Under the pieces are notes generated by a model, which saw only the letters and a program-made list of their open reading frames with translations, was not told the DNA's origin and did not search any database. A stretch of 60,992 nucleotides of DNA. It comes from Methyloversatilis sp. (GTDB lineage: Bacteria > Pseudomonadota > Gammaproteobacteria > Burkholderiales > Rhodocyclaceae). A program made the translations under genes and the position numbers. Below, one piece after another: positions 1-60,992 of the stretch (the stretch's first letter is position 1; each line of letters begins with the position of its first letter). The stretch spans positions 1-60,992 of the forward strand of contig NZ_JAUYRO010000014.1 of assembly GCF_030696805.1 (NCBI RefSeq), written 5' to 3'.

Positions 1-97
1 GCGCAGTTCCATGACATGTTCGAGAACATACTGATTGCAGGAGACCTGGCTTGTTCAACAAGATACTGATCGCAAACCGTGACGACTCGCAGCGCGT

Positions 98-212
98 GCC
101 CTCACCCCGACCCCTCTCCCGCTGATGCGGGAGAGGGGAGAAGTCGGCGCTCGGTGGTGTCTCCCTCGCCCGCCTCAGCGGGAGAGGGTGGCGCGCAGCG
201 CCGGGTGAGGGC
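98..212. repeat. Palindromic element, copy 1
   Basis: The block is bounded by the inverted pair gccctcaccc (98-107) and gggtgagggc (203-212). Inside are shorter hairpins such as ctctcccgc / gcgggagag. It looks like a REP/MITE-type repeat of the kind dispersed in many proteobacterial genomes; the family name is not known to me. Confidence 0.75.
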
Positions 213-325
213 AGCGGACGCGTTTGCCGCGCAGTTCCATGACATGTTCGAGAACATACTGATTGCAGGAGACCTGGCTTGTTCAACAAGATACTGATCG
301 CAAACCGTGACGACTCGCAGCGCGC

Positions 326-440
326 GCCCTCACCCCCTGCTCCTCTCCCGCTGATGCGGGAGAGGGGAGTAGTCGGCGCTCGGCGGTGTTCCCTCGCCTG
401 CCTCAGCGGGAGAGGGTGGCGCGCAGCGCCGGGTGAGGGC
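326..440. repeat. Palindromic element, copy 2
   Basis: Second copy of the block at 98-212, shifted by exactly 228 bp and carrying a few substitutions. It has the same bounding inverted pair (326-335 and 431-440). It lies directly upstream of the intact carboxylase gene, so it may affect that gene's expression (inference). Confidence 0.75.
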
Positions 441-506
441 AGCGAGCTCTTTTGCCGTCCAGTTCCATGACATGTTCAAGAACATACTGATCGTAGGAGA
501 CCTTCC

Positions 507-2498
507 GTGTTTAAAAAGATACTGATCGCAAATCGCGGCGAGATTGCGTGCCGCGTCATCCGCACGGCACGCCGCATGGGTATCGCCACGGTGGCCGTGT
601 ATTCCGAAGCCGACCGCGCCGCGCTGCATGTGGAGCTGGCCGACGAAGCCGTGTGCATTGGTCCGGCGGCGGCGCGCGAGTCCTATCTGGTGATCGACAA
701 GATCATCGCCGCCTGCAAGGCGACCGGCGCCGAGGCGGTGCACCCGGGCTACGGTTTCCTGTCGGAGAACGAAGCCTTCTGTGCTGCGCTGGAACGCGAG
801 GGCATTGTGTTCATCGGACCGAAGGCGCACGCCATCGGCGCCATGGGCGACAAGATCGCGTCGAAGAAGCTGGCGAAAGAGGCCGGCGTGACCACCATTC
901 CGGGCTGGAATGACCCGATCGAAAGCCCGGAGCGCGCGGTCGAGATCGCGCGCGGCATCGGCTATCCGGTCATGATCAAGGCCAGTGCCGGCGGTGGCGG
1001 CAAGGGTTTGCGGGTGGCGTTCAACGATGCCGAGGCGCATGAAGGTTTCGCCTCCTGCGTCAATGAGGCGAAGAATGCCTTCAACGACGATCGCGTGTTC
1101 ATCGAGAAATTCGTCGAAGAGCCGCGCCACATCGAAATCCAGGTGCTGGGCGATGGCCACGGCAACGTGGTGTATCTGAACGAGCGCGAGTGTTCGATCC
1201 AGCGTCGTCATCAGAAGGTGATCGAAGAGGCGCCGTCGCCGTTCATCGATCCGGACACCCGGCGCGCGATGGGCGAACAGGCGGTGCGGCTGGCCAAGGC
1301 GGTGCAGTACCAGTCTGCCGGTACGGTCGAGTTCGTGGTCGGGCGCGACAAGTCGTTCTACTTCCTCGAAATGAACACCCGGCTCCAGGTCGAGCACCCG
1401 GTGACCGAACTGATCACCGGCCTGGATCTGGTCGAACAGATGATCCGCGTGGCGGCGGGCGAAAAGCTCGCTTTCACACAGGCCGACGTGAAGCTCGAAG
1501 GCTGGGCGATGGAAGCGCGCATCTGCGCCGAAGACCCGGCGCGCGGTTTTCTGCCGTCGGTCGGTCGGCTGATCCGCTACCGTCCGCCGGTCGCCAGCGA
1601 CCGCGTGCGCGTCGACACCGGCGTGTTCGAAGGCGGCGAAGTGTCGATGCATTACGATTCGATGATCGCCAAGCAGATCTGCTACGGCGCCACCCGTGCC
1701 GAAGCGATCGCGCAGCTGCGCGACGCGCTCGACGCGTTCTGCATCCGCGGCCCGAACCACAACATCGCCTTCGTGTCGGCGGTGCTCGGTCACCCGCGCT
1801 TCGCCTCCGGCGACTTCACGACCGCCTTCATCGCCGAAGAGTATCCACACGGTTACGATCCGGCGACCGCCGCGTACGAGGACGAGGCGTTGCTGGTGGC
1901 GGTGGCTGCCACGGTGCACCAGCGCTACATCGAACGCGCGTCGCGCATCGTCGGACAGTTGCCCGGACACGAATTCCGCATCAGCCCGGATGCGGTGGTG
2001 CGCCTGCGCGGCGTTGAACACCGGGTGCATATCGAAAACGACGGCGACCACCACGCGGTGCTGATCGACGGCGTGCGCCACCGAATGGTGAGCGACTGGC
2101 GCGTGTCCGAACCGGTGTATCGCGGCGAGATCGATGGCCGCCCGTTCACGCTGCAGGTCGAGCGCGTCGGCCTGCGCTACCGGCTGCAGCACCGCGGCGC
2201 GCGCGTTGACGCCGAAGTGATGAGCGAGCGCGCCGCCGAATTGCTCCAGCGCATGCCGGTCAAGGCCGCCCCCGATCTGTCGCGCTTCCTGCTGTCGCCG
2301 ATGCCGGGCCTGCTGCGCGAAGTCGCGGTGAAGCCGGGCCAGGCGGTCAAGGCCGGCGAACGGCTGGCGGTGATCGAGGCGATGAAGATGGAAAACATCC
2401 TGCGCGCCGAACGCGACGGCGTGATCGGCAAGGTATCGGCGCAGCAGGGCGAAAGCCTGACGGTGGACCAGATCATTCTGGAATTCGCAGCCGACTGA
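507..2498 (+). CDS. pccA: Acyl-CoA carboxylase biotin-carboxylase/BCCP subunit, probably propionyl-CoA carboxylase alpha
   Basis: A 663-aa biotin-dependent carboxylase subunit that carboxylates its own biotin with ATP and bicarbonate for transfer to an acyl-CoA by a beta subunit not in this window. The biotin-carboxylase domain fills about residues 1-450 (ANRGEIACRVIRTAR at the N-terminus, glycine-rich ATP loop SAGGGGKGLR, EMNTRLQVEHP). A linker follows, then a C-terminal biotinyl domain with EAMKMEN and the biotin lysine at K627. This length and layout fit PccA better than the shorter AccC; methylcrotonyl-CoA carboxylase alpha is the main alternative. The GTG start at 507 follows a Shine-Dalgarno-like taggaga at about 493. 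The promoter region is rearranged by the 228-bp repeat upstream. Confidence 0.8.
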   Translation: MFKKILIANRGEIACRVIRTARRMGIATVAVYSEADRAALHVELADEAVCIGPAAARESYLVIDKIIAACKATGAEAVHPGYGFLSENEAFCAALEREGIVFIGPKAHAIGAMGDKIASKKLAKEAGVTTIPGWNDPIESPERAVEIARGIGYPVMIKASAGGGGKGLRVAFNDAEAHEGFASCVNEAKNAFNDDRVFIEKFVEEPRHIEIQVLGDGHGNVVYLNERECSIQRRHQKVIEEAPSPFIDPDTRRAMGEQAVRLAKAVQYQSAGTVEFVVGRDKSFYFLEMNTRLQVEHPVTELITGLDLVEQMIRVAAGEKLAFTQADVKLEGWAMEARICAEDPARGFLPSVGRLIRYRPPVASDRVRVDTGVFEGGEVSMHYDSMIAKQICYGATRAEAIAQLRDALDAFCIRGPNHNIAFVSAVLGHPRFASGDFTTAFIAEEYPHGYDPATAAYEDEALLVAVAATVHQRYIERASRIVGQLPGHEFRISPDAVVRLRGVEHRVHIENDGDHHAVLIDGVRHRMVSDWRVSEPVYRGEIDGRPFTLQVERVGLRYRLQHRGARVDAEVMSERAAELLQRMPVKAAPDLSRFLLSPMPGLLREVAVKPGQAVKAGERLAVIEAMKMENILRAERDGVIGKVSAQQGESLTVDQIILEFAAD

Positions 2499-2535
2499 GC
2501 CATGGCTGCGGCAGCAGTGCCGCAGCCATGGCTCA
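2496..2535 (+). terminator. Perfect hairpin overlapping the pccA stop codon
   Basis: Two 18-bp arms (2496-2513 and 2518-2535) are perfect reverse complements with a 4-nt loop. The TGA stop of the carboxylase gene is the first three bases of the 5' arm. There is no T-tract after it, so it may act as a terminator or as an mRNA 3'-end stabiliser. Confidence 0.6.
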
Positions 2536-2550
2536 AGTCCGCGGCTCCGG

Positions 2551-2594
2551 GTGTCGTTAAACTTTACTGCCTCCCATTTCTGGCGTAACGACAC
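2551..2594. promoter_or_regulatory. Inverted repeat upstream of the two-component genes
   Basis: gtgtcgtta (2551-2559) and taacgacac (2586-2594) form perfect 9-bp arms separated by 26 bp, with ccgg flanking both sides. It lies about 90 bp before the response regulator start, where an operator would be expected. A weak -35/-10-like pair (TTTACT, 17 bp, TAACGA) falls inside. The regulatory role is inference. Confidence 0.35.
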
Positions 2595-2680
2595 TTCCGG
2601 ACCCATGAATTTCCGACACTTCAGCCCCGCCCGGCCGCGGGTGGCAACCGGCCGTTCGCGCGTCGGCGGGGTACGCTGAC

Positions 2681-3064
2681 ATGCGCGCCCGGATCATGCT
2701 GGTGGAAGACCAGCCCGAGATTCGCCAGTTGATACGCATGACCCTCGAGTTCGGTGATTTCGAGCTGGCCGAGGCGCCGGATGCGGATGCCGGCTGGACG
2801 CTGTTGCAGCAATGCCCACCCGACCTGATCCTGCTCGACGTGATGATGCCGGGCTCGATGGACGGTCTCGAGTTGTGCCGCAGAGTGCGCCAGCATGCGG
2901 CGTTGCACGCAATTCCAGTCATCCTGCTCACCGCACGCAGCCAGCAGCGCGACATCGAGATCGGCTTCGAAGCCGGTGCAAATGCCTACCTGACCAAGCC
3001 CTTCAGCCCGATGGAACTGCTGGACCGCATCGCCGGGTTGTTGAATCCGCCTGACGCGAAATGA
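2681..3064 (+). CDS. Single-domain response regulator
   Basis: A 127-aa protein that is just a receiver (CheY-like) domain. It has an acidic pocket near residue 10, the phosphoacceptor D53 in LLDVMMPG, a conserved Thr in LLTARS and the Lys of TKPFSP. No output domain is present, so it must act through protein contacts or as a phosphorelay intermediate. Its stop overlaps the ATG of the downstream histidine kinase (ATGA at 3061-3064), which indicates co-translation; that kinase is the likely phosphodonor. The target is unknown. Confidence 0.9.
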   Translation: MRARIMLVEDQPEIRQLIRMTLEFGDFELAEAPDADAGWTLLQQCPPDLILLDVMMPGSMDGLELCRRVRQHAALHAIPVILLTARSQQRDIEIGFEAGANAYLTKPFSPMELLDRIAGLLNPPDAK

Positions 3065-5952
3065 ACCTGTACGACCGGGTGTCTGCCGAAACGTCCGGCG
3101 CATCCGGCAACGCCGTGCCGCCCTTGGCGCGCGCGCTGCGCGATCCGTCGCTGCTCGCCTGGCCGGCGCTGGCGCTCGGCATGCTGGTCACGCTGGTGAT
3201 CACCTTTCTGCTGTGGGACAGGCTGGCCCAGGCCACGGCCGAGCGCTTCGACAACGAGGTCGACAAGGTGGTCGCCCAGATCAGCCTGCGCATGGAGGCG
3301 CACGAGAACATCCTGCGGGCGGCGGCCGGCCTGATCCAGGCCAGCGACGAGGTGACGCGCGCGGACTGGTACAACTACGTAAATCAACTGGGGCTGGAGC
3401 GCAACTTTCCCGGCGTGCTCGGAGTGGGGTTGTCGCTGCGCGTTCCGGCGGCACAACTGGCTGCTCATGAAGAGACGATCCGGCTCAATGACATGCCGGC
3501 CTATGCGGTCTGGCCGAAGCACGAGCGCGACGAGTACCACAGCGTCGTGTTTCTCGAGCCGCTGGATGCGCGCAACTTCAAGGCCATCGGCTACGACATG
3601 TATTCCGAGCCGGTGCGGGCCACCGCGATGCGGCGCGCGCGCGATACCGGCAACGTGGCGCTGTCCGGGCGGGTGACGCTGGTGCAGGAGGGAAAGGGGT
3701 CGATACAGCCGGGCTTCCTGCTGTACTACCCGCTGTACGCGCGCGACGAGCAGGCCGACACGCCGGCCGAACGCGGCCGCGCACTTCTTGGCTTTATCTA
3801 CAGTCCATTCCGTGCGCACGATCTGTTTGGCGACATCCTGCTCGGCTTCGCCGACAAGGTGGTCGTGATGATCCACGACGGACGGGGCGTATCGCCCGCC
3901 ACGCTGCTGTACAGCAGCGCCAACGACAAGCCGGTTTCGTCGCTCGAAGCGGTGCGCGAGATCGAGCTGGCGGGGCATGCGTGGACGGTGCGCCTGCGCG
4001 CACCGGCTGATTTCAGCGCCGACCACCTCGTGCTCTGGCTGGTTCCGCTGATGGGTGCCGGCCTGAGCGCGCTGCTCTTTTACCTGCTGCGCCTGCTGGC
4101 GACGACGGCGCGTGCCAATCGCAGCGCGCACGCGATGACGCAGGCGCTGACCCTCAGCGAATCCCGTCTGGTGACATTGCTCGATACCGCTGCCGACGGC
4201 ATCGTCACCACCGACGAATCCGGCATGGTGCTGACCGTCAATCGTTCGGCCGCCGAAATGTTCGAGATCGGCATCGATGCAGTGATCGGGCTGCCGCTGG
4301 CGCGCCTGCTGCCGATGTTCGATGCCGCATGGTTTGCCGGCCAGGCGGACCCGCACTCGATCGGGCTGCGCTGGCGCTTCCGGCAGGACGTGCAGGGCGT
4401 ACGACGCTCGCGACGTTTTCCGGTCACCGTGTCGGCCAGCCGCTTCAACCTGCACGGGCGACCGGTGTATTCGCTGCTGATGCGCGATATCACCGAACAG
4501 GTGGAGGCGCAGACGCGCATGCGTCTGCACGACCGCGCGCTCGAATCGTCGAGCGAGGCGGTGATCATCCGCGACGTTCAGCGCGGCGGTTACCCGGTGG
4601 TGTATGTGAATGCGGCGTTCGAACGACTGACCGCCCGTGTGGCCGACGAAGTGATCGGCCGCACCTTCACCCTGGCGTCGGGAGAACAGAACCCGGAGCA
4701 CGTGCTGGATGAAATGCGCTGGGCGATCGCTCACCAGAAGCCGTTCAGCACCACGGTCGACGTCAGGCGCGCCGACGGCCGGTCGATCTGGGTGGCGCTG
4801 TCGTCGTCTCCGGTGCGCGATAACGAAGGCCGGGTCACGCATTACGTCGACGTGTTCGGCGACGTGACCGAGCGCATCGAGTTCGAACGCAAGCTGATCC
4901 GCCGCACCAACCGGCTGCACACCGTGTTTTCGTTGTCGCCGGACGGTTTCGTCACCTTCGACGTGGCCGGCACGCTGACCAATGTGAATCCGGCGTTCCT
5001 GCGCATGACCGAACTGGCGCAGTCCGAACTGATCGGTCTCAGCGCCGCCGCATTCGACAGCCGGCTGGCCCGGCTGGCCGACCCGGACAAGCCGTGGCCG
5101 GGACTGGTACTTGATGAATCGACCGCCGAACCGCAGCGCCTGTGGCTCCGGCTGCCCGAACCGCGGGTGCTCGAGCGCAGTGCTCGCGTGGCGCCCGAGG
5201 GCCGCTCCGAGACGGTGTTGTACTTCCGCGACATCACGCAGCAGTTCGAGGTCGACCGCATGAAGAGCGAGTTCCTTAGCACCGCGGCACACGAACTGCG
5301 TACGCCGCTGGCGTCGATCCTCGGCTTTGCCGAACTGCTGATCAACCGCGAGTACGACGAGCAGGCGCGTCGGCGCATGCACACCATCATTCATCGCCAG
5401 TCGCGCGTGCTGGTCAATCTGATCAACGATCTGCTCGACCTGGCGCGCATCGAGGCACGGGCAGGGCAGGATTTCCGGTTCGAAGATCTGTCGGCGAAGG
5501 GTGTCATCAGCGCCACGCTGGAAGCGCTGACCATGCCGGACGACAGCCATACCGTGCGGCTGGACATGCCGCCGGCGGTGCCGCGCATCCGGGTCGATCA
5601 CTCGAAGATGGTGCGCGCGCTCGGCAACGTCATCACCAACGCCTTCAAGTATTCACCGGGCGGCGGCGAGGTGGTGGTGACGGTGTGCGAAGCCCTGCGC
5701 AATTCGCGCCTGATGGCCGGCATGTGCGTGATCGACCGCGGCATCGGCATGACGCCGGACCAGCAGGCGCGCATCTTCGAGCGTTTCTACCGCGCCGACC
5801 CGTCGGGCAACATTCCGGGCACCGGTCTGGGCATGTCGCTGGTGAAGGAAATCATGGATCTGCATGGCGGCGAGATCGAAATCGAAAGCGCGCCGGGGCT
5901 CGGCACGACGGTGACACTGTGGCTGCCGGTGATGGACACGGCGACCACCTGA
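3061..5952 (+). CDS. CHASE-PAS hybrid-type membrane sensor histidine kinase
   Basis: A 963-aa inner-membrane sensor kinase. TM1 lies at about residues 33-53, followed by a periplasmic CHASE-type ligand-binding domain (about 60-310, with PGVLGVGLSLRV) and TM2 at about 323-346. Three PAS regions follow (about 370-480, 490-605 and 615-725). The HisKA box has phosphoacceptor H744 in AAHELRTPL. The HATPase domain has an N box around residue 856, DRGIGM around 892 and GTGLGMS around 920. No receiver domain is attached; the partner is presumably the receiver protein encoded immediately upstream with a 4-bp overlap. The ligand is unknown: CHASE domains bind small molecules such as cytokinin-like compounds or short peptides in other systems. 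Confidence 0.9.
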   Translation: MNLYDRVSAETSGASGNAVPPLARALRDPSLLAWPALALGMLVTLVITFLLWDRLAQATAERFDNEVDKVVAQISLRMEAHENILRAAAGLIQASDEVTRADWYNYVNQLGLERNFPGVLGVGLSLRVPAAQLAAHEETIRLNDMPAYAVWPKHERDEYHSVVFLEPLDARNFKAIGYDMYSEPVRATAMRRARDTGNVALSGRVTLVQEGKGSIQPGFLLYYPLYARDEQADTPAERGRALLGFIYSPFRAHDLFGDILLGFADKVVVMIHDGRGVSPATLLYSSANDKPVSSLEAVREIELAGHAWTVRLRAPADFSADHLVLWLVPLMGAGLSALLFYLLRLLATTARANRSAHAMTQALTLSESRLVTLLDTAADGIVTTDESGMVLTVNRSAAEMFEIGIDAVIGLPLARLLPMFDAAWFAGQADPHSIGLRWRFRQDVQGVRRSRRFPVTVSASRFNLHGRPVYSLLMRDITEQVEAQTRMRLHDRALESSSEAVIIRDVQRGGYPVVYVNAAFERLTARVADEVIGRTFTLASGEQNPEHVLDEMRWAIAHQKPFSTTVDVRRADGRSIWVALSSSPVRDNEGRVTHYVDVFGDVTERIEFERKLIRRTNRLHTVFSLSPDGFVTFDVAGTLTNVNPAFLRMTELAQSELIGLSAAAFDSRLARLADPDKPWPGLVLDESTAEPQRLWLRLPEPRVLERSARVAPEGRSETVLYFRDITQQFEVDRMKSEFLSTAAHELRTPLASILGFAELLINREYDEQARRRMHTIIHRQSRVLVNLINDLLDLARIEARAGQDFRFEDLSAKGVISATLEALTMPDDSHTVRLDMPPAVPRIRVDHSKMVRALGNVITNAFKYSPGGGEVVVTVCEALRNSRLMAGMCVIDRGIGMTPDQQARIFERFYRADPSGNIPGTGLGMSLVKEIMDLHGGEIEIESAPGLGTTVTLWLPVMDTATT

Positions 5953-5996
5953 TCCTCGAAGTTCTGCCATGATCCGCGCATTCATCGGAGATTGAC

Positions 5997-6878
5997 ATGC
6001 GACTGGGCGACGGGCGGGAAAGCGACAACATCGAGGACCGCCGGGGCGCACGTGGCGGCGGCATGATGGGGGGCGGCGGGCGCAAGATCGGTATCGGCAC
6101 CATCGTGCTGGCGCTGGTGGCGATGTATTTCGGCGTCGATCCGTCAGTGGTGCTCAATATGGGTGCCGGCGTGCCGCAGACTTCGCAGCAGGCGCCGGTG
6201 TCACCCGGGGTGCAGTCCACCGGTCGGGCCGAAGACGATGCACTGGCGCGTTTCACCGCACAGGTGCTGGCTGACACGGAAGACACGTGGAACGAACTGT
6301 TCCGCGCCGGCGGCAAGCAGTACCGCGAACCGAAACTGGTGCTCTACACCGGCGGCACGCAGACCGCCTGCGGCACCGGGCAGGCGGCGATGGGGCCGTT
6401 CTACTGCCCGGGCGATGAGCGTGTCTATCTTGACCTCGACTTCTACCGCGATCTGCAGGCGCGCTTCGCCGCGCCAGGCGATTTTGCGCAGGCCTACGTG
6501 ATTGCGCACGAAATCGGCCATCACGTGCAGCACCAGCTGGGCATTGCGGAGAAGGTGCAGGTCACGAAGCAGCGGGTCAGCGAGCGCGAAGCCAATCAGC
6601 TGCAGGTGCGCATGGAACTGCAGGCCGACTGCTTCGCCGGCATCTGGGCGCACCACGCCGACCGCTCGCGCGGCATTCTCGAGCAGGGTGATATCGAAGA
6701 GGCGCTGCGCGCCGCCTCCGCCATCGGCGACGACACGCTGCAAAAACAGGCGCAGGGCTATGTGGTGCCGGAAAGTTTCACCCACGGCAGCGCCGAACAG
6801 CGCGTGCGCTGGTTCAAGCGCGGCCTCGACAGCGGCGAAATGAAGGCCTGCGACAGCTTCGGCGCGCGGGCGCTGTAG
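5997..6878 (+). CDS. Neutral zinc metallopeptidase (YpfJ/KPN_02809 family)
   Basis: A 293-aa protein with a glycine-rich, basic N-terminus and a single membrane segment (about residues 31-48, GIGTIVLALVAMYFGV). A soluble domain follows with the zinc-peptidase motif HEIGHH (H171, E172, H175). The conserved GPFYCPGD and ELQADCFAGIWAHHA stretches match the neutral zinc metallopeptidase (YpfJ) family, whose substrate is unknown. The ATG at 5997 follows a ggag motif. It lies 44 bp after the histidine kinase and may be transcribed with it, though no functional link is evident. The next gene is convergent, with hairpins between. Confidence 0.9.
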   Translation: MRLGDGRESDNIEDRRGARGGGMMGGGGRKIGIGTIVLALVAMYFGVDPSVVLNMGAGVPQTSQQAPVSPGVQSTGRAEDDALARFTAQVLADTEDTWNELFRAGGKQYREPKLVLYTGGTQTACGTGQAAMGPFYCPGDERVYLDLDFYRDLQARFAAPGDFAQAYVIAHEIGHHVQHQLGIAEKVQVTKQRVSEREANQLQVRMELQADCFAGIWAHHADRSRGILEQGDIEEALRAASAIGDDTLQKQAQGYVVPESFTHGSAEQRVRWFKRGLDSGEMKACDSFGARAL

Positions 6879-6936
6879 CCGCCCCGGTGGACGCGGCCGC
6901 TGGGGTGCGGCGCGATGGTCACCGCACTGATCGCGA

Positions 6937-7041
6937 CGGGGGCGGAGCGGGGATTTCGGCGAGCACTGCTCGCCGCCCGCAGAGCCGGCTGGCCATGCAG
7001 GGCCAGCCGTGGATCGTCGCTCCCACGGGCCGCTCCCGCCG
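6937..7041. repeat. Composite hairpin repeat between convergent genes
   Basis: Two strong hairpins: 6957-6965 with 6967-6975 (9-bp arms, 1-nt loop) and 6987-6994 with 7001-7008 (8-bp arms, 6-nt loop). They are flanked by ggcggagcgg and an imperfect complement near 7030. A related module is found at 51801-51837. It probably doubles as a bidirectional terminator for the genes on either side. Confidence 0.6.
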
Positions 7042-7045
7042 CCGC

Positions 7046-8056
7046 TCAGCCGATGCTCACGACAACCTTGCCGACGTGGGCCTGGCTCTGCTGATGTGCA
7101 AGCGCCGCGCGTGCTTCGTCGAAGCCGAACACGCGGTCGATGACAGGGTGGATCTTGTGCAGTGAAATCACGCGGTTCATCGACTCGAACATTTCACGCG
7201 AGCCGACGAATACGCCGCGTACCGTCGAGGTGGTGAACAGCAGCGGCAGCGGATTGATCTCGCCGCCGGTCAGCACGCCGATTAGATGCGCCTGACCGTT
7301 CTGGCCGAGCGAAGCGATCGAGCGCTGCAACGTGCCCGGGCCGCCGACTTCGACCACGTGGTCGACGCCCACGCCGCCGGTGGCCGCGCGCACTTCCTGA
7401 TCCCAGTCCGGATGGCTGCGGTAGTTGATCAGCGTGGTCGCGCCGAGCGCCTTCGCCTTTTCGAGCTTGGCATCACTCGACGACGTGGCGATCACCTCGG
7501 CGCCCGCTGCTTTCGCCAGTTGCAGTGCGAACATCGACACGCCACCGGTGCCGAGCACCAGCACGCGGTCGCCAGCGCGCAGCGGGACCGGACCTTCGAA
7601 CAGCGCATTCCACGCGGTCACGGCGGCGCACGGCAGGGTTGCCGCTTCCTCGAAGCTCAGGTGAGCCGGTTTGGCCACCAGCGATTCCTGCGGGAACAGG
7701 CGGTATTCGGTCAGCACGCCGGGCGCGGTGCCGCCCAGCGTCTTGCCGAAGTAGTCAGGCTGCAGCCGACCGGCGATCCAGGTTTCGAAGAAGGTGCCGA
7801 TCACGTGGTCGCCCGCGGCAAAGCGATCAACGCCCGCACCTGTCTCGACCACTTCGCCTGCGCCGTCGGACAGCGGAACCAGATCCTTGGAGTCGACGCC
7901 GGGATACAAACCCTGAAGGATGAACAGATCGCGGTAGTTCAGTGACGCTGCGCGCATCTTCACCAGCACCTGACCGGGACCGGGGCGCGGCACGGCGGCG
8001 TCGATCATCGTCAGGCTGTCGGCATTGCACTGCTCAAGATAGGCTTGGTAACGCAT
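7046..8056 (-). CDS. Zinc-type alcohol dehydrogenase/quinone oxidoreductase family NAD(P)-dependent oxidoreductase
   Basis: A 336-aa medium-chain dehydrogenase/reductase. The N-terminal GroES-like domain includes ASLNYRDLFILQG. The Rossmann domain has the nucleotide-binding pattern VLVLGTGGVSMFALQLAKAAGAEVI, and the VDHVVEVGG region follows. I see no structural-zinc cysteine cluster, which fits the quinone-oxidoreductase-like zinc-free branch. The start is ATG at 8056, because a strong ggagg lies about 8 bases upstream; longer in-frame openings lack family similarity. The true substrate cannot be predicted. It is transcribed divergently from the next gene and convergently with the metallopeptidase. 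Confidence 0.85.
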   Translation of the reverse strand: MRYQAYLEQCNADSLTMIDAAVPRPGPGQVLVKMRAASLNYRDLFILQGLYPGVDSKDLVPLSDGAGEVVETGAGVDRFAAGDHVIGTFFETWIAGRLQPDYFGKTLGGTAPGVLTEYRLFPQESLVAKPAHLSFEEAATLPCAAVTAWNALFEGPVPLRAGDRVLVLGTGGVSMFALQLAKAAGAEVIATSSSDAKLEKAKALGATTLINYRSHPDWDQEVRAATGGVGVDHVVEVGGPGTLQRSIASLGQNGQAHLIGVLTGGEINPLPLLFTTSTVRGVFVGSREMFESMNRVISLHKIHPVIDRVFGFDEARAALAHQQSQAHVGKVVVSIG

Positions 8057-8203
8057 TCGTGTGAACCTCCGTTTGATATTTTCGTGGGCGCAGGGACCGG
8101 GCTGCTTTGCGATGGTGCCATGCCCGGGTGCGGTCAGGTGTCTCGCACACGGCCCGCCTCTATGTAGACTGACGACCTTGCCGGATTGCCTTCCGAACGC
8201 GAC

Positions 8204-9397
8204 ATGCCGAAATTCCCGTCCTGCCTGCGCCACCTGCTGCCGGCCCTGCTGCTGTTCTGCGTACCTGCTGCAAACGCCCTCGGCCCTGGCGAACTTGCGA
8301 TCATCGTCAATGTATCGGATCCGGCGAGCGTCGAAGCGGCCGCCTACTATCGCCAGCAGCGCGACATTCCGGCCGCCAACGTCATCGAGGTGAGCTTTCC
8401 GCACGAGCGCGGCGCGTTGTCGCGCGAAGAGTTCGAACGTGTCCATGCCGAGGTCGGCGCGAAGCTGGCGCCCGGCATCAAGGCCTTCGCACTGGCCTGG
8501 ACGCGTCCGTGGCGTGCCGGATGCATGAGCATCACTTCCGCCTTTGCCTTCGGCTACGACGAAAGCTTCTGTTCATCGACCTGCGGCCCGACGCGGCCGA
8601 GCGGCTACTTCAACAACGGCCGCAATGCGCCCGAGAACGCCGCCATGCCGCGGCCGGCCATGTTGCTGGCGGGCGAATCGGTCGAGCAGGTGAAGCGCCT
8701 GATCGACCGCGGCGTGGCCGCCGACTACAGTTATCCGAAGGGCACGGTGTATCTGGTGCGCACCGAAGACACGGCGCGCAATGTTCGCTCGCTGCTGTTC
8801 GACGAAACGATGGCTCAGGTGCGTGGCCTCCAATTCGCCAGCCCGAGGGCGGCTGAAGCGTTCGGCCAGCAGGACGTGATCGGCTACTTCACCGGCGCGG
8901 TGCGCGTGCCGGCGCTGCCGACGCTGGGCTTTCTGCCGGGCGCACCGGCCGACCACCTGACATCGGTCGGCGGCACGCTGCTCGACAATACCGCGCAGAT
9001 GAGCGCACTCGAATGGCTGACGGCGGGCGCCACCGGCAGCTACGGCACGGTGATCGAACCCTGCAACCACCTGGGGAAATTCCCGCACCCGGGCATCCTG
9101 ATGAGCATGTACGCGGAAGGCGACACGCTGATCGAGGCCTACTGGAAAAGCGTCGCCTGGCCGGGCGAGGGCGTGTTCATCGGCGAGCCGCTGGCGCGCC
9201 CGTTCGGCACCCGCACCGTGCGGGATGAAGCGGGCTGGTGGGTCGAGTCACATTCGGCGACCGGCCGGCGCGCAGCGATCGAAGTGGCGCCAAGCGTGGT
9301 CGGGCGCTACCGCACGGTGGGTTTCGTAACCTTGCCCGCCGGTTATGCGAGGCAGAAGCTCCCGGTGCTGTCGGCGGGTGCGGTCAGGGTCAGATGA
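8204..9397 (+). CDS. TIGR03790-family exported protein of unknown function
   Basis: A 397-aa protein that starts with a signal peptide (about residues 1-25, leucine-rich core ending ANA). The body resembles the TIGR03790 family: the IIVNVSDPASVEAAAYYRQQR opening (shown here only as a pattern), a central cysteine-bearing segment (SSTCGP), and GSYGTVIEPCNHLGKFPHP near the C-terminus. No catalytic mechanism is established for the family. ATG at 8204 is preferred over an in-frame ATG 18 bases earlier because the signal peptide begins there. The gene ends 8 bp inside the 3' end of the convergent waaA gene. Confidence 0.75.
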   Translation: MPKFPSCLRHLLPALLLFCVPAANALGPGELAIIVNVSDPASVEAAAYYRQQRDIPAANVIEVSFPHERGALSREEFERVHAEVGAKLAPGIKAFALAWTRPWRAGCMSITSAFAFGYDESFCSSTCGPTRPSGYFNNGRNAPENAAMPRPAMLLAGESVEQVKRLIDRGVAADYSYPKGTVYLVRTEDTARNVRSLLFDETMAQVRGLQFASPRAAEAFGQQDVIGYFTGAVRVPALPTLGFLPGAPADHLTSVGGTLLDNTAQMSALEWLTAGATGSYGTVIEPCNHLGKFPHPGILMSMYAEGDTLIEAYWKSVAWPGEGVFIGEPLARPFGTRTVRDEAGWWVESHSATGRRAAIEVAPSVVGRYRTVGFVTLPAGYARQKLPVLSAGAVRVR

Positions 9398-10691
9398 CCG
9401 GAGCGCAGGGCGGGCGATCACCGTCTGCCAGCCGGTCGAGCCGGGGCTGCAGCAGGGGTCGGATCAGGGCCATGCAGCGTCCGGTCGCGCCACGATGCGA
9501 GGCCGCAAAGGCGCGACCTTCGTCTGACATGGTTTTCAGCGATGCCGGATCCGCAAGCAACCGGCATGTGGTCGCCGCCATCTCGTCGACATCGGCTGCG
9601 CGCAGCGCGGCGCCGGCAGCGAGTGCATCTTCGGTGGCCTGGGCGAAGTTGAACGTGTGCGGTCCGATGATTACCGGACAACCTGCCGCGCAAGCCTCGA
9701 TCAGGTTCTGACCGCCCAGCGGCAACCAGCTGCCGCCGATGACCGCCAGATCGGCGAGTGCGTACCAGGCGAACATTTCACCCATCGAATCGCCGAGCCA
9801 CACCCGGTCGTTGTCGCCCGGCAGCGTGCCGGCACTGCGCCGTGCCAGCGTCAGGCCGCGACCGGCCACCAGGCGCGCAACCGCGTCGAAACGCTGCGGG
9901 TGCCTCGGCACCAGCGCGATCAGCACGTCATCCGGCAGGCAGGCTTCGAGCGCCGTCAGCAGCAGCGTCTCTTCGCCGTCGCGCGTGCTGGCCAGCAGTA
10001 CGATGCGGCGCCGGCCCAGCGCCGCGCGCCAGCGCTCGCCGAGAGCGAGTTGATCCGGCGGCGGTGACAGGTCGAACTTGAGGTTGCCGGCGACCGTCAC
10101 CGCCCGCGCGCCCAGCGCGCGCAGTCGCCCGGCGTCCGCCTCCGTCTGGGCTGCAACGCCCGACAGGCTTTGCAGCATGGCGCCGACCAGCGACGGCAGA
10201 CGCGCATAGCGGTGCGCCGATCGTTCGGACAGGCGGGCATTCGCCAGCACCACCGGCACGCCGGCGCGTCGGCATTCGGCGATCAGGTTGGGCCACAGTT
10301 CCGTTTCCAGCAGGATGCCGATGGCCGGACGCCAGACGCGCAGGAAGGCCCGCTGCGACCACGGCAGATCCCACGGCAACCACGCCAGCGTCACCGCGTC
10401 GCCATACAGCGACTGTGCGGTGGCCCGACCGGTCGCCGTGGTCTGGGTCAGCAGGATGCGGGCGTCCGGCCAGCGGGCGCGCAGGGCGTCGATCAGCGTT
10501 TGCGCGGCCCGGGTTTCGCCGACCGACACGGCATGCAGCCAGATGGTGGACCGCAGGGTGACCGCACGAAAAAATCCCAGCCGTTGCATGATATTCCGGG
10601 CATACCCCGCTTCGCTGCGCGAGCGCCAGAACAGCCGCAGCAGTGCCAGCGGCAGCACCAGGATCCAGAGGGTTGAATAAAGGAAGCGCAT
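9390..10691 (-). CDS. waaA: 3-deoxy-D-manno-octulosonic acid (Kdo) transferase
   Basis: A 433-aa inner-membrane-anchored GT-B enzyme that adds Kdo to lipid A precursor, the first step of LPS core synthesis. There is an N-terminal hydrophobic anchor (about residues 4-24). Family motifs follow: WLHAVSVGE, LLETELWPN, VAGNLKFD, and the C-terminal GGSWLPLGGQNLIEA with GPHTFNFAQ. Start at 10691 (MRFLYST) fits known WaaA N-termini; the longer in-frame extension has no homologous look. It sits divergently beside the glycan locus, in keeping with a surface-polysaccharide neighbourhood, and overlaps the convergent upstream gene by 8 bp. Confidence 0.95.
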   Translation of the reverse strand: MRFLYSTLWILVLPLALLRLFWRSRSEAGYARNIMQRLGFFRAVTLRSTIWLHAVSVGETRAAQTLIDALRARWPDARILLTQTTATGRATAQSLYGDAVTLAWLPWDLPWSQRAFLRVWRPAIGILLETELWPNLIAECRRAGVPVVLANARLSERSAHRYARLPSLVGAMLQSLSGVAAQTEADAGRLRALGARAVTVAGNLKFDLSPPPDQLALGERWRAALGRRRIVLLASTRDGEETLLLTALEACLPDDVLIALVPRHPQRFDAVARLVAGRGLTLARRSAGTLPGDNDRVWLGDSMGEMFAWYALADLAVIGGSWLPLGGQNLIEACAAGCPVIIGPHTFNFAQATEDALAAGAALRAADVDEMAATTCRLLADPASLKTMSDEGRAFAASHRGATGRCMALIRPLLQPRLDRLADGDRPPCAPVI

Positions 10692-11087
10692 GCGTAGGTC
10701 GGCCGCAGTTCGGGGAAGCAAGGCGCCATGTTGTCCGGGGGCTCCGAATCGTACAGCGATGCGGTGACCTGACAAGACAGTCATGCGGCAGCGGAGTGCG
10801 TCCGTTCCATCGGCCGGGATGTGTGGCCACCTTCGGCCGCCCGAACACCGGTGGTCGGCCTGGCGGCTTTGCTGCCCAGCTTCAAGCGGCGGCGCGCTGC
10901 GTTTGTCGCCAGCCTGTTAATATTCGCACGTGCTCGCAAAGTGTTTCTGCGGGCTCGTCTGTGCGTTGGTCCAGAAGCTGCACCGCGGGTAGCACGCCCG
11001 CCCCGTCAGAGGCTGGGTTCGCCTCGCCGCTCGCGTAGGCAGCGGTTTCCGCTTCTTCAGACCTTACTTATTGATGGTTCTTTTTCG
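10692..11087. other. Intergenic region between waaA and the glycan locus
   Basis: About 396 bp between divergent genes with no supported ORF. It must hold the promoters for waaA (leftward) and the glycan operon (rightward). The only candidate I see is a -10-like taatat at 10918-10923 without a good -35. I found no convincing JUMPstart/ops element. Confidence 0.5.
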
Positions 11088-12626
11088 ATGAAGGGCAACG
11101 CGCCCGTACCCGCCGGCACGAGTGGTCGCGGCGATGCGATGCTGCGCAGTACGCTGGTCGTAGCCGGCCTTGTCCTGCTCGGCCGGGTCACGGGATTCGG
11201 CCGGGAGTGGTTGATTGCACTGCGCGCCGGCGCAACGGACAGCACCGACGTCGCAATCGTCCTCCTTACATTTCCGGATCTCATGGTCAACCTGCTGCTC
11301 AGCGGCGGGCTTGCAGCTGCCCTGGTTCCGGCCTTCAAGCGACTTGAAGGTGGCGCCGACACAGCGCTGTTCTTGCAGGCATCCCGACTCGTCGGCGGGC
11401 TGTTCCTGCTGCTTGCTCTGGTGCTGTTCGCGCTGGCTCCGCAGATGCTCGGCGTTCTCGCTCCGGGTTTGCCTGCCGCGACGCTCGCGCCTCACGGCAA
11501 CGCTTTTCGTCTCATGACTGTGGCGCTGCCACTGGCCGCGCTGTCCGGCGTCGTGGTGGCGCTGCTGAATGCGAACGGGCGCTTCGCAATCGGTGCTGCG
11601 GGAACACTGGTGTTCAACCTTGCAGTCATCTCCTGCCTGCTGATGGCGGACGCTGACAAGACCGTGCTGGCCATCGCTGTTGGCGTGACAGGGGGGTGTC
11701 TGCTGCGGCTGCTGATGCAGGCATCCGAACTCAGGCACGACTGGATCGCGCCGACTGAGCGCAAAAACCTCATCGACCGGTCGTTGATCCGGCATTTTCT
11801 GGGCAGTTTCAGCTTCATCACCATTCTGGTGGCGCTGCCACCGCTTGCCCGCGCCATCTCGTCACTCGAAGAGGCGGGCGCGCTGTCCCTGTTCAACTAC
11901 GCCTACAAGTTGGTCGAGTTGCCCATGGGGGTGGTGATCGGGTCGATCAGCACGGTATTGCTGCCGCGTCTTGCCGCTGACGTTGCCCACGGTACGCGTG
12001 ATCGCGTGCAGGCAAACCTGGCGCTCGGCATGCGGGTGGTGATCGGCATTTCCATCGGCATCGCGATTCCCGCGGCAATATTTTCGGATACGCTCGTGCA
12101 GCTTGCCTTCTTCAAGGCATCGTTCGAGTCCGGACAGGTCGAAGCCTTGTCGGTGCTTGCGGCGATCGGTTTTGTGTCCCTTCCGTTTCAGGGCTTGCTG
12201 ACCATCTATGGTTCGGCGTTCGCGGCCAGCGGCCACACGCGCCCACTGGTCGTGACGGCGGCCATCATGCTCGTCGCCGTCGCAGCCACAGCCCCGATTG
12301 CCCGCAACCTGCTGGGTCTGCCCGGGGTGATGGCCGCTTATGCCGGCGTCTATGCGCTGGGTGCCGTCCTGTTGTCGTGGCAGGCGGGCAGGCGATTCGG
12401 TCCTGGCACTGTTCCGCTCGCCTTCAGGGACGCGCCGAAGGCTCTTTTACTTCCCGCATTGATTGCGGCGGGTATCGCGCTCCTTGGCGACCGCAGCAGC
12501 GATGGTCTGCTTGCCCGCGCTGCGTGGGCCAGTGCGTCCTTCGCGGCATTTCTGGCCAGCGCCGCGATCCTCGATGGCAGACTGCGTGCATCGTTTGCAA
12601 GGTCCACGAAAAAGAGTGCCTCATGA
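11088..12626 (+). CDS. MurJ/MviN-family lipid-linked sugar flippase
   Basis: A 512-aa polytopic membrane protein of the MOP exporter superfamily. It opens with LRSTLVVAGLVLLGRVTGFGREW, typical of MurJ-like proteins (given here as a pattern, residues about 18-40). About 13-14 hydrophobic segments follow. FNYAYKLVELPMGVVIGSISTVLLPRLA lies mid-protein. Housekeeping MurJ flips lipid II. This copy is the first gene of a glycan cluster that contains no Wzx, so I infer that it flips the undecaprenyl-linked glycan unit. It overlaps the next gene by 4 bp (ATGA). It could still be the genome's only MurJ. Confidence 0.8.
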   Translation: MKGNAPVPAGTSGRGDAMLRSTLVVAGLVLLGRVTGFGREWLIALRAGATDSTDVAIVLLTFPDLMVNLLLSGGLAAALVPAFKRLEGGADTALFLQASRLVGGLFLLLALVLFALAPQMLGVLAPGLPAATLAPHGNAFRLMTVALPLAALSGVVVALLNANGRFAIGAAGTLVFNLAVISCLLMADADKTVLAIAVGVTGGCLLRLLMQASELRHDWIAPTERKNLIDRSLIRHFLGSFSFITILVALPPLARAISSLEEAGALSLFNYAYKLVELPMGVVIGSISTVLLPRLAADVAHGTRDRVQANLALGMRVVIGISIGIAIPAAIFSDTLVQLAFFKASFESGQVEALSVLAAIGFVSLPFQGLLTIYGSAFAASGHTRPLVVTAAIMLVAVAATAPIARNLLGLPGVMAAYAGVYALGAVLLSWQAGRRFGPGTVPLAFRDAPKALLLPALIAAGIALLGDRSSDGLLARAAWASASFAAFLASAAILDGRLRASFARSTKKSAS

Positions 12627-13435
12627 TGAAACTGATGATGATCGTCAATCGGCCCGACATTGCACGGTTCGTTGCGCAATGTGGAGTCGATCGTATTTTT
12701 GTGGATCTGGAATACCTGGGAAAGCAGGAGCGACAGGGGCATCTGGATACCTGGGTTTCGCGCCATGTTCCGGCGGATATAAGCCGGGTAAGGGATGCGA
12801 TCGGCGACACCACGCTGCTGGTGCGACTCAACCCCTGGCATGCGGGTTCAAGCGAGGAGATCGAAGACGCGATTGCCCGCGGGGCAGATATCCTGATGCT
12901 CCCCATGTTTCATAAGGTGAGCGAGGTAGAGGCCTTCTGTGCTGTGGTCGGCGGTCGCTTGCCTGTCATCCCGCTGGCGGAGACAGCCGCGGCACTCGAC
13001 GTATTGCCCCAGGTCGCAAGCGTGCCCGGTGTTGCGGAAGTCTTCATCGGTCTGAACGACCTGCATCTTTCGCTTGGGCTGAAATTCATGTTCGAACCGC
13101 TGGCCGAAGGTCTGCTTGATGGCGCGGCCGCGCAGCTGCGCCAGCTCGGTGTTCCGTTCGGATTCGGCGGGCTGGCGCGGGTCGGTGAAGGGCTGCTGCC
13201 CGCTGAGCGCATCATCGGAGAACACGTCCGCCTGGGTTCGAGCTCCGCCATCCTGTCGCGTACCTTTCACCGACAGGCGGCGGATGTTCAGGCCATGCAG
13301 TCCGAGATGGATTTTCCGGGGGAGCTCGCGCGACTGCGCGCGGCATTCGACGAATACAGCAAGGCGGATGACGCCACCCTCGCGGCGAATCATGCGGAAG
13401 TCGTCCGCATCGTCCGCGAAATTGCCGGCAGATAG
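12623..13435 (+). CDS. HpcH/HpaI aldolase-family protein
   Basis: A 270-aa TIM-barrel protein of the HpcH/HpaI (2-keto-acid aldolase / citrate lyase beta-like) family: an FVDLEYLGK start, the LVRLNPWH segment, an ADILMLPMF metal-binding strand, and IGLNDLH. Related proteins cleave or form keto-acid sugars and are often found in nonulosonate and O-antigen clusters. Its substrate here is unknown, but a role in making or recycling a pyruvate-derived sugar is plausible. Two adjacent ATGs (12623, 12626) are possible starts. It overlaps the flippase gene by 4 bp. Confidence 0.75.
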   Translation: MMKLMMIVNRPDIARFVAQCGVDRIFVDLEYLGKQERQGHLDTWVSRHVPADISRVRDAIGDTTLLVRLNPWHAGSSEEIEDAIARGADILMLPMFHKVSEVEAFCAVVGGRLPVIPLAETAAALDVLPQVASVPGVAEVFIGLNDLHLSLGLKFMFEPLAEGLLDGAAAQLRQLGVPFGFGGLARVGEGLLPAERIIGEHVRLGSSSAILSRTFHRQAADVQAMQSEMDFPGELARLRAAFDEYSKADDATLAANHAEVVRIVREIAGR

Positions 13436-13495
13436 ATTTCACTGACAAGGCCTCGCGCGTGCGCGCAGGTCCTCGGCCCCCTACGGAGCAGATCG

Positions 13496-15349
13496 ATGTG
13501 CGGAATATTCGGCTATTACGACCGGCACCACGTCCGGATGGACGATGCAAGACTGCAGGCCATGGGACGCCTGCTTCGTCACCGGGGGCCTGACGACACC
13601 GGCGTCCGCGAGCGTGACGGCATCGCCATCGGCAACCGCCGCCTCTCCATCATTGATATCGCAGGAGGCCACCAGCCATTTGTCTCGGACGACAAAACGA
13701 TTGCCATTGTCCAGAACGGCGAGATATTCAATCATGTAGAGCTGGCGGCGGAGCTGTCCGGCACCCCGTTCGAGTGCCGGACCCATTCCGATACCGAAGT
13801 TTTGCTCCGCCTCTACGAGCGTGATGGCATCGACTTCCTGCACCGTCTCAATGGCATGTTCGCCATTGCGATCCACGACGCGCGAATCGATACGCTGTTC
13901 CTGATACGCGACCGCATCGGCGTGAAGCCGCTCTATATCCACGACGACGGCACGCGGCTGTGCTTCGCCTCGGAAATCAAGTCACTGCTGAGCGCCGGTG
14001 TGCCGCGGAAGATGGACCCGGTCGCACTGCACCACTACCTGACGTTCAACTACGTCCCGCCACCTCACACGCTGTTCGAAGGCATTCGCCACCTGATGCC
14101 CGGGCATCTCGCACGCATCGATCGCGCGGGCTGTACCGAATCGCGCTGGTGGTCACTGGCCGACCAGCAGGCCGAAACGCGCACGGAAGGCGACTGGATC
14201 GATGCCTTCAATGAAACGCTGGACGACGCCGTGCGGCTTCGTCTGCGGTCGGATGTACCTTTCGGCGCCTTTCTTTCCGGCGGGGTGGATTCGAGCACCG
14301 TGGTGGGCATGATGAGCCGTCACATGACCGAGCCCGTCAATACGTATGCCATCGGATTTCATGAGGAGCGATTCGACGAAAGTCCCTATGCCGCCCGGGC
14401 GGCCGAACTGTTCGGCACCCGGCACACGCTGCAGAAGGTCGATGCAGACATGCTGGACCTCTGGCCACTCGCCGTGTGGCACTGTGACCAGCCGCACGGA
14501 GATGTGTCTTTCCTGCCCACTTACCGGGTCGCCCAGCTCGCCGCACGCGAGGTGAAGGTGGTATTGACCGGCGACGGAGGCGACGAGCTTTTCGCCGGCT
14601 ACGACAAGCACCGCAATTTTTTCGCCCGTCCGACGGCCGCCTCAGCGTCCGATGCCGATTTCCGGCACGCCTATCACGCGAATCTCAGCCTGTTCGACGA
14701 AGCCGCAAAGCGCACCCTTTACTCGGGCACGCTGTCCAGGCAGATCGGTGACGTCGATTCCCGCAGCGTCACCGATCCGCTGTTCGACGATGCGCGGCAC
14801 ATGGACCGCATCAACCAGGCGCTGTACATCGACATGCAGCTGCTGCTGTCCGGCAACAATCTGGTCAAGCCCGACAGAATGGGCATGGCGGTATCGCTTG
14901 AGGCGCGTACGCCCTTTCTCGACTACCGGATGATGGAACTTGCCTTCCGCATGCCGGGCTCACTCAAGCTGAAGGACGGCGAGACGAAGTACCTCTACAA
15001 GAAGGCCGTGAGCTCGCTGATCGGAAATGATCTGGCCTATCGCCGGAAGCAGATGTTCACGGTTCCGGTCGGCGAGTGGTTCCGCGACAGCCTGTCCGGC
15101 TTTGTCGAAGAGGTTCTGCTCGGCGAACGAACCATCGGGCGGGGATTGTTCGATCCGAAGGTGGTCCGGACATTGATCGACGAACACCGGGGCAGCAAGA
15201 CCGATCGGACGCGCGAACTGCGCGCGCTGATCGCCGTCGAGCTGTGGGCGCGTACATTCATCGATCCGACCGACTTCGTTGATGTGGCGGCCCCCGACTT
15301 CCAGTCGCTGGGTCTCGATCTTCGAACGGCGCCCGTTGCCCGTTCCTGA
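13496..15349 (+). CDS. asnB: AsnB-type glutamine-dependent amidotransferase
   Basis: A 617-aa class II glutamine amidotransferase of the asparagine synthetase type. The N-terminal nucleophile Cys2 (MCGIFGYY) hydrolyses glutamine; the C-terminal domain carries the ATP-pyrophosphatase loop (about residue 260, LSGGVDSSTV) and adenylates the acceptor. In glycan clusters such enzymes (WbpS/AsnB type) often amidate a uronic acid or other carboxylated sugar rather than aspartate; that role here is inference from context. The ATG at 13496 is preceded by a ggag motif. It is separated from the aldolase gene by 60 bp and from the phosphoglycosyl transferase by about 20 bp. Confidence 0.85.
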   Translation: MCGIFGYYDRHHVRMDDARLQAMGRLLRHRGPDDTGVRERDGIAIGNRRLSIIDIAGGHQPFVSDDKTIAIVQNGEIFNHVELAAELSGTPFECRTHSDTEVLLRLYERDGIDFLHRLNGMFAIAIHDARIDTLFLIRDRIGVKPLYIHDDGTRLCFASEIKSLLSAGVPRKMDPVALHHYLTFNYVPPPHTLFEGIRHLMPGHLARIDRAGCTESRWWSLADQQAETRTEGDWIDAFNETLDDAVRLRLRSDVPFGAFLSGGVDSSTVVGMMSRHMTEPVNTYAIGFHEERFDESPYAARAAELFGTRHTLQKVDADMLDLWPLAVWHCDQPHGDVSFLPTYRVAQLAAREVKVVLTGDGGDELFAGYDKHRNFFARPTAASASDADFRHAYHANLSLFDEAAKRTLYSGTLSRQIGDVDSRSVTDPLFDDARHMDRINQALYIDMQLLLSGNNLVKPDRMGMAVSLEARTPFLDYRMMELAFRMPGSLKLKDGETKYLYKKAVSSLIGNDLAYRRKQMFTVPVGEWFRDSLSGFVEEVLLGERTIGRGLFDPKVVRTLIDEHRGSKTDRTRELRALIAVELWARTFIDPTDFVDVAAPDFQSLGLDLRTAPVARS

Positions 15350-15370
15350 ACGGACCCTGTGCATCAACAC

Positions 15371-15925
15371 ATGAAACGTCTGATCGACATTGTTTTCGCA
15401 CTGCTCCTGCTGGCGCTGATCTGGCCACTGCTCGTCGTGCTTGCGCTGATCGTGCGAACCGACTCGCCCGGCCCCGTGGTGTACCGGCAAGTCAGGGTCG
15501 GCCTTCACGGGCGCTCGTTCGGGATGTTCAAATTCCGCAGCATGGTGATCGACGCCGACCGGATCGGTGGCTATCAGACGCACCAGGGCGATCCGCGCAT
15601 CACGCGTTCAGGCAGATGGTTGCGAAAGACCAGCCTGGACGAATTGCCGCAGTTGTTCAACGTACTGCTCGGCGACATGAGTTTCGTCGGGCCGCGCCCT
15701 GACGTACCTGCGCAGCGAGAACTTTATTCGGAACAGGACTGGGCATTGCGAACATCGGTGCGCCCCGGCATCACCGGGCTGGCGCAGGCAACGCTGCGGT
15801 CCGAAGCCAGGGCTGGGCAGCGGCTCGCGCTTGACCTCGAGTATGTACGCCGGCAATCGTTCTGGCTCGATCTGAAAATACTGGTGATGACCGTGCGTCA
15901 GGTGCTCGGCAAAGGCAGCTACTGA
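15371..15925 (+). CDS. Small polyprenyl-phosphate sugar-1-phosphate transferase (PglC-like)
   Basis: A 184-aa monotopic phosphoglycosyl transferase with one N-terminal re-entrant hydrophobic helix (about residues 8-30). The catalytic core includes GMFKFRSM, the DELPQLFNVLLGDMSFVGPRP signature and RPGITG. It transfers a sugar phosphate from a UDP-sugar to undecaprenyl phosphate, starting the lipid-linked glycan. Its size matches the minimal PglC type rather than the long WbaP/WcaJ type. Since the cluster also makes a PglF/E/D-type diacetamido sugar, UDP-diNAc-bacillosamine could be its donor (inference). A GTG 12 bp upstream is an alternative start. Confidence 0.9.
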   Translation: MKRLIDIVFALLLLALIWPLLVVLALIVRTDSPGPVVYRQVRVGLHGRSFGMFKFRSMVIDADRIGGYQTHQGDPRITRSGRWLRKTSLDELPQLFNVLLGDMSFVGPRPDVPAQRELYSEQDWALRTSVRPGITGLAQATLRSEARAGQRLALDLEYVRRQSFWLDLKILVMTVRQVLGKGSY

Positions 15926-15980
15926 TGGGCGCTCGACGGTCGCACCTTGTGCGGATGTCACCCTGGCGGAGTGATGCGCT

Positions 15981-17153
15981 GTGACCCCCGTCGCGACGCC
16001 GCGCATGCACGCATTCGATCTGCTGCGAGGCTGTTGTGCCATCGCAGTCGCGTGCTACCACCTGCTCACCTGGCAACACGTGGTAACCCTGGACGCGATC
16101 GGTCTGTATGCGGTCTATGTGTTCTTCGTGCTGTCCGGCGCGAGCATCACGCTGGCCTACGCGGACAAACTGCGCACGCTGGCGGATTTCCGGTCATTCA
16201 TGGCGATTCGCTATCTGCGGCTGGCGCCGCTTTACATGGCGGTACTGGCGCTGGCCATGGCGTATCGGGTCGTGGCCCGGGACAACGACGCGCTGCTGCA
16301 CAAGGCGCTGCAACTGCTGCCGAACATCACGATGCTGTTCGGAGTCGGCAATCCCGGCGCATCTTCGCTCGTCATTGGTGGCTGGTCGCTCGGCATAGAG
16401 TTTCTTTTCTATCTGCTGTTTCCTGCATTCCTCGTCTGCGCGTCGCTGGCCCGAGGCAAACCCTGGCTTGCTGCAGCGATGCTCGCGCTGACGCTGTTGA
16501 TCCAGCAGGGTTTCGTCAACAGCGTGCTTCAGTCCGGGATGGTCCGGTTCAGCGATCACGTGTTCGCCTATACGCAGTTCGCCGCATTCATTGCCTACTT
16601 TTCCGGTGGTTGCGCCATCGGCATGTTTCTGCGCTCCAGGCCGGGGCGTCGCTGGAGTGCGTGGGCGTGGATACCTGCCATCGCGTTGCTGGTACTGCTT
16701 TTTGCCGATCACACGAGCCCGCAGGCAAGCATGCTGACCGGACTGGAGGGGGGCGGCCGTGCGATGCTGACGGTACTTGTGGTCCTCGCGTGGAGCCGAC
16801 TCCCGGTAGGAGATATCATGCAGAAGTTCTCGGGCAGCCTGGGCGATGCCAGCTACGGAATCTATCTTCTGCACCCGGTCCTCTTTCACGGTTTCGCCGC
16901 ACTCGGTGGAAACGGCGGTTTCCTTCCGGCGTTATCCCAGGGTGCGAACGCAGCGGTGCTCTGCGTGATGATTGTGGTGTGTTCGTTCGTGCTGTCGATC
17001 GCCTTCCATCGTCTTGTCGAAATGCGTGTGCTGCGCTGGGGCAAGGAGCGATTCGTCTTCGACCATGCCGCGCGCGGCCACACCGGCGTGCCAGCCGCGG
17101 CAACCGGACGCACGCCGGAATTCAAGACGGATCGACACGAAAGAACCCCATGA
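15981..17153 (+). CDS. Acyltransferase-3 (OafA-like) membrane protein
   Basis: A 390-aa integral membrane O-acyltransferase. It has the family's N-terminal pattern FDLLRGCCAIAVACYHL, with the catalytic-type arginine and histidine, then VFFVLSGASI, IRYLRLAPLY, and SYGIYLLHPVLF near the C-terminus. About ten hydrophobic helices are visible. Members add acetyl or other acyl groups to extracellular polysaccharide or LPS. The annotated GTG at 15981 is the earliest likely start; an internal ATG 24 bases later is also possible. The gene overlaps hisF by 4 bp (ATGA). Confidence 0.9.
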   Translation: MTPVATPRMHAFDLLRGCCAIAVACYHLLTWQHVVTLDAIGLYAVYVFFVLSGASITLAYADKLRTLADFRSFMAIRYLRLAPLYMAVLALAMAYRVVARDNDALLHKALQLLPNITMLFGVGNPGASSLVIGGWSLGIEFLFYLLFPAFLVCASLARGKPWLAAAMLALTLLIQQGFVNSVLQSGMVRFSDHVFAYTQFAAFIAYFSGGCAIGMFLRSRPGRRWSAWAWIPAIALLVLLFADHTSPQASMLTGLEGGGRAMLTVLVVLAWSRLPVGDIMQKFSGSLGDASYGIYLLHPVLFHGFAALGGNGGFLPALSQGANAAVLCVMIVVCSFVLSIAFHRLVEMRVLRWGKERFVFDHAARGHTGVPAAATGRTPEFKTDRHERTP

Positions 17154-17884
17154 GAGTCATCGCAAAACTTGACGTCAAACCGCCCTACGTCGTTAAGCCG
17201 GTTCATTTCGAGGGACTGCGCAAGATCGGTGAGCCGGCGGAGCTCGCGCGGCAGTACTACGAGCAGGGTGCAGACGAGATATTTTATGTGGATATCGTTG
17301 CGTCGCTGTATCGCAGGGAGATTCTGTTCGATGAGATCCGCAGAGCCTCGGCCGATATCTTCGTACCGTTTGCCGTCGGAGGAGGGATACGTTCTCTGGA
17401 CGATATCTCGCGCATGTTCCACAGCGGCGCCGACAAGGTCACCCTGAACACCCACGCTGTCCAGCAGGAGCCCGACCTGATCGACCGCGCGGCGCGAACC
17501 TTCGGCTCGCAAGCCATCGTCATCAATGTCGAAGCAAAACGCTGGGATGGCTGGTGGGAGTGTTACACCGATTGCGGCCGCGAGCGCAGCGGCAAGGATG
17601 TGATGCCGTGGATACGCGAGGCGGAACAGCGCGGAGCGGGCGAGATTCTGGTGCAGTCGGTCGACTGTGACGGCCGTCGTGCGGGTTTCGACATCGAGCT
17701 GATTTCGCAGGTGAAGAACAGCGTTTCGGTTCCGGTCGTGGCGGCCAGCGGCGCCGGAAGTCTGGGTGACATCGTCGCCATGGCGCGCAAGGCCCGTCCG
17801 GATGCCGTTGCGGTGTCGAGCGTGCTTCACTATGGTCTTTGCAGCATCCAGGACATCAAGAACGCACTGAAAGACGGAGAGTAA
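17150..17884 (+). CDS. hisF: HisF-like cyclase subunit of a sugar-amidination system
   Basis: A 244-aa (beta/alpha)8 barrel related to the imidazole glycerol phosphate synthase cyclase: VAKLDV-type first strand, FAVGGGIRSLDDI, ADKVTLNTHAV, VVAASGAGSLGDI. Here it lies next to hisH and an N-acetyl-sugar amidotransferase gene and not with other his genes. That arrangement is known from WbpG-HisH2-HisF2 of Pseudomonas aeruginosa and the PtmG/PseA neighbourhood of Campylobacter, where HisH/HisF supply ammonia for acetamidino groups. ATG at 17150 was chosen over a much longer in-frame opening, whose upstream part is the out-of-frame acyltransferase sequence. Confidence 0.9.
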   Translation: MRVIAKLDVKPPYVVKPVHFEGLRKIGEPAELARQYYEQGADEIFYVDIVASLYRREILFDEIRRASADIFVPFAVGGGIRSLDDISRMFHSGADKVTLNTHAVQQEPDLIDRAARTFGSQAIVINVEAKRWDGWWECYTDCGRERSGKDVMPWIREAEQRGAGEILVQSVDCDGRRAGFDIELISQVKNSVSVPVVAASGAGSLGDIVAMARKARPDAVAVSSVLHYGLCSIQDIKNALKDGE

Positions 17885-17891
17885 AGGTCAC

Positions 17892-18497
17892 ATGTCGAGA
17901 ACGATCGGTGTCGTGGATTACGGCTCGACGGGAAACATCGAGAGCATCCGCAAGGCGCTTGTCGCGGCGGGTGCGCAGGTACGGATCATCGACAACGCCT
18001 GCAATCTTTCAGGTGCAGACAAGCTCGTGCTGCCTGGTGTCGGCAGCTTTGCAGAGGCCATGCGGCAGGTTCGCGAGCGCGGCATGTTCGATCCGCTGAT
18101 CAGTGCGGCGGAATCGACGCCTGTGCTGGGCATCTGTCTTGGCATGCAGATGCTGGCCAGAGTCGGCTACGAGTTCGGCGAAACGCCCGGTTTCGGCCTG
18201 ATAGATGGCGAAGTGAGGCCGGTGATCTGCAAGGCAGCCATACCGCATATCGGTTTCAAGCAGGTGCGCACGATCGGCGATTCGCCGCTTTTTCGCGGCC
18301 TGGCCAGCGACGCCGAGTTTTACTTCATGCACTCGTACGAGTTCGTGAATTACACCGATGTGTCCGGCCTGACCATCCACGGCGAGCACCAGTTCGTCTC
18401 TGCCGTTGCGAAGAACCACCTGTTCGGCGTTCAGTTCCATCCCGAAAAAAGCCGGGACGCCGGTATTCGACTGCTGAAGAACTTCGTTGAGCTCTGA
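17892..18497 (+). CDS. hisH: HisH-like glutaminase subunit of a sugar-amidination system
   Basis: A 201-aa class I glutamine amidotransferase related to the glutaminase half of imidazole glycerol phosphate synthase. The nucleophile cysteine sits in LGICLGMQ. The catalytic His-Glu pair is in VQFHPEKS, and the N-terminal GNIESIRKAL and LPGVGSFAEAM patterns match HisH. It releases ammonia from glutamine, presumably channelled through the HisF-like barrel encoded 7 bp upstream. Its place before the PseA/WbpG-like gene argues for a role in glycan amidination and not in histidine synthesis. Confidence 0.92.
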   Translation: MSRTIGVVDYGSTGNIESIRKALVAAGAQVRIIDNACNLSGADKLVLPGVGSFAEAMRQVRERGMFDPLISAAESTPVLGICLGMQMLARVGYEFGETPGFGLIDGEVRPVICKAAIPHIGFKQVRTIGDSPLFRGLASDAEFYFMHSYEFVNYTDVSGLTIHGEHQFVSAVAKNHLFGVQFHPEKSRDAGIRLLKNFVEL

Positions 18498-18504
18498 CAA
18501 GATC

Positions 18505-19719
18505 ATGACTGCCACACAGGGAAAGTACGGACTTCCTCTCGAAGTGAAGTTCTGCCGGAAATGCACGATGAGCAATCAGCGTCCGGCTTCAACGGTCGAG
18601 TTCAGGAACGTCAGGGGACAACCCAAGCAGTCGCTTGTGTTCGACGAGCACGGCGTCTGCGACGCCTGCAAGTTCGCCGAACTCAAGAAACAGATCGACT
18701 GGAATGCACGCGAGCAGCAACTGGTCGAACTTTGCGACCGTTTCCGCCGCAGTGATGGCCGCTACGACGTCGTTGTCCCTGGCAGCGGCGGCAAGGATAG
18801 TGTCATGGCGGCGCACGTGCTCAAATACAAGTATGGCATGAACCCCATCCTCGTGACGTGGCCCCCGGCCATCTACACCGGCATCGGACAGCTCAACTTC
18901 AACAAGTGGCTCGACATCGGGTTCGCCAATTACACGTATCACCAGAATCGCAAGGTGCACCGGATACTCACGCAACAGGCTTTTCTCAATCTGTGTCATC
19001 CATTCCAGCCCTTCATCCTCGGGCAGAAGAATCTGGCGCCCAAGATGTCGGCGCTGCTCGACATTCCTCTGGTCATCTTCGGCGAGAACGAGGCGGAGTA
19101 CGGAAACCCGATCGTGGACAACGAGAAGCCGACGCGCGATCCGAAGTACTACAGCGCCGAGGGCCGTCTGGATGATCTGTACCTCGGCGGCGTGAGCGCC
19201 CGCGAGCTGATGGATCGCTACGAATTCACCAAAGCCGATCTCGAGGCCTACTTGCCGGTCGATCCCAACCGTCTTCTCGAAACCGGCACCGAAGTTCACT
19301 ACCTGGGTTTCTACCTGCGCTGGCACCCGCAGGAAACGTATTACTTCGCTGTCGAGCATTCCGGATTCGTGCCGAACGTCCATCGGACCGAAGGCAGCTA
19401 CAGCAAGTACAGTTCGCTGGACGATGAGATCGACTGGCTTCACTACTACACCGCCCATGTCAAATTCGGCATCGGCCGTGCGACCTACGATTCGGCGCAG
19501 GAAATCCGCAATGGCGACATCACGCGTGACGAAGGCATCGCCCTGATCAAGCGCTACGACGGTGAATATCCGCATCAGTACCTGGCCGACTGTCTCGAGT
19601 ACATGGACATCACCGCCGATCAGTTCCATGCAGTGATCGAGGACGCTCGCACGCCGCACCTGTGGGTGAAGGACGGCGAACAATGGCGCCTGCGCCAGCC
19701 GATCTGGGAAAAAGGGTGA
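18505..19719 (+). CDS. N-acetyl sugar amidotransferase (PseA/WbpG/PtmG-like)
   Basis: A 404-aa PP-loop protein with two Cys-x-x-Cys pairs (CRKC near the N-terminus, CDAC about 40 residues later) and the ATP-pyrophosphatase loop VPGSGGKDSV. YGNP and ETYYFAVEHSGF are further landmarks. Relatives convert an N-acetyl group on a sugar to an acetamidino group using ammonia from the HisH/HisF pair. The substrate is inferred to be a legionaminic-acid-type or other diacetamido sugar made by this locus. The first in-frame codon is a TTG at 18487; ATG at 18505 is preferred because it starts just after hisH ends. Confidence 0.88.
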   Translation: MTATQGKYGLPLEVKFCRKCTMSNQRPASTVEFRNVRGQPKQSLVFDEHGVCDACKFAELKKQIDWNAREQQLVELCDRFRRSDGRYDVVVPGSGGKDSVMAAHVLKYKYGMNPILVTWPPAIYTGIGQLNFNKWLDIGFANYTYHQNRKVHRILTQQAFLNLCHPFQPFILGQKNLAPKMSALLDIPLVIFGENEAEYGNPIVDNEKPTRDPKYYSAEGRLDDLYLGGVSARELMDRYEFTKADLEAYLPVDPNRLLETGTEVHYLGFYLRWHPQETYYFAVEHSGFVPNVHRTEGSYSKYSSLDDEIDWLHYYTAHVKFGIGRATYDSAQEIRNGDITRDEGIALIKRYDGEYPHQYLADCLEYMDITADQFHAVIEDARTPHLWVKDGEQWRLRQPIWEKG

Positions 19720-19779
19720 TCGGCCGTCCGGCGGGCAGCTACAAGCACCTCTGCAATTCACACTGAATGGACACGCACG

Positions 19780-20562
19780 ATGGTCACCGATGATCCGCGC
19801 AAGGGCTACTGGAACGAGGCGTACTACAAGTACTGGAAGTCGCGCGTTGATGAAGCCGGAGTCGGTAGCAGTCAGGTCATCAAGGGGGATGCCAATACCG
19901 AGGATGACGACGTCTATCGGGCGTTGTTCTCGACCTATGGTTTCAACAGCGGGCGCGTGCTCGAGGTCGGCTGCGCATGGGGCCGCATGTTTCCTTTGTA
20001 CCTGGCACACGGCCTGACGCTCAGTGCCGTCGATATTTCCGCAGCGATGGTCGGGGCCGCCAGTGAGCGGTGGGCGGGACATCCCGACATCGAGAGCATC
20101 CAGGAGTCGCCCGCCGAAAGCCTGCCTTTCGATGACTGTACGTTCGACAATCTGGCCTGCATCGCGACCTTCGACGCAACTTTCCAGGATCAGGCCCTGC
20201 GCGAGTTCCTTCGCGTGACCAAGCCCGGTGCTCGCCTGTTCTTCACCGGCAAGAATGATCTTTATCACCGCGATGATCAGGCTGCGCTGGACGCGGAAAT
20301 CGGTGCGCGGCGCAAGCAGCACCCGAATTTCTTCACGGATACGCGCCGCATGGTCGAACTGCTGCAAGCTGAGGGACACAAGGTCGACGCCTTGCTGTGC
20401 TTTCCGCGCCGCGGTGACTTCGCCAAGGCGGCTTACGTGACGCCGCCTCCGGATCATTTCTACGAATACATGATCGTCCTCACGCGGGGACCGGTGGTCG
20501 GTGACTTTCCGCCGTTTGCCAGCGAACATTCGAAAACTTTCCTCGCCGGTGAGCACGGATGA
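19780..20562 (+). CDS. Class I SAM-dependent methyltransferase
   Basis: A 260-aa protein with the Rossmann-fold methyltransferase core: motif I VLEVGCAWGRMFPLY (residues about 53-67), an acidic residue at the end of strand 2 (LSAVDISAAMVGAA), and the FDNLACIATFD motif IV region. Methyltransferases of this type decorate O-antigen or capsule sugars. The acceptor is not predictable. The 4-bp overlap with the sulfotransferase gene that follows suggests that the two tailoring enzymes are made together. Confidence 0.85.
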   Translation: MVTDDPRKGYWNEAYYKYWKSRVDEAGVGSSQVIKGDANTEDDDVYRALFSTYGFNSGRVLEVGCAWGRMFPLYLAHGLTLSAVDISAAMVGAASERWAGHPDIESIQESPAESLPFDDCTFDNLACIATFDATFQDQALREFLRVTKPGARLFFTGKNDLYHRDDQAALDAEIGARRKQHPNFFTDTRRMVELLQAEGHKVDALLCFPRRGDFAKAAYVTPPPDHFYEYMIVLTRGPVVGDFPPFASEHSKTFLAGEHG

Positions 20563-21599
20563 TGAGCAGTGCGACCCACGCCGGCACGGTGGATGACACT
20601 GAGCCCATCATGATCTCGGGCGTTTACCGATCCGGGACCACCTTCCTCACCGCCATGCTCGGTGCGCACCCGGAGATCCGGGCGTCCTCGTCGACGGTCA
20701 AGTTCCTTCGCTTCTGCCTGAACCGATATGGCGATATGGGCGTCCGGGAAAACCGTGCGGCATTGATCGCCGACACGCACGCGCGCATTCGCAAGCGCTG
20801 GAAGCTGTCCCTTGATGAACAAGGCATCCTGCGCCAGGCTGATCTTTCAGCGTCGCCGAGCTACGCTCTGATGTACGACCTCATCATGCAGGACATGCTC
20901 GGCCAGGGAGCGGGGAAGCGCGTTCGATGGGCCGAAAAACTGGCCGCCCAATGGGAAGACATCCCGATCTTTCTGCAGATGTTCCCGCGCGGCAAGGCCA
21001 TTCACATCTTCCGCGATCCGCGCGATGTCGCGGTGTCCTACAAGTTGATGACCTTCGAGCCGGGCAATACCTTCCTTGATGCTGCGTTCAATTTCCGGGG
21101 TTCGGCGGAGTACCTCGAGCAGCTGACGCAACAGTTTCCGGACCGCGTGCTGGCTGTGCGCGCCGAAGATGTAGCGCGGGCGCCCGAGCACCACGCACGT
21201 CTGATGTGCGATTTTCTCGGCCTGACGTACTCGCCGTCGATGATCGATGCCGGCAAGCTGCAGGCCGATGGCGAAGACTGGGCGTCGAACACGTCGTTCG
21301 GCACGACCTACAAGACATTGCCGGACGCGCGCCCGCGCTGGCCCGAACACCTGAGCCGTGCGGAAACCATTTTCATCGAACTCGTCTCGCAACCCCATTT
21401 CTCCCGTCTCGGCTATCAGACTTCAGGTTTCATCCCCGACAAGGGAGAGTGGGACCGGATGTTCGATTTCGTCACCGAGCCTTTTCTGGACGAACGATTC
21501 CGCACCTGGCTGACCACGGGACGAGGCTCGCAGGGCTATCGCACGGACCCCTACGAGTACGAGATGCGCCTTGTTTTCCCGGAACGCTTCGCAGGATGA
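20559..21599 (+). CDS. PAPS-dependent sulfotransferase-family protein
   Basis: A 346-aa protein with the 5'-phosphosulfate-binding loop near the N-terminus (SGVYRSGTTFLTAML, residues about 19-33) and the 3'-phosphate loop in IFRDPRDVAVSYK. VRAEDVARAPEHHARLMCDFLGL is the typical mid-region. It should transfer sulfate from PAPS to a hydroxyl, most likely on the glycan made here. Sulfated surface polysaccharide is uncommon in betaproteobacteria. The ATG overlaps the previous stop (ATGA). Confidence 0.85.
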   Translation: MMSSATHAGTVDDTEPIMISGVYRSGTTFLTAMLGAHPEIRASSSTVKFLRFCLNRYGDMGVRENRAALIADTHARIRKRWKLSLDEQGILRQADLSASPSYALMYDLIMQDMLGQGAGKRVRWAEKLAAQWEDIPIFLQMFPRGKAIHIFRDPRDVAVSYKLMTFEPGNTFLDAAFNFRGSAEYLEQLTQQFPDRVLAVRAEDVARAPEHHARLMCDFLGLTYSPSMIDAGKLQADGEDWASNTSFGTTYKTLPDARPRWPEHLSRAETIFIELVSQPHFSRLGYQTSGFIPDKGEWDRMFDFVTEPFLDERFRTWLTTGRGSQGYRTDPYEYEMRLVFPERFAG

Positions 21600-21618
21600 A
21601 CGGGAACAGGGGAACGCG

Positions 21619-22971
21619 ATGACCGGAACCGTACATATCGTCCACGCGATCGACACCGAAGGTCCGCTTTACGAGTCGCTGCATGCCAAGTTCGAGCGAC
21701 TCGAAGACCTTTTCGGCATCGTGGGCATCGAACCGACGCCCGGCAACCTTCGCAGACTGCAGGAGGGCGAGATCGATCTCGGCGATCGCACCGACGCCGT
21801 GCGAAGCATGCTGCGCAGCCACCGGGCCAACACGCTGGGTACCTGGACTGAAATCGACCAGATGCTGGAAGTTGCCTGTTCGCGCGAATTCCGGCACCGA
21901 TATCCGGACAGTCAGGGGCGCGGCTGGGCCTACACGTGGTTCTGCATGGACCACGTCGGCTATCTCGAAAATCCGCGCAAGCGCGACATCGGCCATCACA
22001 ATGTGCACGACCATTACACCGCACTCGTGAGCCGGCAGGCCTGGGCGCGGGATTCGGTCGAGTTCCATTTCCATCCCATGTCGACCTACCGCGATGCTCA
22101 CCGCTGCGCGACGCATTACCTGCGTACCGACGATCTTTACCAGATTCTTTGCCGCCGCATCATCGACCGCGGTTTTTTCCCGTCCTCCTACCGTGCGGGT
22201 TTTCAGGCGGAACGACCCGACAGCCACTGGTTTCTGGAACAGTTCATCCCGTATGACATTTCCAACATGGCGACGGCGGACACGTCCGACATCGACGCTT
22301 CGATCGACTTCAGGAACGGACGCTCCGGCAACTGGCGCAAGGCACCGCATGACTGGACGGTCTATCACCCCGATCACGACGACTATCAGGTGCCCGGGCG
22401 CTGCCGCAGACTGATCGGACGCGCACTGAACCTGAACAGCCGGATCGCCCGGATGACGCAGGACGAAATGGATCAGGGGTTCGCGCGCGCGCGCAACGGC
22501 GAGGACGTGCTGATCGGATTATGCAGTCACGACTGGCGTGATCTCGTGCCTGAGGTGGAAAACGCCTTCCGCTTTCTACAAGAAGCGAAATCGAGGTATC
22601 CGGAGGTGCCCTTCCTGTACAGCAGCTGCCGCGACGCATTTCGCGCGCAACTGCCGCCGGATCGGGCCGCTGAAGCGCCCCTGTCCATGTCGCTTCGGTT
22701 TCAGCCGGAGCAACCCGGTCGGGACGTGCCATACATCGAAGTCCGAACGGAACAGGGTACGGTCTTCGGGCCTCAACCCTTTCTCGCGATCAAGACCCGG
22801 TCCCGCCGGTACATCCACGACAATTTCGACTTCGACACGTCGGGCCGTGTCTGGTACTACGCCTTTCACGGCGACACGCTGCCGTGGTCCGACGTCGATA
22901 CGATCAGTGTCGCAGCCAACGACATGATGGGAAACACGGTCGTACTGCGTCACGACAACGAGGATCGCTGA
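21619..22971 (+). CDS. Family A protein, copy 1: possible polysaccharide-deacetylase-like enzyme
   Basis: A 450-aa protein with no family I can name for certain. Near the N-terminus is HAIDTEGPLY and at about residue 150 is EFHFHPMS. A DTE near the first strand plus an HxHP motif is reminiscent of NodB-type polysaccharide deacetylases, so a metal-dependent carbohydrate hydrolase fold is possible. It is clearly homologous to the protein at 26652-28010: both share ERPDSH.FLEQ, DDYQ.PG.CRR, GPQPFLA.K, HDNFD and LP.SDVD. The C-terminal 100 residues look like an added beta-rich domain. ATG at 21619 is favoured because it follows agggga and the homology begins there. Confidence 0.6.
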   Translation: MTGTVHIVHAIDTEGPLYESLHAKFERLEDLFGIVGIEPTPGNLRRLQEGEIDLGDRTDAVRSMLRSHRANTLGTWTEIDQMLEVACSREFRHRYPDSQGRGWAYTWFCMDHVGYLENPRKRDIGHHNVHDHYTALVSRQAWARDSVEFHFHPMSTYRDAHRCATHYLRTDDLYQILCRRIIDRGFFPSSYRAGFQAERPDSHWFLEQFIPYDISNMATADTSDIDASIDFRNGRSGNWRKAPHDWTVYHPDHDDYQVPGRCRRLIGRALNLNSRIARMTQDEMDQGFARARNGEDVLIGLCSHDWRDLVPEVENAFRFLQEAKSRYPEVPFLYSSCRDAFRAQLPPDRAAEAPLSMSLRFQPEQPGRDVPYIEVRTEQGTVFGPQPFLAIKTRSRRYIHDNFDFDTSGRVWYYAFHGDTLPWSDVDTISVAANDMMGNTVVLRHDNEDR

Positions 22972-22974
22972 CCC

Positions 22975-24195
22975 GTGCGGCGGCACACGGTCAAGGTACT
23001 GATCGCCTGCTACGGCGGAGGGCACGTACAGAGCCTGCTTCCCGTCGTTCGCCAACTGTCGGATCAACCGGACATTTCCGTCACGGTGCTCGGCTTCACC
23101 ACTGCCCTGGCGACATTCCGGAGTGCGGGCATCGCGGCCGACGGCTACTGTTCGCTGCTCGACGCCGACGATGCGCCCTGGCTTTCCCAGGCGCAGACCT
23201 GTGTTGAAAAACCGCTTCATCCGGATGTTTCGGAGCAGGATTCGGCTGCTTACTACGCACTCGGATTGCGCGATCTGCACATCGACCATGGCGCGGACAA
23301 GGCCCGCGAACTATTTGCCCGCGACGGCCGCAAGGCCTTCATGCCGGTGCATGCAATGCGTCGCCTCCTCCGGCGATCCACGCCCGATCTGGTGGTTGCC
23401 ACTACAAGTCCGCGTTCAGAACTGGCGCTGGTGCGTGCCGCCCGGCTCGAGGGCATCGAATCGCTGGCCGTGTCCGACCTGTTTCTTCAGCATGAGTCGT
23501 CCTACATCTGCGCGCCGGGCTATGCGAACCACCTGACGGTGATGGCCGCGGCAGTGGGTGAAGACATGGCACGCAGGGGTTTTCCTGCCGAACGTATCCA
23601 CGTCACCGGCAGCCCGGCGTTCGACAGCCTTTTCGACGGCACGCATGCGGCGGCGGCCGCCTCGCTGCGCCAACTGCTGGGCATGGGCGATCATCAGAAG
23701 CTGCTGCTGTGGGCCTGCCCGTCCGCACCCGTGTCGCTGATCGGAAAGCCGTTCATCGACACGGCTTCGATGATCGCCTTCCTCGAGGCGTACTGCGACA
23801 AGTGGCCGGACACCCGGTATCTGATCCGCCAGCATCCCAGCAAGCCGGTGGTGCCGCCGGGAACCCCGCTTCGACGCGGTTCGGTCTGCCCACCCGGCGT
23901 CACGATAGAAACCTGCCTGCACGCGTGCGATCAGGTCATTCTGGAAACGTCCACGGTCGGGCTCCAGGCTGCGCTGCTCGGCAAGCCCGTCGTCACCGTC
24001 GGCGCCGGGGACTATCCGCCTTACGCGGCATACGGGCTCGCCGTTGATGTTCCGGTGCTTGCCGAAGCGGGCGCTGCGCTGCGCCGGATGACAGCGCCGG
24101 ATCTCGCTCGGCTTGCCTACCCCTTGCAGGAGCGCGCGACCGACCGCGTAGGCCGACTGGTGCGCGAACTCGCCGGTCTGGACGGTGTGAATTGA
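22975..24195 (+). CDS. Family B protein, copy 1: GT-B-fold glycosyltransferase-like protein
   Basis: A 406-aa protein with a GT-B-like layout. The N-terminal Rossmann half opens LIACYGGGHVQSLLPVVRQL. The second half carries HVTGSPAFDSL, LIRQHPSKP and ILETSTVGLQAALLGKPVV, which resemble nucleotide-sugar epimerases (NeuC type) and CDP-glycerol or sugar transferases. It is homologous to the product of 25406-26662 (YGG.HV, VVATTSPR, TGSP.FD, C-terminal STVG). It begins with GTG 3 bp after copy 1 of family A, so the A and B proteins are co-translated and probably work together. It is one of the few candidates for a transferase in this locus. Confidence 0.65.
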   Translation: MRRHTVKVLIACYGGGHVQSLLPVVRQLSDQPDISVTVLGFTTALATFRSAGIAADGYCSLLDADDAPWLSQAQTCVEKPLHPDVSEQDSAAYYALGLRDLHIDHGADKARELFARDGRKAFMPVHAMRRLLRRSTPDLVVATTSPRSELALVRAARLEGIESLAVSDLFLQHESSYICAPGYANHLTVMAAAVGEDMARRGFPAERIHVTGSPAFDSLFDGTHAAAAASLRQLLGMGDHQKLLLWACPSAPVSLIGKPFIDTASMIAFLEAYCDKWPDTRYLIRQHPSKPVVPPGTPLRRGSVCPPGVTIETCLHACDQVILETSTVGLQAALLGKPVVTVGAGDYPPYAAYGLAVDVPVLAEAGAALRRMTAPDLARLAYPLQERATDRVGRLVRELAGLDGVN

Positions 24196-24214
24196 CCTCG
24201 CGGGGACACGGATC

Positions 24215-25368
24215 ATGACCCCGGCCCAGGCTTCGCTGCTCGACAGCCTCCGCGCTGCGGCCGCGCAGATCGTGCTGTTCGGGCATATCTATTCCCTGGT
24301 GCTGCGCCCCGAACGCACGCTCGGCATCGGTGACCTGGGCGTCGTCGTTTTCTTCGTGCTGTCGGGCTTTCTCATCGGCTATACGACCTTGAACAGGTGC
24401 AGCCTTGATGATTACGACCTCCGGCGCTATCTGGTTGATCGTTTCTGCAGGATTTTCGTGCCCTACCTGCCGGCGCTCATACTGATACTGCTCATCGACA
24501 GTGCGGTGTTCGCGTGGACCGATACCCGTACCTACATCGAGCATTACACGATCAAGGACTTTGTCGCGTCCCTGCTGATGCTGCAGCAACACCCGGCCGG
24601 GTTGTTTTTCGACGAGATTCTCGGTGCATCAAATCTTAAGCTATCGACCTTTTCGAGCGCCCGACCGCTGTGGACGGTGGCCGTCGAGTGGTGGCTCTAC
24701 CTCTGCTTCGGTCTGCTCGTTTTCCGCGCAAGACAGATCGTGTCATCATGCCGCTGGCAACTGCTTTTCGTCGTATTCGCGAGTGTGCCGCTGTTCAATG
24801 CCACCGCCGGTACCGGCGCCGGATTGAGCCTGGTCTGGTTCGCCATGTGCGGACTGGCATGGGTATACTGGAAGGAGCGGAAGAAAATCGACGGTGGGGT
24901 CGCCGCCATCATGATCGGCGCGGGAGCCGGGCGCGCCCTCCTTCGCGCCGCGCCATACCTTCTGTTGTTGCTGATCGCTGCCCGCCTGCTGTGGACCGGA
25001 TTTCTGGAAACACGACAGCCCTTCGATCGCTTGTTGTTCTACGACTTCAACCTGTACGGACTGATCATGGCGCTGTGCGTTGTGTTGTTTCTTCTGAAGG
25101 GCACAACGATCGACGGCGAGCGCAATCGCACGCTCGTTTCATTGCCGATTATTCCTATTCGCTGTACCTGATTCACTACAGCGTTATTTTCATGCTTCAC
25201 GCCTTTGGCCTGAAGTCCGGCAGCGACATACTCGACCTATTCATGTATTTCTTTGCCTGCAATGTTGTTGCGATCGTATTCTGGTACGTTTTCGAACGGA
25301 ACTATCGGAGATTCGGCGAACGTCTCGCCGGGCGTTTCAGGGCAGTGCCAGCGCGAGGCCTGCCATGA
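24215..25368 (+). pseudogene. Acyltransferase-3 family gene with a frameshift
   Basis: The first frame (24215-25171) encodes a membrane O-acyltransferase with LGVVVFFVLSGFLIGY, YLVDRFCRIFVPYLP and WTVAVEWWLYL. It runs out of frame near 25137, and the missing C-terminus (ADYSYSLYLIHYSVIFM through FERNYRRF) continues in the -1 frame to 25368. Loss of one base near the gtttca run at about 25136-25140 explains the break. This may be a true pseudogene, a phase-variable switch or a sequencing error. It stands between the two B genes, so the intact gene probably belonged to the duplicated module. Confidence 0.8.
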
Positions 25369-25405
25369 TCAGCACATATATGTACGCGTCCGAGAGGTCT
25401 GGACA

Positions 25406-26662
25406 ATGAGAGTGTTTCTCACCTGTTACGGGGGCGCTCACGTGTCGGCGATCATCCCGCTGTATCAGGTACTGGTGAGGCGCGGGCACACCTGCCACCT
25501 TCTTGCACTCACGACTGCAGCGGAGACGGCGCGGCGCTGCGAGTTGCCCTTCTTTCGCCCGATCGACTTCGTCGACACGGCCGACTCGGACATTCGAAAA
25601 TGGGGGGAGCGACTGGCGCAACGACACCATACCGAGGGCAAGGGGCTTTCCCGCGAGGAGTCCATTGCCTATCTGGGCGTCTCGTTCTGCGAGCTGGCAG
25701 CGGATCTCGGTGAGGCGGAAGCCTGGCGACGCTACGAGAAATCGGGTCTGAATGCCTTCGCGCCGGTCCGTTTCATGCGCCGGGTCATTTCGCATTTCGA
25801 ACCTGACGTCGTGGTCGCCACCACATCGCCACGCATGGAAAAGGCGGCCTTGCGCGCAGCTTTTCAACTCGACATACCCAGTCTGTGCATGGTCGAATTG
25901 TTCGGGCTGCTCGAAGAACCATGGCTCAGCCGGCCCGACAACGGTCATGTCCTGGCCGTGTCTCGTGAAGACGTCCGGAGACGCCTCGTGGCCGCCGGTC
26001 GCCAGGCCCGTGACATTCACCTCACGGGCAGTCCGATGTTCGATCAGCTTGCCGATCCGGATCTGCCCGCTGCGGGTCGCAGATGGCGCCATGAACGCGG
26101 GGTTGCCGACAACGAAAAACTCGTGTTCTGGGCTGAACAGCCGGAACCGGGTGATCCGGAACTTCCGCGCAGGGTTCGTCTGCATCTGGCGGATCTTTGC
26201 CGCAACAAGGGGTGGCGGCTGGTCGTACGCCTGCATCCCAGCAGTACCGATCATCGTGCGGAGAAGATTCCGTCCGACTGCCTGCAGAGCCATGCGCACG
26301 AACCGCTTTCGCATGTCATGCATGCATGCGATTCGGGCGTTACTCTTACGTCTACAGTTGGGTGGGAGCTTCTTCTCTGCAGCAAGCCTTTACTCGTCAT
26401 CCGCATATCCGAGTTCAGCAATGCCGTAACCTATGGGGCCGATGATGGCGCCCTTGTCGTTGACACGCTTGAGCAGGCTGCCGGAGGTTTGTCCGATCTG
26501 TTGCATGACACCTCCGAATCAGCACGGCTGCAGCAGTTCAGATCACGGTTGCCGAGCCCCGGTGGCGCGTCGCACCGGATCTGCGATCTAATAGAGAAGA
26601 CCGTCCATACGCGCAACTACAGTCTCGAAGATAGCAGGCGCGCCCGCACACATGCCAATTGA
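25406..26662 (+). CDS. Family B protein, copy 2: GT-B-fold glycosyltransferase-like protein
   Basis: A 418-aa paralogue of the protein at 22975-24195. Shared landmarks: FLTCYGGAHVSAIIPLYQVL at the N-terminus, VVVATTSPRMEK, HLTGSPMFDQL, VVRLHPSSTDH, and a C-terminal TLTSTVGWELLLCSKPLLVI. The layout suggests a GT-B-fold transferase or epimerase. The nucleotide-sugar donor is unknown. ATG at 25406 was chosen because the homology begins immediately after it; the longer in-frame opening overlaps the acyltransferase 3' end. It overlaps the following family A gene by 11 bp. Confidence 0.65.
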   Translation: MRVFLTCYGGAHVSAIIPLYQVLVRRGHTCHLLALTTAAETARRCELPFFRPIDFVDTADSDIRKWGERLAQRHHTEGKGLSREESIAYLGVSFCELAADLGEAEAWRRYEKSGLNAFAPVRFMRRVISHFEPDVVVATTSPRMEKAALRAAFQLDIPSLCMVELFGLLEEPWLSRPDNGHVLAVSREDVRRRLVAAGRQARDIHLTGSPMFDQLADPDLPAAGRRWRHERGVADNEKLVFWAEQPEPGDPELPRRVRLHLADLCRNKGWRLVVRLHPSSTDHRAEKIPSDCLQSHAHEPLSHVMHACDSGVTLTSTVGWELLLCSKPLLVIRISEFSNAVTYGADDGALVVDTLEQAAGGLSDLLHDTSESARLQQFRSRLPSPGGASHRICDLIEKTVHTRNYSLEDSRRARTHAN

Positions 26663-28010
26663 TCAATTGAAGATACCGGTCCTGCACGTCGTGCACTGCA
26701 TCGACACAGAAGGGCCACTTGATGAAGACATCGATGCGACTTTCAAGCGCATCGAGGGTCTCTTCGGCGTCCGGCTGCCCGTTTCAGCCGCGACGCTGAC
26801 GGCGCTGCAGCGCCGGGACATTCCCCTCGATGGCCTGGAACATGAGATCGCTGCGGTCATCACCCCCAACCTGCTGGCCTACAACCGGAACTGGGCTGAA
26901 ATCCGGAACATGCTGGGCGAGGCGCTCAGCCCCGCGTTCAGGCGCGAAATGACGGACGAAACAGGGCGCGGCTGGGTCTTCAGCTGGCATTGCCTCGATC
27001 ACCTGGGTTACACGGCGAATCCACGCCGAAAGGATCTTGGCTACGGGAAGGTTTTTCACTTCTATCGCAGCGTGCTCGCAGAAACCGGAAGCCTCGACGA
27101 CGAAATCAACTGGCACTTCCATCCGCTTTCGCTCACCCGGGAACCGCTCGCCGCCGCGACTTCCTACTCGAACAGCATGGATGTCCTGCTGTCAGTGCTG
27201 GCACGACGTATCATCGAAGACGGTTGGTTTCCGACCACCAACCGCCCGGGCTTTCACTCCGAAAGGCCCGATTCGCACGCGTTTCTTGAACAATGGATTC
27301 CGTTCGACTACGCAAATCAATCGTGTGTACTTTCGGAAAGCGAACAAAAGGACACGCATCTGGGGCGCTTCGGCGACTGGCGGCGCGCACCTCTCGACTG
27401 GATCGGCTATCACCCGCACCACGACGACTACCAGCTGCCGGGCCAGTGTCGCCGGTGGATTTTCCGGTGCCTGAACGTGGGAACCCGTCTGCGTCAGCTG
27501 ACCGAAGCCGACGTGCATGATGCGTTCCGCGATGCACTGACGCAGGGAAGTGCGATTCTTGCATTCGCCGATCATGACTACCGCGACATCAGGCCAGATG
27601 TCAGACATGTCAGGATGTTGCTGGAGAAGGTCGGCAGGGACTATCCGGCGGTCCGGTTGCGCTTTTCCGGCGCAGAAGAGGCCGCCCGTCTGCACACCAC
27701 CGCGCTGGCGAATGAAACGCCCGATGCGCCGCCTGAGTTTTCGATCGAACTCGAAGGCAATCGCGTGCATGTGCGGCTCGCGCAAGGCAGTCTGTTCGGT
27801 CCGCAGCCCTTTCTGGCATTGAAAGCCCTATCCGGTCAGTACCACCACGACAACTTCGATGTGGTTGAGCCGGGTCGCCACTGGACCTATGTGCTGGACG
27901 AGCAGACGCTGCCGTTATCCGACGTCGATTGCGTGGGTGTCGGGGGCGCCGGGCGATGCGGCGGCTACGGCGTCGCGAGGATCGTGGTCGGCGACTTGCA
28001 GCATTCATGA
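26652..28010 (+). CDS. Family A protein, copy 2: possible polysaccharide-deacetylase-like enzyme
   Basis: A 452-aa paralogue of the product of 21619-22971. It has HCIDTEGPLDED near residue 16, NWHFHPLS at about residue 156, and the shared C-terminal GPQPFLALK, HDNFDV and LPLSDVD. The possible DTE/HxHP deacetylase-like motifs are kept in both copies, which argues that they matter. Compared with copy 1 the gene order is mirrored (A-B versus B-A) on the same strand. The stop overlaps the ATG of the next membrane protein (ATGA at 28007-28010). Confidence 0.6.
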   Translation: MPIDQLKIPVLHVVHCIDTEGPLDEDIDATFKRIEGLFGVRLPVSAATLTALQRRDIPLDGLEHEIAAVITPNLLAYNRNWAEIRNMLGEALSPAFRREMTDETGRGWVFSWHCLDHLGYTANPRRKDLGYGKVFHFYRSVLAETGSLDDEINWHFHPLSLTREPLAAATSYSNSMDVLLSVLARRIIEDGWFPTTNRPGFHSERPDSHAFLEQWIPFDYANQSCVLSESEQKDTHLGRFGDWRRAPLDWIGYHPHHDDYQLPGQCRRWIFRCLNVGTRLRQLTEADVHDAFRDALTQGSAILAFADHDYRDIRPDVRHVRMLLEKVGRDYPAVRLRFSGAEEAARLHTTALANETPDAPPEFSIELEGNRVHVRLAQGSLFGPQPFLALKALSGQYHHDNFDVVEPGRHWTYVLDEQTLPLSDVDCVGVGGAGRCGGYGVARIVVGDLQHS

Positions 28011-30532
28011 CAGCTGCGAAAGTGCGAAGCGTTCCCGGTTGGCTGTTCCCGGCCTTGTTGTTTCTGCTGTGCGGCGCGATAGCGCTGCCGATGCTGCCAG
28101 TCTGGCAGGGTGGCGTTCGTCTGCTTGCGGGCATCGCACTGATCAGCGTTCTGGCCGATCGCCCGGGCATGCGCCGGATGATTGCAGCCGTTCTGGCCGT
28201 TTGTGCGCTGATCAGTGGCGCCGCGTGGCTGGCCTGGCTGGCCGCTGCGCCGTTCGACCATGTGATACACGCCCTGACCGATGTATTCGGACAGCCGCTC
28301 GGACTGTTGCCCGACTTCAGCCTGCTGCTGTATGACGCGCTTTGCGTTACGGGCCTGCTGTGTATCCTCTTGCGCCGTGACCGCCGAGGCGGATGGCCGT
28401 ATCTTGCCTTTGTGGCCGGACTCGGGACTTTCTGGTGGTGGGGCGTGCTGACGGTTGCCGCGAGGGGCGCTGGTGCGGCGTCCGGAGCCGAGCTTTCACA
28501 GATGGCTACCGGTCTGTCGGGGTGGGCTACGTGGGTCTATTGGGCTGGACTGACCTTGCTGCTCGTTCGCGACGAGTCGCAGGTGCAGCACACCCTGAAG
28601 GCGCTGGGCATCGGCGGGTTGATTGTCGGCGCGGCCATTGCCCTGCAGTGGGTGGGCGCCGATTTTTCCTATGTCATCGCATCGGTTCCGGGCGTGTCGG
28701 AAGGCTTTCATCGGGTGCGCGGCACCGATTACTATCATGCGCCCGCCGCCTGCATCGTCGGCCTGACAGCCATCGCCCTTCTGGGCCTGACGGGCGAGCG
28801 ACGACGCTTCGGAGCGTTGCTGGGCGCTGCGGCACTGATCGGACTGACCATCCTCAACAACACGCGAGCCGTCAGTCTGGCGCTCATGAGCGCCCTCGCC
28901 GTTCTGCTGATGGCCTCGCTGTGGCGACGCCAGTGGCGGACTGCTGCGATGTCGTTACTCGCTGTCGCACTCGTCGCACCACATCTGCTCTATCTGAAGC
29001 CCTCGCTGACGGGTGCGCCTGCGCAGGTGTCGACGACTGCAGCGCAGGATGGCTGGACAGATTTCGGACCGTCCTCCGATCCGACGGCCGCGACCGGGGG
29101 TACGCCTCCGCGCAGGGTGGGGGTGGCCGATGTGGCAAGGGCGAACGCTCCGCGTTCGGCGCTGGCTGAAAGCGGCCTTGCGATCCTGCCGGACGCCTGG
29201 CTGATCGGTCATGGTGTCGGCACGCTCGATCTGCCTCTCGAAGGCGATTCATTCGGCGGCCTGACCAGCACGTACTCCACGCACACTCTTTACCTGGACA
29301 TGGCATTGATGGCGGGCATTCCGGCACTGCTTGCCGCGCTGGTCGTGTTCGCGTCGGGCGCAGTCGGAACCCTGCAGGCGCTCCTGGGCAGCAAGTCGTC
29401 GCCGGTTCGCGCCGGCAGCGCCGCGGCGTTGCTTGCAATGCTGACGATGTTTGCCGTCATATCGCTGTTCCTGCCGCAGGAGCGCAACGAAGTCATCGGC
29501 ATCGCGTTTGCCGTTGCCGCGCTCGCGCTGGCCGCGGCCGGCCGGTCGAGCACTGAGGCAACCGGCCCGGCGCTGCAGCACGTAGCGGCCTGGGTCCCCG
29601 GCTATGTGCTGATTGCGCTGGGTGCAGCCGGATGGACCATCCTGACGAGTCCGACCTACATCTTCCCGGCTCTGGAACTGGTCGTTCGATACGGCGCCGA
29701 AATCGTTCGCGATCGCCAGCACGTCTATGTGAACGAACCTGCGATGCGCCCCGTGCTGGCGTCGCTGTTGCGACTGCGCGGCGGCGATGCCGCTCAGGTT
29801 TCGGTCCTTGCGGACGGCGCGCAGGCCCTCGAGGCGAGGCAGGCGTGGATTGTCTGGAACCCAGGTCGCCTTCCGGCCTACCCGGCGCTGGCCAGCCAGC
29901 TTGGAAAGCCGCGCCATCCGCATCGCAACCAGGCCCTCGCCATTTCGATGCCGGCGCACTGGTGGCTGATGCCCTCCGCGCAGCCGACGGCGAGTTTCCT
30001 GTTTGCCGGGGCAAGGACCAAAGTTCCGGCGGGCGGCCTTCACCGGAACGTTGATGACGCGTCGATTCAGGTGCCTGTATTGCCCAACCATGCCCCTTTC
30101 GCCACTATCCGCCTCGGGCCGACCATCGGCGGGCGGGCCGAACATGTTGCCGACTTCAACCAGGGATCCGCGGTGTCGTGGAATGCCGCGCACAATGCGG
30201 AAATCCGCTTTCATGTCCCTGAAATGGCGCAGCAACCGCTGCGGGCATACCGGATGAACGCGTTGATTAACCGCAGCATGCAGGCGGCGGAGCGCTACAC
30301 CTGGACGATGGAAGGGTCCGCAGACGGTCGTGACTGGACGCAGATCGACAGTCGAAGCGGCGAGCGGGTCAGCCACGATGTTTCGAGGCCTTCGACTTAC
30401 TTGATTCCGGATGCGCCAGCATTTCCGTTTTACCGTATCCGCTTCGTGCCGGCCGGAAATGCGCCCGGCGCTTCCGCCGGTCTTTCGGAGATGGAACTGT
30501 ATTTTTCACCAGACGGCCGATTTACTGATTGA
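28007..30532 (+). CDS. O-antigen ligase/polymerase-like membrane protein with a C-terminal discoidin-like domain
   Basis: An 841-aa protein. The first ~550 residues contain about a dozen hydrophobic helices with the WaaL/Wzy look: a long extracytoplasmic loop after TRAVSLALMSALAV, and a loop bearing IGHGVGTLD and THTLYLDMALMAGI. The last ~290 residues are soluble. The final stretch (YTWTMEGSADGRDWTQID through AFPFYRIRFVPAG to GLSEMELYF) is like an F5/8 type C (discoidin) carbohydrate-binding module. This is far longer than a normal ligase of 400-450 residues. ATG at 28007 overlaps the upstream stop; the longer opening lacks a plausible start. Confidence 0.7.
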   Translation: MTAAKVRSVPGWLFPALLFLLCGAIALPMLPVWQGGVRLLAGIALISVLADRPGMRRMIAAVLAVCALISGAAWLAWLAAAPFDHVIHALTDVFGQPLGLLPDFSLLLYDALCVTGLLCILLRRDRRGGWPYLAFVAGLGTFWWWGVLTVAARGAGAASGAELSQMATGLSGWATWVYWAGLTLLLVRDESQVQHTLKALGIGGLIVGAAIALQWVGADFSYVIASVPGVSEGFHRVRGTDYYHAPAACIVGLTAIALLGLTGERRRFGALLGAAALIGLTILNNTRAVSLALMSALAVLLMASLWRRQWRTAAMSLLAVALVAPHLLYLKPSLTGAPAQVSTTAAQDGWTDFGPSSDPTAATGGTPPRRVGVADVARANAPRSALAESGLAILPDAWLIGHGVGTLDLPLEGDSFGGLTSTYSTHTLYLDMALMAGIPALLAALVVFASGAVGTLQALLGSKSSPVRAGSAAALLAMLTMFAVISLFLPQERNEVIGIAFAVAALALAAAGRSSTEATGPALQHVAAWVPGYVLIALGAAGWTILTSPTYIFPALELVVRYGAEIVRDRQHVYVNEPAMRPVLASLLRLRGGDAAQVSVLADGAQALEARQAWIVWNPGRLPAYPALASQLGKPRHPHRNQALAISMPAHWWLMPSAQPTASFLFAGARTKVPAGGLHRNVDDASIQVPVLPNHAPFATIRLGPTIGGRAEHVADFNQGSAVSWNAAHNAEIRFHVPEMAQQPLRAYRMNALINRSMQAAERYTWTMEGSADGRDWTQIDSRSGERVSHDVSRPSTYLIPDAPAFPFYRIRFVPAGNAPGASAGLSEMELYFSPDGRFTD

Positions 30533-30539
30533 CGACACG

Positions 30540-31565
30540 ATGAACGAAAAGATTGCAGTCCGTGATATTCACGCAGCAGGTGTAGCCGAAGAATTCGACC
30601 GTCTGATGCAACTCGACATTGACGATCTGCGCGCGCATGAGCACGCCTTTGTCGACACGGCGTGCCCGGCTTGTCATGGAAACGATGTGCCGCACGCCTT
30701 CGTGCATCAGTCGCTGTCCTACCGTCGGTGTGGCCGGTGCGAAACGCTGTTCGTCTCGCCCGGCCCGACCGAGAGCCTGCACCTCGATTTCGTCCGCAGC
30801 AGCCGTGCCATGGAGTTCTGGCGCGAACACTTGCCGGCGGACATGAAACGAACACGCCGCCCGATGTATCAGGAGCGGGTCGCCTACGCGCTCGATGTCT
30901 GGGCGCGTACCGGTGTCAGACCGCACACAACGCTGGAATTCGGAGCGGGCAACGGCGAATTCGCCGAAGAACTTTCGGCGACGGGTGCCGTGGAACGCAT
31001 CGTGCTGCTGGAACCCCAGGCTTTGAACCTGGAGCAGCCCGGAATCGAGATCATGACCGAAGGTTTCGAGGCGCTCGAGACCGCCGGCCGCAGTTTCGAT
31101 GCGGTGTTCGCCTGGGAGCTGATCGAGCACCTCATCGAACCCGATCAGTTCCTGCGCGTGGTGCGCCAGGTGTTGAAGCCGGGTGCCCCGTTCATCCTGT
31201 CGACGCCCAATGAACGCAGTGTCGAGACACGCAGGCTGGGTACCGATTCGTCGAACATCCTGTTTGATCACGTGCGTCTCTACAATCCGGCATCGATCTC
31301 CACGCTGCTCGAACGCAATGGATTCCGCGTCGTCGAGCTGTGCACGCCGGGCAAACTCGACGTTGCGCGGCTGCAGGGATACCGGGCGGAGCGTCCGGAG
31401 GTGTTCGGCGACGACCCGTGTCTGAATCTCATCCTGAGCGACGAGCGAGCGAGCGAGTCTTTTCAGACTTTTCTTCAGCAGAGCCTGCTGTCGAGTCATA
31501 TGCGCGTCGTCGCCGTGGCCGACGGGGACTGGCGTGGCAGCCGGACGCCCTTGCTGCGCGGCTGA
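30540..31565 (+). CDS. Zinc-ribbon SAM-dependent methyltransferase
   Basis: A 341-aa methyltransferase. A Cys4 zinc ribbon lies at the N-terminus (CPACHG about residue 43, CGRC about 21 residues later). The class I core follows with TLEFGAGNGEFAEEL as motif I, WELIEHLIEP as motif IV and LKPGAPFILSTPN. The layout recalls C-methyltransferases and O-methyltransferases of deoxysugar and nonulosonate clusters (Methyltransf_13/23 types). ATG at 30540 begins 7 bp after the ligase-like gene. The acceptor is unknown. Confidence 0.8.
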   Translation: MNEKIAVRDIHAAGVAEEFDRLMQLDIDDLRAHEHAFVDTACPACHGNDVPHAFVHQSLSYRRCGRCETLFVSPGPTESLHLDFVRSSRAMEFWREHLPADMKRTRRPMYQERVAYALDVWARTGVRPHTTLEFGAGNGEFAEELSATGAVERIVLLEPQALNLEQPGIEIMTEGFEALETAGRSFDAVFAWELIEHLIEPDQFLRVVRQVLKPGAPFILSTPNERSVETRRLGTDSSNILFDHVRLYNPASISTLLERNGFRVVELCTPGKLDVARLQGYRAERPEVFGDDPCLNLILSDERASESFQTFLQQSLLSSHMRVVAVADGDWRGSRTPLLRG

Positions 31566-31585
31566 TATCGGCGAGTTTCACAGCC

Positions 31586-32674
31586 ATGGAAATGATCTAC
31601 AGCGACTTCGTCGGCAGCCAGACGGATCCGCTCACCTGGTACGACCTGCTGCCGGGCGACCCGGTGCGGATATCCGGCATGCCCGACAATTGCCCGGGCG
31701 CCGACCTGGCCGACGCGCTGCTTGCCGCCGATCTGCCTGACGATCCCGCTTTGCTCGACCTGCTCACTGCCCGGCTGTTGAACGATACAGACGACCTCTC
31801 CCGGTACCCGCACTGGCGCGAGCTTGCAACGCGACTGTCGCGCCTCATGTGTTCGCAACTGGTCGCAGGGGGCGCACGTCCGCTGAGGATGCGGGCACAG
31901 CGTCTGAATTACTGCATCCAGAGCCTGCTCGATCGCGGGCGTCCGGCAGCCTTCACGCCGTCGGATTTGATCGAAACCACGCTGCCGGGGAGCAAACCCT
32001 GGGACTGCGTTGTGCATCAGGGTGCGCGCTGGTGGCTGACTTCCGACGAACTCAACGTTCATCGAGAAGACGCATCCGGTGCGGTCGGCTGGCGACGCGG
32101 CTTGCCGACCCAGCTCGACCCGCTGCCCGACGGACGCTTGTCGGTCGGGTCGATCTACACGCCGGGCGCGCATCTGATCGATGGCCTGACGTGGACCGAA
32201 ATCACGCACGATCGGCCGGTTCCGCTTGTTTTCGAGCACGACGGCGCAGTGTGTTTCCTCGACCACTCCGGCGCTATCTGGCGCGACCGTCCGCGCGCCG
32301 TCCTGTGGCGCACACCCTGCGCCCAGGTGCATTTTGCACGGTTGATCGATGGGGTCATATTTTGTCTGGACAATGCTGATTTCGGACATCTGACGAGCTG
32401 CGACCTCGCGTCGGGCGCGATCACGCGCCACGCGACAGACCCGGTTCAGGTGTGCAATGACGTCACGCTGGCCGACGGCCACCTTTACATGATCGACAAG
32501 CAGCAGGGCAGCGTCTTCAAGTTCGACCGGGATTTCCGTTTCGTCGGGCGCGCGTTGCGTTTCGGTCGAGGTCCGGGCGAACTGCTGGACCCGGTCGGGC
32601 TGCGGTTCCAGGGCGAAAAGCTGCACGTGGTAAGCTGGCTTTCAGGTCGGCTGACGGAGCTGACACCCTTCTGA
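31586..32674 (+). CDS. Uncharacterised protein with beta-propeller-like C-terminus
   Basis: A 362-aa protein that I do not recognise. The N-terminal ~110 residues are helical and acidic. From about residue 120 short repeats with W/G-x-x-x-D turns (HQGARWWLTSDEL, HDGAVCFLDHSGAIW, ADGHLYMIDKQQGSVFKFD) suggest a beta-propeller or NHL-like fold. There is no signal peptide or membrane helix. ATG at 31586 is chosen as the first start after the upstream methyltransferase stop. It lies between tailoring genes and the nonulosonate genes, so a glycan role is likely but unproven. Confidence 0.5.
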   Translation: MEMIYSDFVGSQTDPLTWYDLLPGDPVRISGMPDNCPGADLADALLAADLPDDPALLDLLTARLLNDTDDLSRYPHWRELATRLSRLMCSQLVAGGARPLRMRAQRLNYCIQSLLDRGRPAAFTPSDLIETTLPGSKPWDCVVHQGARWWLTSDELNVHREDASGAVGWRRGLPTQLDPLPDGRLSVGSIYTPGAHLIDGLTWTEITHDRPVPLVFEHDGAVCFLDHSGAIWRDRPRAVLWRTPCAQVHFARLIDGVIFCLDNADFGHLTSCDLASGAITRHATDPVQVCNDVTLADGHLYMIDKQQGSVFKFDRDFRFVGRALRFGRGPGELLDPVGLRFQGEKLHVVSWLSGRLTELTPF

Positions 32675-32841
32675 ACCGCGCCCGGAACCTGCTGCCCACT
32701 GCGCTGCAAGCCATCGCCCTCCACGGCGGATGAAACCGGGCTGTCGGTGCCGCTTCAGGCTCGGCGGCAAGCGGAAAATGAACACCGCTTCATGCGGGCT
32801 GCAACGGACTGACTCACAGGACCGATTCCCTTACGAACACG

Positions 32842-33552
32842 ATGGCTGAACGAATGCTTTGCACGATCTGCGCCCGCGGCGGTTCCAAAGGCGTGCCCAA
32901 CAAGAACGCGCGCGTAGTCGCCGGCAAGCCGCTGCTTGCACACACGGTCGAACAGGCCATCGAAAGCGGGCTGTTCGATGCCATTGCCTTCAGCAGCGAC
33001 AGCGAAACCTATCTCGATCTGGCGGCCAGGGCCGGCGCAACGGTGCTGATCCACCGACCGGCAGAACTTGCCACCGATGTCGCAGGCAAGCTGCCGGTGA
33101 TCCGGCATTGCGTGTCGGAGGCTGAAACCAGCCTGGGTTTCCGTGCGGACGTGGTCATCGATCTCGACTGCACATCGCCGCTTCGCCTGCCGTCGGACAT
33201 CCGCGCCTGTGCAGAGCTGCTCCGCATGAGCGGCGCCGGAAACGTCGTGACGGCTGCACCGGCGCGACGTTCGCCCTATTTCAATCTGCTCGAACGCTTG
33301 CCCGATGGACGGATAGATCTCGCCAAGCGGCCGGAAGTGCCCATCCTGCGTCGACAGGATGCGCCCGCCTGCTTCGACATGAACGCATCGATATACGCAT
33401 GGACACGTGACGCCCTGTTCAGCCGTGACGGGCTGTTTCATCCAGATACCCAGCTTTATGTCATGGCCGAGGAGCGCTCCATCGACATCGACAGCGAACT
33501 TGATTTCGAGATCGTCAGTCTGCTGCTGGAACGCAGGGCCGCTGAGTCATGA
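32842..33552 (+). CDS. neuA: CMP-nonulosonate synthetase (N-acylneuraminate cytidylyltransferase family)
   Basis: A 236-aa cytidylyltransferase that activates a nine-carbon alpha-keto sugar with CTP. The N-terminal loop CARGGSKGVPNKN binds CTP. VVIDLDCTSPLRLPSDI and the C-terminal SIDIDSELDFEI are family landmarks (the latter supplies metal-binding aspartates). Given the neighbouring NeuB, NeuC and PglF/E/D-like enzymes, CMP-legionaminic acid (LegF role) is the likely product rather than CMP-Neu5Ac. It starts 167 bp after the previous gene, the largest gap in this part of the cluster, so a separate promoter may lie here. It overlaps the next gene by 4 bp. Confidence 0.88.
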   Translation: MAERMLCTICARGGSKGVPNKNARVVAGKPLLAHTVEQAIESGLFDAIAFSSDSETYLDLAARAGATVLIHRPAELATDVAGKLPVIRHCVSEAETSLGFRADVVIDLDCTSPLRLPSDIRACAELLRMSGAGNVVTAAPARRSPYFNLLERLPDGRIDLAKRPEVPILRRQDAPACFDMNASIYAWTRDALFSRDGLFHPDTQLYVMAEERSIDIDSELDFEIVSLLLERRAAES

Positions 33553-34472
33553 AGTGTCTGGTAATCGGCTTCGGATCGATTGGCCGGCGTCATGCCCGGG
33601 TGCTGGGCGAGATCGGATGCGAGGTTGCAGTGGTCACGTCCGCAACGGACACGTCCCTGCCCGCTTTTCGTGATCTCCGGAGCGCGCTCGATGAGTTTGC
33701 ACCGGGCTATGTCGTGATCGCCAACGATACCCGCCTGCATGGCCCGGCACTCGCTGCGCTGGCCGGGCACGGCTTTTCCGGGACCACGCTGGTTGAAAAA
33801 CCGATGCTCGCCGGATCGGGCGAATTGCCCGTGCTGCCGTCAGGGCCGGTTTTCGTCGGCTACACCCTGCGATTCCACCCGCTGATCACCCGCTTGATGG
33901 AACAAGTCGATGGACAGGCGCTGTGGACCTTCACGGCCTATGTCGGTCAGTATCTTCCTGATTGGCGTCCCGACCGTGATTACCGGCAAAGTTACTCGGC
34001 AAGACGCGAGGACGGCGGTGTGGTTCGCGACCTCAGCCACGAACTCGATTACGCCCAGTTGCTCGCGGGGCGATGGCGCAGCACCATCGCCGCAGGCGGC
34101 AAGCTGAGTACGCTGGACATAGACAGTGAAGATGCCGTGACGGTGCTCGCCCGCTGCGAGCGCTGCGAGCTGGTGACCGTGCACATGAATTACCTCGATC
34201 GAACAGTGTCGCGATGGATTCTGGTCAATGGCCCGTTCGGCACCCTGAAGGCCGATCTTGTCAAAGGCACGCTGGCGATCAATGGCCATGAGTATCAGGT
34301 CGTGGTCGAGCGGGACGCGATGATGCGGCAGCAGCATCTGGCTGCGATGTCGGGCGACGATCCGCGGTCGTGCGACGCAGCGACCGCGCTGTCGACCGTG
34401 CGCTGGGTGGATGCCATTCATCAGTCACTTGCAGACGGGCGCCGGATCGATGCAGACCCACACATTGCTTGA
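33549..34472 (+). CDS. Gfo/Idh/MocA-family oxidoreductase
   Basis: A 307-aa protein with the N-terminal NAD(P) fingerprint VIGFGSIGRRHARVLGEIG (residues about 4-22) and a VIANDT strand. EKPML is the Gfo/Idh EKP motif with its lysine. The C-terminal half has the alpha/beta dimer domain. These enzymes reduce or oxidise sugar hydroxyls. In Campylobacter flagellar glycan islands an oxidoreductase gene (ptmF) sits among legionaminic genes, and this position is comparable. The exact reaction is unknown. The ATG overlaps the neuA stop. Confidence 0.82.
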   Translation: MKCLVIGFGSIGRRHARVLGEIGCEVAVVTSATDTSLPAFRDLRSALDEFAPGYVVIANDTRLHGPALAALAGHGFSGTTLVEKPMLAGSGELPVLPSGPVFVGYTLRFHPLITRLMEQVDGQALWTFTAYVGQYLPDWRPDRDYRQSYSARREDGGVVRDLSHELDYAQLLAGRWRSTIAAGGKLSTLDIDSEDAVTVLARCERCELVTVHMNYLDRTVSRWILVNGPFGTLKADLVKGTLAINGHEYQVVVERDAMMRQQHLAAMSGDDPRSCDAATALSTVRWVDAIHQSLADGRRIDADPHIA

Positions 34473-34494
34473 ACGAACCAACCGGATCCGCTGA

Positions 34495-35319
34495 ATGGAC
34501 ACTCGAACATCCTACTTGCGCCTCGAGGACAAGGTCGCCGTCGTGACCGGCGCGGCTGGCATCATCGGCAACGTGATCGCGCGGCGTCTCGCCGGATTCG
34601 GAGCGAAGGTCGCGCTGGTGGACATCGACGCAGCCGGCCTTGAAAGGCTGGCTGAGGAGATCGGCAGGGAACAGGGCGATACGACCTGCGTTCGCGCCTT
34701 TGCCTGCGATCTGGCGGATGCCGGTGCCATCACGCGCACGGTCGGCAACATCGTCGCCTGGAGTTCGCGCATCGACGTGTTGTTCAATAACGCGGCAAGC
34801 AAGACCGGCGATCTCGCGCGCTTCTTCGACCCGGTCGACGAGTACTCGCTGGACACCTGGCATGAAGTCATGGCGGTCAATGTCGATGGCCTGTTCGTCA
34901 TGGCGCGGGAATGCGCTGCACACATGCGCGAACAGGGCGGTGGCGCCATTGTGCAGACGGCGTCCATCTACGGTGCCATGGCGCCCGACATGCGCATTTA
35001 CGAAGGCTCGTTCTATCTTGGTCAGCAGATCAACACGCCGCCGGTCTATGCGGCCTCCAAAGGCGCCGTCATTTCGCTGACGCGCTATCTGGCCGCTCTG
35101 TGGGCGGCCGACGGCATCCGCGTGAATGCCATCTCGCCGGGTGGCGTATCGAGCGGGCAGAACGGTGTTTTCCATGACAGGTATCGGGCTCGCGTGCCGA
35201 TGGGGCGGATGGCCGAGGCACAGGAGATCGCCGACGCTGCGCTGTTTCTCGCCTCACCGGCATCTGCCTACATGACCGGCCAGAACCTGCTGGTCGACGG
35301 GGGGTTGTCGATATGGTGA
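34495..35319 (+). CDS. Short-chain dehydrogenase/reductase (PtmA-like)
   Basis: A 274-aa SDR with the cofactor motif VVTGAAGIIGNVIA (TGxxxGxG type), the NNAAS strand-4 motif, the catalytic serine in TASIYGA and the YAASK catalytic pair. The C-terminal ending QNLLVDGGLSIW is typical of this family. In Campylobacter legionaminic loci a similar SDR (PtmA) lies near NeuA/NeuB-type genes and is proposed to act on the sugar. Here it lies between neuA and neuB and overlaps neuB by 7 bp, so it probably modifies the same sugar. The substrate is not established. Confidence 0.82.
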   Translation: MDTRTSYLRLEDKVAVVTGAAGIIGNVIARRLAGFGAKVALVDIDAAGLERLAEEIGREQGDTTCVRAFACDLADAGAITRTVGNIVAWSSRIDVLFNNAASKTGDLARFFDPVDEYSLDTWHEVMAVNVDGLFVMARECAAHMREQGGGAIVQTASIYGAMAPDMRIYEGSFYLGQQINTPPVYAASKGAVISLTRYLAALWAADGIRVNAISPGGVSSGQNGVFHDRYRARVPMGRMAEAQEIADAALFLASPASAYMTGQNLLVDGGLSIW

Positions 35320-36377
35320 GCAGCGGGGTATCGACGGCCCTGCAGCGCTGCCTGATCATCGCCGAGGCCGGCGTCAATCACAACGGTTCGGAAGACAACG
35401 CGCTGAGACTGGTGGATGCCGCCGTGGCGGCTGGCGCCGACATCGTCAAGTTCCAGACCTTCAAGGCGGAGCGTCTGGTGACGCGCGCCGCGAAGAAGGC
35501 CGCATACCAGGAAACGCAGACCGGCGAAGGCGACCAGTATTCCATGCTCAAGGCGCTCGAGCTGGACGAGGACGCGCATGCGCGCATTGCCCGTCACTGT
35601 GCGGAGCAGGGCATCGAATTCCTGTCGACCGGGTTTGACGAGGCGTCGACCGATTTCCTGTTGTCACTGGGCATACGCCGGCTCAAGCTGCCCTCCGGCG
35701 AACTGACGAATGCGCCTTTCGTCCGTTTTCTTGCGTCCAAGGGTTTGCCGCTCATCGTGTCGACCGGCATGGCCACCCTTGATGAGGTTGCGCAGGCGGT
35801 CGACTGGGTGCGTGACGCCCGGCAGGCCGCAGGCCAGGATGCCCCTTTGATCGAAGTCCTGACGCTGCTGCATTGCACGTCGAACTATCCGACGCCGCTG
35901 ACCGACGTGAACCTGCTGGCGATGCGCACGCTGCAGGACCGTTTCGGCTTGCCGGTCGGCTACTCCGATCACACTGCCGGCATCTTCGTCGCGCCGCTGG
36001 CGCGCACACTCGGTGCCAGGGTGTTCGAAAAACACTTTACCCTCGACCGCTCGATGCCGGGCCCCGACCACGCTGCGTCGCTCGAGCCTGCCGAGCTGGC
36101 CCGGATGATCAGCGCCATCCGCGATACCGAACTGATACTGGGAGATGGCTTCAAGGCGCCGACCGGGCCCGAACTCGAGGTCAGGGTGGCGGCTCGACGC
36201 AGTGTGACGCTCGCGGGAGACGTCCAGGCGGGTCAGCAGCTCCGTGCGGAAGACCTGACCCTGATGCGGCCTGGCAACGGCATCCCGCCGGCGGAACTGG
36301 ACAGCGTCGTTGGATGCACGGTCATCCGCTCGATGCATGCGGGCGATACGCTGCGCCGGGAGGATATTGCGCCGTGA
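35313..36377 (+). CDS. neuB: Nonulosonate synthase (NeuB/LegI family)
   Basis: A 354-aa enzyme condensing phosphoenolpyruvate with an N-acetyl-mannosamine-type sugar. The TIM barrel begins IIAEAGVNHNG and contains VKFQTF, the substrate-site HCTSNYPTP and GYSDHTAG, and the EKHFTLDRSMPGPDHAASLEP pattern (residues about 235-255). The C-terminal SAF (antifreeze-like) domain begins near 290. With the diacetamido-hexose pathway beside it, the likely substrate is 2,4-diacetamido-2,4,6-trideoxymannose, giving legionaminic acid. It overlaps the SDR gene by 7 bp and the neuC gene by 4 bp. Confidence 0.92.
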   Translation: MVSSGVSTALQRCLIIAEAGVNHNGSEDNALRLVDAAVAAGADIVKFQTFKAERLVTRAAKKAAYQETQTGEGDQYSMLKALELDEDAHARIARHCAEQGIEFLSTGFDEASTDFLLSLGIRRLKLPSGELTNAPFVRFLASKGLPLIVSTGMATLDEVAQAVDWVRDARQAAGQDAPLIEVLTLLHCTSNYPTPLTDVNLLAMRTLQDRFGLPVGYSDHTAGIFVAPLARTLGARVFEKHFTLDRSMPGPDHAASLEPAELARMISAIRDTELILGDGFKAPTGPELEVRVAARRSVTLAGDVQAGQQLRAEDLTLMRPGNGIPPAELDSVVGCTVIRSMHAGDTLRREDIAP

Positions 36378-37504
36378 GACGCATTGTCTATGTCACGGGT
36401 ACTCGCGCAGATTTCGGGCTGATGCAGCGTACGCTGAGCGCGATCGACCGTGATTCCCGGCTAGACCTCGGACTGTGCGTCACCGGCATGCACCTGCTGC
36501 CGGCCTATGGTGAAACAGTGAACGAAATCGAAGGCTTCGGCCTGAAGATCATCGGTCGGGTGCCGGTGGTTCTCGACGGCTCTTCGGGCGCGACGATGGC
36601 CCGGGCGCTGGCTGTCCAGCTGGATGGAATGACCCGCCTGTTCGAAGACTATCGCCCGGATCTCGTGCTGGTGCTGGGTGATCGCGGGGAAATGCTGGCG
36701 GCCGCGCTGGCCGCCCTTCACCTGAATATCCCGACGGCACACATCCACGGAGGCGAATTGTCGGGCACCGTGGACGAGCCCGTCCGTCACGCGATCTCGA
36801 AGATTTCGCACTACCATTTCACCAGTACCGAAGGGGCGCGGCAGCGGCTGATACGCATGGGTGAGCGACCCGAGCACGTGTTCGTTTCGGGCGCGCCAGG
36901 CCTGGACGGACTGACCGAAGCGGTCGCAGCCGACCGCTCGGCGCTGAGCCTTCGCTTCGGATTCGATCCGGTACGTCCGCTGGCGCTGATGGTGTTTCAC
37001 CCTGTGCTGCAGGAAGCCGATACCGCGCGACACCAGGCACGCATGCTGCTCGATGCATTGCATGACCGGGGGTGCCAGACGATCTGCCTTCTGCCGAACA
37101 GTGATGCAGGTGGTGCCGCAGTGCGGGCAGAGATCGAGGCGCGTGTGTTGGCGCCGGACTGCGCTGTGCTCGCGCATCTGCCGCGCGACGAGTATCTGAC
37201 GTGTCTGGCGTCCGCTGATGTGCTCGTCGGCAATTCGAGCAGCGGCATCATCGAGGCGGCGAGTTTCGGGTTGCCGGTCGTCAATGTTGGCACCCGTCAG
37301 CACGGTCGCGAACGCAGCAGCAACGTGATCGACAGCGAAGCAAGCCGTCCGGCGCTCGACGACGCACTCGACGCCGCGCTGAAGCGCGGCCGGCAGGTCT
37401 GCGAAAACGTCTATGGCGACGGGCAGACGAGTCGGCGTATCGTCGAATGGCTTGCCACGCTGCCGCTCGACGCCGACTTGATGAAAAAACAGAATGCCTA
37501 CTGA
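36374..37504 (+). CDS. neuC: Hydrolysing UDP-sugar 2-epimerase (NeuC/LegG family)
   Basis: A 376-aa GT-B-fold enzyme that hydrolyses a UDP-N-acetylated hexose with C2 epimerisation to the free manno sugar. Landmarks: YVTGTRADFGLM at the N-terminus, LVLGDRGEM, the HIHGGE loop, and GNSSSGIIEAASFGLPVVNVG. In this cluster the substrate is probably UDP-2,4-diacetamido-2,4,6-trideoxyglucose (UDP-diNAc-bacillosamine), the LegG reaction. The GTG at 36374 overlaps the neuB stop (GTGA); the longer in-frame opening is the shadow of neuB. It overlaps the next gene by 11 bp. Confidence 0.9.
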   Translation: MRRIVYVTGTRADFGLMQRTLSAIDRDSRLDLGLCVTGMHLLPAYGETVNEIEGFGLKIIGRVPVVLDGSSGATMARALAVQLDGMTRLFEDYRPDLVLVLGDRGEMLAAALAALHLNIPTAHIHGGELSGTVDEPVRHAISKISHYHFTSTEGARQRLIRMGERPEHVFVSGAPGLDGLTEAVAADRSALSLRFGFDPVRPLALMVFHPVLQEADTARHQARMLLDALHDRGCQTICLLPNSDAGGAAVRAEIEARVLAPDCAVLAHLPRDEYLTCLASADVLVGNSSSGIIEAASFGLPVVNVGTRQHGRERSSNVIDSEASRPALDDALDAALKRGRQVCENVYGDGQTSRRIVEWLATLPLDADLMKKQNAY

Positions 37505-38114
37505 TACCTGCCTGCTGATAGGCGCGGGCGGCCACGGCTGCGTGGTTCTCGATGCGCTGCTTCTGGCCAGCCCCGAAATCGACGTGTGTGTGCGCGACGA
37601 CTTTCCGACATCGCTGCCTCTTCTGGGCCGGACGGTCGTCAGTCCGGCATTGCCGCCCGGAGTGTTCGAAGGGGCGGTGCATGTCGCCATCGGTTCCAAT
37701 GAAGTCCGTTGTCGTCTCGCCAGCCTGATGTGCGAGCGGGGCGGTCGATTGTTGTCGGTCGTGCATCCCGTGGCTACGGTATCGCCGCATGCGACGCTGG
37801 GCGAGGGCGTGTTCGTCGCCGCACGGGCCGTCATCGCGCCTCGCGCGCGCGTAGGTGACGGTGTGATCGTGAATCACGGCGCAGTTGTGGATCACGACTG
37901 CGAGGTAGGGGCGTGGAGCCACATTGCGCCGGGATCGGTGCTGGGTGGTGGCGTCACCACAGGGCGGCGCGTACTGGTAGGCAGCGGTGCCATCATCCTG
38001 CCTGGCCTGCATATCGGGGATGACGCTATCATCGCAGCCGGTGCAGTAGTCACGAAAGACGTTGCTGAGGGACAATTGAAAGTCGGCATTCCGGCGCGAA
38101 ACAGACATGGATAG
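37494..38114 (+). CDS. Sugar O/N-acetyltransferase (NeuD/PglD/LegH-like)
   Basis: A 206-aa protein with an N-terminal nucleotide-sugar-binding Rossmann-like domain (LIGAGGHGCVVLDAL). A left-handed beta-helix of hexapeptide repeats follows, with NHGAVVDHDCEVGAWSHIAPG. The HGAVVDHDC segment aligns with the region of PglD that carries its catalytic His. The predicted job is 4-N-acetylation of the UDP-4-amino sugar made by the neighbouring aminotransferase; 7-O/N-acetylation of the nonulosonate is the alternative. It overlaps both neighbours (11 and 8 bp), so the enzymes are translationally coupled. Confidence 0.87.
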   Translation: MPTDTCLLIGAGGHGCVVLDALLLASPEIDVCVRDDFPTSLPLLGRTVVSPALPPGVFEGAVHVAIGSNEVRCRLASLMCERGGRLLSVVHPVATVSPHATLGEGVFVAARAVIAPRARVGDGVIVNHGAVVDHDCEVGAWSHIAPGSVLGGGVTTGRRVLVGSGAIILPGLHIGDDAIIAAGAVVTKDVAEGQLKVGIPARNRHG

Positions 38115-39585
38115 CGTAAAGAAACTTCTGATAGACGAGCAGGCCGACATACGTACGGCCCTGGCCCAGCTGGAGCGAACCGCACGCGGCCTGCTGCTGC
38201 TCGTCGATGGCGACGGCCGCCTCAAGCGGACGGTGACCGACGGGGACTTGCGTCGGCTGCTGCTCAGCGGAGCGAATCTTGACGACCGGCTGTCGGATCT
38301 GCCCGCCTGCGAGCCAAAAACCATCAGCGACGACGCCAGCCCGGAGGCTGCACTTGAATTGATGAACCGCCACCGGGTGGACCACATTCCACAGATCGAT
38401 GCGGCGGGACGTCCTTCGGGCCTGTTGCTCCGGCGCGATCTATGCAGTCCCATCCTGCTGTCCACGCCGCATCTCGGCAGCGGCGAGCGGGGCTTTGTGG
38501 ACGATGCGTTCCGAACGAACTGGATCGCCCCGCTAGGGCCGAACGTTGATGCGTTCGAAACCGAGCTCGCGGCTCACGTCGGCATCGGCCACGCGGCTGC
38601 ACTGTCCTCCGGTACTGCAGCGATCCATCTGGCGCTAGACCTGCTGGGCGTGGGCCCGGACGACGAGGTGCTCTGCTCGACCCTGACTTTCGTCGCCACG
38701 GCCAATCCGATCCTGTATCAGCGTGCCACGCCGATCTTCATTGATTCGGAACCTGGCACATGGAACATGTCGGTGCCCGCCCTGCAGCGGGCGCTGGCTG
38801 ACGCAGATCGACGCGGACGCCTTCCGGCAGCCGTCATCGTCGTCAATCTTTACGGCCAGAGCGCTGACATGGACCCGATTCTCGAGGCGTGCGGGCGCTA
38901 CGGTGTTCCGGTGGTCGAGGACGCTGCCGAGTCGCTCGGTGCGACGTATCGCGGAAAGGCGAGCGGCACGCTCGGAAAGATCGGCATCTATTCCTTCAAC
39001 GGCAACAAGATCATCACGACATCGGGCGGAGGCATGCTCGTGTCCGACGATGGCGAACTGGTCGAACGTGCCCGGTTTCTGTCCACCCAGGGACGCGAGC
39101 CCGCTCCCTGGTATCTTCACAAGCGTGTTGCATACAACTACCGCATGAGCAACATTCTCGCCGGCGTAGGACGCGGACAGCTGCAGGTGCTCGAAGAACG
39201 GGTGGCCGCGCGCCGCCGCGTGCTTGATCGCTATCGTGAAGCGCTGTCGGACATCGAGGGGCTTGGATGGATGCCCGAGGCGGACTTCGGCCGCTCGACC
39301 CGCTGGCTGAGCGTGTGCGTGCTCGATCCGCAAGCCACCGAGGTGACGCCGGCCGATTTCATCGCAGCACTGGCAAGACAGAACATCGAGGCGCGACACG
39401 TCTGGAACCCGATGCATCGGCAACCTCTTTTCGCAGGCTGCGCCTATTACCCCCACGAAGAAGGCTGCAGCTTCAGCGACCAGGCATTTCTGACCGGTGT
39501 CTGCCTGCCATCGGGCTCCAGTCTGGAAGATTCGCAGATCGATCGGGTGTGCCGCGTCATTCGCGATGCGCTCGTCCGTCGCTGA
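38107..39585 (+). CDS. CBS-domain pair fused to a DegT/PglE-type sugar aminotransferase
   Basis: A 492-aa two-part protein. Residues 1 to about 118 form a CBS pair (VDGDGRLKRTVTDGDLRRLL and DHIPQIDAAGRPSGLLLR). Residues about 120-492 form a complete DegT/DnrJ/EryC1 PLP aminotransferase with AALSSGTAAIHLAL, VEDAAES (D272 pairs with the PLP nitrogen) and the Schiff-base lysine K301 in SFNGNKIITTSGGGM. This signature is that of PglE/LegC, which aminates UDP-4-keto-6-deoxy-GlcNAc. In related loci a CBS pair is fused to a nucleotidyltransferase (PtmE) instead. CBS pairs usually sense adenine nucleotides, so allosteric control of flux is plausible. Confidence 0.9.
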   Translation: MDSVKKLLIDEQADIRTALAQLERTARGLLLLVDGDGRLKRTVTDGDLRRLLLSGANLDDRLSDLPACEPKTISDDASPEAALELMNRHRVDHIPQIDAAGRPSGLLLRRDLCSPILLSTPHLGSGERGFVDDAFRTNWIAPLGPNVDAFETELAAHVGIGHAAALSSGTAAIHLALDLLGVGPDDEVLCSTLTFVATANPILYQRATPIFIDSEPGTWNMSVPALQRALADADRRGRLPAAVIVVNLYGQSADMDPILEACGRYGVPVVEDAAESLGATYRGKASGTLGKIGIYSFNGNKIITTSGGGMLVSDDGELVERARFLSTQGREPAPWYLHKRVAYNYRMSNILAGVGRGQLQVLEERVAARRRVLDRYREALSDIEGLGWMPEADFGRSTRWLSVCVLDPQATEVTPADFIAALARQNIEARHVWNPMHRQPLFAGCAYYPHEEGCSFSDQAFLTGVCLPSGSSLEDSQIDRVCRVIRDALVRR

Positions 39586-39675
39586 GGGTGCAATGACTAC
39601 CGCACCCGCACATTTCCGATCACTGATGTGGCGCCCGGGCACCCGCGAGCGGTTGTCCCACGATAAGGCCCGGCC

Positions 39676-41583
39676 ATGAAGATGCTGTCGCGTTCCAACG
39701 TTGTGTTTCTGGGCGATGCAGCGCTGGCTGGCGTTGCCTGGTATCTGTCGTTCCTGCTCCGCTTCAATCTTTCGATTCCACCCGAATACGTACCATCCAT
39801 GCTGGCCATCCTGCCCTGGGTGGTCTGTGCGCAAGCGGTGGTGTTCCGGCTGTTCGGCCTGTATCGGAGCATCTGGCGCTTTGCCAGCCTGCCGGATCTG
39901 CAACGCCTGGTCATCACGATTGCGGCGGCGTCCCTGCTTGCTCCGTTGCTGGTGTGGTTGATCAGGCCCGAAGGCATCGTGCCGCGCACGATCTACGTGC
40001 TTGATCCCATCCTGCTGATCCTGCTCATGGGTGGCGCGCGCTTCGCCTATCGCGCATGGCGCGATCATCGCGAATTCGGCGCTGCCGCGACGCAGGGGAA
40101 ACCGGTGCTCATTCTGGGTTCCGGCGAGTCGGCGCTGAGCCTGCTGCGCGAGATCGGCCGCTCGGGTCAGTGGCGAGTGGTCGGGCTGCTCGACGACAAT
40201 CCGAAGAAGCACGACCGCACGGTCTATGGACACAAGGTTCTGGGCGGCGTGGACTCGCTGGCCCGGCACGCGCTCGATCTGAAGGTGTCGCACGCCATCA
40301 TCGCCATGCCGAACGCGTCGCACGAGGCGCGGCGCAAGGCGGCAAACGCCTGCGTTCGCGCCGGCGTCAAGCCGATGACGGTGCCGTCCTTCGATGACCT
40401 GATCAGCGGCAAGGTGGCGGTGGCTGCGGTGCGCGAGGTGGAAGTCGAAGACCTTCTCGGACGCGATCCGGTGAAGATCGACGCGCCGCGTCTGCGTCAG
40501 CTGATCGAAGGTCAGGTGGTCATGGTCACCGGCGCCGGAGGGTCGATCGGTTCGGAGCTGTGCCGGCAGATCGCGCGCTTCGCACCATCGGCCATCGTGG
40601 CGTTCGAGCGCGGCGAGTTCCTTCTCTACAACCTGGTCGAGGAGTTCTCCGAAGTCTTCCCGCAGGTTCGCATCGAACCGGTGATCGGCGACGTGCGAGA
40701 AGAGGCGCGACTGACCGCGGCGATGCAGCAGTTCCATCCGGTGGTGGTGTTCCATGCCGCCGCGTACAAGCACGTGCCGCTGATGGAAGGCGTGAATGCA
40801 GTCGAGGCCATACGCAACAACGTCGGCGGTACGCTGGCCGCTGCGCGCGCAGCACAGGTCTGCGGCGTTCTGCGCTTCGTGCTGGTGTCCACCGACAAGG
40901 CGGTGAACCCGGTCAATGTCATGGGCGCGACCAAGCGGCTCGCCGAAATGGCCTGTCAGGCACTGGCCGCACGTGGCGGCACGACCGCCTTCAGCACGGT
41001 GCGCTTCGGCAACGTGCTGGGCAGCGCAGGCAGCGTGATTCCGAAGTTTCAGGAGCAGATCGCCCGCGGCGGACCGGTCACGGTCACCCACCCGGACATC
41101 ATCCGGTACTTCATGTCGATTCCCGAAGCCGCGCAGCTCGTGCTGCAGGCTGCGCTGATGGGTGAGGGCGGCGAGATTTTCGTGCTCGACATGGGCGAAC
41201 CGGTACGCATCGCCGATCTGGCGCGCGACATGATCCGGCTGTCCGGCGCGTCCGAATCCGAGGTGAAGATTCATTTCACCGGCCTGCGCGCCGGTGAGAA
41301 GCTGTATGAAGAACTGCTGGCAAGCGACGAAACGACACGGCCGACGCATCACCCCAAGGTGCGCATCGCGCGTGCCCGCGCGATGGATGACACGCTTTGG
41401 CTGGGCCGGCTCGAACGCTGGCTGTCCGGGCCGCTGCCTGTGGAGCCGGCGGCCCTGCGCAACGAACTGGCGCAGTGGGTGCCGGAATACAAGCCGCAGC
41501 ATGAAATGCCGTCGGCGGTGCTGCCTGCTGCGGGCGCGACGACTGCCAGCGGAAGTGCGGACCACCGAACGGGCCACGCGTGA
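39676..41583 (+). CDS. Membrane UDP-GlcNAc 4,6-dehydratase (PglF/WbpM family)
   Basis: A 635-aa inner-membrane SDR. Four hydrophobic helices lie in residues about 8-120, followed by a first Rossmann-like domain (VLILGSGESALSLLR) and a catalytic SDR domain opening VMVTGAGGSIGSELC (about residue 283). The catalytic residues T406-D407-K408 followed by M416 match the TDK/Met pattern of PglF and not the Y-x-x-x-K triad of PseB. This predicts the C5-retaining UDP-4-keto-6-deoxy-GlcNAc product used for bacillosamine and legionaminic acid. It is the last cluster gene and overlaps apaH by 4 bp, though apaH is unrelated to glycans. Confidence 0.9.
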   Translation: MKMLSRSNVVFLGDAALAGVAWYLSFLLRFNLSIPPEYVPSMLAILPWVVCAQAVVFRLFGLYRSIWRFASLPDLQRLVITIAAASLLAPLLVWLIRPEGIVPRTIYVLDPILLILLMGGARFAYRAWRDHREFGAAATQGKPVLILGSGESALSLLREIGRSGQWRVVGLLDDNPKKHDRTVYGHKVLGGVDSLARHALDLKVSHAIIAMPNASHEARRKAANACVRAGVKPMTVPSFDDLISGKVAVAAVREVEVEDLLGRDPVKIDAPRLRQLIEGQVVMVTGAGGSIGSELCRQIARFAPSAIVAFERGEFLLYNLVEEFSEVFPQVRIEPVIGDVREEARLTAAMQQFHPVVVFHAAAYKHVPLMEGVNAVEAIRNNVGGTLAAARAAQVCGVLRFVLVSTDKAVNPVNVMGATKRLAEMACQALAARGGTTAFSTVRFGNVLGSAGSVIPKFQEQIARGGPVTVTHPDIIRYFMSIPEAAQLVLQAALMGEGGEIFVLDMGEPVRIADLARDMIRLSGASESEVKIHFTGLRAGEKLYEELLASDETTRPTHHPKVRIARARAMDDTLWLGRLERWLSGPLPVEPAALRNELAQWVPEYKPQHEMPSAVLPAAGATTASGSADHRTGHA

Positions 41584-42395
41584 GCACCTACGCAATCGGC
41601 GATCTGCAGGGCTGTTTCGATCCGCTTGAAGCGCTGCTCGACCATTGCGGCTTCGATCGCAGCCACGATCGCCTGTGGTTCGTCGGCGATCTGGTCAATC
41701 GCGGCCCGAAATCGCTCGAAACGCTGCGCTTCGTGCGCGATCTGGGCGACGCGGCCGTCACCGTGCTCGGCAACCACGACCTGTCGCTGCTGATGATCGC
41801 GGCCGGCCAGGGCAAGCGACACCGTCTCGACACCTTTCACCACGTACTCGACGCACCCGATGGCGACGAACTGATCGACTGGCTGCGCCACCGCCCGATG
41901 ATGCACGTCGAGGGCGATTACGCCATGGTGCACGCGGGCCTGCTGCCGCAGTGGGACATCGCGCAGGCGCTCGCGCTGGCACACGAGGTGGAGGCGGCGC
42001 TGCGCGGGCCGCAGTCGGTCGAGTTCATGCAGCGCATGTGGGGCAGCGAACCGGCACGGTGGCAGGATGAACTGCACGGCTGGGACCGCCTGCGCATCGT
42101 CGTCAATGCGCTCACCCGCATGCGCTTCTGCACGTCGGATGGCCGCATGGAATTCCGCAGCAAGGGCGCGCCCGAAGAGCCGCCGGACGGCTATCTGCCG
42201 TGGTTCGACAACGCTGCCGCACGCTGGCGCAGCCACACGGTAGTGTGCGGTCACTGGTCGGCGCTCGGCTATCGCACCGCCGACCACGTGATCGCACTCG
42301 ATTCCGGCTGTCTGTGGGGCGGCGCGCTCACCGCGCTGCGGCTCGACGACCGTGCCGTATTCCAGGTGCCGTGCGAGCGCTGCGCGACGTTCTGA
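41580..42395 (+). CDS. apaH: Bis(5'-nucleosyl)-tetraphosphatase, symmetrical
   Basis: A 271-aa metallophosphatase that splits diadenosine tetraphosphate into two ADP, clearing alarmone-like dinucleotides. The metal-binding motifs are YAIGDLQGC, FVGDLVNRGP and VLGNHD in the first 65 residues, with MVHAG and VCGHWS further on. Its length matches E. coli ApaH. The start is a GTG overlapping the dehydratase stop. A 164-bp gap precedes the next gene and holds no clear element, except a weak TAGAAT at about 42529 that could be a -10. Confidence 0.95.
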   Translation: MSTYAIGDLQGCFDPLEALLDHCGFDRSHDRLWFVGDLVNRGPKSLETLRFVRDLGDAAVTVLGNHDLSLLMIAAGQGKRHRLDTFHHVLDAPDGDELIDWLRHRPMMHVEGDYAMVHAGLLPQWDIAQALALAHEVEAALRGPQSVEFMQRMWGSEPARWQDELHGWDRLRIVVNALTRMRFCTSDGRMEFRSKGAPEEPPDGYLPWFDNAAARWRSHTVVCGHWSALGYRTADHVIALDSGCLWGGALTALRLDDRAVFQVPCERCATF

Positions 42396-42559
42396 GCCAG
42401 CGGGCGCCCACAGGGCGCCGCTTCCGCGGCTGTTGCTTTGGATCCTGAGGCAGTGCTCTCCTGCGTCGTCTGGCCCGGACGGTGCATGGAAGATGTCGCG
42501 CGATCCGCGATTCGGGGCCAACAGACCCTAGAATGCGGGCTCGCCTACGGAGGAATTCC

Positions 42560-42967
42560 ATGATCGGGTTGTTTCTGATCACCCACAGCAGTTACGGCGA
42601 GTCGCTGATCCAGTGTGCCTGCCACGTGTTGAACACCCGGCCGGTGCAGATGGCGCAGCTGGGCGTGTCGGGTCAGGACGATCCGCTCGACCTGCTGCCG
42701 CTGGCCCGCAAGTGGCTGTCGGTCGTCGATTCCGGCGACGGCGTGCTGCTGCTGACCGATGTGTTCGGCGCCACGCCGTCCAACCTTGCGCAAAAGCTGT
42801 GCGAGCCGGGGCGGATCGAGGCGGTGGCCGGCGTGAATCTGCCGATGCTGCTACGTACGCTGACCTATCGCGAACGCGAAACGCTGCACGGTCTGGTGAA
42901 CCGGGCGGTCAGCGGCGGTCGTGACGGAGTGATGGCCATGAGGACGACGCGCGATGCCAAAACGTGA
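42560..42967 (+). CDS. PTS EIIA component of the mannose/fructose type
   Basis: A 135-aa EIIA-Man-fold protein with the phosphorylatable histidine H9 in LFLITHSS and the dimer-helix motif VLLLTDVFGATPSN. There is no EIIB/EIIC permease gene here. This makes it part of the short regulatory phosphotransfer chain typical of betaproteobacteria. It is thought to sense PEP/pyruvate and feed HPr kinase-linked control rather than sugar uptake. ATG at 42560 follows a strong acggagg; the longer opening has no support. It overlaps the HPr gene by 14 bp. Confidence 0.9.
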   Translation: MIGLFLITHSSYGESLIQCACHVLNTRPVQMAQLGVSGQDDPLDLLPLARKWLSVVDSGDGVLLLTDVFGATPSNLAQKLCEPGRIEAVAGVNLPMLLRTLTYRERETLHGLVNRAVSGGRDGVMAMRTTRDAKT

Positions 42968-43223
42968 CATCACCATCATCAACAAGCTGGGCCTGCACGC
43001 GCGCGCCTCGGCCAAGCTGACCCAGCTGGCCAGCCGTCACCAGTGCGAAGTCTGGCTGGAGCGCAACGGCCGCCGCATCAACGCCAAGAGCATCATGGGT
43101 GTGATGATGCTGGCCGCCGGCAAGGGCAGCACAATCACCATCGACACCGAAGGCAGCGATGCCGACGCTGCGATGGCCGGGCTGGTCGCACTGATCGAAG
43201 ACCGTTTTGGCGAAGGCGAGTAA
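42954..43223 (+). CDS. ptsH: Phosphocarrier protein HPr
   Basis: An 89-aa HPr. The active-site histidine H15 lies in KLGLHARASAKL and the regulatory Ser46 in NAKSIMGVMML. It carries phosphate between EI and EIIA and can be phosphorylated on Ser46 where an HPr kinase exists (that gene is not in this window). It overlaps the EIIA gene, and the EI gene follows directly, so all three are one operon. Confidence 0.97.
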   Translation: MPKRDITIINKLGLHARASAKLTQLASRHQCEVWLERNGRRINAKSIMGVMMLAAGKGSTITIDTEGSDADAAMAGLVALIEDRFGEGE

Positions 43224-43224
43224 C

Positions 43225-44973
43225 GTGACCTTCACGCTGCACGGTCTCGCGGTGTCGGGCGGCATCGCGATCGGCCATGCCTACCTCGTGTCGCACGCCA
43301 CGCTCGAAGTGGCGCACTACGCGGTGGCGCCGCGCAAGGTCGAGGACGAAATACTGCGCCTGTCGCGCGCCTTCGACACGGTGCGCGCCGAGCTGGCCGA
43401 GCTGCGCAGCGGGCTGGTCACCGACAGTTCCGAAGCGCTGAGCGAACTGCTCGCCTTTGTCGACCTGCACAGCATGATTCTCGACGACCCGATGCTGCTC
43501 GACGAGGCGCGCGAATTCATGCGCACACGCCGCTGCAACGCCGAGTGGGCGATCAAGCGGCAGATGGACCGGCTGGTCGAGCAGTTCGATCAGATCGACG
43601 ACGCCTACCTGCGCAGCCGCAGCGCCGACGTGGTGCAGGTGGTCGAGCGCGTGCTCAAGGTGCTGGCCGGCAAGCGCAATCGCATGAGCACGCGCCGGCG
43701 CGACACCGACAGCATCGTCGTCGCGCATGACCTGTCACCGGCCGACACCATCCAGTTCAAGGCACAGCGCATCGCCGCCTTCGTGACCGATCTGGGCGGC
43801 GCCACCTCGCACACCGCCATCGTCGCGCGCAGTCTGGCCATTCCGGCGCTGGTCGGCATGCACCAGGCGCGCTCGCTGATCCAGGACGACGACATGCTCA
43901 TCGTCGATGGCCTGCGCGGCGTGCTGATCATCAATCCGGACGAAAACATCCTCGACGAGTACCGGCTGCGCGCGCGCGAGATCGAGATCGAACGCTCGAA
44001 GCTCAAGCGGCTGGTCGGCGGTATCGCGAGCACGCTCGATGGCGAAGTGGTGCAGCTGTACGCCAACATCGAGCTGCCGCAGGACGTCGAGCAGGTACGC
44101 GAGGTCGACGCCGACGGCATCGGCCTGTTCCGCACCGAATTCATGTTCCTGAACCGCGACACGCTGCCGGACGAAGACGAACAGTTCGAGGCCTACCGCA
44201 GCGTCGTGCAGGCGATGAAGGGCAAGCCGGTCACGCTGCGCACGCTGGACATCGGCGCCGACAAGGCGCTGCGCGGCGCGCAGCGCAGCGAAGCCAATCC
44301 GGCGCTGGGCCTGCGCGCGATCCGATACTGCCTGGCCGAACCACGCATGTTCGTCACGCAGTTGCGTGCCATCCTGCGCGCGTCGCACTACGGCAGTGTG
44401 CGCATCATGCTGCCCATGGTGGCGTTCCAGCACGAGATCGAATCGGCGCTGGCCCTGGTCGCGCTGGCGCGTCAGCAGTTGCGCGAGGCCGGACGCAAGT
44501 TCGACGAGCGCGTGCCGGTCGGTGCCATGGTCGAAATTCCGGCCGCCGCGCTGGCATTGGGTACGCTGATGAACCACTTCAGCTTCCTGTCCATCGGCAC
44601 CAATGACCTGATCCAGTACACGCTGGCCATCGACCGTGCCGACGAGGCGGTGGCGCATCTTTACGATCCGCTGCATCCGGCGGTGCTGCGGCTGATCCAG
44701 CAGGTGATCGCGCAGGCCAAGCGCGCCGGCATGCCGGTGGCGGTGTGCGGCGAAATGGCCGGCGAGGCGCAGTTCGCCCGCCTGCTGCTCGGCATGGGGC
44801 TGCGCCAGTTCTCGATGCATCCATCGCAACTGCTCGAAGTGAAGCGCGAAGTGCTGCGCTGCGACTGCGGCGACGTGGCGCCCCGCGTGCTCAAGCTGCT
44901 GCGTTCCGATGATCCGCTGCGCATCCGCGAACAGCTGGAACGCATCAACACCGGCATGACGCCGGTGCAGTGA
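43225..44973 (+). CDS. ptsI: Phosphoenolpyruvate-protein phosphotransferase (PTS enzyme I)
   Basis: A 582-aa enzyme I. The N-terminal phosphohistidine domain has H196 in [14 protein letters not shown]. The C-terminal PEP-binding barrel has [42 protein letters not shown] and the [11 protein letters not shown] loop with the DRAD segment. It autophosphorylates from PEP and passes the phosphate to HPr. I take GTG at 43225 as the start because it lies just after the HPr stop with a purine-rich stretch upstream; a TTG at 43207 is the alternative. The last base overlaps ruvC. Confidence 0.97.
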
Positions 44974-45509
44974 TGCGCATACTCGGGATCGACCCCGGCC
45001 TGCGCATCACCGGTTTCGGCGTGCTGGAAGCGGTGGGCGCGAACTTGCAGTACGTGGCAAGCGGCCGCATCACGTCGAACGAGCGCGATCCGCTGCCGTC
45101 GCGCATCGCCACGCTGTTCGAGGGCATCCGCGAGGTGGTCGAGACCTGGCAACCGACCCATGCCGCGGTCGAAATCGTGTTCGTGAACGTCAATCCGCAA
45201 TCGACGCTGCTGCTCGGTCAGGCGCGCGGTGCGGCGCTGTCAGCGCTGACGGCAGGCGGCCTGCCAGTGGCCGAGTACACCGCATTGCAGGTGAAGCAGG
45301 CGGTGGTCGGCCACGGCAAGGCGAACAAGGAACAGGTGCAGTTCATGGTGACGCGCCTGCTGGCGCTGGCTGCGACGCCCGGTACTGATGCCGCCGACGC
45401 ACTGGCCTGCGCCATCTGCCACGCGCACGCCGCCCGCGGCATCGGTGCACTGGCCGGCCCTGGCGGCCGCCGCCGCGGCGGCCGCATCATCGCGCGTCGC
45501 CCGGCCTGA
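44973..45509 (+). CDS. ruvC: Holliday junction resolvase RuvC
   Basis: A 178-aa endonuclease that cleaves Holliday junctions in partnership with RuvAB. The first acidic catalytic residue is in [40 protein letters not shown] follows, and [14 protein letters not shown] holds the final acidic and histidine residues (patterns quoted in part). ATG at 44973 is preferred over a GTG one codon earlier. It begins at the last base of the enzyme I gene, so it may be transcribed with the PTS operon. Confidence 0.97.
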
Positions 45510-45663
45510 CGCGGGTCCCACAGCCAGCTCCCACCAGCCTTTCCTCTCAGGCTGCATCCCGGGGCGGCCGCTCGCCTACAATCGCGGCATTCACGGGGAG
45601 CGCGCGCTTGCGGCCACGCATGCATGCGGAGCGCCCCCGGTCACCCCTGATTCCGGAGTCCCC

Positions 45664-46239
45664 ATGATCGGTCGCCTCACCGGCACGCTGCTTGAGAAGA
45701 ACCCGCCGCGCATCCTGCTCGACGTGCAGGGCGTCGGCTATGAAATCGATGTGCCGATGAGCACCTTCTACAACCTGCCGGCGGCCGGTGAGCGGGTGAC
45801 GCTGCATACCCACTTCGTCGTACGCGAAGACGGACACTTCCTGTTCGGCTTTGCGTCGCCGGCCGAGCAGGCGGCCTTTCGCCAGCTGGTGAAGATCACC
45901 GGCATCGGGCCGCGCATGGCGCTGGCCGTGCTGTCCGGCATGTCGGTGGATGAACTGGCACGCGTGGTGGCCATGCAGGAAGCCGGACGACTGACGAAGA
46001 TCCCCGGCATCGGCAAGAAGACCGCCGAACGCCTGCTGCTGGAGCTGCGCGACAAGCTGCTGCCGACCGCCTCGCTGGCCAGCGCCGTGGCGCCCGATGC
46101 CGGTGCCGACATCCTGAATGCGCTGATGGCGCTCGGCTACAGCGAGCGCGAAGCGCAGGCTGCGCTGCGCACGCTGCCCGAGGACGTGGGCGTGTCGGAT
46201 GGCATCCGGCAGGCCTTGAAGGCCTTGTCGAAGGCTTGA
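45664..46239 (+). CDS. ruvA: Holliday junction DNA-binding protein RuvA
   Basis: A 191-aa tetrameric junction-binding protein: an OB-fold N-terminal domain ([23 protein letters not shown]), two helix-hairpin-helix motifs ([26 protein letters not shown]), and a C-terminal RuvB-binding domain ([14 protein letters not shown]). The ATG at 45664 was chosen because the long in-frame upstream extension has no RuvA character. ruvB does not follow; a cytochrome c gene does, although ruvA and ruvB are normally adjacent. A -10-like tacaat at about 45575 may give ruvA its own promoter. Confidence 0.97.
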
Positions 46240-46282
46240 GTCGCAGTTTCGCCACGCGCCGCTGCTGCGGCGCAACATCCGT

Positions 46283-46296
46283 TTGACGTGCATCAA
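46283..46296 (+). promoter_or_regulatory. FNR/ANR-type binding site upstream of the cytochrome c gene
   Basis: TTGAC-GTGC-ATCAA matches the FNR/CRP-family box TTGAT-N4-ATCAA at 9 of 10 conserved positions. A possible -10 (TAGCGT, 46319-46324) would put the start of transcription near 46331, centring the box at about -41.5 as in class II FNR promoters. This suggests oxygen- or nitric-oxide-responsive expression of the cytochrome. Confidence 0.6.
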
Positions 46297-46367
46297 TCCC
46301 GTGATCAGGCGCCGGTCGTAGCGTGTACGCATCGTTCCGAAGCCTTCAATCATCAGGGAGTTTCATC

Positions 46368-46757
46368 ATGCACATCGTCCACACCGCACTGGCTGCCGGC
46401 CTCGTGTCGCTCAGCCTGATCAGTACGCCTGCGCTGGCCGATCCGGCGAAAGACACCGCCATGCTCAAGCTGGCCGCCAGCAGCGGCTGCACCGTCTGTC
46501 ACAGCGTGGAGCCCGCAGCCAAGGCCGACGGGCGTGTGCCGGTCGGCCCGCCCTGGCGCGACGTCGCCGCGCGCTACTACGGCGTGAAGAATGCGCAGAC
46601 CACGCTGACGCAGATCGTCATGCACGGCTCCAGCCCGTATTCGAGCCACTGGAAGGGCAAGGTCGGCGGGCTGGCGATGCCGCCGAACGAGGTCGCCATC
46701 AGCGAAGCCGATGCGACCAAGCTGGTGGGCTGGATCCTTTCGCTCGATGTGAGATAG
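46368..46757 (+). CDS. Small periplasmic class I cytochrome c
   Basis: A 129-aa exported cytochrome. The signal peptide covers residues 1-24 (cleavage after LALA-type end), the haem-binding site is CTVCH (residues 41-45), and the probable axial methionine is in GGLAMPPNEV. Its size resembles c551/c552-type electron carriers, which deliver electrons to terminal oxidases, denitrification reductases or peroxidases in the periplasm. The ATG has a good aggga site upstream. The FNR-type box before it points to low-oxygen use. It is followed by the metH control region. Confidence 0.9.
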   Translation: MHIVHTALAAGLVSLSLISTPALADPAKDTAMLKLAASSGCTVCHSVEPAAKADGRVPVGPPWRDVAARYYGVKNAQTTLTQIVMHGSSPYSSHWKGKVGGLAMPPNEVAISEADATKLVGWILSLDVR

Positions 46758-46763
46758 GGTCGC

Positions 46764-46792
46764 TTGACTTGATGCGCACACGCTTTTAATGT
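46764..46792 (+). promoter_or_regulatory. Sigma-70-type promoter for metH
   Basis: TTGACT (46764-46769) and TAATGT (46787-46792) are spaced by exactly 17 bp. The predicted start, about 46799, coincides with the first base of the SAM-II riboswitch. An 8-bp inverted repeat (46773-46780 and 46790-46797) overlaps the spacer and -10, and could be an operator or the terminator of the cytochrome gene. Confidence 0.75.
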
Positions 46793-46798
46793 GCGCAC

Positions 46799-46853
46799 TC
46801 GCGCCGATTTGAGCCACAGCTTGCGGGCGCGTTACAAATGCAGCTAAAGAGAG
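46799..46853 (+). ncRNA. SAM-II riboswitch
   Basis: The leader begins tcgcgccgattt, continues through ttgcgggcgcgttacaaatg and ends cagctaaagag. This follows the SAM-II consensus closely: 5' TCGCGC arm, GATTTNA loop, TTGC..GCGCGT returning strand, AAATG-AGCTAAA 3' pseudoknot strand. SAM-II binds S-adenosylmethionine and lowers expression of methionine or SAM synthesis genes in alpha- and betaproteobacteria. Here it precedes metH, a fitting target. Confidence 0.92.
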
Positions 46854-46858
46854 TCCCG

Positions 46859-46894
46859 ACCCGTCGGTACGCTTCCTGCGTTCGACGGGTTTTT
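46859..46894 (+). terminator. Rho-independent terminator in the metH leader
   Basis: Stem acccgtcg (46859-46866) pairs with cgacgggt (46883-46890), with an inner acgc/gcgt stem, and is followed by a run of five T (46890-46894). It lies after the riboswitch and about 80 bp before metH. Premature termination of the leader is therefore the likely control point, although SAM-II is usually described as acting on translation. Confidence 0.8.
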
Positions 46895-46974
46895 GCATTG
46901 GTGCCGCCATGATGGCGTGACGTCATTGCCGCGACCCTCTGCAGTGCCGACAGCCACGCACCCCGGAGACCCTG

Positions 46975-50658
<3,684 letters not shown>

Positions 50659-50690
50659 GCGGACGCGAATTCCTTCGGTGACGCAGCTGC

Positions 50691-50710
50691 TGGACGACGC
50701 AAGTCGTCCA
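50691..50710. terminator. GCAA-tetraloop hairpin between convergent genes
   Basis: tggacgac (50691-50698) pairs perfectly with gtcgtcca (50703-50710) around a stable GCAA loop. It lies between the metH stop and the 3' end of the leftward exonuclease gene. It lacks a T-tract, so its role as a bidirectional terminator is tentative. Confidence 0.5.
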
Positions 50711-50729
50711 CGTCGCGCCGGGTGCGGCT

Positions 50730-51344
50730 TCAGCCCCGGAACAACGGATCGTCCGCCGGCAGCCCCAGCGCCTCGAACACCTTCAGCGCCGCCCAGGCGT
50801 CGTTCGCTGCATACAGCACCTGGGCCGGTGAGAGCACCGGCAGTGACCAGTTCGATGTAGTCACCGACTTCGACTTGCGGAAGTTCTGCCCCAGCACGAC
50901 GCCGACCGCAGCGCGCACGCCGATCGAGTTGTTGTAGCCCTGCTTGCGGAACACGCGGTCGAGATCGACCAGCCCGCGCGCCACCACGCCGAGCTTGGCC
51001 AGCACCTGCGAGCGGTCCGAAGACAGGCCGAAACCGATCTTCAGCACGTCCTCGTCATGCAGAAGATCGGCCAGCACCGGCCAGCAATCGCGGTGATGCA
51101 ACTGGAACACGTAGGCGCAGTCGGTCAGTGCGAACTGCACCACATGCGGGCCGGTACTCGCTTCGCCCACCTTGAAGGTCGGTTTCGACTCGGTGTCGAA
51201 GCCGACCTGCCGCGCAGCGCGGATGTGTTCCGCCGCTGCAGCAAAGGCTGCGGGCGTTGCCGGCACATGGATGCAGTCCGGCGGTACGCCGGGAAACACC
51301 GGCAACAGGTCGGTTTCCGCTTTGGAGGGGGCGGTTTTTCTCAT
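50730..51344 (-). CDS. 3'-5' exonuclease domain protein (RNase D/WRN-like DEDD)
   Basis: A 204-aa single-domain 3'-5' exonuclease. The first DEDD motif is in VGFDTESKPTF, DVLKIGFGLSSDRSQV follows, and the C-terminal SPAQVLYAANDAWAALKVFEALG holds the last acidic and tyrosine residues (quoted in part). It resembles the stand-alone ribonuclease D-like family without the HRDC domains of true RNase D, so RNA or DNA could be the substrate. The start at 51344 (MRKTAPSK) fits the family length; the longer in-frame opening reads through a repeat-rich region. It is convergent with metH. Confidence 0.85.
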   Translation of the reverse strand: MRKTAPSKAETDLLPVFPGVPPDCIHVPATPAAFAAAAEHIRAARQVGFDTESKPTFKVGEASTGPHVVQFALTDCAYVFQLHHRDCWPVLADLLHDEDVLKIGFGLSSDRSQVLAKLGVVARGLVDLDRVFRKQGYNNSIGVRAAVGVVLGQNFRKSKSVTTSNWSLPVLSPAQVLYAANDAWAALKVFEALGLPADDPLFRG

Positions 51345-51497
51345 CGAGATGATGTCGGGTTCGTCAGGGATGGGGCGGTGGGATGATCGCTCAGTCCGGC
51401 GGATTGCGACAGCACAAGGCGACGATCGCGGGCCCTGCCCCGCGACGCGCACTGTGTGATCAGGTGGCGTCGCACGTGACGGTGTTGTGCTTCGCGG
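51345..51497. other. Non-coding stretch upstream of the exonuclease
   Basis: About 150 bp with no supported gene. It leads into the 116-bp repeat array and probably contains the leftward promoter of the exonuclease gene, though I could not pick out convincing -35/-10 boxes. Confidence 0.4.
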
Positions 51498-51837
51498 GAG
51501 CGGACCGTGTCCGCGACGCAAGCGTCGCTCATGCATCGTCACGCACTCGAAGACGGAAATCGCCTGCAGGGGCAGGCTCCTACGAAAAACAGCGGGATGT
51601 TCGCTTTTCGTAGGAGCGGACCCTGTCCGCGACGCAAGCGTCGCTCAAGCATCGTCACGCACTCGAAGACGGAAATCGCCTGCGGGGGCAGGCTCCTACG
51701 AAAAACAGCGGGATGTTCGCTTTTCGTAGGAGCGGACCTTGTCCGCGATGCAAGCGTCGCTCATGCATCGTCACGCACTCGAAGACGGAAATCGCCTGCA
51801 GGGGCGGAGCGGGGGGAGCGAGCACCGCTCGCCGAAT
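51498..51837. repeat. 116-bp tandem repeat array with internal palindromes
   Basis: Three copies start at 51498, 51614 and 51730, exactly 116 bp apart; the third is cut short at about 51800 by a different hairpin module (51801-51837). Each unit contains short palindromes: gcggacc..gtccgc, gacgc-aa-gcgtc, and gcctgc..gcaggc. The outer pair cgtaggagc / gctcctacg spans about 51609-51703 in the middle copy. It is a REP-type repeat cluster, not a CRISPR: the repeats abut with no unique spacers. The final module shares ggggcggagcgggg and a cgagca..gctcg hairpin with 6937-6975. Confidence 0.85.
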
Positions 51838-51856
51838 CCCATGACAAACCGATGCT

Positions 51857-52616
51857 TCAGCCCTTCAGCGCCGCGTAGCTGGTCATCAGGTTGCGGTAGT
51901 CCGGGATGTGGTTCGACAGCAGCGTCGCCAGACCTTCGACGTCGTTGCGCCAGTCGCGGTGCAGTTCGCAGGCCACGCCGAACCAGTTGATCAGTTGCGC
52001 GCCGGCCTGCGACATGCGGTCCCAGGCGGAATGGCGGGCGATGTCGTTGAAGGTGCCGGAGGCGTCGGTGACGACGAATACGTCGAACCCTTCTTCGATC
52101 GCCGACAGCGCCGGAAAGGCGACGCACACTTCGGTGACCACGCCGGCGATGAGGAGCTGCTTGCGGCCGGTGGCCTTGATCGCCTTGACGAAGTCTTCGT
52201 TGTCCCAGGGCCCTACAGGTTGGTGTTTAGAAGGCTGCGCACTGCGTTGCGCTCCTCGTCGAGACGGCCAGTCTCGACAGCGTCGCGCGCCTTGTTCGCA
52301 GCCTTCTAAACGCCAACGCATTGGACAAACCGACCGAGAACAGCCCCCTGTTGATCTGACCGGGGCGGGCGATGTAGGGCGCGTCCGGGAACAGCGCCTT
52401 CAGTTCCGGCATCAGCGGGCAGTTCGGGCGCTGTTCGAAGCGGGTGGTCAGGATGCTCGGCAACTGTAAGTACTTCGCCAGGTCAGCGGTGGCCAGCACG
52501 TTGTTGCGGAACTTGTCGGGGTCGATGTCGCGCACCAGCGACAGCAGACCGGCCTGATGGTCCACCAGCAGCATCACGGCGTTGTCCTTGTCCAGCTTTC
52601 TGTAGGGCTTGTTCAT
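51857..52616 (-). pseudogene. Isochorismatase-family hydrolase (YcaC-like), interrupted
   Basis: Two parts of one gene lie on the minus strand. The N-terminal half (52616 to 52350) gives LDKDNAVMLLVDHQAGLLSL through YIARPGQIN. The C-terminal half (52207 to 51857) begins WDNEDFVKAI and holds the catalytic cysteine in IAGVVTEVC. In YcaC relatives these halves are joined by a single alanine codon. Here 142 bp replaces it, with an in-frame stop at 52227-52229, so no full protein can be made. Isochorismatase-like hydrolases act on small amides; this family's substrate is unknown. The high conservation of both halves suggests a recent loss. Confidence 0.9.
52208..52349. mobile_element. Palindromic insert in the isochorismatase gene
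   Basis: A 142-bp block lies between two conserved halves of the host gene. Its core is a long imperfect palindrome: ttggtgtttagaaggctgcg near 52220-52240 matches the reverse complement of the right side, ending gcagccttctaaacgccaa near 52314, around a central gtcgagac/gtctcgac stem. It encodes no transposase, so it is a MITE- or REP-like element that would need help to move. No clear target duplication is visible, and the right flank outside the palindrome (about 35 bp) is of uncertain origin. Confidence 0.75.
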
Positions 52617-52704
52617 GTCATTCTCCTTGCGGTTTGGTGCCGTTTGCCTTCGTGGCCTCGGGCGGATGAAAACCTGCGCGCCCGGTGCGCGCAGGGCGGA
52701 AAAG

Positions 52705-53571
52705 TCAGGCGGTCACGCCTTCGAAACGGCCGCTGTTGAAGTCGTCGATGGCCTCGCGGATTTCCTCCTTCGTGTTCATCACGAAGGGGCCGTAGCCGGC
52801 GATCGGTTCGTCGATCGGTTCGCCGGCCAGCAGCAGCACGCTGGCGTCGGCATCGGTGGCGATCGAAAACGTGCTGCCCTCGCGGTGGTACAGCGCCATC
52901 TGCGCCTCGCGCACCGGCTGGCTGCCGTTGGCGCGGATCAGGCCGTGCAGCACCACCAGCGCCAGCGTGTGGCCGTCCGGCACCGTCAGTTCGACGTTCG
53001 CACCGGCCTTCAGCTTCAGGTCCCACACTTTGATCGGCGTGAAGGTGCGGGCCGGGCCGCGATGGCCAAGATACTCGCCGGCGATGACGCGCAGATGTCC
53101 CACGCCCCCGGGCAGTTCGACCACCGGAATGTCGGTCTTCGCCAGATGCTGGTAGCCCGGCGTGGCGCGCTTGTCGCGCGCCGGCAGATTCACCCACAGC
53201 TGCACCATCTCCAGCGGACCGCCGCGGCGGGTGAATTCGGGCGAGTGGAATTCCTCGTGGATGATGCCCGCACCGGCGGTCATCCACTGCACGTCGCCCG
53301 GACCGATGACGCCGCCGGCGCCGGTCGAATCCTGATGCGCCACTTCGCCGGCATACACGATGGTGACCGTTTCGAAGCCACGGTGCGGGTGGCGGCCGAC
53401 GCCGCGCGGTGTGTCCGACGGCGCGAATTCGGCCGGGCCGGCGTAGTCGAGCAACAGGAAGGGGCTGACGTGGCGGCCCATCGAGTCGTACGAGAACAGC
53501 GAACGCACCGGAAAGCCGTCGCCGACCCAGTGACCGTTCGGTGCGCTGTACAGACCTGAAATCTTCTTCAT
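52705..53571 (-). CDS. Pirin-family protein
   Basis: A 288-aa bicupin. The N-terminal cupin has the metal-binding histidines in GRHPHRGFETVT and AGAGIIHEE; the C-terminal cupin is degenerate. Bacterial pirins include quercetinase-like enzymes and regulators of central metabolism. ATG at 53571 starts the conserved MKKISGLYSAP-type N-terminus; an in-frame upstream opening is unlike the family. It is divergent from a LysR-type gene remnant, a common arrangement in which the regulator controls the pirin gene. Here the regulator is broken. Confidence 0.92.
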   Translation of the reverse strand: MKKISGLYSAPNGHWVGDGFPVRSLFSYDSMGRHVSPFLLLDYAGPAEFAPSDTPRGVGRHPHRGFETVTIVYAGEVAHQDSTGAGGVIGPGDVQWMTAGAGIIHEEFHSPEFTRRGGPLEMVQLWVNLPARDKRATPGYQHLAKTDIPVVELPGGVGHLRVIAGEYLGHRGPARTFTPIKVWDLKLKAGANVELTVPDGHTLALVVLHGLIRANGSQPVREAQMALYHREGSTFSIATDADASVLLLAGEPIDEPIAGYGPFVMNTKEEIREAIDDFNSGRFEGVTA

Positions 53572-53677
53572 GGTGTTTCTCCCGTCCGTTGGCAGCGTTC
53601 CGTCGGAAGCGTGCTGCGGTGAGGTGAATACTAGATTCAGGACAATCGATGCACTAGACGGCAAAATGGCACTTCAG

Positions 53678-53695
53678 CGTTCCATTGATGGAACG
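53678..53695. promoter_or_regulatory. Perfect palindrome between pirin and the LysR remnant
   Basis: cgttccat-tg-atggaacg has 8-bp arms and a 2-bp centre. It lies in the 136-bp divergent intergenic region, where a LysR-type regulator would bind. It probably was the operator of the now defective LysR protein (inference). Confidence 0.5.
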
Positions 53696-53707
53696 ATGGA
53701 GGATGAG

Positions 53708-54029
53708 ATGGCAACTGCCATGCAGGACCTGAACGATCTGTATTTCTTCACCCGCGTGGTGTTTCCGTCACGGCGCGGCCTGCTGCCGGCAGTACGCGGG
53801 CTGGTCGACGCGCTGAGCCGGGGTTATCAGGTGGCCATCCAGCCTCGATCCGCAGGAATGGATGGCGTTGAATTGACCGATGCGTCGCGGGTCGCGATCG
53901 GCGGTGGCAGCGCGCGCGATCTGCACGAGACGCTGTCGGGAACCGCCGCGCAGGCGGAAACTGTCGGTTCGCCGGGGGCTGCCCTGTTCTTTCGCCCGTC
54001 GTTCGACTTCTATTCCCGCTGGAGGTGGC
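53708..54029 (+). pseudogene. LysR-type regulator with a large internal deletion
   Basis: The ORF opens MATAMQDLNDLYFFTRVV, the usual first helix of LysR regulators found beside pirin genes. Without any helix-turn-helix or sensor domain it passes straight to FPSRRGLLPAVRGLVDAL, which is how the C-termini of the same regulators look. About 250 codons are missing in frame. The join falls in gtggtg, a sequence that both original segments could carry, so a short-homology deletion is likely. The usual stop has also been lost: the frame stays open to 54103 and overlaps the next gene. Confidence 0.65.
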
Positions 54030-55871
54030 ATGAGCAGGCAAGGCGCGACCGCTCAAGAATTGCTCGAAGCCTTGCGCACGCAGCGTGCGTTCGGGGCGCT
54101 TGATCCGGAAGCGCTTGCCGGCGTCGCGTCGGTGATGCACGTGAAGACGTTCTCTGCGGATGACCTGCAGGACGATATTGACGGGCTTTATTTCATCCTT
54201 CGCGGGGCGGTGCGCCTGATCGATGCCGACAGCGGAACCGAGGTTGCGCTGCACCCGGGGGAGTTGTTCGGTTACGGCACGCCCGCGAGCGCTGCGGGTG
54301 CCTGGTCGGCCACGGTGTCCGACGACGCGCTGCTGGCACGGTTTGCGAGCACCGATATCGATGCGCTGTGCGCGGCGCAGCCGTCGCTGCGATGCTTCCT
54401 CGCACCGGAGGCAACCGTGGTCGCGGACGCGCATCCGGCCCCGCCGGGCCTGAATCTGCTGCCGACGTCGGTGCGCGCGCTGATCAAGCGCGGCCCCGTC
54501 ACACTGGCGCCCGATACCTCGATCCGCGATGCCGCGACGCTGATGACCGAGCAACGCGTGTCGTCCGTGCTTATCGTGTCGCAAGGGCACCTGTCGGGCG
54601 TGGTGACGGATCGCGACCTGCGCAGCCGCGTGATTGCACAGGGCACCGACACGTCGCGCCCGCTCAGCGACATTGCCACGCCGCGGCCGCTGACGATAGA
54701 CGTACGAAATCCGGCTTTCGAGGCCCTGTTGCTGATGACCCGCCACAACATTCATCACCTCCCGGTGACGGATGGCGATGCACTGGTCGGTGTGATCACG
54801 GCGACTGACCTGAACGCGCATCACAGCACGTCTCCAGTCTTTCTGGCGGGCGAAATCTTCAAGCAGGACACACTCGAAGGCCTCGCCGCTGCCGCTGCAC
54901 GGGTCGCACTGCTGCAGCAGAATCTCGCCGCGTCGGGTGCATCTGCATATAGCAGCGGTCGCATGATCACGGCCATCACCGACGCCATCACCTGCCGGCT
55001 GCTGCAGTTGGCCGAGGCGAAACTGGGGCCGCCACCGATTGATTACGTATGGGTGGCAGCCGGATCGCAGGCACGCAGCGAGCAGACCGCCCGATCCGAC
55101 CAGGACAACTGCATGGTCATCGACGATGGCTTCGATCCCGCGCGTCACGGCGAATATTTCAACGCGCTGTCCGTTTTCGTGTGCGACGGCCTGGCGGCCT
55201 GCGGGTACATCCACTGCCCCGGCGAAATGATGGCGATGACGGATCTGTGGCGGCAGCCGAAGTCGCGCTGGCTGCAGTATTTCCGCAAGTGGACGGACGA
55301 GCCCGACCCCAAGGCGCTGATGCTCACCTGTGTGTTCTTCGACCTCAGGGCGATTTACGGCAAGGCGTCCCTGCTCGATGAACTGCGGCGCGACATGCTG
55401 TCGATGACGCAGGGCAAGCGCATGTTCCTGGCCCATATGGTTGGCAATGCGCTCACCCACACGCCTCCGCTGGGCCTGTTCCGCGCGATTTCGACGATAC
55501 GCTCCGGCGCGCACCGCGGCACCATCGACTTCAAGCACAGCGGCATCGTTCCGGTGGTCGATCTCGCCCGCGTCTATGCGCTGGCCGGCGGGCACGAAGC
55601 CATCAATACATACGACCGGCTTGATGTGGCGGCGACGAGTGGCGAAATCAGCGGGCAAAGTGCGCGTGACCTGCGCGAAACGCTGGAATTCATTGCCCGG
55701 ATACGCATCCGGCATCAGGTCAGTCAGCTTGCGGCCAGGCTGAAGGCAGACAACTTCGTCAAGCCGGACGAACTGTCGAACTTCGAACGCAGCCAGCTCA
55801 AGGATGCCTTCGGCGTCGTGCAGACCCTGCAGAGCGTCCTGGGGCAGCGTTACCAGGCGGGACGGTTCTAG
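54030..55871 (+). CDS. cNMP-binding/CBS/DUF294 nucleotidyltransferase-like protein
   Basis: A 613-aa signalling protein. Domains: cyclic-nucleotide-binding-like barrel (about 10-115, GLYFILRGAVRLI), CBS pair (about 150-270, VSSVLIVSQGHLSGVVTDRDL and NIHHLPVTDGDALVGVITATDL, quoted in part), and a DUF294 nucleotidyltransferase (AAGSQARSEQTARSDQDN, about 343-360, GS..D.D). A DUF294 C-terminal helical domain completes it. Such proteins are often encoded near acetate uptake and acs genes. ATG at 54030 follows ggaggt. The TAG stop is the first three bases of a TA-flanked mobile element. Confidence 0.9.
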   Translation: MSRQGATAQELLEALRTQRAFGALDPEALAGVASVMHVKTFSADDLQDDIDGLYFILRGAVRLIDADSGTEVALHPGELFGYGTPASAAGAWSATVSDDALLARFASTDIDALCAAQPSLRCFLAPEATVVADAHPAPPGLNLLPTSVRALIKRGPVTLAPDTSIRDAATLMTEQRVSSVLIVSQGHLSGVVTDRDLRSRVIAQGTDTSRPLSDIATPRPLTIDVRNPAFEALLLMTRHNIHHLPVTDGDALVGVITATDLNAHHSTSPVFLAGEIFKQDTLEGLAAAAARVALLQQNLAASGASAYSSGRMITAITDAITCRLLQLAEAKLGPPPIDYVWVAAGSQARSEQTARSDQDNCMVIDDGFDPARHGEYFNALSVFVCDGLAACGYIHCPGEMMAMTDLWRQPKSRWLQYFRKWTDEPDPKALMLTCVFFDLRAIYGKASLLDELRRDMLSMTQGKRMFLAHMVGNALTHTPPLGLFRAISTIRSGAHRGTIDFKHSGIVPVVDLARVYALAGGHEAINTYDRLDVAATSGEISGQSARDLRETLEFIARIRIRHQVSQLAARLKADNFVKPDELSNFERSQLKDAFGVVQTLQSVLGQRYQAGRF

Positions 55872-56056
55872 GGTCTGTTCTCACTTTATTCGTGCGTCAC
55901 GTTGCCCAGGGGCAACCCGCAGGGCGCGCAGCCAGCGCGCCACATGGCCGCGTTGCACCGCCTGGCCTGACGGCCAGTCAGGCGGCGTTGGTGCGCCTTG
56001 CCCTGCGACGCGCTGGATGCACGCGTCACGTACGAATAAAGTGAGAACAGACCCTA
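55869..56056. mobile_element. MITE-like element with TA target duplication
   Basis: Perfect 25-bp terminal inverted repeats (55869-55893 and 56032-56056), including the outer TA on each side. The repeat reads TA-GGGTCTGTTCTCAC from each end. The 138-bp interior has no ORF. TA duplication and a non-coding core fit a MITE mobilised by a Tc1/mariner or IS630-type transposase. Both flanking genes end with TAG made from its outermost bases. It may also act as a bidirectional terminator. Confidence 0.85.
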
Positions 56057-58234
56057 ATACTTCAACCGCGCGTAATACGTCTGCTGCGCCGCCTCGCGTG
56101 CTTCACCCAGTGTGTGGATGCCCTTTTCGGCGAGCAGCGGAATCAGCCGCAGGAACACTTCGGCGGTGACGATGGCATCGCCGAGCGCCGTGTGGCGGCC
56201 GATTACGGTGATGTTGAAGCGCTCGGCAATGGCTTCCAGCCGGTGCGATTCCTGATTCGGGTGCACCAGCGCCGACAGCAGCAGCGTGTCCAGCACCGGC
56301 TGTTCGAAGCGCAAGCCGGTGGCTGCCTCCTTCAGTTGCAGGAAGCGCATGTCGAAGGCCGCGTTGTGGGCCACCAGTACGGTGTCCTGCGCGAACGCAT
56401 GGAAAGCCGGCAGCACGGTGGCGATGGTCGGCTGACCATCCACCTGGACCTGCGTGATGCCATGGATCGGGATCGAGGCGGCAGGAATCGTCCGCTGCGG
56501 GTCCACCAGCTGTTCGAAACTTTCCTGCCTCAAAAGCTTGCCATTGACGATGCGCGCGGCGCCGATCTGGATGATTTCGTCGCCTTCGCTCGGATTCAGC
56601 CCGGTGGTTTCGGTGTCGAATACGGTGTAGGTCAGCTCGGTCAACGGTCGGTCGGCAAGCGTGCGGCTCGACTCGGTCGAGCGGAACAGGTCGAAGTCGT
56701 AATACTCGGGGCGGCTGCCTTGCGGCACGAAGGTGGCGGTGTCGAGCTGTTCGCGTTCGCTGGCCAGCGGCAGCAGGAAGCGGAAAAAGGCGCGGTGGCG
56801 GACGCGTTCGCGCTCGAGCCAGAATTCGCCGCCGTGGCGCTCGACCACGTCGCGCACAGAAAGCGGCGATCGCTCGCTGCCCGTGGTCATGCCGTCCATC
56901 TGCCAGTTCATCACGGTTTCGGTGCTCATGGTCTGGCCCTGCCAGATCAGATCGAGTTGCGCGCGCGCACCCTGCGGCGCCGCGCCGAGCCGCAGCTGCA
57001 CGGCGCGGATGTCGTATTCGTCGGCCAGCCGGAAAGCCAGACAGGCGAGGGCCTGCAGCAGCGAAAAGCTGTCTACCTTGAGCCACAGCGAGCCGTCGAC
57101 CTCGTCCGCCGCGGCGCGTGGCGCGCCCAGCGATTCGATGCGCCGCAGCGCGGCCGACACGAGGTCGGCGCCGAGCATGTCTTCCAGCGGCCAGCGCGCC
57201 TTGATGCCGCGCGTGGATTCATCGGCGAGTTTGCCCACCCGCGTGCTCATGGCGCCGACCTCGTCGCGGATGACGCCGTGAAAGCGCTCGCGCATCGCCG
57301 TGTCGAGATCGGGGAAGTCGAGCATGTCGATGGCCGCCTGCATGTTGGCGAGCGAGGCGCGGCTGCCTTCGGTCAGGCCGAGCAGCAGCCGGTCGCGCGC
57401 CGATTCCTCTTCGAAGTCGCGCGTGATGTTGTCGAGCATCAGCACGAAGCCGCCGATGCTCTTGTCGTCGCCCTCGCCGCCCGCCCGCACCGGTGTCATC
57501 TGCGCCCGCAGCAACTGGCCGGCGCGCGTGGTGGTGACGAACTGCGCCGACGGACTGGCCACGCCGCGCTGCATGCGCTGCTGGATGTTTTCCAGCGCGT
57601 GCGCCACCAGCTTGCGGTCGAACACGGTATAGATCGAGCGGCCGAGCCCGATCAGTTCGGCGCCCGAGGCAACCGCCGGCGCGTCGGACAGTGCGCGGAA
57701 TTGCAGGCGGGCGCGGTTGTTGTAGAGCAGGATGCGGCCGTCGAGATTGCACACGACGACGCTTTGCGTCAGCTCGGACATCAGCGCCGCCAGCCGGCTG
57801 CGCTCCTGTTCGACGCTGCGGCTGGCTTCGCGCACCTGCTGCGTGATGTCGGCGCGCAGCCGGGCACGTTGTTCGGCGAAACCGGAAATGACGTCGGCCA
57901 GCGCGCGGTTTTCCGCCGCGCCTTGTGGCGTCAGCGTGCGCTGGACGTCGGTGCCGAGCAGGATGCGCGCTTCGTCGAGCAGCCGTGCCGGCGCGACGAT
58001 GTAATGCCGGTACAGCACGTTCAGCCCGGCGGCGGCGATCAGCAGCACGAACACCATCGTCATGCCGGCCAGCGGCAGCCGGCTGCCGATCAGCGCGCCC
58101 GCCGTGTCGCGCTCGGCCGGTTCGAGCGTGAGCCACAGCAGCGCACCGCTGACCAGCGCCCAGCCGAGCATGAGCAGCGCAAGCGCCGCCAGTGCCAGCA
58201 GCACGCGGCGGTCCGGGCGCAGCCGCGGGTTCAC
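56054..58234 (-). CDS. Membrane PAS sensor fused to a DnaQ-type 3'-5' exonuclease
   Basis: A 726-aa protein. Two membrane helices (about 10-35 and 55-75) are followed by a PAS domain (about 150-260, [15 protein letters not shown]). A histidine-kinase-like region (about 280-490) has no HELRT box and no clear nucleotide-binding glycine motifs. The C-terminal DEDDh exonuclease (about 535-700) has FDTETTG (D540, E542), [10 protein letters not shown] (D628) and RHTALGDA (H681, D686). All catalytic residues are present, as in DNA polymerase III epsilon. The GTG start overlaps the response regulator stop by 4 bp. This fusion is seen near acetate-related loci in other proteobacteria, but its role is unknown. 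Confidence 0.88.
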
Positions 58235-58605
58235 GTCGTCGGCTCCAGCATTGAGCGCACCTTCTGCACCAGTTCGCGCGTCGAGAACGGTTTGGTCACG
58301 TAGGCGTCGGCGCCAAGCGCCAGCCCTTTTGCGACGTCGGTGTCGCGCCCTTTCGCTGTGAGCATCAGGATGCGGACATCCTTGAGCCCGTCATGCGTGC
58401 GCACCTCCTGGCAGACCTCGAAGCCGGTCTTGCCGGGCATCATCACGTCGAGCAGCACCAGATCGGGCCGGGTGGCGATGATGGCGGCAAGCGCTTCGAT
58501 GCCGTCGCGTGCGACGGTCACTTCGTAGCCTTCGCGTTTCATCAGGAATTCGAGCGAAATCAGTATGTTCGGCTCGTCGTCGGCGATCAGAATCTTGTTT
58601 GTCAC
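58231..58605 (-). CDS. Single-domain response regulator
   Basis: A 124-aa CheY-like receiver with acidic residues at ADDEPN, phosphoacceptor D53 in [11 protein letters not shown], and the Thr and Lys of MLTAKG and TKPFS. There is no output domain. A strong aggagg lies just before the GTG start at 58605. The next upstream gene (58640 onward) encodes an SLC5-type sensor kinase, its likely phosphodonor. The following gene is the sensor-exonuclease fusion, overlapping by 4 bp, so the three are probably one operon and pathway. Confidence 0.9.
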
Positions 58606-58639
58606 GGCAGTCTTCCTCCTCCTGTTCCGCGTCGGTCCA

Positions 58640-60992
58640 TCATGCCGGCGGACTTTCCTGTGCATTCCAAGGTAGATGGAAGCTGACACAGGTGCCTTGC
58701 CCTGGATCAGCTTCCAGCCACATATGTCCGCCGAAATGCTCGACGATCTGCCGGCTGATCGGCAGCCCCAGGCCGGTACCCTGGGGCCGCGTGATGCCGT
58801 CGCCGCCCTGGTGGAATTTCTCGAATACCAGCTTCTGCTGGTCGGGCGGCACACCCGGCCCATTGTCATGTACGTCGACCGTGATGCCGCGACCGTCGGT
58901 GTGCATCCGTACAACGACCCGGCCGCTGCCGCGTGGCACGAACTTGGCGGCGTTCGACAGCAGGTTGAGCACGACCTGGGTCAGCCGGTCCGGGTCGGCG
59001 CGCAACGTGCGCATGTGCTCCGGCGCCTGCAGTACGACCGTCGATCCGCGCTCGCGGAACACCTCCTGCGTCGTTTCCATGGCCTGCTCGACCAGCGCCC
59101 GCAGGTCGACGTCGGTGTTGTGCCACTCGGCATGGCCCGACTCGATCTTCGCCATGTCGAGCACCTGGTTGACCAGACGGGACAGGCGTTCGGTCTCGGC
59201 GACGATGATGCCGAGGAAATGCTGGCGTTGTTCGACGTCCATCGCCGGGTCATCGACCATCAGTTCCGACAGCGCGCGGATCGAGGTCAGCGGCGTGCGA
59301 AGTTCGTGCGTGACCGAGGACATGAAGTCGTCCTTCAGCCGGTCCAGGCTCTTCAACTGGTCGTTGGCGGCGCGCAGTTCGGCGGTGGCGCGTTCGAGCG
59401 AGCGCGACTTGTCTTCCAGCGCGTGCGAATAGGCACGCAACTGCGAAGCTTCGTCGAGGATGCGCATCACGTCATCGAGCCCGAGCGCTTCTTCCTCGAC
59501 CACCGAGGCCACCATCACCCGCGCCGAGGCGCTGCCGATGGCGCCCGCGAGCTGGGTTTCGACGAACTGCACCAGCCGGGCGTCCGGCTTGATCTGATCG
59601 ACCCGGGTCGCGCCCACGCGTGCGGCGTACTCCTCGAACAATTGCTGCGCGCGCGCGGCGCCGAGAAAGCGGGCGACCAGCGGCTGCAGGTCGGCCACTT
59701 CGGCGCGGCCGCGCCAGAACACCGGCCCGCTGCTGGCGGTGCGCTCGAACACATCGACGAAAAGCAGCGCCTGGCTGGTTTCGCCGGCCGACGGGATGCG
59801 CCACAGCGATACGCCGACATAGGCGCCGATATTGAGCAGCAGGCTCCAGAACAGCGAGTGCGTCAGGTTGTCGAGCCCGGCCAGGCCGAGCAACTGCTCG
59901 GGTTTGAGCAGCGCGATGCCCCATGGGCCGTGTTCGAGGAAGCTGGCGTCCATCCAGCCCGATTTGGCGATGGACGGCAGCATCAGCGTCCACACCCAGG
60001 CCGCAAAGCCGGCGCTCAACCCGGCCATCGCGCCACCCTGCGTGCCACCCTTCCAGTACATGCCGCCAAGCACGGCCGGCGCGAACTGCGCGACGGCGGC
60101 GAAGCTGATGAGGCCGATGCTCACCAGCGCGTAGGCCTCGCCCGCCACGTGGAAATAAACGTAACCCAGCAGCATCACGCTGAGGATGGCGGCCCGGCGG
60201 ATGCGCAGCAGCAGGCCGGTCAGATCGCCGACGGCGCGCGCGCCGTAGCGACGGGTACGCAGCAGCAGCGGCATCACCAGGTCGTTGCACACCATGGTCG
60301 ACACCGCGATGGTTTCGACGATCACCATGCCGGTGGCCGCCGACAGCCCGCCGATGAAGGCGACCAGCGCCAGCGCGTGCTGGCCGTGGGCGAGCGGGAT
60401 CGACAGCACGAAGGTTTCGGCGTCGCGCACGCCGGGGCCGAAATACAGCAGGCCGCCGAGCGCGATCGGCAGCACGAACAGGTTGATCAGCAGCAGGTAC
60501 AGCGGGAACACCCAGACGGCGCGCCGCAGATGGCGCTCGTCCACGTTCTCGACCACCATCACCTGGAACTGGCGCGGCAGGAAGATGACCGACAGCATCG
60601 ACAGCACGGTCATCGCGAACCATTGTTCGTAGGCGAATGGGCGGCCCTGTTCGAGACCGAGCAGCGGGCGCAGATCGGGGTGGGCGAGTGCGCGGCCGAA
60701 CAGGTCGCCCAGTCCGTCGAACACCCAGTAGCTGACGAACAGGCCGACGGCGACAAAGGCGAGCAGCTTCACCACCGACTCGAAGGCGATCGCCGCCACC
60801 ATGCCCTCGTGCCGCTCCGTGGCGTCCAGATGGCGCGCACCAAACATCATGGTGAAACCCGCCAGCACCATCGCCAGCGTCGGCCCGAGGTAGATGGGCA
60901 GGAACCACACACCCGAGGTCGAGGCGCGCCCGACGCTGCCGAAGTAGGTCCAGGCAGTGCAATAAACGGCCATCGACAGGGCGTACACCCAG
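58640..60992 (-). CDS. SLC5-type transporter-domain sensor histidine kinase (CrbS-like), 5' end missing
   Basis: At least 783 residues; the gene runs off the right edge, as the frame continues with [14 protein letters not shown] before the first possible start. The N-terminal part is a sodium/solute symporter-like membrane domain of many helices ([20 protein letters not shown] among them). A STAC-like linker and coiled coil ([21 protein letters not shown], quoted in part) lead to the HisKA box ([13 protein letters not shown]) and HATPase ([24 protein letters not shown]). CrbS-type kinases sense acetate-related signals and drive acs expression. Its partner here is probably the receiver protein just downstream. 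Confidence 0.9.

Follow-up and report, generated by a model that had tools for sequence, protein, structure and literature searches.

A 60,992-nt stretch of Methyloversatilis sp. DNA (contig NZ_JAUYRO010000014.1, hereafter the window) carries two pairs of related genes, A and B, in mirrored order around an acyltransferase gene. This locus raises the question of what the A and B proteins do, whether they work as a unit, and how their mirrored order arose.

A mirrored set of five genes lies within a nonulosonic acid gene cluster

The first-pass annotation proposed the order A1-B1-acyltransferase-B2-A2 with all genes on the same strand. Checking the coordinates bore this out, with all five genes on the + strand. 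A1 (21619..22971, 450 aa) is followed by B1 (22975..24195, 406 aa), the acyltransferase ORF (Pfam Acyl_transf_3, 24215..25171), B2 (25406..26662, 418 aa) and A2 (26652..28010, 452 aa). The end of B2 overlaps the start of A2 by 11 bases, and A2 overlaps the downstream gene by 4 bases. The acyltransferase frame is broken in the window: it stops early and the remainder is read in another frame (ORF 24670-25368). In each of three congeners that we read out, this gene is one open frame. A1 and A2 are identical at 166 of 429 positions (39%, E 6e-107) and B1 and B2 at 117 of 379 (31%, E 1e-40), both far above chance. These values identify A1/A2 and B1/B2 as true paralogue pairs, as first annotated, rather than members of unrelated families. 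Further A or B copies were not found in the window genome.

The five genes form the middle of a ~28 kb string of nonulosonic acid (NulO) polysaccharide genes (13.5-41.6 kb) that share their + strand. Upstream are an initiating sugar-phosphate transferase (PF02397, 15359..15925), an acetamidino-type modification module consisting of HisF-like, HisH and WbuX N-acetyl sugar amidotransferase proteins (17150..19719; HisH and WbuX score over their cut-offs and the HisF-like protein under), and, immediately before A1, a methyltransferase and a sulfotransferase (19780..21599). Downstream is a Wzy/O-antigen-ligase-like polymerase (28007..30532; PF04932, E 3e-7, 30.8 bits with a cut-off of 31.7), relatives of which occur in 8 of the 21 A loci described below. 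An orphan protein with no family match follows (31586..32674) and has relatives in 12 of the 21. The NulO block (32842..37504) codes for CMP-NulO synthetase-like (113 bits, cut-off 205.7), Gfo/Idh-type, SDR, NeuB (422 bits, cut-off 400) and NeuC (408 bits, cut-off 236) proteins. The string ends with a NeuD-type acetyltransferase-like protein (a relative by phmmer only), a LegC-type aminotransferase (353 bits, cut-off 420) and a membrane protein that is sugar-dehydratase-like by eye and has a 90-bit match to a LegB-type query (37491..41583). The LegC and CMP-synthetase matches fall under curated cut-offs, which makes any assignment of a particular NulO tentative. It is likely that the cluster makes a surface polymer out of a sialic-acid-like sugar.

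The mirrored order is restricted to one genus

The first-pass annotation held that one simple tandem duplication could not have produced the mirror. This was upheld. In the A tree, A1 and A2 fall in separate groups: A1 clusters with A proteins of a Nitrospinaceae, a Pelagibacter and an alphaproteobacterial record (6 rows, 100/98), and A2 with those of Azoarcus, Achromobacter and others (15 rows, 100/99). In the B tree, B1 sits on a very long branch apart from all other B, a type of join that the program warns may be false. Alignment row ends were chosen by hand, and the second A copies of loci L014 and L031 begin inside the protein. We rejected a recent duplication in situ because A1 and A2 belong to different tree groups and B1 is far from other B.

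All four A-bearing genomes of the genus, the window included, have the mirrored order (13 genus genomes). It was seen in 0 of the remaining 19 A loci, 5 of which are cut by contig ends; the 19 have a single B-A or A-B order, or A without B. Independent conservation of the mirror was also rejected. Loci L013 and L014 are those of genomes G769 and G770, which belong to the same genus as the window; all known examples of the mirror therefore come from a single genus. The mirrored order alone looks like ordinary operon shuffling. Because the mirror was not seen in the other 19 loci, which have single pairs or A alone, it is best read as two anciently diverged A-B pairs of opposite internal order that would have come together around the acyltransferase.

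A probable role for B in NulO transfer from CMP-NulO

B1 and B2 are both GT-B glycosyltransferase-like. The B2 model adopts a GT-B fold with 362 PDB matches at E <= 0.001 (Foldseek); the 50 of these 362 that were listed are 2-epimerases and GT-B glycosyltransferases, with no Kdo transferase among them. In profile searches of the PDB, 2-epimerases are the best matches to B (E 5e-7), ahead of the Kdo transferase WbbB (8csb), which matches at E 0.0033 across the motif region described below. Pfam Epimerase_2 matches 15 of 16 B at E <= 0.1 (best 6.1e-11), with B2 (25.4 bits) and B1 (15.4 bits) under the Pfam cut-off of 30.6 bits. With the NCBIfam NeuC model, B2 scores 11 bits against a cut-off of 236. 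HRREN, the active-site motif of 2-epimerases, is not present in any of the 16 B. The sub-threshold scores of B1 and B2 and the missing motif count against B as a UDP-GlcNAc 2-epimerase.

An R-x-H-P motif found in B1 and B2 is invariant at one alignment column in 16/16 B. Since 86 of 409 ORFs with at least 300 aa (B included) contain the pattern [RK].HP at some position, the motif is informative only in being fixed at one column. In PMC12887879, (K/R)XHP is described as the CMP-binding (cytidine) motif of sialyl- and Kdo-transferases. B1 exceeds the Pfam Capsule_synth cut-off of 20 bits over a short region (21.6 bits). QXXXD is given in PMC12887879 and PMC10148158 as the nucleophile motif of retaining beta-Kdo transferases from families GT99/GT107/GT140. 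Five of the 16 B, including B1 and B2, have no Q...D, and the rest have it at no one shared place. Inspection of part of the cluster's frames, with PF00535-type enzymes left out, recognized no other Leloir glycosyltransferase, and B is a candidate NulO transferase there. We conclude that B most likely transfers NulO from CMP-NulO, the donor sugar being our inference.

A is a candidate NulO-processing enzyme

A has no Pfam or NCBIfam match; its family lacks a curated model. Polysacc_deac_1 (PF01522) and related Pfam and NCBIfam profiles matched none of 26 A members at E <= 0.1. A sequence search of the PDB with A returned only chance-like matches (E 0.13 and 0.51), and hhalign of the A profile with one CE4 deacetylase of the window genome gave no match (prob 0.1). 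A viral fold library yielded nothing usable. The AlphaFold model of A2 (pLDDT 90.6) is a beta/alpha barrel with a C-terminal beta-sandwich, an architecture that A1 would share through its relation to A2. The best PDB matches to this model in Foldseek are the deacetylases 3qbu (E 3.2e-4) and 3s6o (E 1.5e-3). These matches are weak, with TM-scores of 0.34-0.49 (0.34-0.36 on the query), and a superoxide reductase (E 4.3e-3, 100 columns) and GH38 mannosidases come close behind them.

Of 19 conserved D/E/H residues in the A barrel, 9 sit at the C-terminal ends of strands (p 0.0009; the windows were set once the model had been seen). A carries D18/E20 and H155-x-H157-P. The CE4 metal triad consists of D plus H-(S/T)-x-x-H; A instead has H-x-H-P, and the spacing differs. 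Signal or membrane-like hydrophobic stretches were not found in A1 or A2 (maximum 19-aa Kyte-Doolittle 0.65 and 1.25). Our best guess is that A may be a NulO N-deacylase. In the literature collection searched, we found no paper on the N-deacetylation of di-N-acetyllegionaminic acid and none that pairs polysaccharide deacetylases with WbmS; the wider literature may hold a description of A. A search for nonulosonic N-deacetylases led to work on vertebrate sialic acid, and PMC7371886 does not contain the word 'deacetylase'.

A could instead be a glycoside hydrolase with a GH38-like barrel and beta-sandwich, acting to trim or edit lipid-linked intermediates that contain NulO. Golgi alpha-mannosidase II chains appear at Foldseek rank 4 and below (E 4.6e-3, prob 0.96), and strong conservation of the C-terminal part of A (FGPQPFLA, HDNFD) fits this alternative. 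Deacetylases score higher in the same search, however, and Pfam provides no convincing glycoside hydrolase match, the nearest being one member that is Cellulase-like at E 0.096. We consider a hydrolase unlikely.

A and B track NulO genes more consistently than each other

We analyzed 21 A loci obtained by scanning with two peptide patterns, a set that is not a census. Because locus genes were stop-to-stop frames scored by phmmer or hmmsearch rather than gene calls, short distances and overlaps should be read as approximate. Contig ends truncate five loci (L015, L016, L019, L023 and L032), where a miss carries less weight, and host labels and absences are open to error because many of the records are metagenome bins. 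A relative of NeuA, NeuB, NeuC or LegC is near A in 19 of the 21 loci (NeuA in 18, NeuB in 15). In 8 of the 21, such a relative lies 0-114 bp from A, measured stop-to-stop (an aminotransferase in L030). L015, one of the two A loci without a core NulO gene, has NeuB on another contig of its genome. L033 has A, and NeuB was not found in its 0.8-Mb genome. A is present in 1 of 399 genomes of an order sample (the window's own), in which NeuB is present in 201. A phylum sample that shares genomes with the order sample gave A in the window genome alone (1 of 398), and a plasmid search with A2 returned no match.

The search for A-B adjacency gave a divided answer: B is near A in 11 of the 21 loci, at most 50 bp away in 8 of them by stop-to-stop frames, and A occurs without B in 10, the kind of finding that the first-pass annotation had named as refuting its A-B system. 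Nine of these ten B-less loci have a core NulO gene. No full-length B was found at E 1e-10 in the 10 genomes concerned, which contained one partial 52-bit match. Three further genomes have a full-length B with no A nearby, and in these NeuB lies 3.7-5.4 kb from B; two of the three have NeuA, NeuB, NeuC, NeuD, LegC and WbuX/HisF/HisH relatives at B. As a small control for this B link, from one genome, 0 of 14 GT1 (PF00534) places in the window genome come within 10 kb of the single NeuB there. Both families track NulO genes more consistently than they track each other.

In loci with A and NulO genes and no B, another protein must transfer the NulO. The nine B-less loci with core NulO genes would suit A as a NulO transferase or polymerase-like enzyme, with B adding another sugar. 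Against this, the three genomes with B and no A nearby have NulO genes, a glycosyltransferase fold is not prominent among the A matches, and L027 has another glycosyltransferase-like ORF (named by eye) near NeuB. A transferase role for A is thus improbable.

The phylogenies of A and B coincide in part. Distances in the two trees are correlated (Spearman 0.61 for 10 A2-type pairs with the window genus counted once; p 0.0006 by a permutation that ignores shared ancestry), but the trees disagree at L031, where the two A belong to different groups and the two B group together (90/89). This mismatch also counts against a pair-by-pair history. The first-pass annotation's two-component system, in which A and B would form one obligate enzyme duplicated as a unit, is in keeping with the close spacing in eight loci, the B2/A2 overlap and the correlated distances, but is very improbable given the B-less A loci, the genomes with B and no A nearby, and L031.

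A model for the cluster and comparison with known systems

We propose that the cluster directs synthesis of a surface polysaccharide containing a CMP-activated NulO, perhaps of the legionaminic type. B1 and B2 would be GT-B enzymes that move NulO from CMP-NulO onto a lipid-linked repeat. A1 and A2 would be cytoplasmic barrel enzymes that act on NulO prior to assembly or in its course, most likely by N-acyl removal that leaves the amine free for amidination or re-acylation. The A1-B1 and A2-B2 pairs may each serve one of two differently decorated NulO residues; A1-B1 adjoins the amidotransferase, methyltransferase and sulfotransferase genes, and A2-B2 adjoins the polymerase and orphan protein genes. 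The earlier suggestion of two related sugar residues is plausible, as part of a sugar-polymer role. Taken as a whole, with a NulO polysaccharide, transfer by B, processing by A and two pairs for two residues, this model falls slightly short of an even chance in our estimation.

Legionaminic-type sugars occur in bacterial surface glycans in many N-acyl and amidino variants. For many of these, to our knowledge, little is known of the enzymes responsible. The A family, which occurs near NulO genes in distant phyla and adjoins one in 8 of the 21 loci, is a testable candidate for a variant-making step. More specifically, and more tentatively, A may be a new family of cytoplasmic metal-dependent barrel enzymes that remove a single N-acyl group from sugars of the legionaminic type or from their CMP form. 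Such a family would enable amidino and other acyl variants and would have spread by gene transfer among Pseudomonadota, Actinomycetota, Deinococcota, Planctomycetota, Nitrospinota and Cyanobacteriota.

We compared the two families and their cluster to known systems. NodB/CE4 deacetylases (HP0310, 3qbu; 3s6o) are the top fold matches of the A2 model, in which conserved D/E/H residues lie at barrel strand ends, but A lacks a sequence or profile match to them and has H-x-H-P and a C-terminal beta-sandwich. B resembles retaining beta-Kdo transferases (GT99/GT107/GT140) and sialyltransferases in its R-x-H-P motif, the Capsule_synth score of B1 and the weak WbbB match; it differs from the retaining beta-Kdo transferases in that QXXXD is not common to the 16 B. 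The GT-B fold and Epimerase_2 matches of B recall the UDP-GlcNAc 2-epimerases WecB and NeuC, from which B is distinguished by sub-threshold scores, the lack of HRREN and a separate, over-cut-off NeuC in the cluster. Finally, the closest known clusters to the window's gene string are legionaminic/NulO clusters, which combine NeuB/NeuC/NeuA/LegC with WbuX-HisH-HisF amidination. NeuB, NeuC, HisH and WbuX score over curated cut-offs in the window, and the string also includes HisF, NeuD, LegC-type and CMP-synthetase relatives. The presence of two A-family members distinguishes the window cluster from these systems.

Gene content of the cluster

Five adjacent forward-strand genes, A1 (21619-22971), B1 (22975-24195), an acyltransferase (24215-25171), B2 (25406-26662) and A2 (26652-28010), confirm the single-strand order A1-B1-acyltransferase-B2-A2 described in the first-pass annotation. 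The relatedness of the paralogues also held: A1 and A2 are 39% identical across 429 aligned columns, and B1 and B2 31% identical across 379. We found no additional A or B copies in the window genome. The genes are closely packed, with 3 bases between A1 and B1, an 11-base overlap of B2 and A2, and a 4-base overlap of A2 and the polymerase gene. The acyltransferase is split across two frames in the window (24215-25368) and forms one open frame in all three congeners read out; the split may represent inactivation or an assembly error.

The first genes of the surrounding string encode an AsnB-type amidotransferase, an initiating sugar transferase and an acyltransferase, in that order. Next, before the five-gene module, are HisF-like, HisH and WbuX proteins, the last scoring 321 bits where the cut-off is 203, together with a methyltransferase and a sulfotransferase. 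After it come a Wzy-like polymerase, a second methyltransferase, an orphan protein, a CMP-nonulosonic acid (CMP-NulO) synthetase-like protein, Gfo/Idh, SDR, NeuB and NeuC. At the end of the string stand a NeuD-like and a LegC-like protein, then a large membrane protein resembling, by eye, a sugar dehydratase. The LegC and CMP synthetase score below their curated cut-offs. This gene content identifies the string as a predicted NulO polysaccharide cluster, perhaps of the legionaminic type. By inspection, no Leloir-glycosyltransferase-like protein other than B1 and B2 was recognised in it.

Three other proteins were recorded. The orphan protein (31586-32674) lacks a Pfam or NCBIfam match and by eye is perhaps a beta-propeller; its relatives occur in 12 of the 21 A loci from our genome scan, and all 12 contain an A of the A2-type group. 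The LegC-type aminotransferase (38110-39585) has an N-terminal extension that by eye resembles a CBS pair, and a similar stretch precedes the nucleotidyltransferase part of a PtmE-like protein in the A locus L025. The asparagine-synthase-type amidotransferase (13496-15349), whose possible role is amidation of a glycan carboxyl group, has relatives in 8/21 A loci and at each of the three B loci lacking A.

B is a putative CMP-NulO transferase

The predicted B2 model (pLDDT 91.0) has a GT-B fold, and the 50 PDB fold matches listed for it are 2-epimerases and GT-B glycosyltransferases. The best PDB profile matches of B are 2-epimerases (E 5e-7), with WbbB (8csb) after these at E 0.0033. Both window B proteins score below the epimerase cut-offs, and a separate NeuC epimerase above its cut-off exists in the same cluster. 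R-x-H-P occupies a single column in 16/16 B sequences. Sialyltransferases and retaining Kdo transferases are described as having in common a conserved (K/R)XHP motif, in a CMP-binding context (PMC12887879). CMP-NulO is the only cytidine-activated sugar whose synthesis we saw in the cluster. QXXXD, the nucleophile motif of Kdo transferases, is not common to the B family. From the GT-B fold, the R-x-H-P motif and CMP-NulO as the one cytidine-activated sugar recognised, we infer with good reason that B is a putative CMP-NulO transferase. One B match (locus L060, G016:C1:451626-452846) was reported with one in-frame TAG, yet the region has an open frame of about 411 aa.

A and B are not an obligate pair

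The first-pass annotation had proposed that A and B form a two-component enzyme system. Our scan with two peptide patterns, which is not a census, gave 21 A loci; L013 and L014 are congeners of the window, leaving 19. B lies immediately before A in L015, L016 and L017, immediately after A in L018, L021 and L022, and 1.2-3.8 kb from A in L023, L025 and L031. No B was found in 10/19. A search at E 1e-10 of the ten genomes with a B-less A locus returned no full-length B (one partial match, 52 bits); the same search recovered B in L015 and L018, as expected. Among genomes from the window's order, three besides the window's own contain a full-length B (299-396 bits), with no A within the 20 kb fetched around it, and seven others gave partial matches only, up to 72 bits. 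Ten genomes with A but no full-length B, and three with B but no nearby A, argue against an obligate system.

The A and B phylogenies coincide in part. Tree distances correlate over all 16 pairs (Spearman 0.91), 12 A2-type pairs (0.72) and 10 A2-type pairs with the window genus counted once (0.61, permutation p 0.0006), and the agreement exceeds that of shuffled pairings. The permutation disregards shared ancestry, so the correlation shows common inheritance at most. The trees conflict at L031, whose two A proteins fall in different groups and whose two B proteins group together (90/89); window B1 joins neither.

A as an accessory gene family in certain NulO clusters

NeuA, NeuB, NeuC or LegC relatives are present in 19/21 A loci (NeuA 18, NeuB 15, LegC 13, NeuC 12; also NeuD 16). 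The misses are L015, which is cut by a contig end and has NeuB on another contig, and L033, with no NeuB in its 0.8-Mb genome. A lies at most 114 bp from a NeuA, NeuB, NeuC or LegC relative in 8/21 loci, measured between stop-to-stop frames. Where B occurs without nearby A (three genomes), NeuB lies 4.9, 5.4 and 3.7 kb from B. As a small control in the window genome alone, 0/14 GT1 places lay 10 kb or less from the one NeuB present. NeuB is common in the order sample (201/399 genomes) and A is rare (1/399, and 1/398 in a second sample, the window's own genome both times). A is thus an accessory in part of the NulO clusters, outside the core pathway.

No Pfam or NCBIfam family matched any of 26 A members better than E 0.011. 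The A2 model (pLDDT 90.6, pTM 0.90) has strands alternating with helices, then an all-strand C-terminal part, which we interpret as a beta/alpha barrel followed by a beta-sandwich. Among solved structures, its best matches are two deacetylases of the NodB type (E 3.2e-4 and 1.5e-3), followed by a superoxide reductase (100 columns) and GH38 mannosidases, with low query TM-scores. Nine of 19 conserved barrel D/E/H residues lie at strand C-termini (p 0.0009, with windows of our choosing): D18/E20 follow strand 1, D116/H117 strand 2, H155/H157 strand 3 and H308/D309/D312 strand 7. Neither A1 nor A2 has a signal- or membrane-like stretch, so the substrate is likely cytoplasmic: NulO, CMP-NulO or a lipid-linked repeat. 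Profile comparison with a CE4 protein gave no match, and A lacks the histidine motif of CE4 deacetylases. We tentatively favour N-deacylation, a possible activity that falls short of probable, because it best joins the fold, the location and the nearby amidotransferase and acyltransferases.

Origin of the mirrored order

A occurs in 4/13 genomes of the genus, the window included, in two copies apiece, and all three congeners read out repeat the mirrored order. A1 lies within a 6-row group of the A tree (support 100/98) and A2 within a 15-row group (100/99), in agreement with the earlier claim that no single simple tandem duplication produced the mirror. A1 and A2 thus occupy separate, well supported parts of the tree, and both internal orders exist singly in other genomes. 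In L031 the two A and two B genes show no mirror, and one B is on the opposite strand. The simplest reading is not one duplication but two old A-B pairs that would have come together around the acyltransferase.

Comparison with known systems

We found no published description of family A in the literature searched, outside which most subscription journals fall, and the family lacks a curated Pfam or NCBIfam model. The cluster type, the GT-B transferases and the amidination modules are of already known kinds.
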